NCBI GenBank assembly: GCA_029054245.1
Contig: JAIDFQ010000004.1
Coordinates: 1-64,000 of the forward strand
Source: Lachnospiraceae bacterium
GTDB taxonomy: Bacteria; Bacillota; Clostridia; Lachnospirales; Lachnospiraceae
Direction: 5' to 3'
Length of the DNA: 64,000 bases
Positions 1 to 64,000 of this stretch are shown here, piece after piece (position 1 is the first letter of the stretch; every line of letters begins with the position of its first letter). A program made the position numbers and the translations under genes. Below the pieces are notes generated by a model that was given only the letters and a program-made list of their open reading frames with translations, was not told the origin of the DNA and did not search any database.

Positions 1-114
1 AATAGGCGCCGCCCGCAGATGCCGTTGCTTTTCCCACCCCTTATCCATCCTGCCCCCTTGCGGTCTGAACTGTAACTAGAAGTAAAGGGAAAGAGAAAAT
101 CTCTTATTATTTCG

Positions 115-144
115 TTGACAAAGTAATTTATGCTGTGGTACAAT
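115..144 (+). promoter_or_regulatory. Sigma-A promoter of tRNA-Thr
   Basis: TTGACA at 115-120 and TACAAT at 139-144 are separated by 18 bp, close to the vegetative consensus. The start point would fall about 25 bases before the tRNA. Bases 1-114 hold no gene I can support: two short frames run open from the window edge to stops near base 75-79, but neither is recognisable. Confidence 0.75.
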
Positions 145-176
145 ACAGTTCGGTGATGTAAAATAATGCATTGCAG

Positions 177-249
177 GCTGCTGTGGCTCAGTCGGTAGAG
201 CGTCGCATTGGTAGTGCGGAGGTCACGGGTCCGATTCCCGTCAGCAGCT
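177..249 (+). tRNA. tRNA-Thr (anticodon GGT)
   Basis: A complete cloverleaf can be drawn. The acceptor arm GCTGCTG pairs with CAGCAGC, the D arm is GCTC/GAGC, the anticodon stem TCGCA/TGCGG encloses the loop TTGGTAG (anticodon GGT), and the T arm is ACGGG/CCCGT around TCCGATT. The discriminator base is T and no CCA is encoded. A strong promoter lies just upstream. No obvious terminator separates it from the permease gene that follows. Confidence 0.95.
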
Positions 250-406
250 TTAAACTGAGAGTCCCTTGTTTTTGCCAACATCAATGAAAAGGCAGAAATT
301 TGGGATTTTTTATTTTTGTTTATTCATAATTTCCCTAGCAAATACTATGCTTACACTGATCCATCTCATAAACAATAAAACATTATTTCTTGTAGGAGAC
401 TACGAA

Positions 407-1426
407 ATGAAGGTTACAAGTACCTATACAAAAAAGAATAATGCGCTTATCCTGCTCCTTTTATGTATTCTGCTTCTGCTTACTGCCTTTGCCGGCATTT
501 TATTTGGAAGCGTCTCCATCCATCCCCGCGAAGTTCTTCATGTACTTGCTTCTAATAGCATGGATTCCACTGCTTATACGTTGATAACAGCCGTACGCAT
601 TCCCCGGGTCTTAGGCGGATGTTTTGCAGGTATAGGACTTGCCTGCGCCGGTGTCATCCTCCAGGGCGTGATGAATAATTCTCTGGCAAGTCCCAACACC
701 ATCGGCGTCAATTCCGGCTCCGGATTTGCGGTGATGCTTGCCATGATGCTGTTTCCAGCCCATTCTGACCTGTTGCCGCCTTTTGCGTTTTGTGGCGCTC
801 TTTTTACCACACTTTTCGTCTTTGCGCTTGCTTATCTGGCGGACAGCTCCCGCACTACGATCGTACTTGCGGGAATCACCATTTCCAGTTTCTTTAACGC
901 CGGAATCAATACCCTCAAGCTGCTGGATACGGAGATTTCTGTCAATCTGACCTCTTTCATGATCGGCTCCCTATCCGGTCTTACATTAAGAAAGCTCCTG
1001 CTGCCGTGTATCTGTATTCTGACAGCCTTTTGCCTGTCCCTATTTTTTGCACGGTCCTTGAATCTGTTAGGGCTTGGAGATGATATCGCCCGCTCTTTGG
1101 GGCTTAAGGTTTCCCTTGCAAGGTTCCTGCTTTTGACCCTCGCCAGCATCATGGCTGGGTGCGTGGTCAGCTATGCAGGGCTTCTTGGCTTTGTAGGATT
1201 AATCGTTCCCCATATCTGCAGACAGCTCTTCGGAAATGATGCCCGATTTCTTCTACCCTGCTCTGCTCTTCTGGGGGGCAGCTTTGTTTTGCTTTGCGAC
1301 CTTGCAGGACGGATTTTATTTGCCCCTTTTGAACTTCCTGCCGGAATTTTGATGGCATTTATAGGCGGACCGTTTTTCTTATACCTTCTGCTAAAAAAGA
1401 AAGGAGGACGCAGAATCAATGCTTGA
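407..1426 (+). CDS. FecCD-family ABC transporter permease (iron/siderophore/cobalamin type)
   Basis: Membrane-spanning subunit of a type II ABC importer for iron chelates, heme or cobalamin. The protein is about 339 residues, normal for FecCD/BtuC permeases, with roughly ten hydrophobic segments and the conserved 'GLACAGVILQGVMNN' region and C-terminal 'GLLGFVGLIVPHICR' loop that contacts the ATPase. The reading frame is open from base 266, but the ATG at 407 is preferred: it follows GTAGGAG at a good distance and starts just before the first membrane segment. It overlaps the ATPase gene by 8 bases, so the two are translationally coupled. The binding protein of the same family lies on the other strand at 3578-4531. 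Which chelate is carried cannot be read from the sequence. Confidence 0.9.
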   Translation: MKVTSTYTKKNNALILLLLCILLLLTAFAGILFGSVSIHPREVLHVLASNSMDSTAYTLITAVRIPRVLGGCFAGIGLACAGVILQGVMNNSLASPNTIGVNSGSGFAVMLAMMLFPAHSDLLPPFAFCGALFTTLFVFALAYLADSSRTTIVLAGITISSFFNAGINTLKLLDTEISVNLTSFMIGSLSGLTLRKLLLPCICILTAFCLSLFFARSLNLLGLGDDIARSLGLKVSLARFLLLTLASIMAGCVVSYAGLLGFVGLIVPHICRQLFGNDARFLLPCSALLGGSFVLLCDLAGRILFAPFELPAGILMAFIGGPFFLYLLLKKKGGRRINA

Positions 1427-2177
1427 ATACCGCAATGTATCTGTATCCTGTCAACGCACACCAATTTTGGAGGATATATCCCTATCCTTTCCCGACGGGA
1501 AAATCACTACAATCATCGGTCCCAATGGCTGCGGCAAGACCACCCTGCTGCAATGCCTTAACGGCGTATCCCGAATCACCTCTGGCAATATTCTCCTGGA
1601 TGGCGAGGATTTTCTCAAATTCTCCCCCAAAGAACGCGCCAGAAAGCTTTCCTTTCTGCCCCAGGTGCGCACAATCATCCCCACCCTGCCTGTAAAGACA
1701 CTTGTGGAGCATGGGCGCTTTCCCTATCTTGGTTTTGCGCGAAAAAAATCAAAAGAGGATATCGACCTGGTAGCAAAAGCTATGGACTTTACCCAGGTGA
1801 CACCCTATGCAGATCAATATACCGACACCCTCTCAGGAGGCACCAGACAGCGGGTCTTCTTTGCCATGACGCTTGCACAGAACTGTAACGTTATCGTGCT
1901 TGACGAACCTACCACCTATCTGGATATGCCCGCACAAAGAGATTTCATGCTTTTGCTTGATGAGCTCCGCAGGCAGAAAAAAACAATTATACTGACCCTT
2001 CATGATTTAAATCATGCCATGCAGATTTCAGATTATCTGGTTGTAATGCAGGACCGAAAAATAGCTGCCTGCGCCACTCCCGCGGAATGCCTTAGGCAGC
2101 ATATCATTGAAGAAGTATTTCATATGAACTGGAAACGCTTTGAAGATGCCGACGGAACCTACTACTTTTTTGAATAA
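1419..2177 (+). CDS. FecE/FepC-type ABC transporter ATP-binding protein
   Basis: Cytoplasmic ATPase partner of the preceding permease. Visible motifs are Walker A GPNGCGKTT, the signature LSGGTRQRV, Walker B VIVLDEPTTYLD and the H-loop histidine in TLHDLNH. At 252 residues it has the usual length of the family. The signature has Thr where Gln is usual (LSGGQ), which is common in siderophore ATPases. It ends 33 bases before the 3' end of the minus-strand siroheme synthase gene, with no clear terminator between the two convergent units. Confidence 0.92.
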   Translation: MLEYRNVSVSCQRTPILEDISLSFPDGKITTIIGPNGCGKTTLLQCLNGVSRITSGNILLDGEDFLKFSPKERARKLSFLPQVRTIIPTLPVKTLVEHGRFPYLGFARKKSKEDIDLVAKAMDFTQVTPYADQYTDTLSGGTRQRVFFAMTLAQNCNVIVLDEPTTYLDMPAQRDFMLLLDELRRQKKTIILTLHDLNHAMQISDYLVVMQDRKIAACATPAECLRQHIIEEVFHMNWKRFEDADGTYYFFE

Positions 2178-2210
2178 GATATACCTACCGCACTTATGGC
2201 TTTTCTCTGC

Positions 2211-3554
2211 TCACTGATTGCAAAGATGAAGCTCTGCACATGCTCCAATTACGATCACCGCTGGTGTTTCCATCTTTTCCCTTCTGACTTTTTCTGCAAT
2301 ATCTGCAAGCGTTCCACGCACGGTCTGCAGACTTCCGTCAAAATTCCCGTGCACCACCGCCGCAGGCGTTTCCGGTTTTTTGCCATGCTGCATCAATTCC
2401 TGCGCAATCTCTTCCAAATGTGTAAATGCCATCAGAAAGACCAGCGTTCCCTGAAGAGACGCCAGTGCTTTCACCTCTCTTAAAAACCCCTCTCCCTCAT
2501 CTGACGCATGTCCCGTTATGACATGGAAATCTCTGCTCAATCCCCGGTGGGTCACTGGAATCCCTGCTGCTGCCGGAAGTGCAATGGCGGAAGTAACTCC
2601 GGGAATTACCCTGACCTTGATTCCCTCTTTCTTAAGCGCCAAAATTTCTTCGCCGCCCCGCCCAAAGACAAATGGATCACCGCCTTTTAATCTTACCACC
2701 CGTTTTCCCTGCTTTGCCCTTTCCGTCAACAGTGCATTTATCCTTTCCTGGGGCATACTGTGCTTTCCGCTCCGCTTTCCCACATAAATCCTCTCACAAC
2801 TCTCCGCCGCATGTGCAATCAGTCTATCATCCAGCAGATCATCATACACCAGCACCTGTGCATGGCGCAACGCATTAAGCCCCCGTACAGTTATCAGATC
2901 AAATGATCCGCAGCCTGCTCCCACCAGCGTGACACTGCCTGCTTGCTCTTGTTTCTCCAAAAGGCTTTTTTCCTCATCCTCCGTAAGTGGACTTCCCTTT
3001 TCCATACAAAGATCAGCCGCTTCTTTCAGGAATACGCAGCGCCTGTCTGTATCTGGAATCTGTTCCTTCGCGTATTCCCGGAGCTGTCCTAAATAATCTA
3101 GGATTTCTTCTATCTGGCAGGGAATTGCCATCGCTGTCTGGCTCCTTAACGCTGATGCCACTTGGGGGCTTGCCCCCTGCGTCGAAATGCCGATGGTCAG
3201 TTTTCCTTCCTTCACCAGAGATGGGAACACAAATCCGCATGCTTGTCTGTCATCCACAACGTTTACCAGAAGATTTCTTTCCCTGCCAAGTGCTGCCGCA
3301 TGTGCATTCACCTCTGGGTCATCTGACGCTGCAATTACAAACATAACGCCATCAAGGTCCTCTTCCTTGAAGGTGCGCTGCTTACAGGCAATGGCTGGAT
3401 TTTCCAATAGCTCTGGCAGAATGAAAGGCGCAACGACTGTAAGCTTAGGCGCAAAGGGCAGCAATTTTCCCACTTTCCAGGCTGCCACGCCGCCTCCTCC
3501 TATGACCAGTCCTTTTTTTCCCTCTATATCCATAAAAAAAGGAAAATATTCCAT
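2211..3554 (-). CDS. cysG: Siroheme synthase, CysG-like fusion (precorrin-2 dehydrogenase + uroporphyrinogen-III C-methyltransferase)
   Basis: A two-domain protein of 447 residues in the order of CysG. Residues 1 to about 205 form the dehydrogenase/ferrochelatase half (NAD-binding GLVIGGGGVAAWK, VNVVDD, and the STQGASP region). Residues about 210-447 form the SAM-dependent methyltransferase half (VTLVGAGCGSFDLIT, RLKGGDPFVFGRGGEE, VIPGVTSA, PVTHRG). Together these convert uroporphyrinogen III through precorrin-2 towards siroheme, or feed cobalamin synthesis. The gene lies 23 bases downstream of the FecB-type binding protein, so tetrapyrrole synthesis and metal/chelate uptake appear linked. 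Whether the first half keeps ferrochelatase activity is not visible. Confidence 0.92.
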   Translation of the reverse strand: MEYFPFFMDIEGKKGLVIGGGGVAAWKVGKLLPFAPKLTVVAPFILPELLENPAIACKQRTFKEEDLDGVMFVIAASDDPEVNAHAAALGRERNLLVNVVDDRQACGFVFPSLVKEGKLTIGISTQGASPQVASALRSQTAMAIPCQIEEILDYLGQLREYAKEQIPDTDRRCVFLKEAADLCMEKGSPLTEDEEKSLLEKQEQAGSVTLVGAGCGSFDLITVRGLNALRHAQVLVYDDLLDDRLIAHAAESCERIYVGKRSGKHSMPQERINALLTERAKQGKRVVRLKGGDPFVFGRGGEEILALKKEGIKVRVIPGVTSAIALPAAAGIPVTHRGLSRDFHVITGHASDEGEGFLREVKALASLQGTLVFLMAFTHLEEIAQELMQHGKKPETPAAVVHGNFDGSLQTVRGTLADIAEKVRREKMETPAVIVIGACAELHLCNQ

Positions 3555-3577
3555 CTTCCATTTCCTCTCTTTCCTCT

Positions 3578-4531
3578 TTACTTAGCCGGATAAAGAATAT
3601 CTGCCAGCCCTTTATACGCTTCTCCCCATTTTGCATTTGGCTTTAAATTATACAAACGTTTATCCAACAAATGATAGTTTCCTTCCTTTACCGCACTTAG
3701 GGAGGACCATGCCGGATTTGACAAAAGCATTTCCTCCACGTTCTGCATTGCCGCCTCTTGATTGTTTCCTTGGATTGTCACAAAAATATAATCGGGATCT
3801 GCCGCAATAATTGCTTCCATGCTAAGATCCTCCAAAAGCGTCTGATCACTATCTGCAATGTTGACACACCCAAGATCCGAAAGCATTTCTCCGCATACAT
3901 TTCCCTCACTTCCCTTTGCCTTTACACTGGATGAGGAGGCACGCAAAAACAACACCTTCGGTACACTGCCGTCAATTCGTTCTCTCGTCTTCTTAATCTG
4001 TTCCTGTACTTTGAGACCATTTTCCTCATATAAGTCTCTTCTCCCTGTTATCTGTGTACAGATATCCAGCATATGAAGATATTCCTCAAAATTTGAGACT
4101 GCAAAATAAGCTGTCGGTATCCCTGCCTGCTTCAGAATCTCTTCCACCTCAAGATCCGCATCCGTATTGGCGCTTGCAAGCACCAGATCTGGCTGGGATG
4201 CAATCAGTTTTTCAACATCGGGCTCCTGAATACTCCCCAGATTCACCACATCCTCGCCCAAAGGAAGATGCAGGCTTTCCCATGAATCATTGGCTGCGGC
4301 GGTCACCGTTCCTCCCGCTAAAAGCCATATATCCGTAAAGCTTCCAATCAGCGCCGCCACTCGCTTAGGCTCCCTGACCGTTACCTCCCGCCCCAGATCG
4401 TCGATAAAAGAAAAGGTGCCTTCGCGCTGCGCATCTTCTCCGCTTTCCATCGTCTGGGTGTTTCCGCATCCATTTATGAATAGCAGCATCACCAAAAGTC
4501 CTGCTGTAAATAGCTTTCCCAATATTCTCAT
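3578..4531 (-). CDS. FecB/BtuF-type ABC transporter substrate-binding lipoprotein
   Basis: Extracytoplasmic binding protein of the iron-chelate/cobalamin family. The first 24 residues are a lipoprotein signal ending in a lipobox (FINGC). The typical opening 'FIDDLGREVTVREPKRVAAL' and 'LIASQPDLVLA' follow. An in-frame ATG lies 18 bases further upstream, but the one at 4531 is chosen because GGGGAG precedes it and it gives a clean signal peptide. The gene overlaps the thiamine pyrophosphokinase gene by 4 bases (ATGA). It presumably serves the permease/ATPase pair on the plus strand; that pairing is inferred. Confidence 0.88.
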   Translation of the reverse strand: MRILGKLFTAGLLVMLLFINGCGNTQTMESGEDAQREGTFSFIDDLGREVTVREPKRVAALIGSFTDIWLLAGGTVTAAANDSWESLHLPLGEDVVNLGSIQEPDVEKLIASQPDLVLASANTDADLEVEEILKQAGIPTAYFAVSNFEEYLHMLDICTQITGRRDLYEENGLKVQEQIKKTRERIDGSVPKVLFLRASSSSVKAKGSEGNVCGEMLSDLGCVNIADSDQTLLEDLSMEAIIAADPDYIFVTIQGNNQEAAMQNVEEMLLSNPAWSSLSAVKEGNYHLLDKRLYNLKPNAKWGEAYKGLADILYPAK

Positions 4532-5148
4532 TGCTCCCCTGCCTCCCAAATCAACAGCAAAGTACCTTTTTTTACTGCAACTCTGCTTTCTTTTCCTATA
4601 AATTCATTGCTCACGCCCACAGGATACTCTTTCCTTAAAACAGCATTGTTTAATGCATACTTAAGCCCCTCCTCAAAAACGCCTTCCGCCTTTTCTCCAA
4701 GACAGAACACAGAAAGGAACCCTTTTTCCTCCACGCCAAATCGAATCTCTTCATTACAAATGACACGATACCAGGAACGCTCTCCTATCAAGATTCCCTT
4801 TGCCCCTTTTCCGGCAAGATCTGTCAACAGCTGAATATTAGCGATGGTATGGGAAATCCGTCCTCCTGTACCTCCATAGATCACAAATTCATGGTACCCG
4901 CGCTTTAATCCTTCCCCCACTGCCCAACCGGTATCTGTATCATCCTTTTCGGGCTTTAGGCGGACTACACCCGGATGCTCCGGCACATAGGAAAGGGAAT
5001 CGAAATCCCCCACCACTAAATCTGTCCTGATTCCTCTTTTAAGGCAGGCATCATACCCTCCGTCACAGGCAATCACCAAGTCTTCTTCTGTAGGATAAAA
5101 CTCTCCGGCTCCGAACTCTCCGGCTCCAATAATATAGCAGATTCCCAT
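4528..5148 (-). CDS. thiN: Thiamine pyrophosphokinase
   Basis: Transfers pyrophosphate from ATP to thiamine to make thiamine diphosphate. The family motifs are present: IACDGGYDA, DLVVGDFDS, the acidic EKDDTDT and GGTGGRISHT. The start at 5148 (MGICY) is preferred over one 21 bases upstream because TAGGAG precedes it and the regulator gene ends at 5151. It is about 206 residues, the usual length. Its position between a TetR-type regulator and a chelate-binding protein is not the common ribosomal-biogenesis context of thiN in Firmicutes. Confidence 0.9.
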   Translation of the reverse strand: MGICYIIGAGEFGAGEFYPTEEDLVIACDGGYDACLKRGIRTDLVVGDFDSLSYVPEHPGVVRLKPEKDDTDTGWAVGEGLKRGYHEFVIYGGTGGRISHTIANIQLLTDLAGKGAKGILIGERSWYRVICNEEIRFGVEEKGFLSVFCLGEKAEGVFEEGLKYALNNAVLRKEYPVGVSNEFIGKESRVAVKKGTLLLIWEAGEQ

Positions 5149-5150
5149 GA

Positions 5151-5786
5151 TTATGCTCCTATCATACATGACTTGAAATTTTCTATTTCACTTCTGACAT
5201 TCCTGCAAAGCAGCGCCCGCATAGCGCCGCTCTCTAAATGCAATTCATTTTTTGCGCCAAACTGATAGATGGCAAAGCAGATGATTTTGGAAAGAACCAT
5301 CATCGTCAGATACTCCTTCTCCTCCCCCGTCAGTCCTTTTGCATCTCTCATCTCATCCTCTATGAGCATGCGTATCATATCCATAATCAAAATTTCATCT
5401 TCCCTTTTTGTCCTGACCATTTCCCGCAATTTAGCGCTGATCGCTGAATGATCCATCAAAACATGCAACGCACGAAAAAAACAGTTGGTATTTGCAAAGT
5501 GTTCTTCCATATCCATCAAAATGAAGTTGAACTTTGCACATAGATCCTTCTCCTGCTCAAAGCGCCTGCACAGATTCTGACAGGCGTTTTTCATCTCATA
5601 GAAAAGCGCCCCAGCAATCATTTCTTCTTTGTTAGAAAAATACTCATAAGCAGTACCCTTTCCAATCCCAGCCTTTGCAGTTATCTCCGCAACTGTCAGA
5701 TTATTCAAATCTGCTCCTTCCGTAAACAGTTCGATGACCGCCTGATATACAGCCGTCATCTTAGGTGATATTCCTGTACCGCCCAT
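5151..5786 (-). CDS. TetR-family transcriptional regulator
   Basis: A 211-residue protein. The N-terminal helix-turn-helix spans about residues 26-50 (LTVAEITAKAGIGKGTAYEYFSNKEE), the strongest TetR signature; the C-terminal part is an all-helical ligand domain of unknown specificity. It begins 3 bases after the RND transporter stop codon, so the two form one transcript. The natural model is that it represses the RND operon, probably through the palindrome at 10178-10195, and responds to a transported compound. That control is inferred. Confidence 0.9.
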   Translation of the reverse strand: MGGTGISPKMTAVYQAVIELFTEGADLNNLTVAEITAKAGIGKGTAYEYFSNKEEMIAGALFYEMKNACQNLCRRFEQEKDLCAKFNFILMDMEEHFANTNCFFRALHVLMDHSAISAKLREMVRTKREDEILIMDMIRMLIEDEMRDAKGLTGEEKEYLTMMVLSKIICFAIYQFGAKNELHLESGAMRALLCRNVRSEIENFKSCMIGA

Positions 5787-5789
5787 GGC

Positions 5790-8700
5790 TTACTCCTCCC
5801 CCGTTTCTTCTTCTGCCTTCTGCTGCGCCTTCTTTTTCAAAAGCTCTTTCAATCCGCCGCCCTTTCTTTCCTTTTCTTTTTCCTCCCTGGAAAAAATATC
5901 GTAAATACAGGGAATTACGACCAAAGTAAGCAATGTACCATAGGTCAGTCCTCCAATGGTCACGACCGCCATCGGTTTTGCCAGCTCAGAACCCATATCC
6001 TTACTGAAAACCATGGTACACAATGCCAGAATCGTAGTCAGCGCCGTCATGAGCACAGGACGCAGCCTGGTCCTTCCAGCCGTAAGAATCGCCTCTCTTT
6101 TTTCCATGCCTTCCCCGCGAAGCTGGTTCATATAATCCACAAGCACAATACCATTATTGACGATAATACCGGAAAGCATTACAAACCCGATCAGCGCGAT
6201 TACACTAAGTTCGCTTCCGCTGACAACAAGCCCCAGAAAACCGCCGGTAAAGGCAAGGGGAATGGTGAACATGATGATAAACGGCGAAAGCAGGGACTGG
6301 AACTGGGCAACCATGATCAGATACATAAAAATCAGCGCCAGAATCAACATTAAGTACAGCTGTTCCATAGCGTCCGTGATGGTTTCATTTTCACCGCTCA
6401 TCACCAGCGAATAACCCGCAGGCACATTGTAATGTGCCAATTTCCGCTCTAATGCATCCGACACCAGCCCCACATTATAGCCTTCTGCAATCTCTGCCGA
6501 CACGGCAATATATCGGTTCTGATCGGTCCTGTTTACCGCTTTCGGCGAAATCGTATCCTGAAAAATTGCAACATCCGACAACGGTACCTTTTCTTTGGTT
6601 CCGTCCTTCCTTGTGCAATCCAGTTCGATCTGCTTTGCCAATCTTCTGGTCAGTTCCATATCTCCGGCATGCTTCACGTAAATGCTGTACTCCGCTTCCT
6701 GCGCCTCCAATGTCGTTGCGCTTGAAGCTTCCTCTAATTTTGCATAGACCTGTTGGAATATCTCTGCAACCGTCAATCCATATTCCATTGCCTTGTCTCT
6801 GTCGATGATGACACGCATCTCTCCTGTAGATTCCTCCAGACCGTCAGACACATTGGCTGTTCCCTCCACGCCTTCAACAATCCTTGCAATATCAGAAGCA
6901 ATTTCCTGAAGCTTATCAATATCACGCCCTCTCACTTCCACGGTAATGCCGCTGCCACCCATAGCACTCATATCCATGGAGGATGTGTCAATGACGATTT
7001 CCGCTTCTTCTGCCTCGCAAATATCGCTCATCTCTTCCATGATTTCGTCTGCAATCACATCATTAGATTTCTTCTTGTCCCGGTTTAAGGTGACATAAAT
7101 CATGGTCTCATTGGTCGCCGTATTTCCGCCTCCTGTGAGCATGGTCAAAGAGGAGGTGCTTGCCATTGCGCCTACATCTGAAATCTCCTCCCGCGCCATC
7201 AGCCGCTTTACCACCTCATCCGTCACCTGTGCCGTCTCCTCAAGAGGGGTATCTTTCGGCAGCGTAACGGTGATGGTAAACTGGGTGCTGTCCATATCCG
7301 GCATGAACGCGGTTCCCTTTGCATAAGATGCCACAGCGCTTGCTGCCAGGAATACAATCACAAGGATGAGCACCACCGGCTTAAACCGGAGCGCCATCTG
7401 CAACAGCTTATCATACCCCTTCATCAGACCAGTAAAAATCTTTCCATCCGTCTGTTCCTTTGTCCTTACCAATACCTTAGAGGACATTGCCGGCACCACC
7501 GTGAGCGCTATCACAAGACTTGCCAGCAGGGAATAGGCTATGGTCAATCCCATATCCACAAACAGCTGTCTCGTAATGCCTTCTGTAAATACAATAGGCA
7601 GAAATACACATACCGTGGTAAGGGTCGATGCCATGATAGCCCCTGCAACTTCCCCGGCGCCTTTTATCGCCGCTTCCTTCGCTGAATATCCCAAATTTCG
7701 CATTCGATAGATATTTTCGATTACCACAATAGAATTATCCACCAGCATACCGATTCCCAAAGCAAGCCCTGACAAAGATATGACATTCAGCGTCACGTTG
7801 CTGAAATACATGCAGACAATCGCCGTAACAAGACTGATCGGGATGGAGCAGGCGATAACCGCTGTGGGCCTTAAATCCTTTAGGAACAAGATTAGGATTA
7901 AGATCGCCAACACAGCGCCAAAAAGGATATTGTTAATAATAGAATCCATCACAAGATCAATGTAAATCCCCTGATCCATCAGGGTAATAAGCATCAGATC
8001 TTCATTCTCTTCCATCAGCTCATGAAACTTGTCAAGGATCTTATCCGAAACATCCCCTGTGGAATAACCTGTCTGCTTCTGGATCGTCACCATGATTCCC
8101 GGCGCCCCGTTAACATTTGCATAGATATCCCCTTTATTGTCCGTCATGAATACATCTGCCACATCCTCTAAGGTAATGATATCCACACCTTCCATTTCAA
8201 GATTTAAGAGCGGCATTTTCTTCAGTTCTTCCACATCCTCTGGCTTATCCCCCACACGAATCAGGAAAGAGATTCCCTCCTCCGTCACATAACCCGCAGG
8301 CATGGAAAAGTTCTGTGCCTGAAGCAGAGCCTCTATCGTATCTACCGTCAGAATACTGTTCATATCTGCCTTATTATAAGCGTCTTCTCTGCCTTCCTCT
8401 AGCTGCTCTTCCCCTTCTTTGATCTTCTCTAAGGCATCCGCCAGCTGTTTTGCAGTATCGTTCAACTGTTTCTCCCCATCCCTGATCTGCTCCCAGCCGG
8501 AATTGATCTGCTCCTGTCCGCTTTCCAACTGTTTTTCTCCTGATTCCAGTTGTTTTTCACTTGCCTCAAGCTGTGCCTTTGCCAGATTCATCTGCAATTC
8601 TCCAAGGCTGATGGTGGTCTGTGCATTGGCAATCTCCGTCGCCGCTTTCATATTGCCGATATACAATTGACTCAGCGCACTATCGAGCAGGGCAATGTTG

Positions 8701-10088
8701 TTATCCAGTTCGGAAATCTTTACTTCCATCTCTTCTATAGACTTCTTATAGGTGTCGATGATCTGCTGTATCGCCGCGGACTGACTTCCCATCTGCTCCT
8801 CTACCCGATCCCATACCTCCTTTTGTCCTTCCAGCATCGTCTTTTTATTACTCACTAAGGCTTTCACTTCACCCACCATAGTGGTATCTGTAGGTGAAAA
8901 ATCAGGCGCAAGGAAAGTCTCTGCCTTCACTCTGACTTCCTCGTCCAAATCTGCATATAGCTTGCTGTCGTCTTCTCCTCCCAGAAGTCCCTCTAATTCC
9001 TCTGCCGCACCAATTCCCTGCTCGATCTCTTCCTTTGATGGCATTCCCTCGGGCAACAGAGAATCCAAAATTCCTCCCGTACCATCCAGATTCTTTTCTG
9101 CCTCCTCCAACATAGTCTTCATCTGCGCAATTTCAAGGGTAAGATGCACTTTGGCTGCCTCTGCCTCCGCCTTAGCCGTTAAAAGCTTCGTCTCTGCTTC
9201 CGCAAGTTCCCTTGCCGCTTCATCTTTCTTATTTGCAAGCTCATTTTTCCCTTCTTCTAGTTTAGATTTGTTTTCTTCAATCTCTGCCTTACCGTCTGCT
9301 ATTTCCTTTCTGCCGTCCGCAAGTTCCTGGCGGGTTTCATCTAATTCCTGCTGACTGTCTGTCAGCGTCTGCTTGGAATCCGCAAGCTCCTTCCGGGCAT
9401 CGTTTATCTCTGCCTGTCCGTCATAAACCTCCTGTCGGTTTTCCTCAAGCTCTTCCCTTGCCTCCTCAATTTCTTCATCGATGGAGCCAAATACTTGTTT
9501 ATTGATCTTATCAATCTTTTCCTGCCTGATGACAACGCTCACGCTTTCCTCCAAAAGCCCTGTAGCACTGGCAGAAGCTACCCCTTCAATACTTTCCAAT
9601 TCGGGAATGATTGTATTTTGTGTCATTGCCGTTATCTGCGCAGCATCCATGTGATTCGCGCCTACTGCCGCAATCATTACAGGAAGCATGTCAGGATTCA
9701 GCTTCATAATAATGGGATTTCCCACAGAATCATCCCAAAAGCTCTTAATCTGGTCTAAGTTCTCCCGTATTTCCAAAGATACCGCATTCATATCCGTGGA
9801 CTGCGCAAATTCCAAAACCACCATGGAATAATTTTCACTAGATATCGATTGAATGCTCTCAATATTGCTTACCGTTGCCATAGATGATTCCACCGGCTTA
9901 GTAACCACCATCTCCACCGTTTCCGGACTGGCTCCCGGATAAGTGGTCATTACGATGACATAAGGCAAACTGATATTGGGCAGTAAGTCCGTCGTCATTC
10001 TGGTAAATGCCACCACTCCCAAAACAATCGCCAGTACTACTGCCACCAGCACTGTGTATGGTTTTTTTACACTAAATTTTGATAACAT
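5790..10088 (-). CDS. RND-family (AcrB/SwrC-like) transporter with long coiled-coil insertion
   Basis: A 1,432-residue member of the hydrophobe/amphiphile efflux branch of the RND superfamily. Usual length is about 1,030. Standard parts are visible: TM1 at residues 12-30, the first porter region, the TM2-TM6 bundle including GIGMLVDNSIVVIENIYR, a second porter region from about 930, and TM7-12 with the GIIVNNGIVLVDYMN repeat. Between about residues 202 and 573 lies an extra segment dominated by Lys, Glu, Gln and Leu with repeats such as KQLESGEKQ and ELADGRKEI, typical of an extended antiparallel coiled coil. It sits inside the first porter domain, before the usual 'LLQAQNFSMPAGYV' stretch. 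No membrane-fusion protein or outer-membrane channel gene is nearby, as expected for a Gram-positive. Confidence 0.93.
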   Translation of the reverse strand: MLSKFSVKKPYTVLVAVVLAIVLGVVAFTRMTTDLLPNISLPYVIVMTTYPGASPETVEMVVTKPVESSMATVSNIESIQSISSENYSMVVLEFAQSTDMNAVSLEIRENLDQIKSFWDDSVGNPIIMKLNPDMLPVMIAAVGANHMDAAQITAMTQNTIIPELESIEGVASASATGLLEESVSVVIRQEKIDKINKQVFGSIDEEIEEAREELEENRQEVYDGQAEINDARKELADSKQTLTDSQQELDETRQELADGRKEIADGKAEIEENKSKLEEGKNELANKKDEAARELAEAETKLLTAKAEAEAAKVHLTLEIAQMKTMLEEAEKNLDGTGGILDSLLPEGMPSKEEIEQGIGAAEELEGLLGGEDDSKLYADLDEEVRVKAETFLAPDFSPTDTTMVGEVKALVSNKKTMLEGQKEVWDRVEEQMGSQSAAIQQIIDTYKKSIEEMEVKISELDNNIALLDSALSQLYIGNMKAATEIANAQTTISLGELQMNLAKAQLEASEKQLESGEKQLESGQEQINSGWEQIRDGEKQLNDTAKQLADALEKIKEGEEQLEEGREDAYNKADMNSILTVDTIEALLQAQNFSMPAGYVTEEGISFLIRVGDKPEDVEELKKMPLLNLEMEGVDIITLEDVADVFMTDNKGDIYANVNGAPGIMVTIQKQTGYSTGDVSDKILDKFHELMEENEDLMLITLMDQGIYIDLVMDSIINNILFGAVLAILILILFLKDLRPTAVIACSIPISLVTAIVCMYFSNVTLNVISLSGLALGIGMLVDNSIVVIENIYRMRNLGYSAKEAAIKGAGEVAGAIMASTLTTVCVFLPIVFTEGITRQLFVDMGLTIAYSLLASLVIALTVVPAMSSKVLVRTKEQTDGKIFTGLMKGYDKLLQMALRFKPVVLILVIVFLAASAVASYAKGTAFMPDMDSTQFTITVTLPKDTPLEETAQVTDEVVKRLMAREEISDVGAMASTSSLTMLTGGGNTATNETMIYVTLNRDKKKSNDVIADEIMEEMSDICEAEEAEIVIDTSSMDMSAMGGSGITVEVRGRDIDKLQEIASDIARIVEGVEGTANVSDGLEESTGEMRVIIDRDKAMEYGLTVAEIFQQVYAKLEEASSATTLEAQEAEYSIYVKHAGDMELTRRLAKQIELDCTRKDGTKEKVPLSDVAIFQDTISPKAVNRTDQNRYIAVSAEIAEGYNVGLVSDALERKLAHYNVPAGYSLVMSGENETITDAMEQLYLMLILALIFMYLIMVAQFQSLLSPFIIMFTIPLAFTGGFLGLVVSGSELSVIALIGFVMLSGIIVNNGIVLVDYMNQLRGEGMEKREAILTAGRTRLRPVLMTALTTILALCTMVFSKDMGSELAKPMAVVTIGGLTYGTLLTLVVIPCIYDIFSREEKEKERKGGGLKELLKKKAQQKAEEETGEE

Positions 10089-10177
10089 ATGTATCCGCTC
10101 CTCTTCCTAATTTTATTCAGAAAAAAGTGCGCGCCTAAACGCCCACTCCTATTCATACATGTCACTTCAGCATTCCG

Positions 10178-10195
10178 TCCGACCAGTCAGTCGGA
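10178..10195. promoter_or_regulatory. Candidate TetR-family operator
   Basis: An inverted repeat with six-base arms, TCCGAC and GTCGGA, around CAGTCA. It lies about 13-30 bases downstream of the probable transcription start of the RND-tetR operon, where a bound dimer would block transcription. The GC-rich GAC/GTC core resembles operators of other TetR-family proteins. Binding by the regulator at 5151-5786 is inferred. Confidence 0.55.
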
Positions 10196-10214
10196 GCCTT
10201 CGCCAACATTTTTT

Positions 10215-10243
10215 AGTATATTGTCAAAATCACGACCTGTCAA
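10215..10243 (-). promoter_or_regulatory. Promoter of the RND-tetR operon
   Basis: On the minus strand, TTGACA (10238-10243) and TATACT (10215-10220) are separated by 17 bp. This is a near-consensus sigma-A promoter, placed between the sigH stop codon and the RND start codon. It shows that the RND gene is transcribed on its own and not only by read-through from sigH. Confidence 0.75.
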
Positions 10244-10257
10244 TATTGACCCAAAAT

Positions 10258-10920
10258 TTATTTCAAAATCGCCTTCTTCAATTTCGTCTTAATTCTTTGA
10301 AGCGCATTATCCGTAGACTTATCATCCCTCCCTAACACCTTTGCAATCTGATTATACTTCATTCCCGTAAGGTACAAATCAAGCACCTGATTTTCAAAAC
10401 TGCTGAGCTCCTTTTCTATTATTTTTTCCAAAAGCTCCACATTTTCTCTATCGATTAAAAGTTCTTCCGGGTTTCTCTCTGACTGTGACAACATGCTGTC
10501 AATGAGCTCCCACTCTTCTCCTCCTTCGGCGCCTCCATTTTCAGAAGCGTTGGCATAGAGCGATATATAAGTATTAAGCGGGGTATGCTTCTGTCTTCCT
10601 GCTGCCTGTACAGCCGTGTACATCTGCCTCGACACGCACAAATCAGCAAAGGTAAAAAAGCTGGCATCCCGTCCCGTGTCATAGTCGCGTATCGCCTTAA
10701 AGAGTCCAATCATCCCTTCCTGAATCAGATCCTCTCTGTCAGCCCCTAAAATATACATGGACTTTGCTTTGCTTCGCACCAGATTTTTATATTTATCCAT
10801 AATATAATCCGTAATGGCTGATTCACCATCCCGCAGCCAAACAATCAGCTCCTCGTCGCTGTATTTCTCATAGTCTTTGTTTCCAAATCCTGTCTGCTCC
10901 AAAACATTTTCCTTTCTCAT
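10258..10920 (-). CDS. sigH: RNA polymerase sigma-H factor (sporulation/post-exponential)
   Basis: A 220-residue sigma factor closely matching the SigH family. Region 2 holds GADREDLIQEGMIGLFKAIRDYD, then FFTFADLCVSRQMYTA and QKHTPLNTYISL; region 4 ends with KSTDNALQRIKTKLKKAI. In Bacillus and Clostridia SigH drives genes at the onset of sporulation. It follows the RlmB/SGNH genes; in many Firmicutes sigH sits near cysS, mrnC and rlmB, and that order (cysE, cysS, mrnC, rlmB, [SGNH], sigH) is kept here with one gene inserted. Confidence 0.93.
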   Translation of the reverse strand: MRKENVLEQTGFGNKDYEKYSDEELIVWLRDGESAITDYIMDKYKNLVRSKAKSMYILGADREDLIQEGMIGLFKAIRDYDTGRDASFFTFADLCVSRQMYTAVQAAGRQKHTPLNTYISLYANASENGGAEGGEEWELIDSMLSQSERNPEELLIDRENVELLEKIIEKELSSFENQVLDLYLTGMKYNQIAKVLGRDDKSTDNALQRIKTKLKKAILK

Positions 10921-10947
10921 TCCTGATAGGGTTCAGCCTTACAACTA

Positions 10948-12372
10948 TTATTCCTGTCCTTTAGGAACCTCTCCATCATACATCTTGATAAGCTCTGCTG
11001 CTATGTGCTCTGCTAAAACAAAATAGCCATCTGGATTGCAGTGCACGCCATCCGGCATATAATTATAAATGACTGCCGCGTCATGGGTATCCAGAATATT
11101 GGAATTGTAAAGGTCAATCACCGGAATGTCATATTCTGTTGCAAGCTGTATAATGACATCCACAAGCGCCGACTGTGGCAGAAGATAATCCTTCTCTTTC
11201 TTAAGCATATCATGGAGTACATTGGGCAGCGGCGTCACAAACACAATCTCTGCTTGGGGATAATCCTCCTTAAGCCCCCGCATTAATTCATCTAAATCCC
11301 CAATAAAGGTTCCTGCCTTCCGCTCTTCCATCGTCCCGATATCTTTTCCGCTCATGCAGAAACCATCGTTGGTGCCTCCCATGACAAGAATCAGATCTGT
11401 ATCTGCCGGTATCTCTTTGTATCTGTCCACAAAAGCATTTGCCCAATATCTTCCAATCGAAGACCCTCCAATTCCCAGATTGGTCACGCTCTCTGCGTGC
11501 AAAAGCTCTTTTAATCTGGTGGGATATGAATATTGCTGGTAATTTTCCTTATCGCTTAAATTTGCGGCTTCCGTAATGCTGTCCCCCAGGCAGGCAATAG
11601 AAATACCTGAAAAGTCAGCCTGGCTTGATGCTATCGCCTCCTGATCCTTTTTGTTCTGCATCTGGGTTTCCATGTAAGAACCGCGGATCTTCTGCCTTTC
11701 AACAAGAGTATTACCGGAAATTTGTCCCATCTCCCCTATCCAGTTTCCCGAAATATCCGTATATCCATCCACACTATTTTGAGAAACGCCGCCAATTCCT
11801 GCGCCTTCATTTCCCGTAACATCAGCATTTGCGAACAGTTCGTTTCCTGTCACATCTGTATTTTCACGCAGTTCATTCCCTGTCACATCTGTATCTACTG
11901 GAAGTCCGTTCCCCGTCACATCTATATCTACTGGAAGTTCGTTCCCTGTTACATCTGCATCTGCCGGAAGTTCATTCCCTGTCACATCTGCATCTGCTGG
12001 AAGTTCATTTCCCGTTATATCTGCATCTGTTGGCAGTTCATTTTCCATCGCAATTGCATCCCCAGATTCCTCCTGCAGTTCTCCGTAAGAATCTTCCTGT
12101 AAAATGCCCCAGTCCTCATCGGCTTCTTCTGTACCGAAATACGCTTTATTCTCTTCTATAAACGCCGCAATTGCTTCCTGGTCTTGGGAAAGTTGACTGA
12201 TTGTCACCTGCATATCCGCTACATCTGCACATGCCTGCTCATACCGCACCAGTCGTTCGCTCTCCCATTTCCATGTCTCATATGCCTGCATCCCCTTGTC
12301 GATTCCCACTGCTAAAAGCATAATGGCTGCCATGGCAATCATCACAAGTAAAATCTTATTTACCTTTTCCAT
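10948..12372 (-). CDS. Membrane-anchored SGNH/GDSL hydrolase with 11-residue tandem repeats
   Basis: A 474-residue protein with an N-terminal membrane anchor (residues 7-25), a helical stretch to about 75, an acidic linker with seven 11-residue repeats of the form NELPADADVTG (residues 111-187), and a C-terminal SGNH esterase domain from about 250. The catalytic blocks are clear: CLGDSIT (nucleophile Ser), NLGIGGSS, MGGTNDG and DGVHCN (Asp/His). Such domains often deacetylate cell-surface glycans. The protein should face outside, with the repeats as a wall-spanning stalk. It is inserted between rlmB and sigH, which are usually adjacent in this order. The substrate is unknown. Confidence 0.88.
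   Translation of the reverse strand: MEKVNKILLVMIAMAAIMLLAVGIDKGMQAYETWKWESERLVRYEQACADVADMQVTISQLSQDQEAIAAFIEENKAYFGTEEADEDWGILQEDSYGELQEESGDAIAMENELPTDADITGNELPADADVTGNELPADADVTGNELPVDIDVTGNGLPVDTDVTGNELRENTDVTGNELFANADVTGNEGAGIGGVSQNSVDGYTDISGNWIGEMGQISGNTLVERQKIRGSYMETQMQNKKDQEAIASSQADFSGISIACLGDSITEAANLSDKENYQQYSYPTRLKELLHAESVTNLGIGGSSIGRYWANAFVDRYKEIPADTDLILVMGGTNDGFCMSGKDIGTMEERKAGTFIGDLDELMRGLKEDYPQAEIVFVTPLPNVLHDMLKKEKDYLLPQSALVDVIIQLATEYDIPVIDLYNSNILDTHDAAVIYNYMPDGVHCNPDGYFVLAEHIAAELIKMYDGEVPKGQE
11812..12042 (-). repeat. Seven 33-bp tandem repeats within the SGNH hydrolase gene
   Basis: Seven in-frame copies of a 33-bp unit encode variants of NELPADADVTG. The middle copies are nearly identical and the outer ones have drifted (for example NELRENTDVTG). 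Gain or loss of a unit keeps the frame, so stalk length could vary between strains. Confidence 0.9.
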
Positions 12373-12400
12373 ATGATTTCCTTATTCATTCCTGTCATTT

Positions 12401-13156
12401 CTACAATAATCTCTGACGGACAATCTCATAGGCAAGCACGCCGGCTGCCACAGATGCATTCAAAGAATCTATGTCGCCTTTCATGGGAATTGCCGCTGTC
12501 ATATCGCATTTTTCCTTCACCAGTCGTCCCACGCCATCCCCTTCGCTGCCAATCACCAGCCCAATCGGTCCTTTTAGGTCAAGGTCGTACATTCTGGTGC
12601 CATCCATATCCGCACATACGAACCAGAGTCCTTTTTCCTTCAATTCCTCAATGGTCTTGGCAAGATTCGTGACCTTCGCAACAGGCGTATAATTAAGCGC
12701 CCCTGCAGAAGTCCTTGCCACAACAGCTGTAAGCCCTGCTGCCCGGTTCTTTGGAATGATCACGCCATGCGCCCCTGCCAGATTCGCCGTCCTTATGATA
12801 GCACCCAGATTATGCGGATCTTCTATATTATCTAAGAGGATGAAAAAAGGAGGCTCGTCCTTTTGCTGCGCCAGTCTGAACAGGTCCTCAATCTCTGCAT
12901 ATTCATACGCCGCCGCACAGGCGATAACGCCCTGATGCTTTCCGCTTTCCGACATTTGGTCAAGCCGCTCTTTTGCCGCATACTTTATCAGTACATCCTT
13001 CTTCCTTGCTTCCCGCTTGATTGTAAGAATCGGACCATCCTGACAGCCGTCCTGTATGTATACCTTATCAATCGGTCTTCCTGAACGGAATGCCTCGATA
13101 ACAGCATTTCTTCCTTCTATCATAAATTCATTGATTCTCTGTTTTATTTCCGCCAC
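12401..13156 (-). CDS. rlmB: 23S rRNA 2'-O-ribose methyltransferase, TrmH/SpoU family (RlmB-like)
   Basis: A 251-residue protein with the N-terminal SpoU substrate-binding domain (GRNAVIEAFRSGRPIDKVYI) and the C-terminal knotted SPOUT domain. Its three motifs are seen as DNIEDPHNLGAIIRTAN, IGSEGDGVGRL and IPMKGDIDSLNASVAAG. RlmB methylates the ribose of a conserved guanosine in 23S rRNA. The start is a GTG at 13156 preceded by AAGGAGG. It lies downstream of mrnC in the usual Firmicutes order. Confidence 0.92.
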   Translation of the reverse strand: MAEIKQRINEFMIEGRNAVIEAFRSGRPIDKVYIQDGCQDGPILTIKREARKKDVLIKYAAKERLDQMSESGKHQGVIACAAAYEYAEIEDLFRLAQQKDEPPFFILLDNIEDPHNLGAIIRTANLAGAHGVIIPKNRAAGLTAVVARTSAGALNYTPVAKVTNLAKTIEELKEKGLWFVCADMDGTRMYDLDLKGPIGLVIGSEGDGVGRLVKEKCDMTAAIPMKGDIDSLNASVAAGVLAYEIVRQRLL

Positions 13157-13234
13157 TTTCCAGCCTCCTTCTATCCACTTGTATTTATATCCATATCTTT
13201 TCTTTGTATTCGCTATTTGATATTCACTGCCACT

Positions 13235-13678
13235 TTAATTGTCTTTTTCCTTTATTTTATGTAAACCGAATTGTATAAGTTGAAGCGCCCTATCCGTCTG
13301 GTCGGTCATATAAAGATATCCCACCAGCGCTTCCAGTCCTGTTGCCTTTTTGTATTCTCCTATAGTCGCATTTTTTGCCATTGTATAAGGCTTTGCATTT
13401 CTGCCTCTTTTATACACGGAAAGTTCCTCCGGCAAAAGTTCTTCCATTATTGCTTCTACCAGAAGCGCCTGCGCAGGCGCTTTTACATACCGAACGGTCT
13501 TATTGTGCAGTTTATTGGCAGAAGTATTGCCTTCAAAGACCACCGCTGTGCGAAAAATCAGATCATATACTGCATCGCCGATGTATGCAAGCGTAAGAGG
13601 TGAATATGTTCTGATATCCACCTCTTTTAAATCAAAGCTCTTTTTAATTGATGTCAAAAAACTTATGCTCTCTTCCAT
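13235..13678 (-). CDS. mrnC: Mini-ribonuclease III
   Basis: A 147-residue protein consisting of an RNase III catalytic domain without a double-stranded RNA-binding domain. YIGDAVYDL near residue 34 and the C-terminal EALVGYLYMT stretch are the family signatures. The enzyme matures 23S rRNA ends in Bacillus. The gene overlaps the 3' end of cysS by 16 bases, a common arrangement in Firmicutes. Confidence 0.93.
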   Translation of the reverse strand: MEESISFLTSIKKSFDLKEVDIRTYSPLTLAYIGDAVYDLIFRTAVVFEGNTSANKLHNKTVRYVKAPAQALLVEAIMEELLPEELSVYKRGRNAKPYTMAKNATIGEYKKATGLEALVGYLYMTDQTDRALQLIQFGLHKIKEKDN

Positions 13679-15072
13679 TTGACTCCTTCGCGGGTATCTT
13701 CCAGAATGATACCCTTATCAAGCAACTCATTTCTGATTTCGTCAGCGCGCTTAAAGTTTTTTTCCTTACGTGCCGCCTGACGCTCATTGATCAGAGCTTC
13801 TATATCACTGTCCAGCATTTCCTGCTTTTTCTCAACGATAAGACCGCAGATGTCGGAAAGCATGACAATTTCTTCTTTCAAACTCTGCAGAAACTGCCTG
13901 CTGCATGGCTGCTTGGTATTTGTGTTTGCAAACTTCACCAGTTCAAAAATGGCAGCTATGGCATCCGCAGTATTAAAATCATCGTCCATGGCTTTATCGA
14001 ATAAAGCGATATATCCCTTTGCTTCCTGTGCCAGTTTCTCCTCGTCCTCACTCATTGTATCAGATGCAGCATTTTCAAGCAAATAATTTAAGTTTGTGAC
14101 GCTGGTCACGATTCTCTCATAACCGTTCTGTGCTGCCTCCATCAACTCTGCGCTAAAGTTCAAAGGGCTTCTGTAATGAGCTGAAAGCATGAAGAAGCGC
14201 AGCACCTGAAGGTCATATTTCTCGCTGATATCTCTTACCGTAAAAAAATTACCCGCAGATTTTGACATCTTTCTGTTGTCAATATTCAAAAAGGCATTAT
14301 GCATCCAGTATTTTGCAAAAGGCTTGCCGTTCGCCGCCTCAGACTGGGCAATCTCATTTTCGTGGTGAGGGAAAATCAAATCCTCACCTCCTGCATGAAT
14401 ATCAATTTCCTCTCCCAGATACTTTCTGCTCATCACGGAACATTCAATATGCCAACCGGGACGTCCGTTGCACCAAGGAGATTCCCAATAGGGTTCTCCA
14501 TCTTTTTTCGGCTTCCAGAGAACAAAATCAAGGGAATCTTCCTTCTGGTCTTCTCCTGTGACCAAAAGAGAACGATTTCCGCCCTGCAGATCATCGATAT
14601 TCTTGTGGGACAGCTTTCCATATCCTTTAAAGCTTCTGGTCCTGTAATAGACCGTTCCATCCTGTGCCACATATGCATGCCCTTTTTCAATCAAAGTGCC
14701 AATCATATCCAGCATACCGCAGATTTCTTCCGTTGCCTTGGGATGGGTGGTGGCAGGCTTGACGTTCATTGCCTGCATATCCTTTTTGCACTCTGCAATA
14801 TAACGTTCAGAAATAACCGATGCGTCAACCTCTTCTTCGATTGCCTTTTTGATGATCTTGTCGTCCACATCCGTAAAGTTTGATACAAAGTTCACCTCAT
14901 ATCCTTTGTGCTCCATATATCTTCTGACTGTATCAAAAACAATCATGGGACGGGCATTCCCGATATGAATCAGATTGTACACGGTGGGACCGCATACGTA
15001 CATCTTTACTTTGCCTTCCTCTAAAGGCTCGAATTCTTCTTTCCGCTTGGACAGTGTGTTGTAAATTTTCAT
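13663..15072 (-). CDS. cysS: Cysteinyl-tRNA synthetase
   Basis: Class I synthetase charging tRNA-Cys. The N-terminal [16 protein letters not shown] holds the HIGH motif and a zinc cysteine; the KMSKS loop ([13 protein letters not shown]) and the zinc ligands in WHIECSVM and [11 protein letters not shown] are present. About 469 residues, the usual length. The ATG at 15072 is chosen over one 12 bases upstream because GGAGGG lies six bases before it. A small hairpin sits directly before the ribosome site. It shares the T-box-controlled transcript with cysE. Confidence 0.96.
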
Positions 15073-15129
15073 GATTCCCTCCATTCCGAAGTCACAGCAT
15101 AAGGCTGTCTTCGGTGTAAATTTATCAGT

Positions 15130-15825
15130 TTATTCCTGCGAGACTTTCGACTTTTTACTACCCTGTCTCTTCATTTCCCGCATTTTTCTCTCTAAATCAA
15201 TCATCCGGTTGGTCAGTTCTACATTGGCATGATGCAGAGTGCTTATATCCTCTTTGATTGGGTCCGGCAGATTCACCTGGTCAAGCTCCTCCTGGGGCAA
15301 TAGCTGATTGTTACGCTTTACTACTCTGCCCGGAACGCCGACTACCGTCGAATTAGGGGGAACCTCCTCCAATACCACGCTTCCTGCACCTATCTTAGAA
15401 TTATCTCCAATTTTAAATGATCCTAATACCTTTGCTCCGGCACTGATCATCACATTGTTTCCAATGGTGGGATGACGTTTGCCTTGCTCTTTTCCGGTTC
15501 CTCCAAGGGTCACCCCCTGATAAAGGGTCACATTGTCTCCGATAATCGTCGTCTCTCCAATAATAACACCATTTCCATGATCGATAAAGAACCCTTTCCC
15601 AATCTGTGCGCCGGGGTGAATCTCAATCCCCGTCTTCCTTACGCCCCTCTGGGAAACCCATCTTGCCAAAAAATAATGCTTTTTCAGATACAGCTTATGA
15701 GCTAACCGGTAATGCAGCATAACCTTAAAACTGGGGTAAAGAAAGACCTCCATGGAGGAATGAATCGCCGGATCGCGCTGACGGATGACGGCAATTTCTT
15801 CTTTTATTCTATTTATGAATCCCAC
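15130..15825 (-). CDS. cysE: Serine O-acetyltransferase
   Basis: Makes O-acetylserine from serine and acetyl-CoA, the committed step of cysteine synthesis. The protein (231 residues) has a short N-terminal helical part and a left-handed beta-helix of hexapeptide repeats from about 60 to 165, with the hallmark stretches EIHPGAQIGKGFFIDHG and GVTLGGTGKEQGKRHP. The C-terminal 60 residues form a charged helical tail. The gene is first in its operon, 34 bases after the T-box terminator, so cysteine supply and tRNA-Cys charging are jointly controlled. Confidence 0.94.
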   Translation of the reverse strand: MGFINRIKEEIAVIRQRDPAIHSSMEVFLYPSFKVMLHYRLAHKLYLKKHYFLARWVSQRGVRKTGIEIHPGAQIGKGFFIDHGNGVIIGETTIIGDNVTLYQGVTLGGTGKEQGKRHPTIGNNVMISAGAKVLGSFKIGDNSKIGAGSVVLEEVPPNSTVVGVPGRVVKRNNQLLPQEELDQVNLPDPIKEDISTLHHANVELTNRMIDLERKMREMKRQGSKKSKVSQE

Positions 15826-15866
15826 AAAATCGCTCCTTTAACTGAATTCAAAACATCCTAAAAAAA

Positions 15867-16141
15867 ATAACTTCAATCCCTATCTGTTTAGAGACGAAGT
15901 TATCCGTGGTTCCACTCTATTTAGAGGCTTATTGCCTCCACTTATTGCACGTAACGTGTGAATACGTGTCATGCTACTAATTGGCTGACCGCCGCCTTCG
16001 TTCGCAGGACCTGCTCCCGGACGCACTTCTATTATCCTCATTGCAGGAATGCTTCCAGCCGATGACATTCCCTCTCTGCACAAATGGCATCCTTATCGGA
16101 TGCTAGATAATATACTCTTTCCGTTCTATGCATTTATTATA
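15867..16141 (-). promoter_or_regulatory. Cysteine-specific T-box riboswitch, with -10 box and terminator, upstream of cysE-cysS
   Basis: On the minus strand a TATAAT box (16136-16141) begins a leader of about 260 nt. Stem I closes with CGGA (about 16120-16123) paired to TCCG; the arm TATTATC pairs with GATAATA. The specifier loop carries AAGAGTA on one side and GAAGTGCG on the other, giving the codon TGC (16023-16025) for cysteine. The conserved T-box sequence AGAGTGGAACCACGG lies at 15904-15918. The terminator stem ATAACTTC/GAAGTTAT (15867-15903) is followed by a run of U. Uncharged tRNA-Cys should stabilise the antiterminator and switch on cysE and cysS. Confidence 0.92.
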
Positions 16142-16266
16142 TGATCTGCTGATATCTTGAAAACAGAAAAAACTTTTTACATTATCAGCATATTCAAAAG
16201 ACTTGGTTTTGTCAACCGGATTTTAAAATTTGTCATGTTGGAATTATGATTATTTTTCCGCTGGTC

Positions 16267-16746
16267 TCACAAATCCTTCAAATAAAAAACATCACAGGAA
16301 TAATGCCCCGTTTCCAATACTGGATTCTGAATACGGTAAAAATCATGCTTCTCATAAAATTTCTGTGCTGCAATCATATTATCAAAAGTTTCAAGATAAC
16401 ATTGGCGATAATAATCCTTTGCATATGTAAGCGCTGTCTGAAGTAACCTGTTGGCAACCCCCGTCCCCCGTGCTTCGGGCAGACAGTACATTTTTTGAAG
16501 CTCGCATATCTTTGGTGTATCTTTAAAAGAACCTATGCCTACGCCGCCTACAATCTTTCCCGCAGCATCCTCCGCCACCCAATAACAATTGCCATAAGTA
16601 CTGTAAACCTGTGAAAATCTATCTAAACACGGGTCTGTCCACGCACAGCCTTCATGGTCTGCGCCAAATTCTACTAAGCAATATCTTATAATTTCTTCCA
16701 CTGCCTTATTATCTCTTTCTTCAATTTCCCTGATGCAATACTCCAT
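16267..16746 (-). CDS. GNAT-family N-acetyltransferase
   Basis: A 159-residue single-domain acetyltransferase. The acetyl-CoA binding motif appears as LQKMYCLPEARGTGVANRLLQTAL, with the ETFDNMIAAQKFYEKHDF motif after it. A Shine-Dalgarno AAAGGAG precedes the start. The substrate cannot be inferred. It stands alone between the T-box leader and the broken fic gene. Confidence 0.85.
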   Translation of the reverse strand: MEYCIREIEERDNKAVEEIIRYCLVEFGADHEGCAWTDPCLDRFSQVYSTYGNCYWVAEDAAGKIVGGVGIGSFKDTPKICELQKMYCLPEARGTGVANRLLQTALTYAKDYYRQCYLETFDNMIAAQKFYEKHDFYRIQNPVLETGHYSCDVFYLKDL

Positions 16747-16793
16747 AAAAACTCCTTTTATAACTGTTCATCCTTAAAAGGCACTTATGTTTT

Positions 16794-17224
16794 TTACAAA
16801 TCTTCTGCCTTATATACAGCATAACCTTCATAATAATAACTGTGGTCAATGCCTTTCATGTAGATTTCTCTATCGTCAGTCTTATCCGTCAATGCCTGTC
16901 TTAAAATGTGCTTTATTTCAATATCTTTTATCGGGCTTCTTTCCATTGCCAATAGATAATCATCTTTATCGATCAAACGCCAATCAACCACAAGATTCAA
17001 TTCTCTTTTCAGCATTAAATCAAGCCATATTCTTGCACTGCGTCCATTACCTTCACGAAATGGATGAATAATATTCATTTCTACATACTTCTCAATGATT
17101 TCCTCAAAAGTTGATTGCAGCATCTTTTCAACATTTTCAATTGCTGGCTGTAAATACATAACTGGCGCAAATCTGAAATTACCTTTTGCAAGATTGACAT
17201 CTCTTACTTTTCCTGCAAAATCAT
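16794..17224 (-). pseudogene. Fic-domain protein remnant, N-terminus missing
   Basis: The readable part encodes the C-terminal two thirds of a small Fic protein (AMP-transferase fold), with the catalytic loop [14 protein letters not shown] intact. Fic homology continues upstream of the only ATG (17159) as [21 protein letters not shown], back to an in-frame TAA at about 17223-17225. Beyond it only a few residues in another frame look Fic-like, and the normal 50-60 N-terminal residues are gone. The ROK gene begins 50 bases away, so the junction may be a deletion or insertion point. I regard it as inactive, although a 121-residue product starting at 17159 is possible. Confidence 0.75.
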
Positions 17225-17272
17225 ATTACTTGGTGCAATCTTCGTTCATTTTCTTTCATGAATATATCCTAA

Positions 17273-18469
17273 TTAGCATTTACTATTCTTACCATTAAAA
17301 AGCTCATTCACGTGTGAAAATACGTACCGTGTTGCTACCATTGCTGCTCCGACATATGCCGAATCAAATCCTAACTCCGGCAGTTCTATGCACAAGCCAT
17401 CCAATAACCTCTCTACGCGCATAATTTTTAGCCTTGCATTCAACTCATCTAATATGAGCGTTCCTATTTTAGAAAACTCGTCTCCAAATATGATAAGATT
17501 AGGGTTATACGTATAAATGATATTAATCATTTCAACACCTAGATAATCCATGCACTTCTGAAACTCTTCCTTGGCAATCTCATTTCCTTCTTTAATTAAG
17601 TTCACCGCATTATTGAAGCTAAACGGCTTTTCATAGCCTAGGCGTTTTCTAATATTTTCCGTTAATGCCTGCGTAGATGCATACATCTGAAGACAGCCTT
17701 TAGCGCCACACTCACATTGAAGCCCATTCATTTGAACGCAAACATGACCAATTTCACCGGCAATTCCCTGTGCGCCTCTATAAATTTGTCCGCCATTGAT
17801 AATACCAGCGCCAATCCCTTGTCCAGCAGAAATATAAACTATTGTATTATACTTTTTTCTTCTCTCAACCAAAAAACTTTCTGCAAGAATAGCTGCATTC
17901 GCATCATGTTCTATAATAACAGGAATACTAATTTGTTCACGCAACATATCTCGAATATTTATACTCACCCAACCCGGAAAAGAAGTAATCAATGCGATTT
18001 CTCCATCTTCCGAATAATACGGTCCTGGCACAGACACTCCCACAGCCAAAAAAATCTCGTCTTTTGCATTTTTTATAATCTCTTCTATCAGGGCACATGC
18101 TCTTTTGATTACTGTTTTAGGATCATAATTTTCTATACTATCGTATATCTGCTTTCTTGTTTCTTTACAGTCCAGAGAAAATACTCCAATAGAAATACCT
18201 TTTCGCGTTAACCGCAATCCAATAATGCGATACTTTTCGTTGGACAAACTTATCCCCACAGAGCGCCTGCCCTTTTCCCCTGATATAAGCCCTGTTTCCT
18301 TTACCAGCCCAATATCTATCAAATCACCTATAATATTAGCGATCGTTGCCTGTTTTAAACCTATCTGCTTTGCAATTTTCGATCTTGTGCTGATTTGTGT
18401 CTGTTGCAACAGGCAAAGAACCATATCACGGTTCCTTGCCTGTACTGTCTCTTGGTTTAATCCATTCAC
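17273..18469 (-). CDS. ROK-family transcriptional repressor (NagC/XylR type)
   Basis: A 398-residue protein with an N-terminal winged helix-turn-helix (about 16-66, SRSKIAKQIGLKQATIANIIGDLIDIGLV) and a ROK sugar-binding domain. The latter shows AVGVSVPGPY, the GEIGHVC zinc histidine and the CECGAKGC zinc cysteines. It is the last gene of the six-gene sugar operon, 13 bases after the GH32-like gene. It is the likely local regulator; the 26-bp palindrome at 25105-25130, with a TTTATTAATAAA core like XylR-type operators, is its candidate site. Confidence 0.9.
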   Translation of the reverse strand: MNGLNQETVQARNRDMVLCLLQQTQISTRSKIAKQIGLKQATIANIIGDLIDIGLVKETGLISGEKGRRSVGISLSNEKYRIIGLRLTRKGISIGVFSLDCKETRKQIYDSIENYDPKTVIKRACALIEEIIKNAKDEIFLAVGVSVPGPYYSEDGEIALITSFPGWVSINIRDMLREQISIPVIIEHDANAAILAESFLVERRKKYNTIVYISAGQGIGAGIINGGQIYRGAQGIAGEIGHVCVQMNGLQCECGAKGCLQMYASTQALTENIRKRLGYEKPFSFNNAVNLIKEGNEIAKEEFQKCMDYLGVEMINIIYTYNPNLIIFGDEFSKIGTLILDELNARLKIMRVERLLDGLCIELPELGFDSAYVGAAMVATRYVFSHVNELFNGKNSKC

Positions 18470-18482
18470 TGTAAAATTCCTC

Positions 18483-19958
18483 TTACGTCATTTTTATCTG
18501 AATATTTTCAAACATCACTATCCCATCCTGAACCAATAATCCGATTTCATGTTCTGCTTCCTCACAGCATCTAAAGGAAAATGTAACGCTATTATCCACA
18601 AAAATTTCCATAATGCTGCCATCTATCACGACTTTAACATTAATGGAGCTGTCATTATCCAAAGCAAAGGCTTTTTCTGCTACGCAAGGACCATCCGGCT
18701 CTACATTAGAAAAGTCCTTCACTGCCACTGATGCATCTGCCCAGTAAGGATCCATCGGAACAGGATATTTGGTGAGCGAAACTCTTTGGTTTCCTCTATC
18801 CAATGCTAGTAAATAGCCTTTTGAAATATCATCATTTGCCTTTATCAAAATACCTGCGCGGTCTGCAACATCAATCATATGCACATCACATTCAAATAAA
18901 AATTCCCTGCAGTCAATATCAAAAAATCCATATGCCATTTTTTCAAGACTATCTACTTTAATACAGTTATTCACTTTCGTAATATTACCATACTTTTCCA
19001 TAAATCTCAAGGGCTGCTCATTCCCAAATAACCGATATATTTCCTCTGGCATTTTGAATCTTAATTCCCCGTCAGGAAGCGCCTCAATCTCACGGGGAAT
19101 ACAAAAATCGCCTCCCCAGAGCCAGTTCTTCTCATCCTTATTTTCGTCTCTGTCATGAACCCATCCAAAATAGAATCTTCTCCCCTGGTCATTAGCCACA
19201 GATTTTGCCGCATAGAACCGACGGCCTCCTATCCCATTATGCTGCGGATATCTCCATGGACCATATGGCGTATCCGATACTCTATATATTGTCTGTGCAC
19301 TTTCCGAAAAACGTGAATGAGACAAATACCATTTTCCGGCAAATCGATACATTTCCGGGCATTCCATAACATTCGTATAGCCTGGATCGCATAAAATCCC
19401 CCAATGCTTCCATACCAGTAAGTCTTCTGACTTATACAATGCCACAACGCCTCTTCTGGTATCTGGTCCGCTGTTTTTTCTTCCTGCTATCAAAATCCAA
19501 TAACACCCATCCTCCTCGTTATAGAAAACATATGGATCTCTCCAGTCTACCAGTTCATAAGTCTCTCCGTCAGGAACAATCACCGGTTTATCCCCATCCT
19601 TTATAAAGGTAATCCCATCCTCACTGTAAGCATGGCATATCTTTTGCTGATTTTCACAATCAAGATCCGCTGCTGTATAAAAAATATGAAATTTTCCATC
19701 GGCAACGATAGCTGAACCCGTCCAGCAGCCATCCTTATCGATCTTGCATCCCACTCCCGGCTCCAATGCAGGCGGCAACTCTTCCCAATGAATAAGATCA
19801 TCTGTCACCGCATGCTGCCAGGTAGTACATATTCTATCTGGCCATACCGTTGTCCCAACCGGAGACGTCAAATAAAAAATATGAAACTTCCCCTCGTGAT
19901 ACAGAGGAATCGGATCTCCCATAACCATTGCGTCTTTGTTTTTTCTAAATATACCCAT
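18483..19958 (-). CDS. GH32-like beta-fructosidase family protein
   Basis: A 491-residue cytoplasmic protein (no signal peptide) with a five-bladed propeller and a C-terminal beta-sandwich ending in SIMEIFVDNSVTFSFR, a strong GH32 C-domain signature. The three acidic residues of GH32/GH68 enzymes appear as D15 (in MGDPIPLY), D141 (WRDPYVF) and E199 (MECPEMY). The first motif differs from the usual WMNDPNG, so this is a divergent branch and hydrolysis of sucrose should not be assumed. It lies between the sugar kinase and the ROK repressor and acts after uptake by the CUT2-type importer. Confidence 0.85.
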   Translation of the reverse strand: MGIFRKNKDAMVMGDPIPLYHEGKFHIFYLTSPVGTTVWPDRICTTWQHAVTDDLIHWEELPPALEPGVGCKIDKDGCWTGSAIVADGKFHIFYTAADLDCENQQKICHAYSEDGITFIKDGDKPVIVPDGETYELVDWRDPYVFYNEEDGCYWILIAGRKNSGPDTRRGVVALYKSEDLLVWKHWGILCDPGYTNVMECPEMYRFAGKWYLSHSRFSESAQTIYRVSDTPYGPWRYPQHNGIGGRRFYAAKSVANDQGRRFYFGWVHDRDENKDEKNWLWGGDFCIPREIEALPDGELRFKMPEEIYRLFGNEQPLRFMEKYGNITKVNNCIKVDSLEKMAYGFFDIDCREFLFECDVHMIDVADRAGILIKANDDISKGYLLALDRGNQRVSLTKYPVPMDPYWADASVAVKDFSNVEPDGPCVAEKAFALDNDSSINVKVVIDGSIMEIFVDNSVTFSFRCCEEAEHEIGLLVQDGIVMFENIQIKMT

Positions 19959-19976
19959 ATTAACCTTTCCTTTCCA

Positions 19977-21332
19977 TTATTGATATTTAATCATCTCTTT
20001 CGCCGCTGCCCAAGACTCCACACTGCCAGTATATACAGCGGATATCAATGCTGCCCCGACTGCTGTTTCTTCACCAAAAGCTGTCATTTTAACTGGCAAT
20101 GCAAAAACATGCTCCAAAATTTTTCTCATCAATTTATTTTTCTTAATGCCATTTCCTAATATCACTATGCCGGAAGGCGAAACATCTGTATACTCCATCA
20201 TCGTTTTATACATCCCATACAATTCTAAGACGATTCCTTCCGAAAAACCATAAATCAGATTTTCAGGCGTAAAATTATCTAATGTGATATGCTCAATGCT
20301 GCCTCTAGTCTCTGCATTGTCTCTTGTTCCCGCAAAAGAGGTTTTTACTTTTAAACCGCTCGGGCTCACTACTTTTGTTGATACTATTTTTTCCATAATG
20401 TCATACTGTGGCATAGCTTCACACCCCAGCGCCGCAGCATAACTTCTAAAGAACTCTTCCAATACTTTATATGCACAGCCTCCACACAAAGACGACCCCA
20501 CCATAATATACTCATTATCAATATAGGGTCTTACCTCAATTGATTTATTGATCTGTATTATTTTTTCTACTGCTACAGAAATCTGTGCTGACGTCCCCAC
20601 ATTAATAAGAATCATATCCTTGATATCCTGCACGGCGCCGGCGACACCCGCCTGATTGTCTCCTACAGACAATGTCACTGGTATTCCTTTATACTCTCCA
20701 ACAATACAGATCCTTTTACTTACTTTCGGCAACAGCTCCTTTTCAATTTGAAACATTTGAAGTGCCTTCTCATCAAATGCACCTGCATCCATGTTATATA
20801 ATCCGAATGCTGCTGCATTTGAAGTATGTATCAATCTGCTTTCATTACCTATCAGTCTGTCTATAACATAATCTTCTATTGTTTTTATGCTTACAGTTCC
20901 TTCCGGAACCAATCCATGCATTTGATTATAAATATGAGTCGCCATCCCCCAGCCTGTCGCAATCATATACCCAGTATATTTTTCTACATACGAGAAGAGA
21001 TCCATCCCCCCTATCTTGATTTTTTCCCCTCGTTCGTCCTGCCATGTATACAAAGGACTAAGGCTTTTTCCGTTGGCATCAGTGTATACAATTCCGTGCA
21101 TTTGCCCTGTCACGCCGATAGATGAAATATCTTTATATTTCTTAATATATCCGCACACGATTCCCTCTACACATGAGCAAATCCTATCAGGATCCTGTAT
21201 TTTTTCCCAATTGATATCACTTTTTATAAACCTATTGGGAATTATAGTCTTTTCCAACTGAATCCCCTTCTCCATATCTAAAACAACTGCACATATTGTT
21301 GTAGTCCCGATATCAATTCCAATAGCTTTCAT
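19977..21332 (-). CDS. FGGY-family carbohydrate kinase (sedoheptulokinase-like)
   Basis: A 451-residue ATP-dependent sugar kinase with two actin-like halves. GIDIGTTTICAVV is the N-terminal phosphate loop, GVTGQMHGIVYTD and YTWQDERG line the sugar site, VGDNQAGVAGA and INVGTSAQISV form the second half's nucleotide site, and ILGNGIKKNKLM plus FGEETAVGAAL close it. The 'GQMHGIVY...TWQDERG' pattern resembles sedoheptulokinase more than xylulokinase or ribulokinase; this is a judgement by eye. It presumably phosphorylates the ketose imported or released by the neighbouring hydrolase. Confidence 0.85.
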   Translation of the reverse strand: MKAIGIDIGTTTICAVVLDMEKGIQLEKTIIPNRFIKSDINWEKIQDPDRICSCVEGIVCGYIKKYKDISSIGVTGQMHGIVYTDANGKSLSPLYTWQDERGEKIKIGGMDLFSYVEKYTGYMIATGWGMATHIYNQMHGLVPEGTVSIKTIEDYVIDRLIGNESRLIHTSNAAAFGLYNMDAGAFDEKALQMFQIEKELLPKVSKRICIVGEYKGIPVTLSVGDNQAGVAGAVQDIKDMILINVGTSAQISVAVEKIIQINKSIEVRPYIDNEYIMVGSSLCGGCAYKVLEEFFRSYAAALGCEAMPQYDIMEKIVSTKVVSPSGLKVKTSFAGTRDNAETRGSIEHITLDNFTPENLIYGFSEGIVLELYGMYKTMMEYTDVSPSGIVILGNGIKKNKLMRKILEHVFALPVKMTAFGEETAVGAALISAVYTGSVESWAAAKEMIKYQ

Positions 21333-21368
21333 ACAAAATTCCTCTTTCCATTTATCCGTCCATCAGGA

Positions 21369-22331
21369 TCAGTCTCCCTGCCTGTTCTTAAGTTTATCAA
21401 AAATTATGGCAATTGCAACAATAATCCCTTTTACAACAAGCTGCCAATAGGAACTGACATTACAAAGATTTAACCCATTGCTAATGACTCCTATTACAAC
21501 AGCCCCAAAAAACAAACCGCTGATAGAGCCCACACCGCCAGACATTGAGATCCCCCCCAGCACACATGCCGTTATAGCATCCATTTCATAACCTTCCCCA
21601 ACAGAGGGCTGCCCTGAATACATGCGGGCAGCAAGAACGACACCTGCAAATGCTGCCATTGTCGCAGAAATCGTATGAACTGCAATTGTTACCTTCTTAA
21701 TTGGTATCCCTGATAATCTTGCTGCCTCACGATTTCCCCCGATTGCATAAACATAAGTGCCAAATCTTGTTTTATTTAAAAGAAAAGAAAAGATAGCAAT
21801 TAAAACTATTGAATAGACAATCGGCAAAGGGAGTGCACCTATGTATCCCGTACCAATGGCATTAAAAGACTCATTCACAATACGTATTGATCTTGCATTT
21901 GTCCACAAATAGGATATTCCACGCGCTATATTCATCATCGCCAATGTAATAATAAAAGGCGGTACTTTAAATCTTGCAATGAGGAAACCATTTATCAGTC
22001 CACAAAGCATTCCACCAGCAATGCCGAACAGGACCGCCAACGGCACAGGCATCCCTAGGTTCGCAATAGAAGAAACGGATATGATTCCTGACATTGCAAC
22101 GATAGAACCAACTGACAAATCGATACCGCCTAAAATAATAACCAGTGCCATTCCTAATGCAATATAGATATTATTAGAAATCTGTCTAAATAGAGTGATA
22201 AAGTTATTAGATGATAAAAAAACATCTGAAAGACAGGACAAGAGAATACACATTACAAACAAAATACTGATCATCCCCAGGTTCGTCTTTATGATATTGA
22301 CTAGACCACTTCTTTTAATGCTTTTATTCAT
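21369..22331 (-). CDS. Sugar ABC transporter permease, RbsC type (CUT2)
   Basis: A 320-residue membrane protein with about nine hydrophobic helices. ALGMALVIILGGIDLSVGSIVAMSG and AITACVLGGISMSGGVGSISG are the conserved CUT2 permease stretches. It works as a homodimer with the RbsA-type ATPase encoded just upstream; the two genes overlap by 8 bases. CUT2 systems carry monosaccharides such as ribose, xylose, galactose or fructose. Confidence 0.92.
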   Translation of the reverse strand: MNKSIKRSGLVNIIKTNLGMISILFVMCILLSCLSDVFLSSNNFITLFRQISNNIYIALGMALVIILGGIDLSVGSIVAMSGIISVSSIANLGMPVPLAVLFGIAGGMLCGLINGFLIARFKVPPFIITLAMMNIARGISYLWTNARSIRIVNESFNAIGTGYIGALPLPIVYSIVLIAIFSFLLNKTRFGTYVYAIGGNREAARLSGIPIKKVTIAVHTISATMAAFAGVVLAARMYSGQPSVGEGYEMDAITACVLGGISMSGGVGSISGLFFGAVVIGVISNGLNLCNVSSYWQLVVKGIIVAIAIIFDKLKNRQGD

Positions 22332-23820
22332 TCATACTACCTCCTGTTGCGTAAGCCATAATATTTTCCTGATCAAACGAATCCCTTTCAAATCTTTTCA
22401 CTATTTTCCCGTTGCGAACCACATAAACAACATCACTCATATTTACTATTTCAGGCAGTTCAGATGATATAAGGATGATAGCCATACCCCTGCAGACGAG
22501 TTCATTCATGATTCTGTAAATTTCCTGTTTTGCTCCAACATCTATCCCCCGTGTTGGCTCATCTAATATCAAAAGAGAAGGATTTGTCGCAATCCATTTT
22601 GACAATAAAACTTTTTGCTGGTTTCCGCCACTTAGGGAAGATACCAATGTATCAATAGAAGCTGTTTTTATAGAAAAATCTTTAATCGCCTGTTCTACTA
22701 TGCCCACTGATTTTTTTCGATTAATTATCTCAAATTTTGTTAAGTTCTTAATACATGCAAGACAAATATTATAGGATACCGAACTAGACAAAACCAGCCC
22801 CAGCTTTTTTCTGTCCTCCGGCACCATACCCAAACCGGCGTGTATGGCATCCCTGGTATTTTTCCATGCTGATTTTTTTCCTTTAAAAAAAATCTCCCCC
22901 TGGTCAGATCGCATATCTCCAAACACAGTTCGCATAATCTCGCTGCGTCCGGCTCCTACCAATCCGGAAAAACCGACAATTTCGCCAGCGCGTACCTCAA
23001 AAGAAATATCTTCAAAATATCCCTTTTTAGAGAGTTCACTTACCCTTAGGATAACTTCTCCCGGCTCCTTATAATCCTTTACATAAAATGATTCCATACT
23101 CCTTCCGACCATCAGCTTAACCAGTTCATCCTGCTTTGCTGCCGCTGTTTCTACCGTTGCCACACTCTCACCATCCCGCATAATCGTAATCCGGTCGGTC
23201 ACCTTATACAACTCGTCAAAACGATGTGAAATATATATCATACCAACGTTTTTCTCTTTAAGTCTGCCCATTAGTTCAAATAAACTGGTCACCTCCTCAT
23301 CAGACAAAGATGAGGTAGGCTCATCCAATACGAGAATTTTCACATCAAAAGACACTGCCTTTACAATCTCAATCAACTGCTGCTGTCCAATGGCTAAATC
23401 CTTCACAAGCGATGCTGCATCTAGATTAATATGTAAATTGTCAAGCATCTTCTGAGCCGTTTCCACTTCCCGTTTATAATCGATATATCCTTTTTTATTT
23501 CGAAGTTCACGCCCTAGGAATATGTTTTCAGCTATTGTCAAGTTCTGGACAAGAAAAATTTCCTGATGGATAATCCCAATACCTTCTTTACGTGCATCTG
23601 CTACACATCCAATATTAGCCACTTTCCCATTTACCCAGATTTCTCCTTCATCCGGCTTATGAATGCCTCCCAAAACCTTTATTAATGTTGATTTTCCTGC
23701 CCCATTTTCTCCAAGAAGTGCATGGATTTCACCGGCATTTAAATCAAAACTTATATTATAGAGCGCCCTTGTATTTCCGAAGGTCTTTGTTATGCCCTTC
23801 ATCTGCAATATTGTTTCCAT
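22324..23820 (-). CDS. Sugar ABC transporter ATP-binding protein, RbsA/MglA type
   Basis: A 498-residue protein with two tandem ABC domains. Domain one has GENGAGKSTLIKVLGG and LVLDEPTSSLSDEEV; domain two has GLVGAGRSE in place of a full Walker A, LSGGNQQKVLLSKW and LILDEPTRGIDVGAKQEIY. The degenerate second Walker A is normal for this family. It energises uptake with the RbsC-type permease and the lipoprotein at 23954-25000. Confidence 0.94.
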   Translation of the reverse strand: METILQMKGITKTFGNTRALYNISFDLNAGEIHALLGENGAGKSTLIKVLGGIHKPDEGEIWVNGKVANIGCVADARKEGIGIIHQEIFLVQNLTIAENIFLGRELRNKKGYIDYKREVETAQKMLDNLHINLDAASLVKDLAIGQQQLIEIVKAVSFDVKILVLDEPTSSLSDEEVTSLFELMGRLKEKNVGMIYISHRFDELYKVTDRITIMRDGESVATVETAAAKQDELVKLMVGRSMESFYVKDYKEPGEVILRVSELSKKGYFEDISFEVRAGEIVGFSGLVGAGRSEIMRTVFGDMRSDQGEIFFKGKKSAWKNTRDAIHAGLGMVPEDRKKLGLVLSSSVSYNICLACIKNLTKFEIINRKKSVGIVEQAIKDFSIKTASIDTLVSSLSGGNQQKVLLSKWIATNPSLLILDEPTRGIDVGAKQEIYRIMNELVCRGMAIILISSELPEIVNMSDVVYVVRNGKIVKRFERDSFDQENIMAYATGGSMNE

Positions 23821-23881
23821 AACCAGCGTCTCCTTCTCCTTCCATCATAATTCCCATCATCTAACATAATTCACTCTTTAT

Positions 23882-23924
23882 AAGGAAGAAGGGTTTCCTT
23901 TTCAGAGGGATCCCCTTCTGCCTT
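23882..23924 (-). terminator. Intercistronic hairpin after the binding-protein gene
   Basis: Arms AAGGAAGAAGGG and CCCTTCTGCCTT pair with one mismatch around a 19-base loop. No long U-run follows. It lies between the binding-protein stop codon and the ATPase start, where such stems commonly stabilise the upstream message or reduce read-through so that the binding protein is made in excess. Confidence 0.6.
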
Positions 23925-23953
23925 TATCCTAATTCATCTATCTTTCTGAACAA

Positions 23954-25000
23954 TTACTGCCAACTATCAACAGTGGCTTCCGCCTCTTCTTTTGATACGA
24001 TGTGGGAATCCAAATAAATCTCTGTTTCATCTAAACTTTCCCCATTCAATAGTTTCGGAAGTAATTCAAGCGCCTTCTCTGCTTCCTGAATCGGGACCTG
24101 CGCTGCCAAACATTTCAGTTGTCCGTCTAAAAAGGCAGCTTTATCATCCGGAGATGCATCCACACAATAAATCGCAATATCACCATTTTGATATCCTGCA
24201 GCAGCAGCTGCTGAAGAAACCCCAAGACCTGACGGTCCGTTTACACAAAAGAATACATCAATGTCTGGATTGGCAGTAATAATGTCCTCTGCACATTTCA
24301 TAGACGCATCCAGTGCAGATTCTCCATCCTGCTGCGCAACAATTTCATATTTAGGGTCTGTTCCCAGCCCTTCCATGAATCCATTTACCCTGTCACATGC
24401 GCTTTCATTCCAAGGTGTATCAAGAATCGCGATTTTGGCCCCATCCGGATAATCTGCCACACACTGTTGACCAAGCAAAACACCTGCTTTATAGCAATCG
24501 GTTGTAATAAATAAATCAATAAATTCCATATCTTCATCCGCCACAGCCGTGTCTATATTCACAATCTTTATACCTGCATCTTTAAAATTTTGCAGACCAT
24601 CGCGAATACCTGCGGAATCTACAGGAATTACTATAACTGCATCATAACCGACTGTAACGGCATCTGCCATCTGATTCAGCTGGGTATTCAAATCATAATC
24701 AGAATCATAACAAGTATATTCCCATCCAAATTTCTCACAGCCATTTTTTAGCGTTTCGTCAATGCAAACCTGAAAAGTATTGTTCATCGTATTCGGAAAA
24801 TAAGCCACTTTATACGTTTCTTGAGAAGCATCTTCTGTCTTAACCTTATCTTCTGAACCCTCAGGTATGTCCGCAACTTCTTCAGACACGGATTCTACTG
24901 CTTCTTTTGACGCGTCATCCGTTTTTGCATCCGTTCCGCATCCTATCATACTTAAACTTACTACAGCTATTAGCGCAAGACTCAATATTCTTTTTTTCAT
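23954..25000 (-). CDS. Sugar ABC transporter substrate-binding lipoprotein, RbsB type
   Basis: A 348-residue lipoprotein (signal ending MIGCG, cysteine at residue 21), then an acidic linker of about 40 residues and a periplasmic-binding-protein fold of the ribose/galactose group: YKVAYFPNTMNNTFQ, GYDAVIVIPVDSAGIRDGLQNFKDAGIKIVNID, and AAAAGYQNGDIAIYCVDASPD. It is the first gene of the sugar operon. The bound sugar is unknown; the kinase and hydrolase downstream point to a ketose or a fructoside-type compound. Confidence 0.92.
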   Translation of the reverse strand: MKKRILSLALIAVVSLSMIGCGTDAKTDDASKEAVESVSEEVADIPEGSEDKVKTEDASQETYKVAYFPNTMNNTFQVCIDETLKNGCEKFGWEYTCYDSDYDLNTQLNQMADAVTVGYDAVIVIPVDSAGIRDGLQNFKDAGIKIVNIDTAVADEDMEFIDLFITTDCYKAGVLLGQQCVADYPDGAKIAILDTPWNESACDRVNGFMEGLGTDPKYEIVAQQDGESALDASMKCAEDIITANPDIDVFFCVNGPSGLGVSSAAAAAGYQNGDIAIYCVDASPDDKAAFLDGQLKCLAAQVPIQEAEKALELLPKLLNGESLDETEIYLDSHIVSKEEAEATVDSWQ

Positions 25001-25065
25001 AGCGTTCCTCCATTTAGAATTAGTTTCTGCATCTTTTGTTTTGGTATATACCTTTGAACAGCTTA

Positions 25066-25094
25066 ATCATAACACGCTTTTATTTTAATTTCAA
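25066..25094 (-). promoter_or_regulatory. Promoter of the sugar operon
   Basis: On the minus strand TTGAAA (25089-25094) and TATGAT (25066-25071) are 17 bp apart. The start point would be about 60 bases before the binding-protein gene. A perfect palindrome lies 10 bases upstream of the -35 box. Confidence 0.7.
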
Positions 25095-25104
25095 TTTATT
25101 TTTC

Positions 25105-25130
25105 AATTGAATTTATTAATAAATTCAATT
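25105..25130. promoter_or_regulatory. 26-bp perfect palindrome, candidate ROK operator
   Basis: The 26 bases read identically on both strands, with the core TTTATTAATAAA and outer AATTGAA/TTCAATT. A further half-like copy (TTCAATTTATT) lies at about 25091-25101, overlapping the -35 box. ROK repressors of the XylR group bind AT-rich palindromes of this kind. Binding by the ROK protein encoded at the end of the operon is inferred. Confidence 0.65.
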
Positions 25131-25228
25131 TTATTTATATTAAACAATCAGCCACTACTGTTTTTAGTAAAAAGTCACAACCACTCCCACATATCGGTCT
25201 TCAAAACGAACAGAGTACACCAAAAAGA

Positions 25229-25252
25229 GCCACGGATTTTATAAATCCTGGC
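25229..25252 (-). terminator. Rho-independent terminator of the 25308-25787 gene
   Basis: On the minus strand the stem GCCAGGATTT/AAATCCGTGGC is followed by CTCTTTTTGG. It separates the small gene at 25308-25787 from the sugar operon promoter. The whole 25001-25307 gap is thus explained by a promoter, a palindrome and this hairpin. Confidence 0.7.
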
Positions 25253-25307
25253 CCTATTTCGTATGCAGCGGATAAGCCGCCGTTAAAATGTATCTTTTTG
25301 TTTCCAA

Positions 25308-25787
25308 CTATACAGAAATTGAAAAATCAGCAGCCTGCTCTGTCCGGCTCACCTCTCCTGCCTTCGTATACATCACCGGTTCCCTGTCGATATCGCCCTC
25401 TGCTTTTGGAGCATTGATATTACCTAAATCTGTATTCTCTTTCAGCAGCTTCTTCCCCTCCTCGCTCACCTCTACCGTATCCGCTTCCCGGCATTCTTGT
25501 GTTTTTTCTTCAAATTTTTTCTGTTCTTCCTTGCGTTCATTAATCGCCTTTTCGCACTCTGCCTTTGCTTTTTCCCTTGCTTGTTCTGCCTCCTCTTTCA
25601 TTCCTTCATCCGCCTGCGCCTTATAATCATCTGCCTGATCTGATAATTCGCAGGCATAACCCATTGCCCTTTCCATGGTCGCCGTATCACCTTTATACCT
25701 TGCTTCCTTGTAAACCCTCATAGGCGTATTAACTAAATCCATATTCGTTCTAGCTCCTACAAGACCTTCCATCGTTTTCGCATGCAT
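25308..25787 (-). CDS. Hypothetical charged helical protein
   Basis: A 159-residue soluble protein of no recognised family. Residues about 55-105 are rich in Lys, Glu and Gln and should form a long helix or coiled coil; the C-terminal 30 residues look unstructured. There is no signal peptide. AAGGAGG stands at a good distance before the ATG. It lies just downstream of the sensor kinase gene in the same direction and might be co-transcribed with it. No function is proposed. Confidence 0.6.
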   Translation of the reverse strand: MHAKTMEGLVGARTNMDLVNTPMRVYKEARYKGDTATMERAMGYACELSDQADDYKAQADEGMKEEAEQAREKAKAECEKAINERKEEQKKFEEKTQECREADTVEVSEEGKKLLKENTDLGNINAPKAEGDIDREPVMYTKAGEVSRTEQAADFSISV

Positions 25788-25873
25788 CCTATAGCCTCCT
25801 TATCTATCTCTTAAAGTGGGTTTCATAACGCTTCTGTTTCTATCTCTTTTTTCGGAAATCTGAACAGCTCCTG

Positions 25874-27283
25874 TTAGCTTCCTGTTTCAAACAGGCTTTT
25901 TGCCGTCATATCCGGCACATCCATCGGCAGCAGAAGCGAAGCCACAAAAATGCCATCCTGCGCTTCTACGTTCATCACACCATGATATCTTTGCACTACA
26001 TCACTGACATTCAACAAACCAATGCCATACCCTTTAAAATCCTCCTTATTGCTAAATCCGGTTTTAAATTGTTCCGTCTTGTCTACACTGTTCTTGACCT
26101 CTAACAAAAAAAACTTCTTTACTCTTTTCGCTTGCACGCTGATAAAATAAGCTTCACTGTCATACATATTACGGAACATCATTCTTTCACATGCTTCTAC
26201 CGCATTGTCCAATATATTTCCAAACAATACACATAAATCAAACTCATTTATGCCGCATTTTGGAGGTATGTACACCTCACAATCCCACTTGATCTTTTTT
26301 GCTTCAGCTTCTTTTCGTTTTTGATACAAAAGTGCGTCCACTGCCTTGTTCCCTGACATTTCCTCATAAGCGTCAAAACTGCCGCTTTCACGCATATTGC
26401 TTATATAGTTACGTATTTTTCCCCATTCCTTATTTTCCACCAATCCCGACAGCACAATCAAATGATTTTTCAGGTCATGCCTTAACCTTTCCTGCTGGCT
26501 GTACTGCTGCTCCAACATTTTGTAAGCCATAATCTGTGCATGATAGTGACTGCTTTTTTCCTGTTCTAAATAAATTCTATCCATTCCAAATATATAGACC
26601 CCTGCTGCAAACATAGACAGCGCTGTCAGAACACCGATTCCTATATAGCTGAAAATCTGATCGTAGTATAGATTAAAGTTTCCTCCGCTCCTTAGCAATA
26701 TGCCCTTGCTTGCCCCCCACTTTGCAATATCAAACACTACTATGATTACAAGCAGAGGAATGGCTAACATAAGATACCACTTTCTTTTCTTGCCATAAAA
26801 AACAGACGCAAGATGCTTTGACATCCAATATACGCCCCCTATCACCACAAAATAACCAAAATAGGCAATTGCGAAACTTGCCCCTTCATCTACAACAGGT
26901 TCCGCAACATTCTTTGCCGTATGCATAAAAAGCAAAACTGCACAAGACAAAAGTGATTCGCAAAATGCCTTCAACAATGTAGTAACTAAAATCAGCAGGG
27001 AAGAGGCAAACAATTTTTTCTCCTGCTCCGCCAAAAACAGCGCCTGAACCAGCATGATAAAAAAGATTTGTTCAACAAATGCGAACACAATATAGGGAAC
27101 AGAATCATAATTACATACAAAAGAAATTGTTATCCAGCCGCACAAAAAAAAGCCCCAAAACAATGCCTCATTTCTTCTTGAAATCTTCAAATAGCTTTTG
27201 CAAAATTTAGCTGTAGCCCATATCGTTCCCAAACAGCATGGCAGCATGACCAAAATCCATTTAAAATCTGAAATCTGTTTCAT
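25874..27283 (-). CDS. AgrC-type sensor histidine kinase (GHKL ATPase)
   Basis: About 469 residues. Six or seven hydrophobic segments fill the first 215 residues, followed by the phosphoacceptor region RLRHDLKNHLIVLSGL (H-box His of the AgrC/HPK10 group) and a GHKL ATPase with NILDNAVEAC and GYGIGLLNV. This architecture senses peptides or other extracellular signals in Gram-positives. The ATG at 27283 overlaps the regulator stop codon by 4 bases (ATGA); an in-frame ATG 45 bases upstream lies inside the regulator gene. No AgrB/AgrD-like peptide genes are visible nearby, so the signal is unknown. Confidence 0.9.
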   Translation of the reverse strand: MKQISDFKWILVMLPCCLGTIWATAKFCKSYLKISRRNEALFWGFFLCGWITISFVCNYDSVPYIVFAFVEQIFFIMLVQALFLAEQEKKLFASSLLILVTTLLKAFCESLLSCAVLLFMHTAKNVAEPVVDEGASFAIAYFGYFVVIGGVYWMSKHLASVFYGKKRKWYLMLAIPLLVIIVVFDIAKWGASKGILLRSGGNFNLYYDQIFSYIGIGVLTALSMFAAGVYIFGMDRIYLEQEKSSHYHAQIMAYKMLEQQYSQQERLRHDLKNHLIVLSGLVENKEWGKIRNYISNMRESGSFDAYEEMSGNKAVDALLYQKRKEAEAKKIKWDCEVYIPPKCGINEFDLCVLFGNILDNAVEACERMMFRNMYDSEAYFISVQAKRVKKFFLLEVKNSVDKTEQFKTGFSNKEDFKGYGIGLLNVSDVVQRYHGVMNVEAQDGIFVASLLLPMDVPDMTAKSLFETGS

Positions 27284-27996
27284 AATAGTTCTCCGCTCTC
27301 TTTCATAAATTTCAGCATTTCTTTGCAAAATTCCTCATATCTTCTTTTTGCAATCATGATCCTCTCGCCGTTTTCCAAAATGACCTCCTGCCTGTTATAT
27401 CCATCCACATATTTCAAATTAACAAGATAGCTTTTGTGACACCGGAAAAAGCCTTTTTCCTGCAGGCGGTTTTCTAAAATACCAATCTGCTCATAGTATG
27501 CAAAAATACCCTCTGCACCATGTATGTCAACCACCCGCCCCTTAATCTCAAAGTAATAAATGTCATCCAGGTACAACTTCTTTTTCTGCCTTTCCTTACT
27601 GACGATCATAAATTCCTGTGAGCAGTTCTTCATTTTAAGCACTGCCTTTTCCAGAACCCTTCTAAGCTTTCTGTCATCAACGGGTTTTAGCAGGTAATAG
27701 AACGCCTCCACATCATATGCATCAAATACATATTCTCTGCTGGAAGAGACAAAAATAAGTATCTTATCAAATGCTCTTTTTCTGAAAATCTGCGCGGTTT
27801 TCATTCCATCCAATTCACACATGATGATATCCAGAAAAACAATATCAAAATTTTCAACTGCCAAAAGCAGTTCCTGCCCGCTGCCGAACTGCCGTATAAT
27901 GTAAGATACTTTCATATCATCCAAAATTTCTTTCACTTTTCTTTCCATATTACAACGCTCTATGACCTCATCATCGCACACTGCTATTGACAACAT
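27280..27996 (-). CDS. LytTR-family response regulator
   Basis: A 238-residue regulator with a receiver domain (IAVCDDE, phosphoacceptor Asp in IVFLDIIM, Lys in LLKPVDD) and a C-terminal LytTR DNA-binding domain (YYFEIKGRVVDIHG, GFFRCHKSYLVNLKYV, NGERIMIAKRRY). The start at 27996 (MLSIAVCDDE) is preferred over an ATG 81 bases upstream because the receiver begins there and AGGTG precedes it. It partners the kinase encoded directly downstream. Its targets cannot be read here. Confidence 0.92.
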   Translation of the reverse strand: MLSIAVCDDEVIERCNMERKVKEILDDMKVSYIIRQFGSGQELLLAVENFDIVFLDIIMCELDGMKTAQIFRKRAFDKILIFVSSSREYVFDAYDVEAFYYLLKPVDDRKLRRVLEKAVLKMKNCSQEFMIVSKERQKKKLYLDDIYYFEIKGRVVDIHGAEGIFAYYEQIGILENRLQEKGFFRCHKSYLVNLKYVDGYNRQEVILENGERIMIAKRRYEEFCKEMLKFMKESGELL

Positions 27997-28107
27997 TTTA
28001 AACACCTGCCTTCTATGGAATATATTATATATCGGCGCAAAGGTAATCATCGTTTTATTTATGTCATGAACGGACATTTAAAAGTGATAACCGCAGATAA
28101 ACCTCAG

Positions 28108-28168
28108 GGAAACGCCTAATAAAGCGTTTCCATAAAAAAGAGCACATAGATAAATCTCTATGTACTCT
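28108..28168 (-). terminator. Terminator of the araC-clpP transcript, with adjacent second hairpin
   Basis: The stem at 28139-28168 (arms AGAG-ACATAGA and TCTATGT-CTCT) is followed on the minus strand by TTTTTTATGG, a good intrinsic terminator for clpP. Immediately beyond lies a perfect eight-base stem, GGAAACGC/GCGTTTCC (28108-28131), which may back it up. Confidence 0.8.
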
Positions 28169-28181
28169 GAATAAACTGTTT

Positions 28182-28802
28182 TCATATATGAACATTACGC
28201 GTTTTCTTCTCTTTACGGCTGTCCAAAATCTTGTCTATCATACCGTACTTAAGCGCTTCTTTCGCAGACATGTAATGGTCGCGTTCTGTATCGATCGCAA
28301 TCTGCTCTACCGTTTTTCCCGTGTTTTCTGCCAGTATGCGGTTCAAACGCTCTTTGCTTTTTTGGATATGATCAGATACGATTTTAAGATCGGTTGCCTG
28401 TCCCTGTACACCATTGCCGTGAATCGCCGGCTGGTGTATCATGATTTCCGCATTAGGAAGCGCCATTCTTTTCCCCTTTGCCCCGCCAGCTAACAAAAAG
28501 GCGCCGAAACTTGCTGCCAGTCCAAGACAGATTGTGGAAACATCGCATTTAATATATTGCATAGTATCATAAATAGCAAGTCCTGCTGTAATGGAACCTC
28601 CGGGACTATTGATATAAAGCTGTATATCCTTTTCTGGATCTTGCGCTTCCAAAAAGAGCATCTGCGCCGTAATCAGACTTGCAGAAGCATCACTTACCTC
28701 TTCCCCTAAAAAAATGATTCTGTCCGATAAAAGGCGGGAAAAAATGTCATAACTTCTCTCCCCCCGGCTGGTCTGTTCAATGACATAAGGAATCGTACTC
28801 AT
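28182..28802 (-). CDS. clpP: ClpP-family serine protease (divergent paralogue)
   Basis: A 206-residue member of the ClpP family. The triad is intact by position: Ser98 (LGLAASFG), His123 (MIHQPAIHG) and Asp171 ([10 protein letters not shown]). The surroundings differ from the housekeeping enzyme, which usually reads GQAASMGA and MIHQPLGG. There is no tig or clpX gene next to it. Instead its ATG overlaps the stop codon of an AraC-type regulator by 4 bases. I read it as a second ClpP with a specialised role; the ATPase partner is not in the window. Confidence 0.92.
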
Positions 28803-29221
28803 GCTGCCATCCTGCCTTCCTTAAGTCTACCTGCCGCTGCCATCAGGCAGAGAGAATGGCACATGGAAATCTTTGTCTGTTTTGGATAAAAGACACCATT
28901 TTTCCTATAATTCTGGGGCGGACACCCATATAACGTACGAAATGCCAGTGTAAATGCCTGCTGCGAATGATAATGGGCATCATAGGCAATATCTGTTATC
29001 GCCCGATCAGATTCTACTAGCTGACGGGCAGCTGCCGTAAGCCTGCGCCCCTGTACATATTTATAAATTGTAATACCAGTACTTTCCGCAAATATCCGTG
29101 CCATATAAAACTTAGAATAATGCAATTCCTCCGCTATTTTATCCAAAGAAAGATCCTCCGCCAAATGCGCTTCCACATAATCTGCAATCTTTTTTACAAT
29201 ATTTTCTTTTTCCCTATTCAT
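28799..29221 (-). CDS. AraC-family regulator (stand-alone DNA-binding domain)
   Basis: About 140 residues. Residues 1 to about 105 carry both helix-turn-helix motifs of Ara[22 protein letters not shown] and [22 protein letters not shown], followed by the YGCPPQNYR end motif. There is no ligand domain. The start at 29221 is chosen because AGGAGG lies seven bases before it; an open frame continues 93 bases upstream into the ispF 3' region. The C-terminal 35 residues are not AraC-like. It overlaps clpP by 4 bases, so the two should be co-translated. Confidence 0.88.
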
Positions 29222-29286
29222 AAAAATTCCTCCTGTCTTAGCCAGTATAACATAACCATCAGAAGGAATCTTCATAGAAATTGCCT

Positions 29287-29829
29287 TTATAGATTTTTGG
29301 GGCATCCGCTGCATTCTCCACAGCCCCTTGCAGTCACATCCTCGCTGCTAAGATTGACAGGGCTTGTAAGCAGGCAGATTGCCTGTGAGGAGATTCCCTC
29401 ACCCGTCCCCGTAAATCCAAGTCCTTCCTCTGTGGTTGCCTTCACATTGACCTGTTCTATGGTGATACCAAGCGCATCCGCGATGTTCTTTCGCATGGCA
29501 TCAATATACGGCCGCATCTTCGGCGCCTGCGCTATGATGGTAGCATCTATATTCTCTATCAAAAAAAGATTCTCTTCCAACAATCTTCCAACATGCTCTA
29601 AGAGCTTGACAGAGGAAATCCCCTTATAGGCAGGATCTGTATCTGGAAAATGCTTCCCAATATCCCCAAGCGCTGCCGCACCTAAAAGCGCATCCATGAT
29701 AGCGTGAAGAAGCACATCGGCGTCTGAATGCCCCAGAAGCCCTTTTTCGTAAGGTATCTCGACACCTCCCATGATCAATTTTCTTCCATCTACCAGCTTA
29801 TGCACATCGTAACCCATTCCGATTCTCAT
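29287..29829 (-). CDS. ispF: 2-C-methyl-D-erythritol 2,4-cyclodiphosphate synthase
   Basis: Fifth step of the non-mevalonate isoprenoid pathway. Metal and substrate motifs are clear: [41 protein letters not shown] and the C-terminal [17 protein letters not shown]. The start at 29829 follows GGAGGG; the frame is open further upstream but reads through the leader. After the normal end the protein has an extra tail, [15 protein letters not shown], with three closely spaced cysteines, which is not part of the usual 155-160 residue enzyme. Confidence 0.94.
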
Positions 29830-29902
29830 TTTTCCCTCCATTCCAAAGCGTTTTACGCTAAAGAGCGCCAGCAGAATATCAAATTCTACTCTGCGCGCAA
29901 AA

Positions 29903-29988
29903 GAATTTGTGACGCTCCGGCACAAATTCTCGGTTGAATAATTTGCCCTTGCACATTGTATTATATAGTAGTTTGTTCAGATTTTCAA
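29903..29988 (-). promoter_or_regulatory. ispF promoter and structured leader
   Basis: TTGAAA (29983-29988) and TATAAT (29960-29965) are 17 bp apart on the minus strand. The leader of about 125 nt starts with a perfect nine-base stem, GAATTTGTG/CACAAATTC (29903-29929), followed by TTTTG, which could act as a weak attenuator, and ends with a small stem AGCGT/ACGCT just before the ribosome site. Confidence 0.65.
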
Positions 29989-30035
29989 TAATTTTGCAAA
30001 TATACCTTTATATTATAACAAACATTCTATTACGG

Positions 30036-31436
30036 TTAATAGGTAATCTCATTCATAGAATCAATACTTTCCATCCAGCTTCTTTTTCTAAAAACTGCCA
30101 CTGAAATCCCAAACCGAATGCACTCCTCCAGTGATAAGATAAAATACACAAAGGGAATGGGAAGTTTCAATACAAAAGCTGCCACAAGTCCTAGAGGCAC
30201 CCCAAAGATCCATGTCCCCACAAAATCTATCACCATCACATATCTGGTCTTGCCGCCGCTTCGCAAAATACCGCCCCCTAAAATCATGTTCTGAACCTTT
30301 ACAGGCGATATAAGGGCAAAGGCAATCAAAATCTGACTGGCAAGACTGCGCACCTCCTCTTCCACCTGATAAATCTGTACATAAAAACCTCCAGCTGCCG
30401 CCAGCAGAAGGGATAGAAGGACAGAACCCGCAAAACCGCACCACATCAGCTTTTTAGAATCCTGATATGCCTTTTCATACGCTTTACTGCCCAATGACTT
30501 TCCAATCAAAATAGCTGCCGCTTGGGAAAGTCCACTTAATGCGCCAATCATCAGCACTTGAATCGGAATCGTAAGGGTCATTGCCGCACACGCCTTTGTC
30601 CCTATATTTCCGTAAATCGCAGTATAAACGTTTTCACCAAGACTCCAAAAAAACTCACATGCTAATATAGGCAGCAAAATTCCCAGATACTGCATTCTCC
30701 CGTTTTTATTTAGAAAGGTGCTTAAAATAGAGCACTCTTTTCCATAACGCAGCAGCAAAACCACATCTTTTTTTTCATTCTGCTTTTTATAATAGATAAA
30801 AAAGAATAAAATACAACAGACGCATCCCACAATCTGGGAAAAAACCGTTGCAAGGGCTGCTCCTTTTACTTCCATCCGGGGAAGCCCCAGCTTTCCAAAG
30901 ATCAACAGGTAATTCAGTCCTGTATTGACCACTGCTGAAAATATACTGGCATAAAGGGGCAATGACGCAGCATCCATGCACCGAAGCAGGGTTGCAAGCA
31001 ACGTCATAACAGCCATGGGGAGATAGGAAAATGCAATGATCTGCAGATACCCTGCTGCAATATCCCGGGTCAGCACATCCTTCGTGTAAATTCCCATAAT
31101 ATACTTTGGGAAGAAGATACATATTCCTGTAAAAGCCACCGCAAGACAAACCCCAAGAAGCATATTCAAGTAAAAACTCCTGCTTACTTCTCTGCTGTCC
31201 TTTTTCCCCATGTACTGGGCAATCATGATGCCTGCCACTGCCGCAATAGCAGATATCATTACCGAATAAATAGAAGAAAACTTTCCCCCAAGTCCAATTC
31301 CTGCAATGCTGTAGCTGCCAAGCTGTCCTGTCATCACCTGGTCAATTACGCTGAAGGAAGATTGCAGCAGAGACTGTAATGTCACAGGCAAGGCTATCCT
31401 GCCCACCAATTTATAAAATGATTGTTCTTGTTCCAT
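30036..31436 (-). CDS. MATE-family multidrug/cation antiporter
   Basis: About 466 residues with twelve predicted membrane helices in two homologous halves. The N-terminal half opens with IALPVTLQSLLQSSFSVIDQVMTGQLG, typical of MatE; the second half begins near LACEFFWSLGENVYTAIYG. The start is uncertain: an ATG at 31436 directly follows GGGAGG, while a GTG at 31457 lies in the same frame nearer a GGAGGTGA. A LacI-type regulator gene lies 88 bases upstream in the same direction. The substrate is unknown. Confidence 0.9.
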   Translation of the reverse strand: MEQEQSFYKLVGRIALPVTLQSLLQSSFSVIDQVMTGQLGSYSIAGIGLGGKFSSIYSVMISAIAAVAGIMIAQYMGKKDSREVSRSFYLNMLLGVCLAVAFTGICIFFPKYIMGIYTKDVLTRDIAAGYLQIIAFSYLPMAVMTLLATLLRCMDAASLPLYASIFSAVVNTGLNYLLIFGKLGLPRMEVKGAALATVFSQIVGCVCCILFFFIYYKKQNEKKDVVLLLRYGKECSILSTFLNKNGRMQYLGILLPILACEFFWSLGENVYTAIYGNIGTKACAAMTLTIPIQVLMIGALSGLSQAAAILIGKSLGSKAYEKAYQDSKKLMWCGFAGSVLLSLLLAAAGGFYVQIYQVEEEVRSLASQILIAFALISPVKVQNMILGGGILRSGGKTRYVMVIDFVGTWIFGVPLGLVAAFVLKLPIPFVYFILSLEECIRFGISVAVFRKRSWMESIDSMNEITY

Positions 31437-31524
31437 CCTCCCTTTCACCTCCAGCACTTATTGTATTTCTCATAAGCACTATTTACAATAGGTTAAACGC
31501 GTAACCCATTACAAAAATGAAAGT

Positions 31525-32586
31525 TCAAATTTGTGCAATCTGCCTTGTACTCTGACGTACCGCCAACGTCACCGGCAAGGTAATCGTTTGACCTTCCCCT
31601 TTTCCTTCCTTCAGTTCCTGCAAAATGGAAATGGCTAATTCTGCCCTCTTTTTCCCATCCTGTTTTACCGCAGTAAGGGTTGGGCAAATCTTTTCACATA
31701 GCGGACTGTCATCAAATCCCGCAACGGAGATATCCTCCGGCACTCTGATCTTCTGCTCCTGCAAAAATTGAATCAGATCAACAGCATAATAATCAGACAC
31801 GGCAAAAACTGCTGTTACACTTTTGAGTTTTTCCAGATTGTCCTGATAAAACCTTCTGCGCTCTTTCTTTGTCATCGGAATCAGCAGGAAATCATCTCCA
31901 GTTTCCTCCCAAAGCTTTCTTTTCAGCCGTTCCACTGCATCGGCTCCCAACTCCTCCATTGCGGCATGAAAGCCCTGATACCGCTCTAAATCCATACAAA
32001 TGTCATTATCCGAAATACACAGCGCTCTTTGGTGCCCCGCCTTTCTAAAATAGGTACCGATCTGAAAACCGCCGTCAAAATTATCAATTGCGAGATTACA
32101 AATGCGTCCTGGCTCTTCAAAATATCCATCATATACCACAAAGGGAATCCGCATGGAATCTCGCAGCTTCTTATAATCATTCTCACAAAATCCAATAATC
32201 ACCAAACCTTCCATATTCCACATAGAAGCAAATTTGGAAATTTCATCCCATCTACTTGTCACCTTTACCATCATGAAATATCCTGCCTTTTCAATTTCAG
32301 CAGACAGATTATTGAGGGAGGAAGCAATAAAAGCATCCTCCAGCGCGTGGGACTCGTACTTTTCATGATCATTTACCACCACGCCAATAATTCTAGAATC
32401 ATTCTGCGCCAGCAGGATTCCTGCCATGCTGGGAATATACTGCTTTTTCTCAAGCAATTCCTGCACCCTATGTACGGTTTCGTCGGAAATCTTTTTGGTC
32501 TTTCCGTGAATGACGTTGGATACGGTGGCTGTGCTTACACCCAATTCCTCTGCTATGTCAATGATTCTTGTCCTTTTATTCTCCAT
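31525..32586 (-). CDS. LacI-family transcriptional regulator
   Basis: About 353 residues. The N-terminal helix-turn-helix and hinge read IIDIAEELGVSTATVSNVIHGKTKKISDETVHRVQ; the rest is a periplasmic-binding-like sensor domain with the ISVAGFDDSPLCEKICPTLTAVKQD end motif. ATG at 32586 is preferred (GGAGG precedes it) over a GTG four codons upstream. No sugar operon adjoins it; the MATE gene downstream is the only obvious local target, an unusual pairing. Confidence 0.9.
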   Translation of the reverse strand: MENKRTRIIDIAEELGVSTATVSNVIHGKTKKISDETVHRVQELLEKKQYIPSMAGILLAQNDSRIIGVVVNDHEKYESHALEDAFIASSLNNLSAEIEKAGYFMMVKVTSRWDEISKFASMWNMEGLVIIGFCENDYKKLRDSMRIPFVVYDGYFEEPGRICNLAIDNFDGGFQIGTYFRKAGHQRALCISDNDICMDLERYQGFHAAMEELGADAVERLKRKLWEETGDDFLLIPMTKKERRRFYQDNLEKLKSVTAVFAVSDYYAVDLIQFLQEQKIRVPEDISVAGFDDSPLCEKICPTLTAVKQDGKKRAELAISILQELKEGKGEGQTITLPVTLAVRQSTRQIAQI

Positions 32587-32618
32587 CTGTGCCTCCACTT
32601 AAAGGTTTCACTGATATA

Positions 32619-32647
32619 ATTATAACTTTCAAAAATTTTCCCTACAA
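32619..32647 (-). promoter_or_regulatory. Promoter of the LacI-type gene
   Basis: TTGTAG (32642-32647) and TATAAT (32619-32624) are separated by 17 bp on the minus strand. The remaining gap, 32648-32863, shows no gene, RNA or repeat that I recognise. Confidence 0.55.
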
Positions 32648-32863
32648 AAATTTCCTTTAACCTTGCCAAATTTCAAATCTGATTTGAAGTCAAGATACCC
32701 GCTGCCAGCAGTAGATATGTACCTCCCGCCTGCTTCTGCACAGCTTCGCTTACGGGCTTCAGCCACCATGTTTTCCGAATAGTCAGTTACTCCCCATTAT
32801 TTTCTGTCTGAAACTACATATTATTATATGAACATTTAATCATATATTTTATTGTTTGTCAGC

Positions 32864-32897
32864 AAAAAAGGGCGGATAGGCTGCCCCCCATTCGCCC
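32864..32897 (-). terminator. Terminator of the MCP/ABC-F/peptidase operon
   Basis: On the minus strand the stem GGGCGAAT/ATCCGCCC is followed by TTTTTT. It lies 43 bases after the metallopeptidase stop codon. Confidence 0.85.
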
Positions 32898-32939
32898 TGG
32901 CGTCTTATGACGCTTCCCGTTTCTTTAGAATTTTTTGTG

Positions 32940-33629
32940 CTATTTTTCAATTTCATTCTGCATCAGTGTTTCAATATATTTGACATCTTCCTGACTGATA
33001 TACCCCACTTTATGATAAGAAAGTGCAAACTCTCCCTGCATTAAGGCATATCCTTTATAAATATACTTCCCAAATCCACAATAAACTGCCGCCGTGTCTG
33101 TCAAAACCTCATTCTCCCAAGTATCACGCATACGAATGCCTTCATAATACAGGTGCAGGTGGGTCGCCTCATGAGCAAGCACCGCGATTACCGCATCCAA
33201 TGTATAGCGCGGGCGCAGTTCCAGCTTGATTGTCGTAAATGCCAGATCCGTGGCGATTTCTCCTGCCCGATCCGGCATGTAATCATTTTCCACCACCAGT
33301 TTGATGAAACTACCGTCGATGCCCAGATGCGCACAAATACTGCATAATAGCTCCTTTAAATGCACTTCATTGCCTAAGTCTGCCTGTAATGCCAAAATAA
33401 TCTCCTCCGGCGCCACATACGGCTCATACTTTTTCTTTTCCCGCTTTCTAAGAAGGCTCACACATTCCTGCAAAAGTTCCTTCGGCACAGCTTTAAAAGC
33501 GCTTTTGGGAACCGGCGATTTATGCAAAACAAAACGCCTGATCAGAAAACAAAAAAGACCAATAAATGATAAAAGCTCAAATATCGTATTTATATTGATA
33601 TGGTACAAAAATGACCTTAAGTAATCCAT
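32940..33629 (-). CDS. Membrane-anchored HEXXH zinc metallopeptidase-like protein
   Basis: A 229-residue protein of unrecognised family. A hydrophobic segment near residues 14-33 should anchor it. The C-terminal half has a zinc-protease helix HEATH (153-157) and a following ENEVLTD helix (E174, D178) that could give the third ligand, as in gluzincins. The domain between about 45 and 140 is helical. The peptidase domain probably lies in the cytoplasm given the basic residues after the anchor, but orientation is uncertain. It starts 2 bases after the ABC-F stop codon. Confidence 0.7.
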   Translation of the reverse strand: MDYLRSFLYHININTIFELLSFIGLFCFLIRRFVLHKSPVPKSAFKAVPKELLQECVSLLRKREKKKYEPYVAPEEIILALQADLGNEVHLKELLCSICAHLGIDGSFIKLVVENDYMPDRAGEIATDLAFTTIKLELRPRYTLDAVIAVLAHEATHLHLYYEGIRMRDTWENEVLTDTAAVYCGFGKYIYKGYALMQGEFALSYHKVGYISQEDVKYIETLMQNEIEK

Positions 33630-33631
33630 GT

Positions 33632-35488
33632 CTATCTCTTTTCCTGTTCGTCAATTCTTGCCTTAAGCTCTTCCAGATACATCCATCTGTCCATCTTTTC
33701 CTCAAGCTGATCCTTAGTCAGTTCCTTTTCCTTTGCAAGTTCATTTAACTTTACGAAATCGGTTGCTGCTTCGTTCATCTGCTGTTTGAGATTTTCCATT
33801 TTCTCTTCCAGACCTGCAATTTCTTCTTCGATCACCTCATAGTCTTTTTGCTCTTTAAAGGAAAATTTCAATCTGGTGTCCGGCTGCTTCCAGCTGTTCT
33901 TCTTTGCAGGCGGCTTGTCAGCGTTTGTATTTGCCGCTGTATTTTTCTTTCCGGCTGCTGCAAACGCACCTTCCGTCTGCGCCTTTTGCTGCATCCGCAC
34001 CTGCCAGTCTGTATAGCCGCCTTCATACTGCGCGATCTTTCCCTCACCCTCAAAGGCAAATATCCTTTTTGCAATGCGGTCCAGGAAATAACGGTCATGA
34101 GAAACGGTAATCACGATTCCCTGAAAGCTGTCCAGATAATCCTCTAAAACGGTAAGCGTAGCAATGTCCAAATCATTGGTGGGCTCATCTAAAATCAGCA
34201 CATTAGGCGCGCCCATCAATACTTTCAGCAGATTCAGCCTGCGCTTTTCGCCGCCGGAGAGTTTCCCCAGCAGTCCGTACTGCTCCTTGCCTTCAAATAA
34301 AAACCGCTCCAACATGCGTGAGGCTGTAATGCTGCCTTCTGCGGTCTTCACATACTCTGCCACATCTTTAATATAATCAATCACTCGCTGATCAGGAGGC
34401 ATTTCAGCTTCCCCGATTTCCTGCGCGTAATAACCAATTTTAACGGTCTGACCAATGATCATTTGCCCTGCATCCGGTTCCACCGTACCGCTTATTATCT
34501 TCATCAATGTGGTCTTGCCACAACCGTTAGGTCCAATAAATCCAATCCTGTCATCTTTCAAAAAAATGTAAGAAAAATCATCTATCAAGACTTTGGTCTC
34601 ATAGCATTTGCAGATATGTGAGATTTCTACCGTCGTCTTTCCAAGCCTGGAAGCTGCCGATCCTATCTCTACTTTTGCATCTGCTGTGGGACCTGCTGCA
34701 TTTTTCAACTCTTCAAAACGCTCCAGACGCGCCTTCTGCTTAGTCGTACGCGCCCTTGCTCCCCGCTTCACCCATTCCAGTTCTTTTCTAAGGATGGACT
34801 GCCGCTTTCTTTCGCTGGCAAGGGCTGCTTCCTCCCTGCCCGCCTTAAGTTCCAGATAACCGGAATAGCCCGTCTGGTAAGAATAAATCTTTCCTTTATC
34901 AATTTCAATGATACGATTTGACACACTGTCCAAAAAATAGCGGTCATGAGTTACCATGACCACTGCTCCAGTGCGCTTTTTTAACTGCTCCTCCAGATAA
35001 TCAGCCATTTCATTGTCCAGATGATTGGTTGGCTCATCCAGAATCAAAATATCAGATGGGGTAAGCAGCGCAGCAACCAACGCTAAACGCTTTCGCTGCC
35101 CACCAGACAATGTTTTGCACAAAGCCTCAAAATCCGTCACGCCCAGCCTTGTGAGCATGGTCTTTGCCTGTGTTTCCTTTTCTTCTGCGTGATGTCCCTG
35201 CTGTGTGCTTTCCGCACACTTTTTCAGCACTGCACCAAGCACCGTATCTTTTTCCTCAAATACTGGATGCTGGGGAAGATAGCTACATATCACATGATTC
35301 GCCATGGTAACGCTCCCCTGATCCGGCTCCTCCAAACCAGCCATCATCTTAAGCAGGGTAGACTTTCCCGTCCCGTTGATACCAATCACACCAACCTTTT
35401 CTCCCTCCTGCAGGTAAAAAGAGGTGCCGTCGAACAAGAAACGTCCGCCATATGATTTTGTTATGTTTTCCATCGATAAAATATTCAT
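33632..35488 (-). CDS. ABC-F family ATPase (Uup-like)
   Basis: A 618-residue soluble protein with two ABC domains and no membrane part. Walker A is GINGTGKSTLLKMMAG and GPNGCGKTTLMKIISG; signatures are LSGGQRKRL and LSGGEKRRL; Walker B is LILDEPTNHLD and LILDEPTNDLD. The linker with ELEWVKRGARARTTKQKARLERF and the C-terminal coiled coil (about 545-615) match Uup. ABC-F proteins act on the ribosome in translation or antibiotic protection. It sits between a chemoreceptor and a metallopeptidase, with gaps of 2-3 bases on either side. Confidence 0.92.
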   Translation of the reverse strand: MNILSMENITKSYGGRFLFDGTSFYLQEGEKVGVIGINGTGKSTLLKMMAGLEEPDQGSVTMANHVICSYLPQHPVFEEKDTVLGAVLKKCAESTQQGHHAEEKETQAKTMLTRLGVTDFEALCKTLSGGQRKRLALVAALLTPSDILILDEPTNHLDNEMADYLEEQLKKRTGAVVMVTHDRYFLDSVSNRIIEIDKGKIYSYQTGYSGYLELKAGREEAALASERKRQSILRKELEWVKRGARARTTKQKARLERFEELKNAAGPTADAKVEIGSAASRLGKTTVEISHICKCYETKVLIDDFSYIFLKDDRIGFIGPNGCGKTTLMKIISGTVEPDAGQMIIGQTVKIGYYAQEIGEAEMPPDQRVIDYIKDVAEYVKTAEGSITASRMLERFLFEGKEQYGLLGKLSGGEKRRLNLLKVLMGAPNVLILDEPTNDLDIATLTVLEDYLDSFQGIVITVSHDRYFLDRIAKRIFAFEGEGKIAQYEGGYTDWQVRMQQKAQTEGAFAAAGKKNTAANTNADKPPAKKNSWKQPDTRLKFSFKEQKDYEVIEEEIAGLEEKMENLKQQMNEAATDFVKLNELAKEKELTKDQLEEKMDRWMYLEELKARIDEQEKR

Positions 35489-35491
35489 AGC

Positions 35492-37015
35492 TTATTTCAA
35501 TTCCAGTCCTTCTTTTGCAGGCTTTCCGGATTGATCAATAATTTCCTGTAATTTCGATACTTCCGCCGCCACATTACTCAAAAGATTAAATATGCTGGTG
35601 GTTCCTGCCACCGTTTTATCCGCAAGCTGCTGGGTATTCTCTGCATTTGCAAGCAGTTCTTCGCTAAAGGCGCTTAAGCTCTCCACACTTGCGCTTATCT
35701 GTGCATTACTCTCTACAATCCTGTCCATGTCCTGGTTCTGCTTTTCCATACTTTGACTAACGCCGTCAATATCACTTTGAATCTTATCAAAAGCTGTTTT
35801 TACCTTTTCTACAAGATTCGTCTGCTTTTCGTTGGTCTTAAGCAGCCCTTCTACACTGCTCTCCGCCTTGTCCGCCTGGTTCTGCAGCTCAGCAAAAATC
35901 CCTGATATGCTGTCTGTAGCAGATTTTGTCTGCTCCGCCAGCTGTCTGATTTCATCCGCCACCACCGCAAACCCTTTACCGGATTCTCCTGCATGAGCTG
36001 CTTCGATACTGGCATTAAGCGCAAGCAGTGTAGTCTTATTGGTTATGCCATCTATTAATCCCAAAATTTCTTTTGCCTTGCTGGTCCGTTCCATCAAGCC
36101 ATCCATTGTATCGCTTACTTCATTGCCTGCATCCCGGCTGTGCTCTGAAGTCCTGCCAAGCTCCATCATATCCTGGCTTCCTTCCTCCACTGCCTTCCTA
36201 GTTCCCACAAATTTATCCTGTACATCTTCCACTGACTGCTTTGCCTCCCTGGTCAGCTGGCTGATGTTCTCTGTCATATGCAGCTGGTTCTGGATGGTTT
36301 CTGCCAGTTCATTCGTTCCTGCAACGATGCCCACTACCGCTGTTTTGCTGCTCTTACCCTGTTCCGATATATTCTCTGATTCCATGCTGATCTCCACAAC
36401 ACTTTCCTCCAGCTGCTCTGCTGCATGAATCATGCTGCTTATAACCTGCGCACCCTTTTCCTTTTCCTGCTGAATCGCCTGAATCTTCTGCTGGGATATC
36501 ACATCAAGAGATTTGGATACCAAATAGGAATATCCCACCACCATCAGAATAACGGCTATCTCTATCTCAAAATTAACGATATCGTCCTTTGTAACGCCTC
36601 TTACAATATTCGTAACAATAAAGGCAATATTGATAAGCAAAGTCAAAATGCCGCTTCCCATCGCCAGCTTTTTATCCTGATACAATGAAAATATGACCAG
36701 CATGGGAATAATATATACAAAAGAAAGAATACTGACAGAGGTCCATAATACAAACGCATACAAAATACTATAGCCAACTGCTGCAATCACCTTTACCAGT
36801 TGTGATTCCTTATCTCTTTGGTATACCAGTATGGAAAGGATTAATGGCGCCAAAAGCAACAACGAAAATATTACCACATAGCCCGGTGTTCTGTTTCCTT
36901 TTACCAATTCCACCAGATAAGCCAGGAACAATACAGCTGCCGTTATTCCATACCCCAAAAGCATTCTTTCATTCATAAATTTCAGTTCTGAAACTGCCTT
37001 CTTATGTTCGTTCAT
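35492..37015 (-). CDS. Methyl-accepting chemotaxis protein without an extracellular sensor domain
   Basis: A 507-residue receptor. The first 170 residues are about six closely spaced membrane helices with short loops; no dCache, four-helix or HAMP domain is seen. The signalling helix pair follows, with the hairpin tip [47 protein letters not shown] in parts (about 315-360). Such receptors sense membrane or intracellular cues. No che or flagellar genes are in the window. It is the first gene of a three-gene unit with ABC-F and the peptidase. Confidence 0.9.
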
Positions 37016-37055
37016 CCCTTACACCATATCCTTTCTATTTGTCATTTATTCCTGC

Positions 37056-37095
37056 GGGCAACAAGCCAAGCGGCATGCCTGCGTGCCCATTTGGC
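37056..37095 (-). promoter_or_regulatory. Leader able to fold into a pseudoknot, upstream of the MCP gene
   Basis: In the minus-strand leader, GCCAA (37091-37095) can pair with TTGGC (37065-37069), while GGGCA in the enclosed loop (37084-37088) can pair with TGCCC (37056-37060) beyond it. This nested-crossing pattern is an H-type pseudoknot, ending about 40 bases before the start codon. It matches no riboswitch class I can name. Confidence 0.45.
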
Positions 37096-37130
37096 GACTG
37101 CATGATTATTGAAAATTCACCTGTTCTTTT

Positions 37131-37159
37131 ATTATAGCAGACAAAAAATCTCCTTTCAA
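37131..37159 (-). promoter_or_regulatory. Promoter of the MCP operon
   Basis: TTGAAA (37154-37159) and TATAAT (37131-37136) are 17 bp apart on the minus strand. The transcript would have an untranslated leader of about 110 nt. Confidence 0.75.
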
Positions 37160-37230
37160 TGAAATTCCGGTCAAACGGTTACATAAATTCACCGAAGCCG
37201 CACATACTGTCACTGAAAGGAAGGTGCACC

Positions 37231-37389
37231 ATGGAAAAAGAAAGAAAAATTAATACCTACCCTTGCGGTCAGCAGCCTGCCAATCAGTATGACGACGGCA
37301 ATATTCCCAAAGAAGATCTCCCTTCTGACGTCATACCGGACGAAGTTCCCCGCAAGGACGGTCCTGGCGGTGAAAACAAAAATAACTGA
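37231..37389 (+). CDS. Small acidic/proline-rich hypothetical protein
   Basis: A 52-residue hydrophilic protein with many Asp, Glu, Pro and Gly and one Cys, probably disordered. The ATG at 37231 follows GGAAGGTG; the frame is open 72 bases further upstream without a ribosome site. It is one of the few plus-strand genes, divergent from the MCP operon. No function can be proposed. Confidence 0.6.
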   Translation: MEKERKINTYPCGQQPANQYDDGNIPKEDLPSDVIPDEVPRKDGPGGENKNN

Positions 37390-37403
37390 CCTGGAAAGTA
37401 AAA

Positions 37404-37447
37404 AACAGGCTGATGAGGCAGGGATATTCCCAACACATCAACCTGTT
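37404..37447. terminator. Bidirectional-type terminator
   Basis: Arms AACAGG-TGATG and CATCA-CCTGTT enclose a 20-base loop. On the minus strand it is followed by TTTTTTAC, a good terminator for the LRR-like gene at 37466-39181; on the plus strand it is followed by TCTGC and may also stop the small gene. Confidence 0.75.
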
Positions 37448-37465
37448 TCTGCTTAGTAGAACCAT

Positions 37466-39181
37466 TTATTCAGGATTACGTATCCATTCGCCATCCACAG
37501 AAAGACATTTCACCTGTGGGTAATCCTCCTTATCAAAGAGGGAGCCCCTGGGCGGCTTTTGCGTATCATCATTCTCTCTCCCATAAAGGCAAAAAGCATA
37601 TAAATTTGGAAGATTATCTATAAATCCAAACATCTCCATATCGAAGTCTTCCAATGAAAGATATTTCAGATTGGTACATTCCGCCAGCACTTCTTCTAAC
37701 GGTTCTTGCGAAACACTGCCTGCGGGCGAAGCGCTTTGCCCTGTAAAGGTGGATCCGTCTTCCTTCTCATATCCTATTTCATTCAAATGGGAAAACATGC
37801 TGATACGCAGCGTTAAGGATTCCAACTGAGGAAGCTTGCTAAGCCAGTTTACTTCCTTAAGAGGCTCCGCCGATGCAATCGAGATTTCCTTAAGGGACGT
37901 ACATTCCGCAAGGGCTGCATAATCAGTTGCACTTCCGATTTCCAGTGAAAGACTTTCCAGATTGGGCAGCATCGCCACATCGCTTAATGTGGTGATCTGA
38001 TACTTCGCACATGTAGCATTTTTCGGGGAAATTCCGTTAATGGATACGGTATCTCTTCCCGGAATAGGACTTTCCACCATCTCTACCTCCGTGATCCATA
38101 TTAAATCACTGGTACGGAGCGGTCTTTTAGAAAATTCCCTAAACTCCTTGTTGGACATATCATTATGGTAAGCAACTGCCATTCGGATCAGTTCCTCCCA
38201 CTCACTGGATGTAAATGTAATTTCTTCCTCTTTCACATCACAGACCGGCTCTTCCTGCGGTGCATACATTTTTGCAGCTATGGCAAACGGATTGTGAAGA
38301 TCCTCATACTCCCAATTTTCAGCGCCAAGATAAGGACGATACTTTAATTGCGCCCAGGTTTTTTCCTCCTCTGTTTCCGTAAAGGAAGCCGCCATATAGC
38401 GAGTGATCTCATCTATGGCAAAGTAAGATACAAGCTCCCCATCTGACTTAGATAACAAACTGTAGCCGATAAATTCCGCCAGATATTTCTTTCCTGGTAC
38501 ATAGGCTGCCGCACACAATATTTTTTCTCCTCCGGTATCACAGATGAAGCTGTAAAAAAGAAGTTCCCTTCCATCTTCTCTTCTATACCGCTCAAATACA
38601 GGCGTTGAAAAAATGACCCCTTGCTCCTTTTTGGCACTTGCCTTTATGTTTGCCTGCATTTCTTCCCACTTTTCCGTAACGCCGTCAGGGAACATCCGGT
38701 TTTCTGTGATATGGACAAACATCTCAGCCTCTGGATTCTGAGGACAATATATTAATTCCAGACATGTATCCAACGATGTAGTGGCAACCACCCAGTCTGA
38801 CGGCATATCATAGGAACACGCGGAAGAAGAAAATCCTCCCCTGCTGCCCACCTGCCTTTCCAGATAGCAGGTCTTTTGTGTGCGCTCTTCCGCCCCCCGA
38901 TCCTCTGTTTTATCCTCACAGCCTGTCCCCTCTGTAACGGAAAGCATAATATAATCTTCCAAATCACCGTCAGGAAATCCGCTTAATACCGGATAACGCT
39001 GAAACCGATCCTTTATACTGATTTCCTCCTGCTGTGAAGGTATCTTGTTTTTTCCTCTGCCTGATACGGTCATGGTATTGGATGTCAGTAATACTGCCAT
39101 AATCATAAATGCCGAAATTCCTCTTAAGACAATGCCATTTTTCGCCCTTCTGCCTTCTTTTTGCTTTTTCCAGTCCTGCAT
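37466..39181 (-). CDS. Secreted hypothetical protein with leucine-rich-like C-terminus
   Basis: About 571 residues. A hydrophobic N-terminal segment (ISAFMIMAVLLTS) marks export or anchoring. The middle (about 80-360) is of unknown fold. The last 200 residues show irregular leucine-rich repeats such as LPNLESLSLEIG, CTSLKEISIAS, LPQLESLTLRIS and CTNLKYLSLEDF. The start at 39181 (MQDWKKQ) follows AGAGG; an earlier in-frame ATG at 39247 lacks a good site. It may bind a surface ligand; nothing in the neighbourhood names one. Confidence 0.7.
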   Translation of the reverse strand: MQDWKKQKEGRRAKNGIVLRGISAFMIMAVLLTSNTMTVSGRGKNKIPSQQEEISIKDRFQRYPVLSGFPDGDLEDYIMLSVTEGTGCEDKTEDRGAEERTQKTCYLERQVGSRGGFSSSACSYDMPSDWVVATTSLDTCLELIYCPQNPEAEMFVHITENRMFPDGVTEKWEEMQANIKASAKKEQGVIFSTPVFERYRREDGRELLFYSFICDTGGEKILCAAAYVPGKKYLAEFIGYSLLSKSDGELVSYFAIDEITRYMAASFTETEEEKTWAQLKYRPYLGAENWEYEDLHNPFAIAAKMYAPQEEPVCDVKEEEITFTSSEWEELIRMAVAYHNDMSNKEFREFSKRPLRTSDLIWITEVEMVESPIPGRDTVSINGISPKNATCAKYQITTLSDVAMLPNLESLSLEIGSATDYAALAECTSLKEISIASAEPLKEVNWLSKLPQLESLTLRISMFSHLNEIGYEKEDGSTFTGQSASPAGSVSQEPLEEVLAECTNLKYLSLEDFDMEMFGFIDNLPNLYAFCLYGRENDDTQKPPRGSLFDKEDYPQVKCLSVDGEWIRNPE

Positions 39182-39281
39182 ACGCCTCTTTCTCCCCTCA
39201 AAAAGAATCCTGCTTCTCTTTTTGATTGTACCACCTGCCTGCATCAAAACAGCATCATTTTTGTATCATTTCTGCATCATT

Positions 39282-39773
39282 TTATAGCTCGTGGTAATAC
39301 GGGCATATATCTTCATAATGCCCGTCCTTCATACGAAATCCTCTTGGAATCGTCCCAAGCTGGATAAATCCAAGCCGTTCATATAAATGCCTTGCATGCA
39401 GATTAGAAGACACGACTGCATTAAACTGCAGTACGCCAAATCCATGTTGTTTTCCCTGCATTAGGCAATCCAACACTAATTTTTCACCGATATGCTGTCC
39501 TCGTGCATCCCCACTGACTGCATAACTCGCATTGCAGATATGACCGCACCTGCCCACATTATTCGGGTGAAGAATATATAAGCCGCGAACGGCTGCCGAA
39601 GATGCTTCGACTGCAACGCCGCAGTAAGTCTGGGATGCAAAAAATTCCTTTCCTGTTTCGGTTGTCAGACTTTCCTCCTGGGGGAAAGCAATCCCCTCCT
39701 CCACTATTTCATTCCAGATGCGGATCATTTCCTTTAAATCTTTTTCTGTGTATTTTCTAACTACTATATCCAT
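39282..39773 (-). CDS. GNAT-family N-acetyltransferase
   Basis: About 163 residues with the GNAT acetyl-CoA loop at SGDARGQHIGEKLVLDCL and the C-terminal HARHLYERLGFIQLGTIPRGF. The overall pattern (IWNEIVEEGIAFP near the start, IPRGFR near the end) resembles the phosphinothricin/amino-acid acetyltransferase group. An alternative start lies 18 bases upstream. The substrate is unknown. Confidence 0.85.
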   Translation of the reverse strand: MDIVVRKYTEKDLKEMIRIWNEIVEEGIAFPQEESLTTETGKEFFASQTYCGVAVEASSAAVRGLYILHPNNVGRCGHICNASYAVSGDARGQHIGEKLVLDCLMQGKQHGFGVLQFNAVVSSNLHARHLYERLGFIQLGTIPRGFRMKDGHYEDICPYYHEL

Positions 39774-39917
39774 TGCTTCTACCTGTACCATTTAATCCAT
39801 CAACAATCTATAAACATAACTATCCTCATTTTTAAGGTCAAACCTAGCTTATTAAATATAGCAAAATTGTTCTCTGTGTGCAAGCCTCATGACCATAAGG
39901 CGCCTGTCATAATCTAT

Positions 39918-40675
39918 TTACTGTTTTACCGCTCCATCTGATATTCCTTTGATCACCCATTTCTGTGCAAACATATAGAACACCACCACCGGCGCCATTA
40001 CCAACAGCAATCCTGCCAATGCAAGGCTCCACTTCTTGAACTGTCCCCCGAAAAACTGAAATACCATCAGAGGAAGGGTCTGATTTCCCGGCTGGTTAAT
40101 AATCAGCGAAGGCATCAGATAATCATTCCAAATCCAAATCAAATCCAAGAATATCACCGACAGCAAAATCGGTCTAAGGAGTGCGAACACCACCCGCCAG
40201 AACAGCTGCCAGATGCTGCATCCATCAATGATTGCCGCTTCTTCTATCTCCTTTGGAATCCCACTCACAAAGGAACTGATCAGGAACATTGCCATACTGG
40301 CTCCAAATCCCATATAAATGAACCACATGCCCGGCTTGTTCATTAGCCCTAATTGACCGATCCACTTTACAAAGGGGAGCATGATTCCCTGAAAGGGAAC
40401 CAGCATGCCCGCCACCAGCATAAAGTAAATCGCTTTGCTGATGCCTCTCTCATACGTCCTGGTAAGGCGCCATGCCGCCATAGAAGCTGTTATGATAATC
40501 AGCACAAGGCTTCCCGAAGTGACGAACACGGTATTCCCGATGGTCCTAAAGTACTTGGTGTCATGAATTGCCTGTTTAAAATTTTCTAGATATAAATACC
40601 CCGGAAACGCCAGCACATCTGTGAAAAAGTCCTTTTGTGTTTTAAATGCATTGATGATGATTACATAAAACGGTG
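39918..40675 (-). pseudogene. MalG-type sugar ABC permease, 5' end disrupted by an inserted element
   Basis: Readable from a TCA codon at the element boundary: SPFYVIIINAFKTQKDFF, then four or five membrane helices with the EAAIIDGCSIWQLFWRVVFALLRP coupling loop of carbohydrate (CUT1) permeases. The first membrane helix is missing. On the far side of the 303-bp element, GGAGGAAGGAG and ATG (41002-41004) followed by nine codons (MRKEIDRYV) look like the original start, so the insertion removed or replaced about 12-20 codons. No MalF-type permease, binding protein or glycosidase is adjacent. A shortened protein from a GTG at 40616 could be made but would lack the first helix. Confidence 0.8.
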
Positions 40676-40978
40676 ACAGTGAATATTATCGCTCTTGAGA
40701 GCCACCCACATACGGGTATTATCGCCCTTGAGAGCCACCACAATATATAGTATGCCTTAATCGCTTGACGAATCTAAAGCAAGAGCATTTTAGAGCTGCA
40801 AGGGCTGTAAAACAGTGCATTTACCCTTGCAGCTCTAAAATGATTCTTGACATAATATCATGCACGATTAATAGAGACTATACTATATCTTGTGTATTAG
40901 GGCGGCTCTCAAACTTGAAATTTCAGGCGGCTCCCAAGATTGAGACTGGTGGCTCTCAAGAGCGATAATATTCACTGT
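40676..40978. mobile_element. 303-bp MITE-like element with 31-bp perfect inverted ends
   Basis: The outer 31 bases at each end (40676-40706 and 40948-40978) are perfect inverted repeats beginning ACAGTGAATATTATCG. A second copy of the sub-terminal motif TATTATCGCCCTTGAGAGCC lies at about 40717-40736, and related GGCGGCTC motifs at about 40901 and 40928. The centre holds a perfect 19-bp stem (40786-40804 with 40824-40842). There is no transposase gene. I cannot see a clear target-site duplication. Repeated sub-terminal motifs recall IS21-type ends, so it may be a non-autonomous relative; this is inference. Confidence 0.85.
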
Positions 40979-41051
40979 ACATATCTGTCAATTTCTTTCC
41001 GCATACGTCTCCTTCCTCCTATAAGCTTTCCACTTCGCTCACTCCGCATGA

Positions 41052-42182
41052 TTATCCAAGTTTCTCTGATGCTTCTTTCATCAATTCGGGAATCTTAATA
41101 TGCTGGGGGCATACTCCCTCGCACTTTCCACAGGCGATACAATCCGATGCCTTTCCCGAATGACCCACCAGCTCATTATAGAACATCTGCGGACGGTTGT
41201 CACCCGGATACATACGCATGGCATTAAGCGCCCGGAATACGTCAGGAATCTGAATGCCTTTGGGGCATCCCTCACAGCAATATCGGCAGCTTGTACAGGG
41301 AATTAGAGGCATATCCAGCATCTTTTTCACAACTCCGTCAATGACCTCCTGCTCTTTCCCACTTAAAGGTTCAAAGTTCGTAAAGGTTTGCAGATTATCT
41401 TTCATCTGTTCTTCATTTGACATGCCGCTTAAGATTGTCACTACACCCTTAAGGGAACCTGCAAAGCGCATTGCCCATGACGCGGCGGACGCCTCTGGGC
41501 ATACCTTTTTCATCATCTTATCCAGCTCCGGCGCCAAATCTGCCAGCGTCCCACCTTTTACAGGTTCCATGACAATAATCGGAAGCCCTCGGCGGTGCAG
41601 TATTTCATAAAGCTTTCCTGAAAGTACCAGTGGATTCTCCCAGTCCGCATAATTAAGTTGAATCTGGACAAATTCTACTTCCGGATGTTGATCCAAAACC
41701 TCCTCAAGCAGCTCCGGGCTTCCATGAAAAGAAAACCCAAAATGGCGGATTTTCCCTTCCTTCTTTTTCTCCATTGCCCACTGGAAGCAATCATACTTTA
41801 CATAAGTTTCATAATGATTCCCGTCTTCCAGCGCGTGAAGCAGATAAAAATCAAAAAAATCCGTACCAGTCCTCGTTAACTGTTCTGCAAAGATCCGATC
41901 CCTATCCTCCCTACTACTTATTTCCCATGCCGGAAGCTTGGTAGCCAGATAGAAGGAATCCCGGGGATAACGCTGCACCAGCGCCTCCCTAGCTGCCGCC
42001 TCCGACTTTCCGCCATGATACCCATATGCTGTGTCGAAATAGTGGAATCCTTCTTTTTCCATATAAAGGTCTACCATATGGCAGACTTGCTCCATATCAA
42101 TCTGTCCGCTTCTCTCTGGAAGCCTCATCAGTCCGAAACCCAGTTTCGGCATCTTTGTAACATCAATACTCCTCTTTTCCAT
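41052..42182 (-). CDS. Aldo/keto reductase with C-terminal 4Fe-4S domain
   Basis: A 376-residue protein. Residues 1 to about 275 are an aldo/keto reductase barrel (LGFGLMRLP, FDTAYGYHGGKSE, the FYLATKLP lysine strand, YLLHALED, HFGFSFHG). The C-terminal 100 residues carry two cysteine clusters, CTSCRYCCEGCP and CIACGKCEGVCP, typical of ferredoxin-type 4Fe-4S sites. This fused family is common in anaerobes and probably uses electrons from ferredoxin or NADPH; the substrate is not known. AGGAGG precedes the start. Confidence 0.92.
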   Translation of the reverse strand: MEKRSIDVTKMPKLGFGLMRLPERSGQIDMEQVCHMVDLYMEKEGFHYFDTAYGYHGGKSEAAAREALVQRYPRDSFYLATKLPAWEISSREDRDRIFAEQLTRTGTDFFDFYLLHALEDGNHYETYVKYDCFQWAMEKKKEGKIRHFGFSFHGSPELLEEVLDQHPEVEFVQIQLNYADWENPLVLSGKLYEILHRRGLPIIVMEPVKGGTLADLAPELDKMMKKVCPEASAASWAMRFAGSLKGVVTILSGMSNEEQMKDNLQTFTNFEPLSGKEQEVIDGVVKKMLDMPLIPCTSCRYCCEGCPKGIQIPDVFRALNAMRMYPGDNRPQMFYNELVGHSGKASDCIACGKCEGVCPQHIKIPELMKEASEKLG

Positions 42183-42197
42183 CCTTCTTTCCTCCTG

Positions 42198-44705
42198 TTA
42201 TAAATATCGTCCGGTAATGCTGTTATTGTCTGCCGCAATATCCTCCGGCGTTCCTACTGCGACAATCTGCCCTCCTTCTTCTCCGCCGCCTGGTCCCATA
42301 TCAATGATATAGTCGGCATTGTGTATCACATCCAAATCATGCTCAATCACAATCACGGTTGCACCATTTTCAATCAATTTCTGGAATACACCAAGAAGTA
42401 TCCTCACATCCTGTGGGTGCAGTCCTATGGTTGGCTCATCAAACACAAATACAGAATCCGCCTGTGCCCTTCCCATTTCGCTTGCCAGTTTCAAACGCTG
42501 TGCTTCCCCTCCTGAAAGCCCGGGTGTTTCCTCCCCCAGCGTCAGATACCCAAGCCCAAGACTCTTAAGCACTTCGAGACGTTGATGTACGCTTTTAAAA
42601 TCCATACAGACTTCCAATGCCGCGGAAACATCCATAGCCATCAGTTCCGGCAGAGAACAGGTCGTCCCTGCTTTATTGGTCATTTTAACCTTATATGCTT
42701 CTCTGGCATAACGGGAGCCACGACACTCCGGGCAAGGAATGTCCACGTCCGGTAAAAACTGCACATCCAGACTAATCACTCCTGTTCCATCGCACACAGG
42801 GCAACGAAGTTTTCCCGTATTATAAGAAAAATCACCTGCTTTATAGCCAAGCTGTTTCGCCTCCGGCATCCTTGCATAGACCTTCCGCAGCTCATCATGC
42901 ACATTAGCATAAGTTGCCACAGTTGAACGGACATTGATGCCAATAGGTGTGGCATCAATCAATTTCACCCTGTCAATTCCATCCGCAGTAACCAAACGCA
43001 CATGCTCCGGCAGCTTTTTCCCCTCCATCGCTGCCTCCAATGCGGGAATTAAGCTTTCCAGAATCAAGGTCGTCTTCCCTGAGCCGGACACGCCAGTGAC
43101 CACGGTCAGCCTGCCTTTTGGAATATCCACTTCAAGTGGCTTTACCGTATGAATGGCGTCTGTCTCCATATGTATTTTTCCAAGTGTAAACACCTCTTCC
43201 TTGTCCGTGCGCGCTCTCACGCGCGTATCCGCCTTCCCGGAAAGGAATACACCAATCATAGAATTTTCGTTTTCCGAAATCTCCGCTATCGTTCCCTCTG
43301 CAACGACCTGACCACCTCCGGCTCCGGCTTCCGGTCCCATCTCAATCAACCAGTCCGCTTCCGACAAAATCTGTGTGTCATGATCTACCAGAACCACGGA
43401 ATTGCCATCCCTGATCAAATCGTGCATCACGCCTGTCAATCCCACAATATTGGATGGATGCAGACCAATGGACGGCTCGTCTAACACATAAAGGACGCCG
43501 GTAGTGCGGTTGCGCACGGCACGCGCAAGCTGCATCCTTTGGCGTTCCCCGGTAGAAAGCGTGGAAGATGCACGGTCCAGTGTAAGATACCCCAATCCCA
43601 AATCCATCAGCCGCCTTGCCACATCAACAAACGACTGGCAGATGCTTTGCGCCATCGGCTGCATCTTCGCTGGCAATGTTGCCGGGACGCCTGCCACCCA
43701 TTTCACAAGGTCTGTGAGCGTCATCCTGCAGGCTTCGTCTAAGGCAATTCCACGCAGTTTCGGCATCCTAGCTGTTTCTGACAACCGTGTGCCGCCGCAT
43801 TCGGGACAAATATCCTGTTTTAAGAACTTCTCCACCCGCTTCATGCCTTTTTCATCCTTCACCTTCGCCAGTGCATTTTCCACGGTATAGGTTGCATTGA
43901 AATAGGTAAAATCAATTTCAGCGGCTTCATTTGTATTTTTTGCCTTATAAAAGATATGCTTTTTCTCTGCCGGTCCGTTATATACAATATCACGTTCTTC
44001 ATCGGTGAGTTCAGAAAAGGGAATGTCTGTCCTAACCCCCATGGCACGGCAGACATCTGTCATCAGGGACCACATCAACGTTCGCCATGGGACGACAGCC
44101 CCCTCATCAATAGTGAGAGACTCATCCGGCACCAGGGTTTCCTTGTCAACCGTCCGTACAATCCCTGTCCCGCCACAAGTACGACAGGCTCCTTGGCTGT
44201 TAAAGGCAAGGTCTTCTGCTCCCGGCGCAAAAAATCCTACGCCGCATTCTGGGCAGATAAGCTCTTGATCAGCAGCAACTGCAAGCGTCGGCTCCAGATA
44301 ATGTCCATTTGGGCAGCGATGACTTGCAAGCCTTGAAAACATCAGCCGCAGACTGTTAAGGAGTTCCGTTCCTGTACCAAAGGTACTTCGGATGCCCGGT
44401 ACCCCCGGACGCTGGTGCAGCGCGAGGGACGCTGGAACATACAACACCTCATCCACCTGCGCCTTCGCTGCCTGTGTCATCCGGCGTCTGGTATAGGTGG
44501 AGAGGGAATCCAGGTACCGCCTTGATCCCTCTGCATACAAAACGCCAAGGGCAAGGGAAGACTTGCCGGAACCAGATACCCCTGCAACAGCAACAATCTT
44601 TTGAAGCGGGACATCCACATCAATATTTTTCAGATTATGTACGCGGGCACCCCGTATCCGTATCTTTTCTGGCTGTATTTTGTTTTCCTTTTCACTCATA
44701 CTCAT
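42198..44705 (-). CDS. UvrA paralogue (short excinuclease ABC subunit A-like ATPase)
   Basis: An 835-residue UvrA-type protein against about 940 for housekeeping UvrA. Both ABC modules are intact: Walker A GVSGSGKSS and GVSGSGKTT, signatures LSTGERQR and LSGGEAQRLKLASE, Walker B VLDEPSIGLHP and VFDEPTIGLHP. Zinc cysteine pairs occur as CPECG..CRTCGG, CPECGG and CPVCDG..CPECRG. The loss of about 100 residues lies in the N-terminal half, where UvrA carries its UvrB-binding domain. Such UvrA2-like proteins are linked to drug or DNA-damage tolerance and not to standard repair. No uvrB is nearby. Confidence 0.88.
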   Translation of the reverse strand: MSMSEKENKIQPEKIRIRGARVHNLKNIDVDVPLQKIVAVAGVSGSGKSSLALGVLYAEGSRRYLDSLSTYTRRRMTQAAKAQVDEVLYVPASLALHQRPGVPGIRSTFGTGTELLNSLRLMFSRLASHRCPNGHYLEPTLAVAADQELICPECGVGFFAPGAEDLAFNSQGACRTCGGTGIVRTVDKETLVPDESLTIDEGAVVPWRTLMWSLMTDVCRAMGVRTDIPFSELTDEERDIVYNGPAEKKHIFYKAKNTNEAAEIDFTYFNATYTVENALAKVKDEKGMKRVEKFLKQDICPECGGTRLSETARMPKLRGIALDEACRMTLTDLVKWVAGVPATLPAKMQPMAQSICQSFVDVARRLMDLGLGYLTLDRASSTLSTGERQRMQLARAVRNRTTGVLYVLDEPSIGLHPSNIVGLTGVMHDLIRDGNSVVLVDHDTQILSEADWLIEMGPEAGAGGGQVVAEGTIAEISENENSMIGVFLSGKADTRVRARTDKEEVFTLGKIHMETDAIHTVKPLEVDIPKGRLTVVTGVSGSGKTTLILESLIPALEAAMEGKKLPEHVRLVTADGIDRVKLIDATPIGINVRSTVATYANVHDELRKVYARMPEAKQLGYKAGDFSYNTGKLRCPVCDGTGVISLDVQFLPDVDIPCPECRGSRYAREAYKVKMTNKAGTTCSLPELMAMDVSAALEVCMDFKSVHQRLEVLKSLGLGYLTLGEETPGLSGGEAQRLKLASEMGRAQADSVFVFDEPTIGLHPQDVRILLGVFQKLIENGATVIVIEHDLDVIHNADYIIDMGPGGGEEGGQIVAVGTPEDIAADNNSITGRYL

Positions 44706-44870
44706 CCATTCCTCGTATCCATTTTGATTTCCATATAGCTTAAGTATAAAACAACCATCTCATTTTTCAAACCATTTTTCTTTACTTCAAACAACAGATA
44801 CCACACTCTGCGAGACAACCTTTTGTCAAAACAGCGGGCAGCACGCTTTGCGAACTGCCCTTATGTTAAT

Positions 44871-44900
44871 ATAAAAAGAACGCCCAATAGCAAGCGTTCT
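44871..44900 (-). terminator. Terminator of the repeat-protein gene
   Basis: On the minus strand the stem AGAACGC/GCGTTCT is followed by TTTTATATT. A second stem, GGGCAG/CTGCCC, lies at about 44835-44859. The rest of 44706-44960 shows nothing else I recognise. Confidence 0.75.
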
Positions 44901-44960
44901 AATTATTATTCCTATGTATGACAGCCCTGCCGCCATATTTATCATAAATTCCGCCATTCC

Positions 44961-45536
44961 CTATGCGGTCCTTTTCTCCAACTCTTCTACTCTTTTTGAT
45001 AACCCTTCTATCATTTTCAATAATAATGCTGTATTATCATTCTCAAGCTTTGTTATTTTATAATACTGATTTAAATCATCGAGATTTTTCTGCACCTTGT
45101 CAATCCTGCTGTCTAAAATTTTTCTTGTCCTTTCCAATTCGTCCAAAATCAAATTCTCTGATTTCAATAATCTCTCATCCACCTTGTCTAAAACCGATGT
45201 CTCTGACTTTGACAATCTTTCATCAACCTTGTCCAGTATCGACGTCTCTGATTTTGACAATCTTTCATCAACCTTATCCAATATCGACGTCTCTGATTTT
45301 GACAATCTTTCATCAACCTTATCCAATATCGACGTCTCTGACTTTGACAATCTTTCATCAACCTTGTCCAGTATCGATGTCTCTGACTTTGACAATCTTT
45401 CATCAACCTTATCCAATATCGATGTCTCTGATTTTGACAATCTTTCATCAACCTTGTCCAGTATCGATGTCTCTGACTTTGATACAACAGCTTCCATCGT
45501 TTTTGCTAATATATCTAAATCTTTTTGGTCCAGCAT
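44961..45536 (-). CDS. Hypothetical protein of 15-residue coiled-coil repeats
   Basis: A 191-residue soluble protein. After 20 residues come seven near-identical copies of SETSILDKVDERLSK, one degenerate copy, and a C-terminal helical segment with heptad spacing (LENDNTALLLKMIEGLSKRVEELEKR). Hydrophobics recur at positions 5, 6, 9 and 13 of each 15-residue unit, a spacing that favours a right-handed coiled coil. There is no signal or membrane segment. AAGGAGG precedes the ATG. The family and role are unknown; a scaffold or ruler-like part is one possibility. Confidence 0.75.
   Translation of the reverse strand: MLDQKDLDILAKTMEAVVSKSETSILDKVDERLSKSETSILDKVDERLSKSETSILDKVDERLSKSETSILDKVDERLSKSETSILDKVDERLSKSETSILDKVDERLSKSETSVLDKVDERLLKSENLILDELERTRKILDSRIDKVQKNLDDLNQYYKITKLENDNTALLLKMIEGLSKRVEELEKRTA
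45162..45476 (-). repeat. Seven 45-bp tandem repeats inside the coiled-coil gene
   Basis: The 45-bp units are almost identical, differing mostly at third codon positions, which points to recent expansion or ongoing homogenisation. Unit gain or loss keeps the frame. The units follow each other without spacers, so this is not a CRISPR array. Confidence 0.95.
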
Positions 45537-45673
45537 TTCATGTCCTCCTTTCTCAATGTGTTTTCATTATAGCAAATCCATCAGCATTTTCAAGTTCATT
45601 TCATATAATTATGTTTATTTTATATAACATTATTTCGTGCATAAATTTGTGTGGAAATTTTTTTCAAAAAAAC

Positions 45674-45703
45674 TTGACAAGTCTATGTAAAAAATAGTAT
45701 ACT
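45674..45703 (+). promoter_or_regulatory. Promoter of the tRNA-Val/tRNA-Met unit
   Basis: TTGACA (45674-45679) and TATACT (45698-45703) are 18 bp apart, 33 bases before tRNA-Val. Confidence 0.8.
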
Positions 45704-45736
45704 AGCAAAGCAGGTCAGATAAATGACTTAAGCAAT

Positions 45737-45809
45737 GGGATCTTAGCTCAGCTGGGAGAGCATCTGCCTTACAAGCAGAGGGTCATAGGTTCGAGCCCTA
45801 TAGGTCCCA
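45737..45809 (+). tRNA. tRNA-Val (anticodon TAC)
   Basis: Acceptor GGGATCT/AGGTCCC with one G-T pair, D arm GCTC/GAGC, anticodon stem TCTGC/GCAGA around CTTACAA (anticodon TAC), T arm ATAGG/CCTAT with TTCGAGC. Discriminator A; CCA not encoded. Confidence 0.95.
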
Positions 45810-45837
45810 TTTCCGGGAAGCCGGATTCATTTCATAT

Positions 45838-45911
45838 GGCGAGATAGCTCAGTTGGCTAGAGCATACGGTTCATACCCGTAGTGTCGAGGGTTCAAATCC
45901 CCCTCTCGCTA
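45838..45911 (+). tRNA. Elongator tRNA-Met (anticodon CAT)
   Basis: Acceptor GGCGAGA/TCTCGCT, anticodon stem TACGG/CCGTA around TTCATAC (anticodon CAT), T arm GAGGG/CCCTC-type pairing. The first acceptor pair is G-T and the anticodon stem matches elongator Met, not initiator (no GGG/CCC stem). A lysidine-modified Ile(CAT) cannot be fully excluded. Confidence 0.9.
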
Positions 45912-45916
45912 TTTTT

Positions 45917-45970
45917 ATCCAGTAGATACATGGAATTTATTTAAACCCTTGTATTTACTGGATTTTTATT
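45917..45970 (+). terminator. Terminator of the tRNA-Val/tRNA-Met unit
   Basis: Arms ATCCAGTA-ATACA and TGTAT-TACTGGAT with one mismatch, followed by TTTTATT, six bases after tRNA-Met. Confidence 0.85.
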
Positions 45971-46019
45971 ATACGCATATATAATATTTTTAAAATTATC
46001 TTTTCAAGCCTGCATTTTT

Positions 46020-46664
46020 TTAGGCAAATTGTTCCACAAAATGCCGGAGAAGTACAGCCCCATCCACCGCATCTTCCCTTCTGTGTTCTAAGCAAAGCCG
46101 CTCCGGGTGCCACTGCACTCCCATAACCGGAAGGTAATCATGGCTTAACCCCTCCACAACGCCGTCCTCCGCCAACTGTACATACCGAACTCCCCTGCCG
46201 GGCGCATCTACGCCTTGATGATGAGCACTGTTGACCGAAAAAGCGCTTCCATACAAATTTTCCAGAAAAGAGCCTTTCCCTGCAGTGGTGCCATGCACCT
46301 GGTCTTTTCCCACATATTCATGTCTTTCGCTGGTCTCAAGGTGCTGAAACATATCACCGCCAAAATAAATATTAATCAACTGCATTCCCTTGCAGATTCC
46401 AAGAACCGGCTTCCTGTCAAGGATGAATGCCTTCAAAATCGACAATTGAAGCCGGTCGAGTTCTGGATCAAAAAAACGGGTTCCGGCTGGCATCTGCCCA
46501 AACAGCCTCGGATCAATATCTCCTCCCCCCGGCAGTATCAGACCACTGTATAAAAGAGGGTCTGGTACATGCAGAGAAGTTTCCGTCATGATCCCCAGAC
46601 TGTGCATCGCCCTTTCGTAATTTGCAGTTTTGTCCGCCTCTCCCGCTATCAATACCTTCTTCAC
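46020..46664 (-). CDS. Class I glutamine amidotransferase, gamma-Glu-GABA hydrolase-like
   Basis: A 214-residue stand-alone amidotransferase/hydrolase of the PuuD/peptidase C26 group. ILPGGGDIDPRLF is the family's hallmark; the triad is Cys in LGICKGMQ, and His and Glu in MGVQWHPER; NSAHHQGVD lies between. Such enzymes split gamma-glutamyl amides. The start is a GTG after GAGGGGG. A run of 37-bp repeats lies in its upstream region. Confidence 0.9.
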   Translation of the reverse strand: MKKVLIAGEADKTANYERAMHSLGIMTETSLHVPDPLLYSGLILPGGGDIDPRLFGQMPAGTRFFDPELDRLQLSILKAFILDRKPVLGICKGMQLINIYFGGDMFQHLETSERHEYVGKDQVHGTTAGKGSFLENLYGSAFSVNSAHHQGVDAPGRGVRYVQLAEDGVVEGLSHDYLPVMGVQWHPERLCLEHRREDAVDGAVLLRHFVEQFA

Positions 46665-46709
46665 GCTTACGCCCCCTCATCTACAACTATATTAATGTAT
46701 GTGGGGCTA

Positions 46710-46842
46710 CCAAACGATGACACATTTCATGTGACATCTTATTGAACCAAACGATGACACATTCCATGTGACATCTTATTGGACCAAATGATGACACATT
46801 TCATGTGACATCTTATTGGACCAAACGATGACACATTTCATG
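46710..46842. repeat. 37-bp tandem repeats with internal palindrome (3.6 copies)
   Basis: Three full copies (46710-46746, 46747-46783, 46784-46820) and a partial fourth begin with CCAAACGATGACACATT and differ by one or two bases. Each holds an imperfect palindrome, GATGACACAT-TTC-ATGTGACATC. There is no unique spacer between copies. The run lies between the 3' end of the GH3 gene and the start of the amidotransferase gene. It may be protein-binding sites or a decayed insertion-sequence end. Confidence 0.9.
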
Positions 46843-46849
46843 CATAATG

Positions 46850-49612
46850 TTAGTTTATCTTAGGAAGTGTAAATCTGATTTCTTCTGCTTCCAGTCCGTT
46901 CTGTCCGAAGGTGAGCTGGAGGACTGCATATTTATTGTCAAGCATGATTTTCTTTTCCATGGTGATCCATTCGCCGCCTGTCCCGTTGAATGTGAATACG
47001 ACAGCCGGAACGCCATCCTTTATTAAGGTGACCGGCATCTGCGCCAGACTGCCAAGGTCTGACTTTGCTTTTATCTGCACGTCATAACAGCCCATATTCT
47101 CTACATCCAGTGCAAAAACATAGGTACTCCCTTTTTTGGTGTCAATTTCGCTAAGATTGATGGTAATTTCTCGGCCGCTGACCTTATGGTACACAATCTC
47201 CTTCTCTTCCCCGGCAAAGGATTCATCGGAGCCCAAGACTTCTACCTTCATCTCATTTCCATTCATCCGTTCGTAGGCATGGGTGTGCATCAGAAAGCGG
47301 CATATGTTCATGGCGTTTCTCTGCAATTCGCCTATGGTGAGAGTTCCTGTATCAAGGGCGGCAAGGGTGTTGTCTCCAGCATCGTTTCGGTCTGCCTGTG
47401 GGCAGACCATATACAGATCATTTTGTGCCTTTGCCATAGCGGCAAAATTTGTCCGTACTGCCGGCTGTCCTTCCTCGTTAATCTCAGCCCACCAGTCGGT
47501 CATCACAATTCCTTCAAATCCCCATTCACCGCGCAGGATGACTGTATTCAAATCATAATTGCCGGCGGTCCAAAGTCCGTTGACACTTCCGTAGGTGGTC
47601 ATGATACAATCTGCGCCGCCTTCCTTTACGGCAATCTCAAATCCCTTCAGATAAATTTCCCGAAGCGCCCGTTCAGAGACTACGCTGTCAAGCTCACGCC
47701 GCCTGGTCTCTTGATTGTTGGCGCAAAAATGCTTGATGGTTCCCGTTACCCCGGCTCCATGCAGACCCCGAATCTGTGCCGCCGCCATCTTTCCGGTCAG
47801 CAGGGGATCTTCAGAAAAATATTCAAAATTCCTGCCATTTAATGGGTGCCTATGGATATTCATTCCGGGACCTAAGAGAGCGTCAATCTTATTTTTTACC
47901 ATCTCCACACCGGTAAAAGCATAAAGTTTCTCCACCAGTTCTGTATTAAAGGTACACGCAAGCAATGTACCGCTTGGCAGACTGAATGCGTTAGCGCCGC
48001 TGTCCAGACGCATTCCAGAGGGTCCGTCTGTGCAGCAGCCGCAAGGAATACCAAGCTTGTTTAGATTCTCTGACACACCGCCAAATGCAGCAGCTGTTCC
48101 CGCAGTCACTTTGGGGCTTCCCATTCCTTCCCCTCGAATGATACAGGCAAGATCTTCTTTCGATAATTGTGCAATAAACGCTTCCATGGATATCCTGCCT
48201 TCCTTCACATCTGAAAGCAGATACCCTTTATCCCCAGTCATGGGAAATTCCGCGGGCAGGCTGCGCGCTCTTTTCTCCCCCGGACTCTCCCGCCTTAACG
48301 GCGTTTCCTCATAGCCGAAAGATGAGCTTCCATCTTCCCTCTTATATGGTTTCATTCTTTCAAATGGCTTCATCGGCGCCATAGCATTTGAACACTGGCT
48401 GAAAAGCTTTGTGTCTTCGACCTGAAAACTCCCTGCCTCTTCCAAGCTTCTGATGCTGCTTCCTGCCAAAAACGTATAAGTTCCTCTCTCCAGCACATAA
48501 CTGGATGCCGTCCCTGTCACACCAGCCTCATCATAGGAAGCAAAGCTCTCGAATGGAATAGAAAACATCATCTCTTCCCTTTCCCCCGGCGCAAGTTCTT
48601 TTGTCTTTGCAAAAGAGGTCAGCACCTTGTCAGGTTTTCCAAGCTGTCCAAAGGGCGCACGCACATAAATCTGTATCACTTCTTTTCCCGGACAGTCACC
48701 GATATTTTCCACTTGTATCTGTATCGTGACTGTATCCTTCTCTATCTCAAATTTCTTCATTTTCCTTTTGAAATCTGTGTAAGAAAGCCCAAAGCCAAAG
48801 GGATACTGTACCTTGTCCTCTGCCACGGTTTCAAAATAGCGGTATCCCACGTAAATGTCTTCCACATAAACATCTTCATCCTGATTTCCAAAATAAGCAT
48901 GGGATGGGTAGTCTTCTATCCGGTAAGCTATGGTATCCGCCAGCCTTCCGGAAGGATTTACCCTGCCTGTCAACACATCAACCGTCCCAAGACCTCCGAT
49001 CATGCCGCCCTGCCACGCATAAAGTACTGCATCAGGGTGATAACGCTCCACAAAACGCATATCGATAATGTTTCCCACATTGAGAACCACAATCATCTTT
49101 GAAAAGCCTTCACGCACTTTTTCAAGCATCTCCTCCTCAGTCTTAGTGAGAAGATAGGCGCCCGGCGCATTTAGGTTGTCCTGATCCTCACCTGCCGTCC
49201 TTCCAAGAATGACAAGGGCATAATCAGACTCCCCTGCGGCTTTCAAAACCAGCTCTTCATCAACAGGCATTTCTTCCTGGGACCATGGTTCATTTCCCCA
49301 GCCGATTCCCTCGTTAAAAGGATGTGTCTTTTCCCACTCCCTGTAAACGGAAACCAGCTCCCTATTGACCGTAATATTTTCGTCTTCCAAAAGGGCATCC
49401 AGAATCCCTGTCACCTTGTCCACATTCACCATTCCGCCGGATCCGGTTCCGCTTTTATAGTAGTGCAGCTGAATCCTTCCGAACACGGAAATGCTTGCGC
49501 CTTTAGGAAGAGGCAGCACCTTGTTTTCGTTGCAAAGAAGAACCTGTCCCTCTGCCGCTGCACATCTTGCGCACTCTGTATACTTTTCCCAATCAAGAAT
49601 CCTATTATCCAT
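46850..49612 (-). CDS. GH3-family beta-glycosidase with permuted domain order
   Basis: A 920-residue intracellular enzyme (no signal peptide). The usual second GH3 domain (alpha/beta sandwich) comes first, residues about 10-250, followed by a fibronectin III-like domain (to about 400), then the TIM-barrel domain (about 470-770), and a C-terminal beta-sandwich like a carbohydrate-binding module. The nucleophile Asp is in GIVMTDWW; GPGMNIHRHPLNGRNFEYFSEDP, TIKHFCANNQE are the other barrel motifs. This order is known in a minority of GH3 enzymes, such as some Ruminococcus beta-glucosidases. It follows the LRR gene by 44 bases. Confidence 0.92.
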   Translation of the reverse strand: MDNRILDWEKYTECARCAAAEGQVLLCNENKVLPLPKGASISVFGRIQLHYYKSGTGSGGMVNVDKVTGILDALLEDENITVNRELVSVYREWEKTHPFNEGIGWGNEPWSQEEMPVDEELVLKAAGESDYALVILGRTAGEDQDNLNAPGAYLLTKTEEEMLEKVREGFSKMIVVLNVGNIIDMRFVERYHPDAVLYAWQGGMIGGLGTVDVLTGRVNPSGRLADTIAYRIEDYPSHAYFGNQDEDVYVEDIYVGYRYFETVAEDKVQYPFGFGLSYTDFKRKMKKFEIEKDTVTIQIQVENIGDCPGKEVIQIYVRAPFGQLGKPDKVLTSFAKTKELAPGEREEMMFSIPFESFASYDEAGVTGTASSYVLERGTYTFLAGSSIRSLEEAGSFQVEDTKLFSQCSNAMAPMKPFERMKPYKREDGSSSFGYEETPLRRESPGEKRARSLPAEFPMTGDKGYLLSDVKEGRISMEAFIAQLSKEDLACIIRGEGMGSPKVTAGTAAAFGGVSENLNKLGIPCGCCTDGPSGMRLDSGANAFSLPSGTLLACTFNTELVEKLYAFTGVEMVKNKIDALLGPGMNIHRHPLNGRNFEYFSEDPLLTGKMAAAQIRGLHGAGVTGTIKHFCANNQETRRRELDSVVSERALREIYLKGFEIAVKEGGADCIMTTYGSVNGLWTAGNYDLNTVILRGEWGFEGIVMTDWWAEINEEGQPAVRTNFAAMAKAQNDLYMVCPQADRNDAGDNTLAALDTGTLTIGELQRNAMNICRFLMHTHAYERMNGNEMKVEVLGSDESFAGEEKEIVYHKVSGREITINLSEIDTKKGSTYVFALDVENMGCYDVQIKAKSDLGSLAQMPVTLIKDGVPAVVFTFNGTGGEWITMEKKIMLDNKYAVLQLTFGQNGLEAEEIRFTLPKIN

Positions 49613-49656
49613 GATCTTTTCCTCCTATACCTCCACATACATGCCCCGATTGCTAA

Positions 49657-50568
49657 CTAATCCAAAGACAACATATCAAAAAAATCTGCACTTTCCACCT
49701 GCTGGGATTTATACCGCATCAGATATCCTTTCATCTCAGGATAATACTCCCCCATGCGGGATAAAATCTGATCATAATTTTCTTCTCCGAAACAACCTGC
49801 CTCGGTAAATGTTGCGTAATATTCCTGCTCGCTTCCATGCTCCTGAAAGACCACTTCCCAAGCTGCTTCCGATGTGCACCCCACCGTATGTTCTGCTAGA
49901 TAGATGCTAAGCTGCTTTCTAAACGTATCCTCAAGACCTACATCATTAATCAGGCGTAGAAAGCAAAGCCTTGCCTTTTCCCTTCGCCGCTCTGCCAAGT
50001 AAAGATCCATATTCGCCACAATATCCTCTTCCCCACAGTAGACCATCTTGGTATACCCCTCTTCGTCCGGCTGTGTCAGAAATTCCTTAAGCTTATCATC
50101 AAATCTGCCAAGCCATTCCGCCTCCCCGGCTTGTTCAGGTGTAAAAAGATAATCCGCCTCCAGTTTCACGGGAACTGCACCTAGAAGGTACCCTGTCTGC
50201 TCCTGTCTGATGCCGTCCGCATCCAGATGACAAATGCACACAAGCCTGTCACATTCCTTAAAAATTCCTCTGCCTAAACTCATCTTCTGGCGGGGTATCC
50301 ATACCTTTTCCAGGCTGCTGCAGTAAGCAAATGCCCAATCTCCGATTTCCTTTAGACCCCTGGGAAGGTACACTTCCTTTAAGTTTTTGCAGCTTAAAAA
50401 TGCCTTTTTCTCCAATTTTGTCACCGGCAGTTCCTCTATTTTTTCCGGGAGCAGGAGTCTGCTGCCAGATGGTCTGCCGGATACGATTGTAATCTCTCCT
50501 TTACAGTTTCTGTAGGTAAGGCATCCTTCTTCTATTTTCCACTCCTTATCTATGATTTTCTCCGTCAT
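49657..50568 (-). CDS. BspA-type leucine-rich repeat protein, cytoplasmic
   Basis: About 303 residues. Residues 45-110 contain two or three LRR_5/BspA-type repeats (KKAFLSCKNLKEVYLPRGLKEIGDWAFAYC in parts). The rest, about 120-303, is a helical, charged region of unknown fold. No signal peptide, unlike most BspA proteins, which are surface proteins. The stop codon of the MoxR gene shares a base with its ATG (TGATG), so the two are translationally coupled. It is probably the target-recognition partner of the MoxR/VWA pair; that is inference. Confidence 0.8.
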   Translation of the reverse strand: MTEKIIDKEWKIEEGCLTYRNCKGEITIVSGRPSGSRLLLPEKIEELPVTKLEKKAFLSCKNLKEVYLPRGLKEIGDWAFAYCSSLEKVWIPRQKMSLGRGIFKECDRLVCICHLDADGIRQEQTGYLLGAVPVKLEADYLFTPEQAGEAEWLGRFDDKLKEFLTQPDEEGYTKMVYCGEEDIVANMDLYLAERRREKARLCFLRLINDVGLEDTFRKQLSIYLAEHTVGCTSEAAWEVVFQEHGSEQEYYATFTEAGCFGEENYDQILSRMGEYYPEMKGYLMRYKSQQVESADFFDMLSLD

Positions 50569-52112
50569 CAACTTATTCCTTCCAAATCCAGTGCGGCGAT
50601 TTCCTCCTGCAAACTATTCTGCCGCTCAGAAAGCATCAGCTCCCTGTTATGCCGTTCATAAGCAGGCGCGCCAAACTGACTGATGAAACGCGCGCTGTCA
50701 TTATTTACGGTAAGTTCCGTCACCAGAATCAACATTTCATTCCCCTCTGCAAAGGCATTTTCCACAAAACCAAACAAATTTTCAAGCCTGCGTCCCGTTC
50801 TTTCCGTACGTTTTTTCAATTCCAGCGTTCGTTCGTCAAAGGCTGCTTTAAGGAACTGAAAGGCTGCTTTTCCATCAGATATTCCCTCCAGCATAAGCTG
50901 CTTTTTTCCCTCCTGCAAAAAACGCATGATACGCCTTCCTTTACGCTTTTCTCTCTCTGAAAGACTTCCTGCCATCCTGGATGATTCCATTTGTTTCATC
51001 CTGCCCTGCATTTGATTTTCAAGCATCTGCGCCACACTAATCTTAATTTTTTCTTCACCGGCAGCGCCCTTCTCCACTGCAGTTTTTACCGCCTTTAAAT
51101 TTTTCAACAATTCTACCAAATAATCACTGCTTTCCATGTCCTCGCGCATTTGACTGATTACCTTATCGGTCAGCATTCCAAGGAGGGAAAGCCTCTCATC
51201 AAAAGCTGCCAGCCGTGCACGCTCTAAGGTCTGCGCCTTCGCTGTGCCATCTAAAATTTCCTCCGTCTGATACTCCTTTTTATATTTGTTGAACAAATCA
51301 TAATACGCTGTAAATTCTTTCACCACACGTCCATTGCGGATATACTGCTCTACCAGCGTTTCGTCCACTTTCATGCCTTCTTCCTCATAAAGGTATAAAA
51401 TCTCCGACAAATCCTCCCAGCCTCTTGCCGTAACATAGCTTCTTCCATTTACTGTCGTCTCAATCTTATAAAAATACTCCTTCTTAAGCTCCAGAAAATT
51501 TAAAATAGCAGCGTGAAGCCCCTTTTGCTGGGCATACTCCTTCCATGCCTTATAATCTGCTTCCACTTCAAGCACCTTGAGACGGTCCATAGTCACCACA
51601 TCAAATTCCCGCACCGACTTATTGTATTCCGGCGGATTTCCTGCAGTCACAATGACCCACCCTTCCGGCACACTATGACGCCCGAACACCTTGTACTGTA
51701 AAAACTGGAGCATAGAAGGCGCCAGCGTTTCCGACACACAATTAATCTCGTCCAGAAAAAGAATCCCTTCCTGTCTCCCGCTTTTATCCATCACCTCATA
51801 AATAGATGCGATAATCTCACTCATGGTATACTCTGAGACATCAAATTGAATCCCCTGATACTCCCTGTGGGAAATAAAGGGAAGCCCAAGCGCCGACTGC
51901 CTAGTGTGATGGGTCATGGAGTAAGAAACCAGCGCAAGGTCAAGCTCCTGGGCAATCTGCTCCATAATTGCCGTTTTGCCGATTCCCGGTGCACCAAGCA
52001 AAAATACAGGTCTCTGACGCACTACAGGTATCCTATACTCTCCGAACTCATCTTTTTTCAAATATAAACGAACCGTATTTTCAATATAGTCCTTTGCCTG
52101 TCTGATATTCAT
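50568..52112 (-). CDS. MoxR-like AAA+ ATPase
   Basis: A 514-residue protein. AAA+ core: Walker A GAPGIGKT (40-47), Walker B ILFLDEIN (about 116-123), sensor 1 IVTAGNPPEYN and a lid to about 280. A helical, charged C-terminal half of more than 230 residues is much longer than in ordinary MoxR (about 320 residues). MoxR ATPases act as chaperones that load cofactors or remodel proteins together with VWA-domain partners, encoded here 47 bases upstream. Confidence 0.9.
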   Translation of the reverse strand: MNIRQAKDYIENTVRLYLKKDEFGEYRIPVVRQRPVFLLGAPGIGKTAIMEQIAQELDLALVSYSMTHHTRQSALGLPFISHREYQGIQFDVSEYTMSEIIASIYEVMDKSGRQEGILFLDEINCVSETLAPSMLQFLQYKVFGRHSVPEGWVIVTAGNPPEYNKSVREFDVVTMDRLKVLEVEADYKAWKEYAQQKGLHAAILNFLELKKEYFYKIETTVNGRSYVTARGWEDLSEILYLYEEEGMKVDETLVEQYIRNGRVVKEFTAYYDLFNKYKKEYQTEEILDGTAKAQTLERARLAAFDERLSLLGMLTDKVISQMREDMESSDYLVELLKNLKAVKTAVEKGAAGEEKIKISVAQMLENQMQGRMKQMESSRMAGSLSEREKRKGRRIMRFLQEGKKQLMLEGISDGKAAFQFLKAAFDERTLELKKRTERTGRRLENLFGFVENAFAEGNEMLILVTELTVNNDSARFISQFGAPAYERHNRELMLSERQNSLQEEIAALDLEGIS

Positions 52113-52159
52113 ACCTATTCCTCCATACCGCAGACCACGTCCGCGGCGTTACATTCATT

Positions 52160-53452
52160 CTAACTCATTTCCGATTCCAATTCTTCATAATCCAGCAATA
52201 CCTTGACCGCCCATGGCGGCACTTCCGGTCCTTCGTCTCCGTTATCCAGAAAAATGAACATGACATCATAAGGCGGCATAGCTTTCGGATAGACACCATA
52301 ACCGTCTGTAAAATAGAAAAGACCTTTCAGGTTTTCAAACTCTCCCGCTTTTATCAGTTCATCCACATATGCAAAGACCGGTCTGAAATCTGTAGAACCA
52401 AAACCCGTCAGGTTTTCATGAGAAAGGAAAAAGTCAAGATCATCCTTACAGGTAATCTTTGTATCTCTTTGCACCTCGTGATCGCACTGAATAATATGCA
52501 CATTCATTTTGCGGAAAAAATTCTCTTCACCGGTAAGCAGCGCATAAGTCTTTCTTAGAAACGCCTGAACCACCGGTCCCCGGCAGGATGCGGATGTGTC
52601 GATGGCAATCACAAATTCCTTTATCTTTTTTGTATCCTTATATTCAAGGGGTTCCACAAGCGGCATATTCCCGTATCGGGAAAGTCCATAGGTATAATAA
52701 ATATAATCAAATTCATCATCATTTACCTGCATATCTTCGTTCACCACCGTGAACTTCCTTAGCAGCTGTCCATAATCATACCGATCTTTCACTGCCTCCA
52801 AAAGACTTTTTTCCAGACTTTCCGATTTTGTCTTTCCTGCTGAAAAAGATTTAAGATCTGCCTTTACCCTTTCGCTTATCTTTTTCCACTGCTCCAGGGT
52901 AATCTCCAGTTCTTCTCTTGGTTCCCAATAATCGTGCACATCCATAAAGAAAAGATCAGAAAATTCTTCCCGTTCTCTTTCACTGATCTGAAAATTCTTA
53001 AGATATCTATATATTTTCTCTGCTGAAAGACTACCAATATCTTCCCTGATAACGCGCAGCTTTCTTTCCCGCTCTTCATCACATTTCAGCGCCGTACCAG
53101 GCATTTCAAGCTCCAGGATCGCCGCCTCCACCGCTAAATCTGCCGAAAGACTCCACGCCTTACGATCCACCTTATCAAAACGGAAACTGTGATAAAAAAT
53201 CATGTGGAACAGGATATGAAGGTACATACGCACCACAAAAGCCGGTTCTTCTTTATACTTTTTCAAAAGAAAAACCGGATCATAATAAATTCGGGCACCG
53301 TCAGCCGCAAAACCCAAAAGCCCTTCCCGCGGCTCGGGCACCAGCGCTGACAAAGCCATATCCAGAAAACGCATATTGACCAGAATGCTATCTCTGGAAT
53401 AGTTCATGACTTTTTCAGAAAGAAGCCTGGCTTTTTCAAATAAATCGCTCAT
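52160..53452 (-). CDS. VWA-domain protein with degenerate metallopeptidase-like N-domain
   Basis: A 430-residue soluble protein. The N-terminal part resembles the peptidase-like domain of DUF2201-type VWA proteins, but the HEXXH helix reads HILFH (79-83), lacking the catalytic Glu. The C-terminal half is a von Willebrand A domain with a metal site DTSAS (284-288), TGFGSTDFRPVF and YFTDGYG. In known MoxR/VWA systems the VWA protein is the adaptor of the ATPase. It follows the deaminase gene by 8 bases. Confidence 0.85.
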   Translation of the reverse strand: MSDLFEKARLLSEKVMNYSRDSILVNMRFLDMALSALVPEPREGLLGFAADGARIYYDPVFLLKKYKEEPAFVVRMYLHILFHMIFYHSFRFDKVDRKAWSLSADLAVEAAILELEMPGTALKCDEERERKLRVIREDIGSLSAEKIYRYLKNFQISEREREEFSDLFFMDVHDYWEPREELEITLEQWKKISERVKADLKSFSAGKTKSESLEKSLLEAVKDRYDYGQLLRKFTVVNEDMQVNDDEFDYIYYTYGLSRYGNMPLVEPLEYKDTKKIKEFVIAIDTSASCRGPVVQAFLRKTYALLTGEENFFRKMNVHIIQCDHEVQRDTKITCKDDLDFFLSHENLTGFGSTDFRPVFAYVDELIKAGEFENLKGLFYFTDGYGVYPKAMPPYDVMFIFLDNGDEGPEVPPWAVKVLLDYEELESEMS

Positions 53453-53460
53453 CTCTCACT

Positions 53461-53952
53461 TTAATATCCTCTGGTTCCGTTTAAGGATTCATCATTGTCT
53501 ATCCATTCCTGCACTTCTATCATGCGGTATTCGTCTTTGCCGTCCCTGATATAGACCCTATCAATTCCGGCATTGATCATCACTCGTTTGCACATGGAGC
53601 AGCTGTTGGAATTGGGGATATATTCCCCTGTCTGGGCGTCCACTCCAGCAAGATACATGGTGCTTCCAATCATCTTATCCCGGGATGCACTGATAATCGC
53701 ATTCATCTCTGCATGCACGCTGCGGCACAGCTCATAGCGTTCCCCTCTCGGGATATTCATTTCCTGCCTGATGCACATCCCTGTATCCGTACAGTTTTTC
53801 CTTCCTCTAGGGGCTCCTACATAACCGGTAGATATCACCTCATCATTCTTTACAATCACTGCTCCGTATTTTCTCCTGACGCAGGTGCTCCGCTTCGACA
53901 CCGTCTCTGCCAAATCCAGGTAATAGTTGATTTTATCGCGCCGTTCTATCAT
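53461..53952 (-). CDS. dCMP/cytidine deaminase family protein (ComEB-like)
   Basis: About 163 residues. The zinc motifs are HAEMNAI (His and catalytic Glu) and SCSMCKRVMINAGI (two Cys), with CVRRKYGAVIVKNDEVISTGYVGAPRG in parts before them. This is the deoxycytidylate deaminase/ComEB pattern, making dUMP for thymidylate synthesis. The start at 53952 follows GGAGGAAC; upstream codons overlap the mraY-like gene's 3' region. Eight bases separate it from the VWA gene. Confidence 0.9.
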   Translation of the reverse strand: MIERRDKINYYLDLAETVSKRSTCVRRKYGAVIVKNDEVISTGYVGAPRGRKNCTDTGMCIRQEMNIPRGERYELCRSVHAEMNAIISASRDKMIGSTMYLAGVDAQTGEYIPNSNSCSMCKRVMINAGIDRVYIRDGKDEYRMIEVQEWIDNDESLNGTRGY

Positions 53953-54008
53953 TTGTTCCTCCATTCCAAACCGTTCTAACGTAGAGCCTGCCGCCACAAT
54001 CCGTTTCC

Positions 54009-54971
54009 CTACAATAATAATAAATATACGACCGCTGCCGATACCATGATCTGAATAATAGCAAACCGAAAATCGGTCTGCGTATTGGACCACCCAAGCT
54101 TCTTCCGCACATGATCGTGCAGCGGTGTAGTGACATTCGTCAAGATGTGAATCTTAAATGCTCGAATCAGCGACACCTTTAAAAGTCCCAATCCTCCATC
54201 CAAAATAAGGACAATAGCCGCTGGAATATAAATCAGGGGGCATCCGCTCTTAAGGGCGGCAATACTGATAAAAATCCCCATGGCACGGCTGCCCGCATCA
54301 CCCATAAGCAGGCGGCTGGGCGCTGCATTATACCAGAGGTATCCCAAAATGCAACTGATGAACATCAGAATCAAAAAGGTAAAGTCCCCCTTCGCGCCAA
54401 CAATATGATCCACCACGAAAAAGGTGGTCAGCGTAATGATCGTCAGTGTTCCCGAAAGCCCGTCCACACCATCTGAACAGTTGGTCACATTGATGGACCC
54501 CCACACCAGAATCACCGTCAGAATCCCGAAAAGAATCGGCGGGATGGTGATGTCGATTCCCATCGTGGCAATCTGGATTGTGTTAGAATTAAAGTTAAGA
54601 TATGTGAATGCAAGAACACATGCAATGATCAGATCTAAGATACCCTTTTTCAGCTCTCCCCACGGATGCTCTGAAGCATCATCCATATAGCCGGTTAGCA
54701 TTTCAGCCACAATCAGTATCAAATAGATAATGATTTCCAGATTAATCGGTGCAAAAAGCAGCGCAGCCACAACAAAAACCAGAATAAAAATGATACCGGC
54801 GCCCCTGGGCTTTCCCGCTGAAAGCTTTCCATCATGGGCAAAATCCCTCCCCGCATCCCGTGGCAGAAGGTCAAAAAACTTAAATGTAAAAAAACAAGTT
54901 CCTAAAAATGCTATAAAAAGCCCGATTGCCGCAACGACAGGCTGTGTCTCTTTTAATAAAAAGTGTATCAC
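54009..54971 (-). CDS. mraY: MraY-family phospho-N-acetylmuramoyl-pentapeptide transferase
   Basis: A 320-residue membrane protein with about ten helices that moves phospho-MurNAc-pentapeptide to undecaprenyl phosphate. Conserved loops: AGKPRGAGIIF, TGYMDDASEHPWG, NVTNCSDGVDGLSG, LLMGDAGSRAMG, and PLHDHVRKKLGWS, where the usual HHH triad reads HDH. It is not in a mur/dcw cluster here. It may be the only MraY or a second copy; related WecA-type transferases lack the PLHxH motif, so MraY is favoured. Confidence 0.88.
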   Translation of the reverse strand: MIHFLLKETQPVVAAIGLFIAFLGTCFFTFKFFDLLPRDAGRDFAHDGKLSAGKPRGAGIIFILVFVVAALLFAPINLEIIIYLILIVAEMLTGYMDDASEHPWGELKKGILDLIIACVLAFTYLNFNSNTIQIATMGIDITIPPILFGILTVILVWGSINVTNCSDGVDGLSGTLTIITLTTFFVVDHIVGAKGDFTFLILMFISCILGYLWYNAAPSRLLMGDAGSRAMGIFISIAALKSGCPLIYIPAAIVLILDGGLGLLKVSLIRAFKIHILTNVTTPLHDHVRKKLGWSNTQTDFRFAIIQIMVSAAVVYLLLL

Positions 54972-55017
54972 AACTCTCTCCTCCCCAAATCTGTATATTT
55001 ATACGCACTGCGTTTCC

Positions 55018-55644
55018 TTACTCTAATCCCAGCGCTTCCTTTGCCAGCTGGTCTGCCATATCATTATACTTATTATTAGAATGACTCGTTACCTTTATGA
55101 ATTTTATTTTTACCTGCTGACTGATTTTGTCATAAAAAGCCTTGTATGCCTTGGTGCCGTCTTTGTTCGCCTTCCACGCGCCCAGACACCACTTGGCAAT
55201 TCCCTCATAATCATGATAAATCTCTATCTCTTTCAGGTGATGATCTGCCGCATACTGCATTGCTGCTTCCGCACCCTTTATTTCACCTGCCACATTGTGC
55301 ATCGATGCCAGATCCTCATCATCAAATTTACGGCTGTATTTCTCTTCACCATTTTCCCCAAGCACCACCATACCGTAAGAAAATTCTTTCGCCGCACTGT
55401 TGTAACTTCCATCTACATATATTTTAACACACTCTCCCTCCTTCCAACCATCTTTTTGCCCAGAAATATCATCTGGTTCCTCTTCTACATATTCAATGCC
55501 CAGATAAGCACATGCATCAGCTTTCGTTTTGAAGCTTTTGAACTCAGCGCCGGGATAGCCGCTTACATTAATCCTGCATTCCTCCCAAGTCCTGAAAATT
55601 CCCCTCTGCATTCCTACCTTGACCGCATAATATTTTTCAGCCAT
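55018..55644 (-). CDS. rnhA: Ribonuclease HI with N-terminal hybrid-binding domain
   Basis: A 208-residue protein. Residues 1-50 match the small hybrid-binding (viroplasmin-like) domain (YYAVKVGMQRGIFRTWEECRINVSGYPGAEFKSF in parts). From about 70 the RNase H fold has its acidic residues in KIYVDGSYN, EIKGAEAAM, IYHDYEGI and KYNDMADQLAKEAL. It degrades RNA in RNA-DNA hybrids. Confidence 0.92.
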   Translation of the reverse strand: MAEKYYAVKVGMQRGIFRTWEECRINVSGYPGAEFKSFKTKADACAYLGIEYVEEEPDDISGQKDGWKEGECVKIYVDGSYNSAAKEFSYGMVVLGENGEEKYSRKFDDEDLASMHNVAGEIKGAEAAMQYAADHHLKEIEIYHDYEGIAKWCLGAWKANKDGTKAYKAFYDKISQQVKIKFIKVTSHSNNKYNDMADQLAKEALGLE

Positions 55645-55832
55645 GAAATACCTCCCTGTGGCGGACTTTATTAAAAATTAACAAATTTATTCTACCACAC
55701 AATTCCAATGTTTACTATCTTAATAAAACAAGTTACAGCATTTATAACCTGCACCGCACAATATAACTGCGCGATGCCTTACACTTTACAGGAATGCATC
55801 CATGTTCGTATAATAAAACTGTAAAAGGGGTT

Positions 55833-55864
55833 AACGGCGACGGTCTTTCGAGACCGCCGCCGTT
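55833..55864. terminator. Strong GC-rich hairpin, probable terminator
   Basis: Arms AACGGCG-CGGTCT and AGACCG-CGCCGTT pair over 13 bases. On the minus strand it follows the lectin-type gene and is succeeded by AACCCCTTTTAC; on the plus strand by TCGTTCTTT. The rest of 55645-55882 shows only AT-rich DNA. Confidence 0.65.
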
Positions 55865-55882
55865 TCGTTCTTTAACCATTTT

Positions 55883-56824
55883 TTATTCTTCATATTCACA
55901 AATATATCCTACCGTCCCTGAATAAAACTCCGCAATCGCAATCAAATCATCTGGGACATCATTCCAGACCCAGCGCCCTTCCTTGCTGACATAAAACATA
56001 TTCATATACATTTCGTCCTGTGATATAGTTGCATCATAAAAACTCGGTTCCCCAGTCAACCAGTAAGAGGCATATGGCTCATCTCGGTTTAAAACTGCGC
56101 TTCCATATGTTCCATCCTCATAAATCCAGCGGTATTCATACGCATCATCCGTGCTTCTTTTACCACCCAGCCAGAACTTGACGTTACCCTTATCTTCCTC
56201 TTCAATCTGCTGCAGAATTGCCTGATACTCTTCCTCAGAATTAATTCTAACCAGATGTCCTCCTCTTACAAGACAGTAATTATACGCATCCGTCCATGTA
56301 ACATCCGCAACGATCAGCTCATAAGTATTGACTTTCCCGTCATCCTCTTCATTATATACCGGTTCCGTATCCTTCGTTCCTTCCTCTGCCTCTGGCATTG
56401 CCTCGGTTTCCGGTGCTGTCTCCTTTTGCTGCGTATCGTTATCTTCTTTCTCGCCTTTTTCCGAACCGCTTCCTTCCTCATCCGCTTCGTCTGGTTCTTC
56501 CAGCTCCCGCTTAGTTTCTTCCGCATCAACATCGGTATAAAGACTATCCTGATTTAACTTATACACAAAGATTCCTCCGCCTACTCCGCCAGCTAAAAGG
56601 ATAAAAAGGCACAGCATCAGAATACCTAAAACTTTCTTTCCTCCCTTTTTCTTTCCGCTTCGCTGCGCATCCATCATCTCGGAAGTGGATGCATAAATCG
56701 GTTCCCCCCTGCTCCCACCAATATCAGCAGCCGGATTTTGATTCTGTGTTTTTACAGGCGTACCGCAGTTTCCGCAAAATGCAGCGCCATCGCTTAATTG
56801 TTGTCCACATTTTTTACAATACAT
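55883..56824 (-). CDS. Zinc-ribbon membrane protein with extracellular C-type lectin domain
   Basis: A 313-residue protein with three clear parts. Residues 3-20 are a zinc ribbon (C3, C6, C17, C20) placed in the cytoplasm. Residues 66-88 are a membrane helix, followed by an acidic linker (100-165). Residues 168-311 form a C-type lectin fold: VTWTDAYNYC (C184), GGHLVRINSEEEY, FWLGG, the calcium/sugar motif EPS (259-261), WND (287-289) and GYICEYE (C309). It overlaps the upstream permease gene by 31 bases. Bacterial lectin-type domains are rare; binding of a glycan or protein ligand is inferred. Confidence 0.85.
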   Translation of the reverse strand: MYCKKCGQQLSDGAAFCGNCGTPVKTQNQNPAADIGGSRGEPIYASTSEMMDAQRSGKKKGGKKVLGILMLCLFILLAGGVGGGIFVYKLNQDSLYTDVDAEETKRELEEPDEADEEGSGSEKGEKEDNDTQQKETAPETEAMPEAEEGTKDTEPVYNEEDDGKVNTYELIVADVTWTDAYNYCLVRGGHLVRINSEEEYQAILQQIEEEDKGNVKFWLGGKRSTDDAYEYRWIYEDGTYGSAVLNRDEPYASYWLTGEPSFYDATISQDEMYMNMFYVSKEGRWVWNDVPDDLIAIAEFYSGTVGYICEYEE

Positions 56825-57996
56825 TGCTTTTTCCTCTGTCTATTTTTATTTTCCGCCAATATAGGCATAATCTTATTCTTCCATGCAGAAATCAGAACAC
56901 ATAGCATAAACAGTACCCCTATATAAACCGCCATTCCATACAAATGATAGGTACTGTGGATGGATTTCAGATAACAATATGGAGGCAGAAGATACGGGAA
57001 AACACCAAAATGCCTGCTATTGAGAAACACTGGGCACATCACCAACATCCCCATCAGCAAAATCGGTATGCAGGCTCCCAAACGTTCTGGTGTGTAACAC
57101 AAAAGTCTTACCAAATTACAAAACACAATGGTACATCCTGTAAATAAAAGAATCGCGCCTATCTCCCTTTGCCACGAGGTGAATATGCCTGCCAGTTTAA
57201 ATGCCGCCAGCATCACCACCGCCGCATCTGATAAAACCACTGCATGCATGCCAAACGCTGCCCACAGCCTGCTTTTCAGCGCAACTTTTGAAAAAACACC
57301 ATTCTTCTCATCCTGCATAAAATACATGGAGCCTGCAAACCCGCATAATACAAACCATAGAGCAAGAATCCCCCTGATCGGCGTCAACAGATAATTATAA
57401 TCATCCATCTCTTCCCTTTGTCCATCCAGATATTCCATTTGAAAAAGACTGCCTTCCACGAACATCTTTTCATAACTCGCCTTAAATTCTGCATCGCTTA
57501 CTTCTAAAAGTCCCATATCGTCTCTGATAAAATCCTCATAAACGATGTAAGAAAAATCCGAATATATCTTACCGGTCAAGATCTGCCTGGTAAATCTTAA
57601 GGGCACATTGTCTTCCCGCTCCACCACAGTCACGACTGGTTCACACCTTTTATCAGCAGCTGCCTTTTGCAAATCACTTTTAAAATTTTCAGAAAAAAGC
57701 CATGCACTGTCCACTTCATAATCTATTACCAGCCTCCGAGCCTCCTCTTCTTCCTCGCAAAGCACATAGCTTAAGACACTGTCCTTTTCCATCAGTTCAT
57801 CAACAATCCCTGCTGCCAGCTCATCCTCCGGGTTCTTCAGGCATAAAGCAATACGTACAATTCCACTCTCCTCCTGCGACAGAAGATTCATTCCTCCCAC
57901 CAGTCCCGGCACCAGACAAAGAATCACCAGAAAGCTGTATTTTTTGAACAATCGTTTATTCAGAAGAAAATACCTTTTCAAGATTTGACCTATCAT
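56794..57996 (-). CDS. ABC-2 type exporter permease (second of a pair)
   Basis: A 400-residue membrane protein: one N-terminal helix (about 20-40), an extracellular domain of about 170 residues, and five or six helices from about 215 onward (ALWFVLCGFAGSMYFMQ, the YTPERLGACIPILLMGMLV stretch). This is the ABC2_membrane_3 layout. It pairs with the permease at 58001-59242 and the ATPase at 59243-59911. The substrate is unknown. Confidence 0.85.
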   Translation of the reverse strand: MIGQILKRYFLLNKRLFKKYSFLVILCLVPGLVGGMNLLSQEESGIVRIALCLKNPEDELAAGIVDELMEKDSVLSYVLCEEEEEARRLVIDYEVDSAWLFSENFKSDLQKAAADKRCEPVVTVVEREDNVPLRFTRQILTGKIYSDFSYIVYEDFIRDDMGLLEVSDAEFKASYEKMFVEGSLFQMEYLDGQREEMDDYNYLLTPIRGILALWFVLCGFAGSMYFMQDEKNGVFSKVALKSRLWAAFGMHAVVLSDAAVVMLAAFKLAGIFTSWQREIGAILLFTGCTIVFCNLVRLLCYTPERLGACIPILLMGMLVMCPVFLNSRHFGVFPYLLPPYCYLKSIHSTYHLYGMAVYIGVLFMLCVLISAWKNKIMPILAENKNRQRKKQCIVKNVDNN

Positions 57997-58000
57997 TGCC

Positions 58001-59242
58001 TCAACCTCTCTGTATCCTGCTTCTTCTGATGCCTACAGACATCAGAAGAAAACATACTAGATAAAGCAGTACGCCCAGTGCTTGTGGTAAAGCAACCTCT
58101 CCTATCATACAGCCGTCTGTATACCGAAGGGCGACTCCCGTAGGCAAAAGCATCCCGATCTTCTGAACCGTATCAGGGAAAAAGCTTGCCGGATAGAAAA
58201 AACCTGATAAATATCCCATGCTGATACTGCATATAAACTGCAATAAAAGACTACTGACGATTCCCGTCACCAGCTCATAAATCAGAAACTGCATCGCGGT
58301 AAGCATAAACGCCACAGGAAGAATTCTAAATAGAAATGCCAGAAGAGGTCTGATTCCCCCCTCTTCCCATTCTGCAATCTGGAAAGCGCCGCTTCCCATC
58401 ACAACAGCAAGCACCAAAAAAATCTCCAAAACACATGCCAGCATAAGACACACATATGCCAGATATTCTCCTGCCACCTGTCCTGCCGCTCCTACACCTC
58501 TCGCTTTTAAGACGCCAGCCAGCTCCCTGCTTTTCCGCGAAAATAGCGGGCTGTTATTGATACCGGATAAAAGCATAAAAAAAATCATGATACTACAAAA
58601 ATAATATCCTTCCGTAGATAAGCCGTTCGCCATACCCAGAATTTCCAGATTACAAAACTTCCTTCTGCCAAGCACAAGATCAAGATAACGGAGATTTAGC
58701 TTTTCTGTTGCCTCCCACAATCCCTCCGTCTTTCCATGCTCCTGCAAAATGCTTTGCATTCCGTAAATACCGCTCTGCGTACGGGTCACAATGTTGGAAA
58801 CCACATCTACGACTTCATTCATAACGATACTGCCAATTCCTTTTTGCCCTTCTGCTGCAACATAGGTAACCGGACGGTCATTCGCACCGCTTTCTATAGA
58901 TTCCACTAATCCGTCAGGTATACGCACAAAAGCATACAATTCTCCCTTCCGAAATGCCTTCCTTGCCTCCTCCTCACTCATGCCGGTCAATTCAATCACA
59001 AATCTGGAATCATCAACAGCCTGTAGTGTGCTGATACCGAATCCCATGTATGAATCTGTCATATCTCCTACGATACCAATCTGATATTTCTGCGTACCGG
59101 ACGATAATAAACCATCTTGTATAAAGTAAACCGCCAATACTCCTACACATGTACACACGAGAAAATTGACCAAAAGCTGTATTGGAAGTATTTTGAACAC
59201 GCGCTTTAACTGCATGCGAAAATAAAAATAACCCCTGTTCAT
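58001..59242 (-). CDS. ABC-2 type exporter permease (first of a pair)
   Basis: A 413-residue membrane protein with the same layout as its neighbour: N-terminal helix (about 18-42), an extracellular domain, and six C-terminal helices with a 'GYLSGFFYPASFFPDTVQKIGMLLP' loop typical of ABC-2 permeases. Its start codon directly follows the ATPase stop codon. The two permeases presumably form a heterodimer. Confidence 0.88.
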   Translation of the reverse strand: MNRGYFYFRMQLKRVFKILPIQLLVNFLVCTCVGVLAVYFIQDGLLSSGTQKYQIGIVGDMTDSYMGFGISTLQAVDDSRFVIELTGMSEEEARKAFRKGELYAFVRIPDGLVESIESGANDRPVTYVAAEGQKGIGSIVMNEVVDVVSNIVTRTQSGIYGMQSILQEHGKTEGLWEATEKLNLRYLDLVLGRRKFCNLEILGMANGLSTEGYYFCSIMIFFMLLSGINNSPLFSRKSRELAGVLKARGVGAAGQVAGEYLAYVCLMLACVLEIFLVLAVVMGSGAFQIAEWEEGGIRPLLAFLFRILPVAFMLTAMQFLIYELVTGIVSSLLLQFICSISMGYLSGFFYPASFFPDTVQKIGMLLPTGVALRYTDGCMIGEVALPQALGVLLYLVCFLLMSVGIRRSRIQRG

Positions 59243-59911
59243 TTACAAATTACCTGCCAGACGATGGATATCACCATCATATTGATAAGGAGATAGCAGT
59301 CCCTGCTTCAAAATACAGCATTGATCGCACAATTCCAGCTCCTGTGTATCATGCGTTGTCAAAAGGACGATTCCTCCTTCTTTTTTGTATTGCTTTAGGT
59401 ACTGATAGATATGTTCCTTACAAACAAGATCCAATGCCGTGGAAGGCTCATCCAACAGCAGAATCTTAGGTCTTGCCGCCACAGTGCATCCAATGGACAG
59501 ACGCTTCTTCATACCTCCAGACATCTTGCCTACCGGCACCTTTAAAAAGCTGTCGATTCCCAGCATGGAAAGAACTCCATCAGCAAGTTCCTTCCGAATG
59601 GTACCCTTGTCATACCACATACGCAAGTTGTCCCATGCATTAAGTTCCTCTATCAAAGGATTGCCCTGCGGCACATATCCCAGCACACTGTTTCGTCTTG
59701 TGCCATTTTCCAGCAGATTCTCCCCCTGATAAAGGAAAGCGCCTGCATCTGCCCTCTGCACACCTGCCAGAATTGAGAGCAGCGTGGATTTTCCGCATCC
59801 GTTTCCGCCTAAAATGCCCACGCAGCTTCCCTCTTCCACCTTTAACGACACGCCTTCAAGCACTGTTTTATGTCTATAGGATTTTTGTATACCAATCAGT
59901 TCTATCGCCAT
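59243..59911 (-). CDS. ABC-2 exporter ATP-binding protein
   Basis: A compact 222-residue ATPase. Walker A GGNGCGKSTLL, signature MSGGMKKRLSIG, Walker B ILLLDEPSTALD and H-loop TTHDTQELE are present. It has the size of the CcmA/NatA exporter class. It lies between the large zinc-ribbon protein and the two permeases, and is the energiser of the cluster. Confidence 0.93.
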   Translation of the reverse strand: MAIELIGIQKSYRHKTVLEGVSLKVEEGSCVGILGGNGCGKSTLLSILAGVQRADAGAFLYQGENLLENGTRRNSVLGYVPQGNPLIEELNAWDNLRMWYDKGTIRKELADGVLSMLGIDSFLKVPVGKMSGGMKKRLSIGCTVAARPKILLLDEPSTALDLVCKEHIYQYLKQYKKEGGIVLLTTHDTQELELCDQCCILKQGLLSPYQYDGDIHRLAGNL

Positions 59912-59946
59912 AAGGCATGTTCTCCTACATTTCAGGATATTTTTTA

Positions 59947-61860
59947 CTAATAATACATTCTATCTAATAAGTATAAAGCATCATAGAGATCTTCTAAATC
60001 TTCTACTCCATCTAGCGAATCTGTAATCTTTGATGGGATATCCGCTTTTTTCAGGGAATTAATCAGATTATTTAGCTTAACACCCTCAAGCCACCTTTCA
60101 AGGTCATCTTCGTCTTCCATCATAATCGTATTATTCCCAGAAGGAATCGTTGCCTTTGACCCATTACCAGTCTTGATGGATACCGCCAGGCTTCCAATAT
60201 CCTGGTCCTCATAGACAAATCCTATCTTACAGGAAGACGCATTCTTGGAAGATTCAAAATCCATATTTATCTGCATCTCCTCAATAATGGATAATCCAGG
60301 TACAGAACCGATAATACTGCCAATTTTAGATGCCGCCTTCACTTCAATTCTTCCATTCATCCTGCCATCCTTAAGCTCCTCTATGTCCAGCTTCTTGGTG
60401 ACAATCTCAATCAGAGAAGCGCCATTATATTTCACCTGAAAATCCCCGCTTATTTTATCGCCGCTCGTCTTTCCGCTGCCAGTAAGCTTCACCGTCATCC
60501 CATAAACTTCTCCTGAAAATTCATAACCGAATTTATTTCCTTTTTCAGGCATCAGACTTCTGACAGACGCATATCCCAGATCAATGCTTCTTCCCTTAAT
60601 CTCTCCTTTGCCATCCACATAGACTTTCATGACGACATCGCTTTCTAAATAAGAAAGATATTCCAGCTCGTCCAGCATATCATCAATCATATCCTGGAAT
60701 TCCTCATAAGCATCATCAAAATCCACATTTTCATCCACTGCTTCACTGCTTGCCTCAAGCACGCTCTTCATAATCGCCTTGATTTCTTTATCATCTCTCA
60801 TTTCTGTCAGGACCGCTTCCGCCATATCCTGCAAAGTGTCGGCGTCGAGAGTCACTTTCAAAACCGTGCACTTTTGCTCAATGCCTTCCACTTTAAGAAC
60901 CTCTTTGCTCTTAGACACATCATCGACACATTCAAGCGCCAGCAGCATATAGCGCTTTAACAGCTTCTCTACCTTTGCCTGGTCTGGGTATGCCCGCAGC
61001 ATTTTCCTGTTGACCTCTTGAAATTCTGCCAGCAGATCCGAATCATAACTGCCATACCCCTCTTCTGCCATATCTATTCCCAGGTAGGTTTTGTTCAGCT
61101 CTGGAATCTGGAAATATGCCACTCCCTTTTTCATATCCATTTTCAGATTGCCTGAGAGGATATCACTGCCATTAAGTGAAAGAAAGCTGCCAACCGCAAC
61201 AGTATCGTCTTTGACAGCGGTATCAACGCCAATAACCATGCTCTCAAGCCATGACACATCCACTCCTGCGAGCCCTAAAAGCCCTACGAATTCCTGTCCG
61301 TCTTCTCCCAACTCAAGTGCAAGTTCTCCCTCAACACTTTTATTGTAAAAATTCAGCGAATCCAGCACATAACTGTCATACCAGTATCCCGCATGTTCCG
61401 CCAATTCTTCCACTGTTTTCTTTTCTACAAACTGATAATATTTCTCTGGTGAAGAAAATGTTCTATGTAGAAAATTGTTGATTCTAGCACCATTTGCAAC
61501 CAGAAGCACCAACACTGCTGCCGCTGCTATGCATGCAATAAGAAGTACCTTTTTTGTGCTTCCATTCTGACCATCAGAACCCGAACCGCCGATTTTCCCC
61601 AAAAACGCTTTTCCCTTTTCTGCAACATTCCCCAGTGCATCTGTTACCGCCTTAGCTGTCCCATCCATTTTACTGCCTGACCCACCAGACGTTCCCTGTG
61701 CCGTATTCCCTGCATTGATTCCAGGCATGGACATAATAGGCGGAATCGGCTGATTTTTCTGCTCAGGCACCGTCTGATTCGCCGTTTTTAAAGTTGCACC
61801 ACACTTAGGGCAGAATGCTGCCCCGTCATTTATTTCGCTCCCACATTTTTTACAAAACAT
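59947..61860 (-). CDS. Zinc-ribbon membrane protein with large extracellular domain
   Basis: About 637 residues. The N-terminal zinc ribbon (C3, C6, C17, C20: MFCKKCGSEINDGAAFCPKC) is followed by a Pro/Gly-rich linker, a membrane helix (about 104-125) and some 500 residues of extracellular domain with beta-rich stretches and an acidic helix (EEFQDMIDDMLDELEYL). I do not recognise that domain. The start at 61860 is chosen because the ribbon begins there and GAGGGAGA precedes it. The ribbon is close to that of the lectin protein at 55883, showing that both belong to one system. Confidence 0.8.
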   Translation of the reverse strand: MFCKKCGSEINDGAAFCPKCGATLKTANQTVPEQKNQPIPPIMSMPGINAGNTAQGTSGGSGSKMDGTAKAVTDALGNVAEKGKAFLGKIGGSGSDGQNGSTKKVLLIACIAAAAVLVLLVANGARINNFLHRTFSSPEKYYQFVEKKTVEELAEHAGYWYDSYVLDSLNFYNKSVEGELALELGEDGQEFVGLLGLAGVDVSWLESMVIGVDTAVKDDTVAVGSFLSLNGSDILSGNLKMDMKKGVAYFQIPELNKTYLGIDMAEEGYGSYDSDLLAEFQEVNRKMLRAYPDQAKVEKLLKRYMLLALECVDDVSKSKEVLKVEGIEQKCTVLKVTLDADTLQDMAEAVLTEMRDDKEIKAIMKSVLEASSEAVDENVDFDDAYEEFQDMIDDMLDELEYLSYLESDVVMKVYVDGKGEIKGRSIDLGYASVRSLMPEKGNKFGYEFSGEVYGMTVKLTGSGKTSGDKISGDFQVKYNGASLIEIVTKKLDIEELKDGRMNGRIEVKAASKIGSIIGSVPGLSIIEEMQINMDFESSKNASSCKIGFVYEDQDIGSLAVSIKTGNGSKATIPSGNNTIMMEDEDDLERWLEGVKLNNLINSLKKADIPSKITDSLDGVEDLEDLYDALYLLDRMYY

Positions 61861-61885
61861 CCCTCTCTCCCTCTCTATCTGAAAA

Positions 61886-62317
61886 TCATTCCACTTTTGT
61901 TCCACAAGAAGCACAGAATACACTGTCCTCATCCAATACCGCACCACATTTTTTACATTTTGCTTCATTCGGATTTACGATCGGTACTGTATTTTCCTGC
62001 TTTTCATCCACTTTTCCGCCGCAGACATTACAGAACATACTTCCATAAGGTATAACGGATCCGCAATTTTCACACATCATCTGTCCTTCCAGACGAAGTT
62101 TGTTCTGGTAGAAACTCTTTCTGTTCATACTCAGTTTATTGATCAAATCTATCTGCGTAAAATACTTTTCCTCAATATCTGCGTTATTTTTATTGTCCTC
62201 ATAGAACATCTGCCCCAACTGGAAAATCTTCTGCTGCAGTTCTCCCTCTACCTGCGCTATATTTTCCATCACTCTGTCCATTTCAGTGGGTGTCTTTGTG
62301 TTATTCAAGAATTTCAT
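61886..62317 (-). CDS. Small soluble protein with two C-terminal zinc ribbons
   Basis: A 143-residue protein. The first 80 residues are helical (MDRVMENIAQVEGELQQKIFQLG in parts) and hydrophilic; two zinc ribbons follow, CENCG..CNVCG and CKKCG..CASCG. There is no membrane segment. It is the first gene of the zinc-ribbon/ABC-2 cluster and ends 25 bases before the large zinc-ribbon gene. A cytoplasmic regulator or adaptor to the other ribbons is possible. Confidence 0.8.
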   Translation of the reverse strand: MKFLNNTKTPTEMDRVMENIAQVEGELQQKIFQLGQMFYEDNKNNADIEEKYFTQIDLINKLSMNRKSFYQNKLRLEGQMMCENCGSVIPYGSMFCNVCGGKVDEKQENTVPIVNPNEAKCKKCGAVLDEDSVFCASCGTKVE

Positions 62318-62365
62318 TTCTCTGCCTCCCTGCTCTTCTTATTGTACAATTTGCACTTAATATTC

Positions 62366-62395
62366 ATTCTACCATAAAAAACGCTAAATCGACAA
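62366..62395 (-). promoter_or_regulatory. Promoter of the zinc-ribbon/ABC-2 cluster
   Basis: TTGTCG (62390-62395) and TAGAAT (62366-62371) are 18 bp apart on the minus strand, about 50 bases before the first gene. Confidence 0.55.
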
Positions 62396-62507
62396 TATTC
62401 TTTAATACTTTCTTGTAAATTTTTAGGAAAATTAAAAAAAGGAAATGTGGTTGTGCCATTTTGCATGATTTTTTCAACATCTACATATAATAGGACCGGT
62501 GATATTT

Positions 62508-63053
62508 ATGAATGAATTAAAAAAAGAAATGATAAAAGGAATCCTTTTTGTTTCAATCGTTGGCACACTTTGCCACTTTGTCTACGAATGGTCCGGCAAA
62601 AACCCCATTGCAGGACTTTTCTTTCCTGTTAATGAATCCACTTGGGAGCACATGAAGCTGCTCTTTTTCCCCATGCTTCTCTATGCTCTTTATATGTATA
62701 AAAAACAACGGATGCCACGCTACGCGAGCCATCCTTATGTTAAATTAAAGGATGCATATCCCTGCATCCTTTCAGCACTTTTATATGGTATATTGACGGG
62801 CACATTTCTGATACCCGTATTATTTTATACTTACAAGGGCATTCTGGGGCGCGATTACATTGCGCTTGATATTGCTGTGTTCCTTGGAAGTGTGATCCTG
62901 GCATTTTGGACCGTATACAAATTCACCTTATCCTGTAAATCAAACGCTCTGCTCCCACTTCTCAAGGCAGCCGTCTTTGCCCTGGCAGTATGCTTTCTGG
63001 TTTTTACTTATTATCCGCCTGCTATTGGTCTTTTTGCTGTTCCTGGCAAATAG
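62508..63053 (+). CDS. Hypothetical membrane protein (DUF6512-like)
   Basis: A 181-residue protein with five or six hydrophobic helices and the conserved opening 'TLCHFVYEWSG..IAGLFFPVNESTWEHMKLLFFP', which I associate with the DUF6512 family of Firmicutes. The ATG at 62508 follows GGTGATATTT; a GTG three codons upstream is an alternative. It lies on the plus strand between two minus-strand genes of the cluster and converges on the 63062 gene. Function unknown. Confidence 0.75.
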   Translation: MNELKKEMIKGILFVSIVGTLCHFVYEWSGKNPIAGLFFPVNESTWEHMKLLFFPMLLYALYMYKKQRMPRYASHPYVKLKDAYPCILSALLYGILTGTFLIPVLFYTYKGILGRDYIALDIAVFLGSVILAFWTVYKFTLSCKSNALLPLLKAAVFALAVCFLVFTYYPPAIGLFAVPGK

Positions 63054-63061
63054 CAGCACGA

Positions 63062-63745
63062 CTATTCGCTTTCACCGCCTGCCGGGTTCTTCAGGCTTTC
63101 TACCGTATGCTTAAAATTCTCATCCACCATTTGCATAAGTTTAATATGGAAATCTATTTTGAGCAGCTTTTCATCTACATCTAAATAATCTGTTCCATTT
63201 TCTTCAAATGCATTCATTAACTCGGCAACATTTTTTACATTATCATATAATCCTTTAATTTCAGAAATGACAGGCAACATACTCGCTGGCAGATCAGCCA
63301 AATTACTGAGCAGCATTTTAATAATTTTTTCCCAATCTTTAAAATCGCGGCTGACAGCCTGCATAAAGCTTCCAATCGAAAGATTTAACGCGCTGTCACC
63401 CAAATCATCTAATGCACATAATGCCTCGTATGTACTCTTGACATTCTCAAATAGAACAGACGCCATCTTTTTATCTTCTATTTCATCAACTGCTTTTAAA
63501 GACTCATGGAGATAATTGCTGGTTCTTTCTCTGTCATCCTTTATCACCGCAAGATGCAGCTGTAAGTACTCTGCAAATGTCACCGATAGATTAACATAGG
63601 CGGCAAGTTCTTCATTCAACAATTTGAAAAGAGTCGCAGACTTCACCTTGTCTCTCTGCCTTAATAAATCCTCGTAAATTTTGTTTGTTGCTTCCATCTT
63701 CGATCTAAAATCTTCCATCATTTCATTTTGATCTTTCGTACCCAT
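63062..63745 (-). CDS. Hypothetical all-helical protein
   Basis: About 227 residues, highly charged and predicted nearly all alpha-helical, with no signal peptide, membrane segment or cysteine motif. The start at 63745 follows AAGGGG. It stands apart from the zinc-ribbon cluster by the plus-strand gene. Length and helix pattern are compatible with a coiled-coil or effector-like protein; no family is recognised. Confidence 0.65.
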   Translation of the reverse strand: MGTKDQNEMMEDFRSKMEATNKIYEDLLRQRDKVKSATLFKLLNEELAAYVNLSVTFAEYLQLHLAVIKDDRERTSNYLHESLKAVDEIEDKKMASVLFENVKSTYEALCALDDLGDSALNLSIGSFMQAVSRDFKDWEKIIKMLLSNLADLPASMLPVISEIKGLYDNVKNVAELMNAFEENGTDYLDVDEKLLKIDFHIKLMQMVDENFKHTVESLKNPAGGESE

Positions 63746-63837
63746 GTTTTCCCCTTTCACATATACTTGTCTTCTGAACACAAATAAGATACTTATAATT
63801 TGTCTTATCATTCGTACTCGTTGTTAGAAACAAAATA

Positions 63838-63862
63838 GCTGTAAACCCTTTCGGTTTACAGC
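63838..63862 (-). terminator. Terminator of tRNA-Gly
   Basis: A perfect ten-base stem, GCTGTAAACC/GGTTTACAGC, is followed on the minus strand by TATTTTGTTT, 14 bases after the tRNA. Confidence 0.85.
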
Positions 63863-63875
63863 CATTTCCTCATAC

Positions 63876-63946
63876 AGCAGATGACGGGAATCGAACCCGC
63901 CTCCTCAGCTTGGGAAGCTGATATTCTACCGATGAACTACATCTGC
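63876..63946 (-). tRNA. tRNA-Gly (anticodon CCC)
   Basis: On the minus strand the acceptor arm GCAGATG/CATCTGC, D arm GTTC/GAAT, anticodon stem TCAGC/GCTGA around TTCCCAA (anticodon CCC) and T arm GCGGG/CCCGT give a full cloverleaf. Discriminator T; no CCA. The remaining 54 bases of the window show no further feature. Confidence 0.93.
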
Positions 63947-64000
63947 AGTAAAATTAGTATACCACAAGATAATTTTTCAATCAAGAAAAAAGTGGATTAA

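What the first reader, a model, noticed from the sequence alone, without database searches (positions are those of the whole stretch)
55883..62317. Three zinc-ribbon proteins with an ABC-2 exporter and a C-type lectin domain
Two membrane proteins share almost the same N-terminal cytoplasmic zinc ribbon but have different outer domains (a lectin fold with EPS and WND motifs, and an unknown 500-residue domain). A soluble double-ribbon protein starts the operon and an ABC-2 exporter with two permeases lies in the middle. The shared ribbons suggest one assembly or signalling complex joining export with recognition of an outside ligand. I know of no described system of this form.
Basis: partly seen in the sequence, partly recalled or inferred. 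Interest (0 to 1): 0.75.

Follow-up and report, generated by a model that had tools for sequence, protein, structure and literature searches.

The report
Zinc-ribbon-tethered ABC exporter operon
A bacterial genome carries an ABC exporter paired with a membrane-anchored outer domain bearing a small cytoplasmic zinc ribbon; the pairing recurs in related and more distant bacteria and was found under no family name, while the lectin that drew attention looks like a local add-on.

Summary
The six genes are real and lie at the stated coordinates. The core is a four-gene exporter: a ribbon-tailed, single-pass protein ("E") with a ~500-residue outer domain that matches no Pfam or NCBIfam family, an ATPase, and two ABC2_membrane_3 permeases. 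The core recurs. In a sample not chosen for E, 32 of 50 homologous permease places have an E relative in the module or divergent beside it. The order E-ATPase-perm1-perm2, with a ribbon on E, recurs in six loci outside the window's order. The rest of the proposed complex is local. Among relatives searched, the lectin lies beside the exporter only in the window and one sister genome; elsewhere the second ribbon protein has TPR plus YD-like repeats, or DUF1307. Ribbons are generic in this genome, and the two membrane ribbons match at 9 of 18 non-Cys positions, which is not exceptional. Even so, double-ribbon relatives of the first gene sit beside another ribbon ORF in 12 of 30 loci, against 2 of 85 control ORFs, so ribbon docking stays open. 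Most likely this is a LnrLMN-like exporter with an outer acceptor or sensor subunit for an envelope-active or lipid-like compound. The substrate is unknown.

The parts
61886..62317 (-). Soluble protein of 143 aa: N-terminal region that looks helical (by eye) and two C-terminal zinc ribbons (first gene of the operon)
   Evidence: Zn_Ribbon_1 39.9 bits, DZR 37.3 bits; relatives in 52 of 230 family genomes, own included; a 30% identical one in G010 directly before a ribbon membrane protein
59947..61860 (-). E protein, 637 aa: N-terminal zinc ribbon (61789-61857), one hydrophobic segment (about 61489-61554), unnamed outer domain
   Evidence: the longest ORF starts at 61968
59977..61476 (-). Outer domain of E: predicted antiparallel beta strands with helices, mean pLDDT 89.2, pTM 0.81
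   Evidence: 28 rows, A3; no Pfam/NCBIfam family; no convincing PDB fold match
59243..59911 (-). ABC exporter ATPase, 222 aa
   Evidence: PF00005 106.5 bits; best NCBIfam models drrA (145.5 bits) and NodI (125.3), both below their cut-offs
58001..59242 (-). Permease 1, 413 aa, ABC2_membrane_3
   Evidence: 61.6 bits, cut-off 31.6
56794..57996 (-). Permease 2, 400 aa, ABC2_membrane_3
   Evidence: 33.5 bits, cut-off 31.6
55883..56824 (-). Second ribbon-tailed membrane protein, 313 aa: ribbon (56753-56821), one hydrophobic segment, acidic linker, C-type lectin domain (about 55886-56329)
   Evidence: Lectin_C 31.0 bits, cut-off 22.6; overlaps permease 2 by 31 bases
62366..62395 (-). Promoter-like site before the first gene (TTGTCG-18-TAGAAT with TG before the second hexamer)
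   Evidence: consensus match only; 25 such sites found in the region against 15.7 (sd 5.0) in shuffles

Best explanation
The operon encodes a four-part ABC exporter. One ATPase serves two unlike ABC2_membrane_3 permeases, a build like that of LnrLMN. The fourth part, E, has a zinc ribbon in the cytoplasm, one membrane helix and a large outer beta-rich domain placed near the exporter. The most likely job is to move or extract an amphipathic compound, such as a lipid, an envelope-active antibiotic or an envelope precursor, out of the membrane. E would receive it or sense it and pass the state inward through helix and ribbon. The soluble double-ribbon protein and the lectin protein are lineage-specific additions that probably dock on the same cytoplasmic ribbon platform; the lectin would tie the site to a wall or host glycan. 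Shown here: gene content, conservation of the core, a confident model of E's outer domain. Inferred: topology (hydropathy only), a physical complex, direction of transport, substrate class, docking by ribbons.
For: Core conservation in a sample not selected for E: of 50 perm1 places, 28 have E on the same strand in the module and 4 have it divergent. From the E side, 12 of 30 E genes lie within 3.5 kb of a permease gene, and one more (G350) is split over two contig ends. Six loci outside the window's order, from four families, have E-ATPase-perm1-perm2 with a ribbon on E. The permease tree has the window on the 32-row side of a 100/99 branch, where 23 rows have a ribbon-tailed E; three labels need 9 changes against 31.1 in shuffles, though many rows were fetched because they encode E. 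E goes with the exporter in different gene orders (E-A-1-2, A-E-1-2, A-1-2-E), which speaks for function. The A-E-1-2 protein profile matches the E profile at probability 97.7%, E 2.1e-12, 269 columns, 10% identity. LnrLMN-like exporters have large outer domains (PMC11466899 passages) and LnrLMN gives resistance to linear polyenes (PMC7472640 passages). Ribbons CX2CX10CX2C bind zinc in L. lactis membrane proteins, one of them tied to wall integrity (PMC4628341).
Against: 18 of 50 perm1 places have no E nearby, among them G134 and G443, the sister pair of the window and G035 in the tree (G134's contig starts 627 bases before the ATPase). 17 of 30 E genes are not seen beside an exporter; two of these are cut by a contig end on the side where it would be. 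E shows a ribbon in only 9 of the 32 linked places, and eight of the 32 rest on the remote profile alone. No fold match supports a lipid pocket: best PDB hits nitrophorin 7 (E 1.5e-4, TM 0.21) and LprG (E 1.9e-3, TM 0.28); comparison with DUF6612 negative. LnrLMN gives no resistance to amphotericin or nystatin and was not itself compared with these permeases. No neighbour names a substrate.
Confidence: 0.5

Rival explanations
1. The ribbons are only stability caps of a large, generic class of membrane proteins; E is a loose exporter partner and the two other ribbon genes are accidental neighbours.
For: Ribbons occur in unrelated proteins of this genome. Ribbon similarity inside the operon is ordinary. 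E shows a ribbon in 9 of 32 linked places. Lectin and close double-ribbon orthologue are beside this exporter only in the window and G035 of the genomes searched. In L. lactis the cysteine-zinc complexes were very stable and a role in protein stability was suggested.
Against: Double-ribbon relatives lie beside other ribbon ORFs in 12 of 30 loci against 2 of 85 control ORFs (8 of 30 against 1 of 85 if the neighbour must have an N-terminal ribbon and a hydrophobic segment). Five genomes, not all independent, carry a second ribbon membrane protein beside E or the exporter, in four builds. Ribbon on E goes with exporter linkage.
Confidence: 0.3
2. The exporter is a sensor rather than a transporter: E (and in the window the lectin) reports wall damage or glycan, as Bce-type exporters report antimicrobial peptides.
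For: Outer domains are large. S. aureus TcaA, a ribbon protein encoded with an MFS exporter, belongs to an operon stimulated by glycopeptides (PMC10611510, one passage). L. lactis Llmg_0524 is linked to wall integrity (PMC4628341).
Against: No histidine kinase or response regulator is among the nine proteins scanned at 55018-63811. Permeases match ABC2_membrane_3, whereas Bce-type transporters have one ten-helix permease. LnrLMN was reported not to be needed for signalling linearmycins to its kinase.
Confidence: 0.25
3. The exporter serves surface-polymer modification, supplying or removing acyl or lipid intermediates.
For: A GDSL hydrolase gene lies 72 bases before the exporter in G443, and an MBOAT acyltransferase gene about 4 kb before it in G227; a similar MBOAT-like ORF is close to it in G635 (by eye).
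Against: Seen in two lineages only; the window's own neighbours (RNase H-like, DUF6512, and by eye a WecA/MraY-like ORF) do not point there.
Confidence: 0.15

Closest known systems
LnrLMN-type (hybrid type V/VI) ABC exporters of Bacillus subtilis
   Same: one ATPase and two permeases with large outer segments (build described in PMC11466899 passages; that LnrM/N are ABC2_membrane_3 proteins is recalled)
   Different: a separate ribbon-tailed single-pass outer-domain subunit; no two-component system among the nine proteins scanned around it; substrate unknown; no direct sequence comparison made
TcaA of Staphylococcus aureus (tcaRAB)
   Same: zinc ribbon, membrane helix, long outer chain, operon with an exporter
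   Different: the exporter there is MFS; NCBIfam TcaA model scores 11.4 of a 550 cut-off on the lectin protein and is not reported for E
Llmg_0524-0525-0526 operon of Lactococcus lactis
   Same: two CX2CX10CX2C membrane proteins in one operon, zinc shown
   Different: three-gene operon without an exporter gene; outer parts not compared here
C-type lectin domain (PF00059)
   Same: over the curated cut-off; two cysteines, WND present
   Different: EPS in place of EPN/QPD (motifs recalled); sugar binding unknown

Membership tests
ABC exporter of the LnrLMN build | one ATPase and two unlike ABC2_membrane_3 permeases in one operon (family label of LnrM/N recalled) | tested here: met
   A-1-2 kept in nearly all 61 modules listed
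ABC exporter of the LnrLMN build | sequence kinship with LnrL, LnrM and LnrN | not tested
   no B. subtilis sequences were compared
ABC exporter of the LnrLMN build | two-component system LnrJK-like beside it | tested here: not met
   nine proteins at 55018-63811 scanned against Pfam, no kinase or regulator
ABC exporter of the LnrLMN build | resistance to linear polyenes | not testable with these tools
   needs culture work
TcaA family | ribbon, one hydrophobic segment, outer chain | tested here: met
TcaA family | match to the NCBIfam TcaA model | tested here: not met
   P0006 11.4 bits against cut-off 550; P0002 no match at E 0.1
C-type lectin | Lectin_C profile over its cut-off | tested here: met
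   31.0 bits against 22.6
C-type lectin | calcium-site motifs EPN/QPD and WND (recalled) | tested here: inconclusive
   WND present, EPS in place of EPN
LolA/LprG-like lipid carriers (for E) | half-barrel fold with lipid pocket | tested here: inconclusive
   LprG third in Foldseek, E 1.9e-3, probability 0.98, TM 0.28; DUF6612 (LolA-like by recall) comparison negative
Bce-type exporters | single permease of ten helices | tested here: not met
   two separate permeases of ABC2_membrane_3 type, 5-6 hydrophobic segments each

The most novel reading that the evidence does not exclude
A new class of exporter in Clostridia in which outer-domain subunits are exchangeable and held to the transporter by cytoplasmic zinc ribbons, with a soluble double-ribbon protein as the clamp. 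Swapping the outer build (E alone, lectin, TPR plus YD-like repeats, DUF1307) retargets one conserved engine to different envelope or host ligands.
Probability: 0.2. Interest if true: 0.75.

Novelty: new variant of a known kind. Interest (0 to 1): 0.5.

Why it matters
It adds a conserved but unnamed subunit family to a type of exporter found in 49 of 397 sampled genomes of the window's family, and gives ribbon-tailed membrane proteins, common there and mostly unexplained, a testable partner. If E binds the exported compound or an envelope ligand, the substrate question becomes open to experiment.

Tried and rejected
Fold of E from the 5-row alignment: mean pLDDT 60.9, Foldseek headed by porins, set aside as noise. 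The 28-row model is good, but the 50 PDB matches listed have TM-scores of at most 0.31, so no fold name is claimed. LolA-like origin through DUF6612: profile comparison negative (only 4 DUF6612 rows); PF07161 found in 2 of 116 genomes of the order. Solved relatives of E or permease 1 by sequence: none credible. Ribbon similarity as proof of joint assembly: rejected, though favours the pair within this genome. Lectin as conserved partner: rejected. Neighbours as substrate clue: GDSL/MBOAT in two lineages, and a GdpP-like gene beside three systems (Pfam in G354; G028 and the own second system by eye). Literature: ribbon plus Lachnospiraceae plus ABC transporter plus lectin, 0 papers; wider searches gave only the precedents cited (listings read).

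Full report
WHAT IS THERE. Six genes on the minus strand fill 62317-55883: a 143-residue double-ribbon protein, a ribbon-tailed membrane protein (E), an ATPase, two permeases and a ribbon-tailed lectin protein. Pfam supports each at its curated cut-off except the outer domain of E, which has no family. The longest ORF for E (673 aa) starts inside the upstream gene. The likelier start is the ATG at 61860, after a purine-rich stretch, where the homologues L048 and L050 also begin; the protein is then 637 aa. Gaps between genes are 25, 35, 0, 4 and -31 bases, so co-transcription is likely but not shown. A promoter-like site lies before the first gene, a consensus match only.

ARE THE RIBBONS SPECIAL? 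Not as such. This genome has 9 Zn_Ribbon_1 matches at E 0.001, 8 over the cut-off, including a ribbon-TM protein with another outer domain, a ribbon on a small membrane protein, a ribbon pair at the end of a many-helix protein and a ribbon-TM-TPR-like protein (by eye). The ribbons of E and of the lectin protein agree at 9 of 18 non-Cys positions; 6.9% of 977 ribbon pairs from different loci reach 9 or more (the set of 45 ribbons includes homologous E proteins, which makes the background a little too similar). Four ribbons of other loci match the lectin's ribbon better, at 10 of 18.

WHAT IS CONSERVED. E's outer-domain profile (A2) finds 28 of 397 family genomes at E 1e-5. Permease 1 finds 49 of 397 genomes at E 1e-20, in 50 places. 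I fetched all 50 places (the window's own from the window) and labelled ORFs with profiles, the E profile after three rounds of iteration. E is in the module on the same strand in 28, divergent beside it in 4, absent in 18. Eight of those 32 rest on the remote profile ectoB alone, some with low scores (L195 29 bits, L173 34 bits), and one of the eight (L151) helped to build it. That profile matches the E profile at hhalign probability 97.7%, E 2.1e-12, over 269 columns at 10% identity. E bears a ribbon in 9 of the 32 (window, L050, L116, L117, L120, L124, L129, L186, and G350, whose ribbon end L122 and exporter end L148 lie on two contigs); L118 is cut before its N-terminus. Gene orders differ: E-A-1-2, A-E-1-2 and, in one genus, A-1-2-E.

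From the E side, one search gives 30 E genes. Twelve lie within 3.5 kb of a permease gene, 13 with G350. In G261 and G300 the contig ends just after E, so they cannot be judged; in G367 the exporter is further away. Ribbon-bearing E genes are linked in 8 of 10 judged cases and others in 5 of 18 (Fisher p 0.016; 0.007 without the cut L118), not corrected for kinship. At order level the deeper profile A3 finds 23 of 295 genomes; of 11 newly fetched, 8 have the whole module with a ribbon-tailed E, one a partial A-E-1, two none of these permeases. At class level it finds 19 of 245 genomes at E 1e-10; of the 18 besides the window I fetched the best 10: six have E-A-1-2 with a ribbon on E, one has E-A and then the contig ends, three have no exporter. 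These later sets were chosen for E and inflate its frequency.

A tree of 66 permease-1 proteins (midpoint root, for drawing only) puts the window with G035 (86% identical), then with G134/G443 (96/88), on one side of a 100/99 branch with 32 rows: 23 ribbon-tailed E, 6 other E, 3 without E. Labels need 9 changes against 31.1 in shuffles. So a ribbon-tailed E with this exporter looks old, with several losses or gains. In an unselected subset (rows only) this side has 16 rows, of which 8 have a ribbon-tailed E. G134 and G443 have no E; G134's contig starts close by, and G443 has a GDSL hydrolase gene there.

The window's own genome has a second system: E without a ribbon, ATPase and both permeases, between an ssb-like and a GdpP-like gene, both named by eye (locus L192). 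G028 (by eye) and G354 (Pfam) have a GdpP-like gene on the same side.

WHAT IS LOCAL. The lectin domain occurs in 9 of 98 relatives, own included. The window and G035 have it beside this exporter. In G069 and G087 it is fused to a ribbon and no exporter or E gene lies in about 7 kb each side. In the other five it sits in proteins without a ribbon, and no exporter or E gene is in the flanks held, at most 1.5 kb each side. In G035 the same gene is 784 aa with TPR, YD-like repeats (by eye) and the lectin end, which is 78% identical to the window's though its Lectin_C score of 20.6 is under the cut-off of 22.6. In G026 the second ribbon protein has TPR and an RHS_repeat match, in G261 TPR and YD-like repeats by eye, in G049 DUF1307. 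So a ribbon-tailed protein of changing build stands beside E or the exporter in five genomes; these are not five independent events.

The first gene: close orthologue in the window and G035, and a 30% relative in G010, in 60 relatives; in G010 it lies directly before a ribbon-TM protein without exporter. With a profile, relatives occur in 52 of 230 genomes, own included. Of the 30 loci returned and examined, 12 have another ribbon ORF on the same strand within 300 bases, 8 if that ORF must have an N-terminal ribbon and a hydrophobic segment; the window's own locus is counted as a miss because its ORFs overlap. Control: 2 and 1 of 85 ORFs of 100-300 aa in L173-L197. This is the best support for ribbon-ribbon teamwork, though the profile itself contains ribbons and some hits are not of the soluble type.

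HOW IT MAY WORK. ATPase and permeases have the build of LnrLMN (PMC11466899, passages; the family label of LnrM/N is recalled and no direct comparison was made). [quoted passage not shown] E adds a separate outer domain. Its model is confident (pLDDT 89.2, pTM 0.81, 28 rows): antiparallel strands with helices between. Foldseek gives nitrophorin 7 (TM 0.21) and LprG (TM 0.28, probability 0.98) among the best, which I do not take as homology. A lipid or amphipathic ligand is therefore an inference from the exporter type. Zinc binding by such ribbons, and a link of one such protein to wall integrity, are shown in L. lactis (PMC4628341, abstract and passages); deletion of the second gene there gave no clear phenotype. 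S. aureus has a ribbon protein in an operon with an MFS exporter (PMC10611510, one passage).

NOVELTY. The parts are known kinds. The pairing of a ribbon-tailed outer-domain subunit with a two-permease ABC exporter was not found in print by searches of one open-access library, which is weak evidence of absence. I call it a new variant of a known kind, interest 0.5. The window's class is called Clostridia from recall and from the Lachnospiraceae label of the one named relative.

Noticed in passing
L192 (G000:C40:17500-32500), 4753-9258: Second E-ATPase-perm1-perm2 system of the same genome, E without ribbon, between an ssb-like and a GdpP-like gene (by eye); a GdpP-like neighbour also in G028 (L188) and G354 (L153).
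   Followed up: partly
L049 (G026:C40:100001-119900), 6458-14101: Row of ribbon-tailed proteins on one strand (one scanned: ribbon and TPR), about 11 kb and more from the exporter locus of the same contig.
   Followed up: no
L054 (G049:C16:30000-49900): Ribbon-tailed proteins beside a ribbon-bearing ORF that looks like a kinase, a phosphatase-like ORF and WXG100-like small ORFs (all by eye), suggesting a type VII secretion setting.
   Followed up: no
L047:14157-16511: Ribbon-TM-TPR-YD-like-lectin protein of 784 aa; the window's 313-aa protein has only ribbon, TM, acidic linker and lectin, as if the middle had been lost or never gained.
   Followed up: partly
window 16001-28000: G+C of 37-41% against 42-49% in most of the rest of the window.
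   Followed up: no
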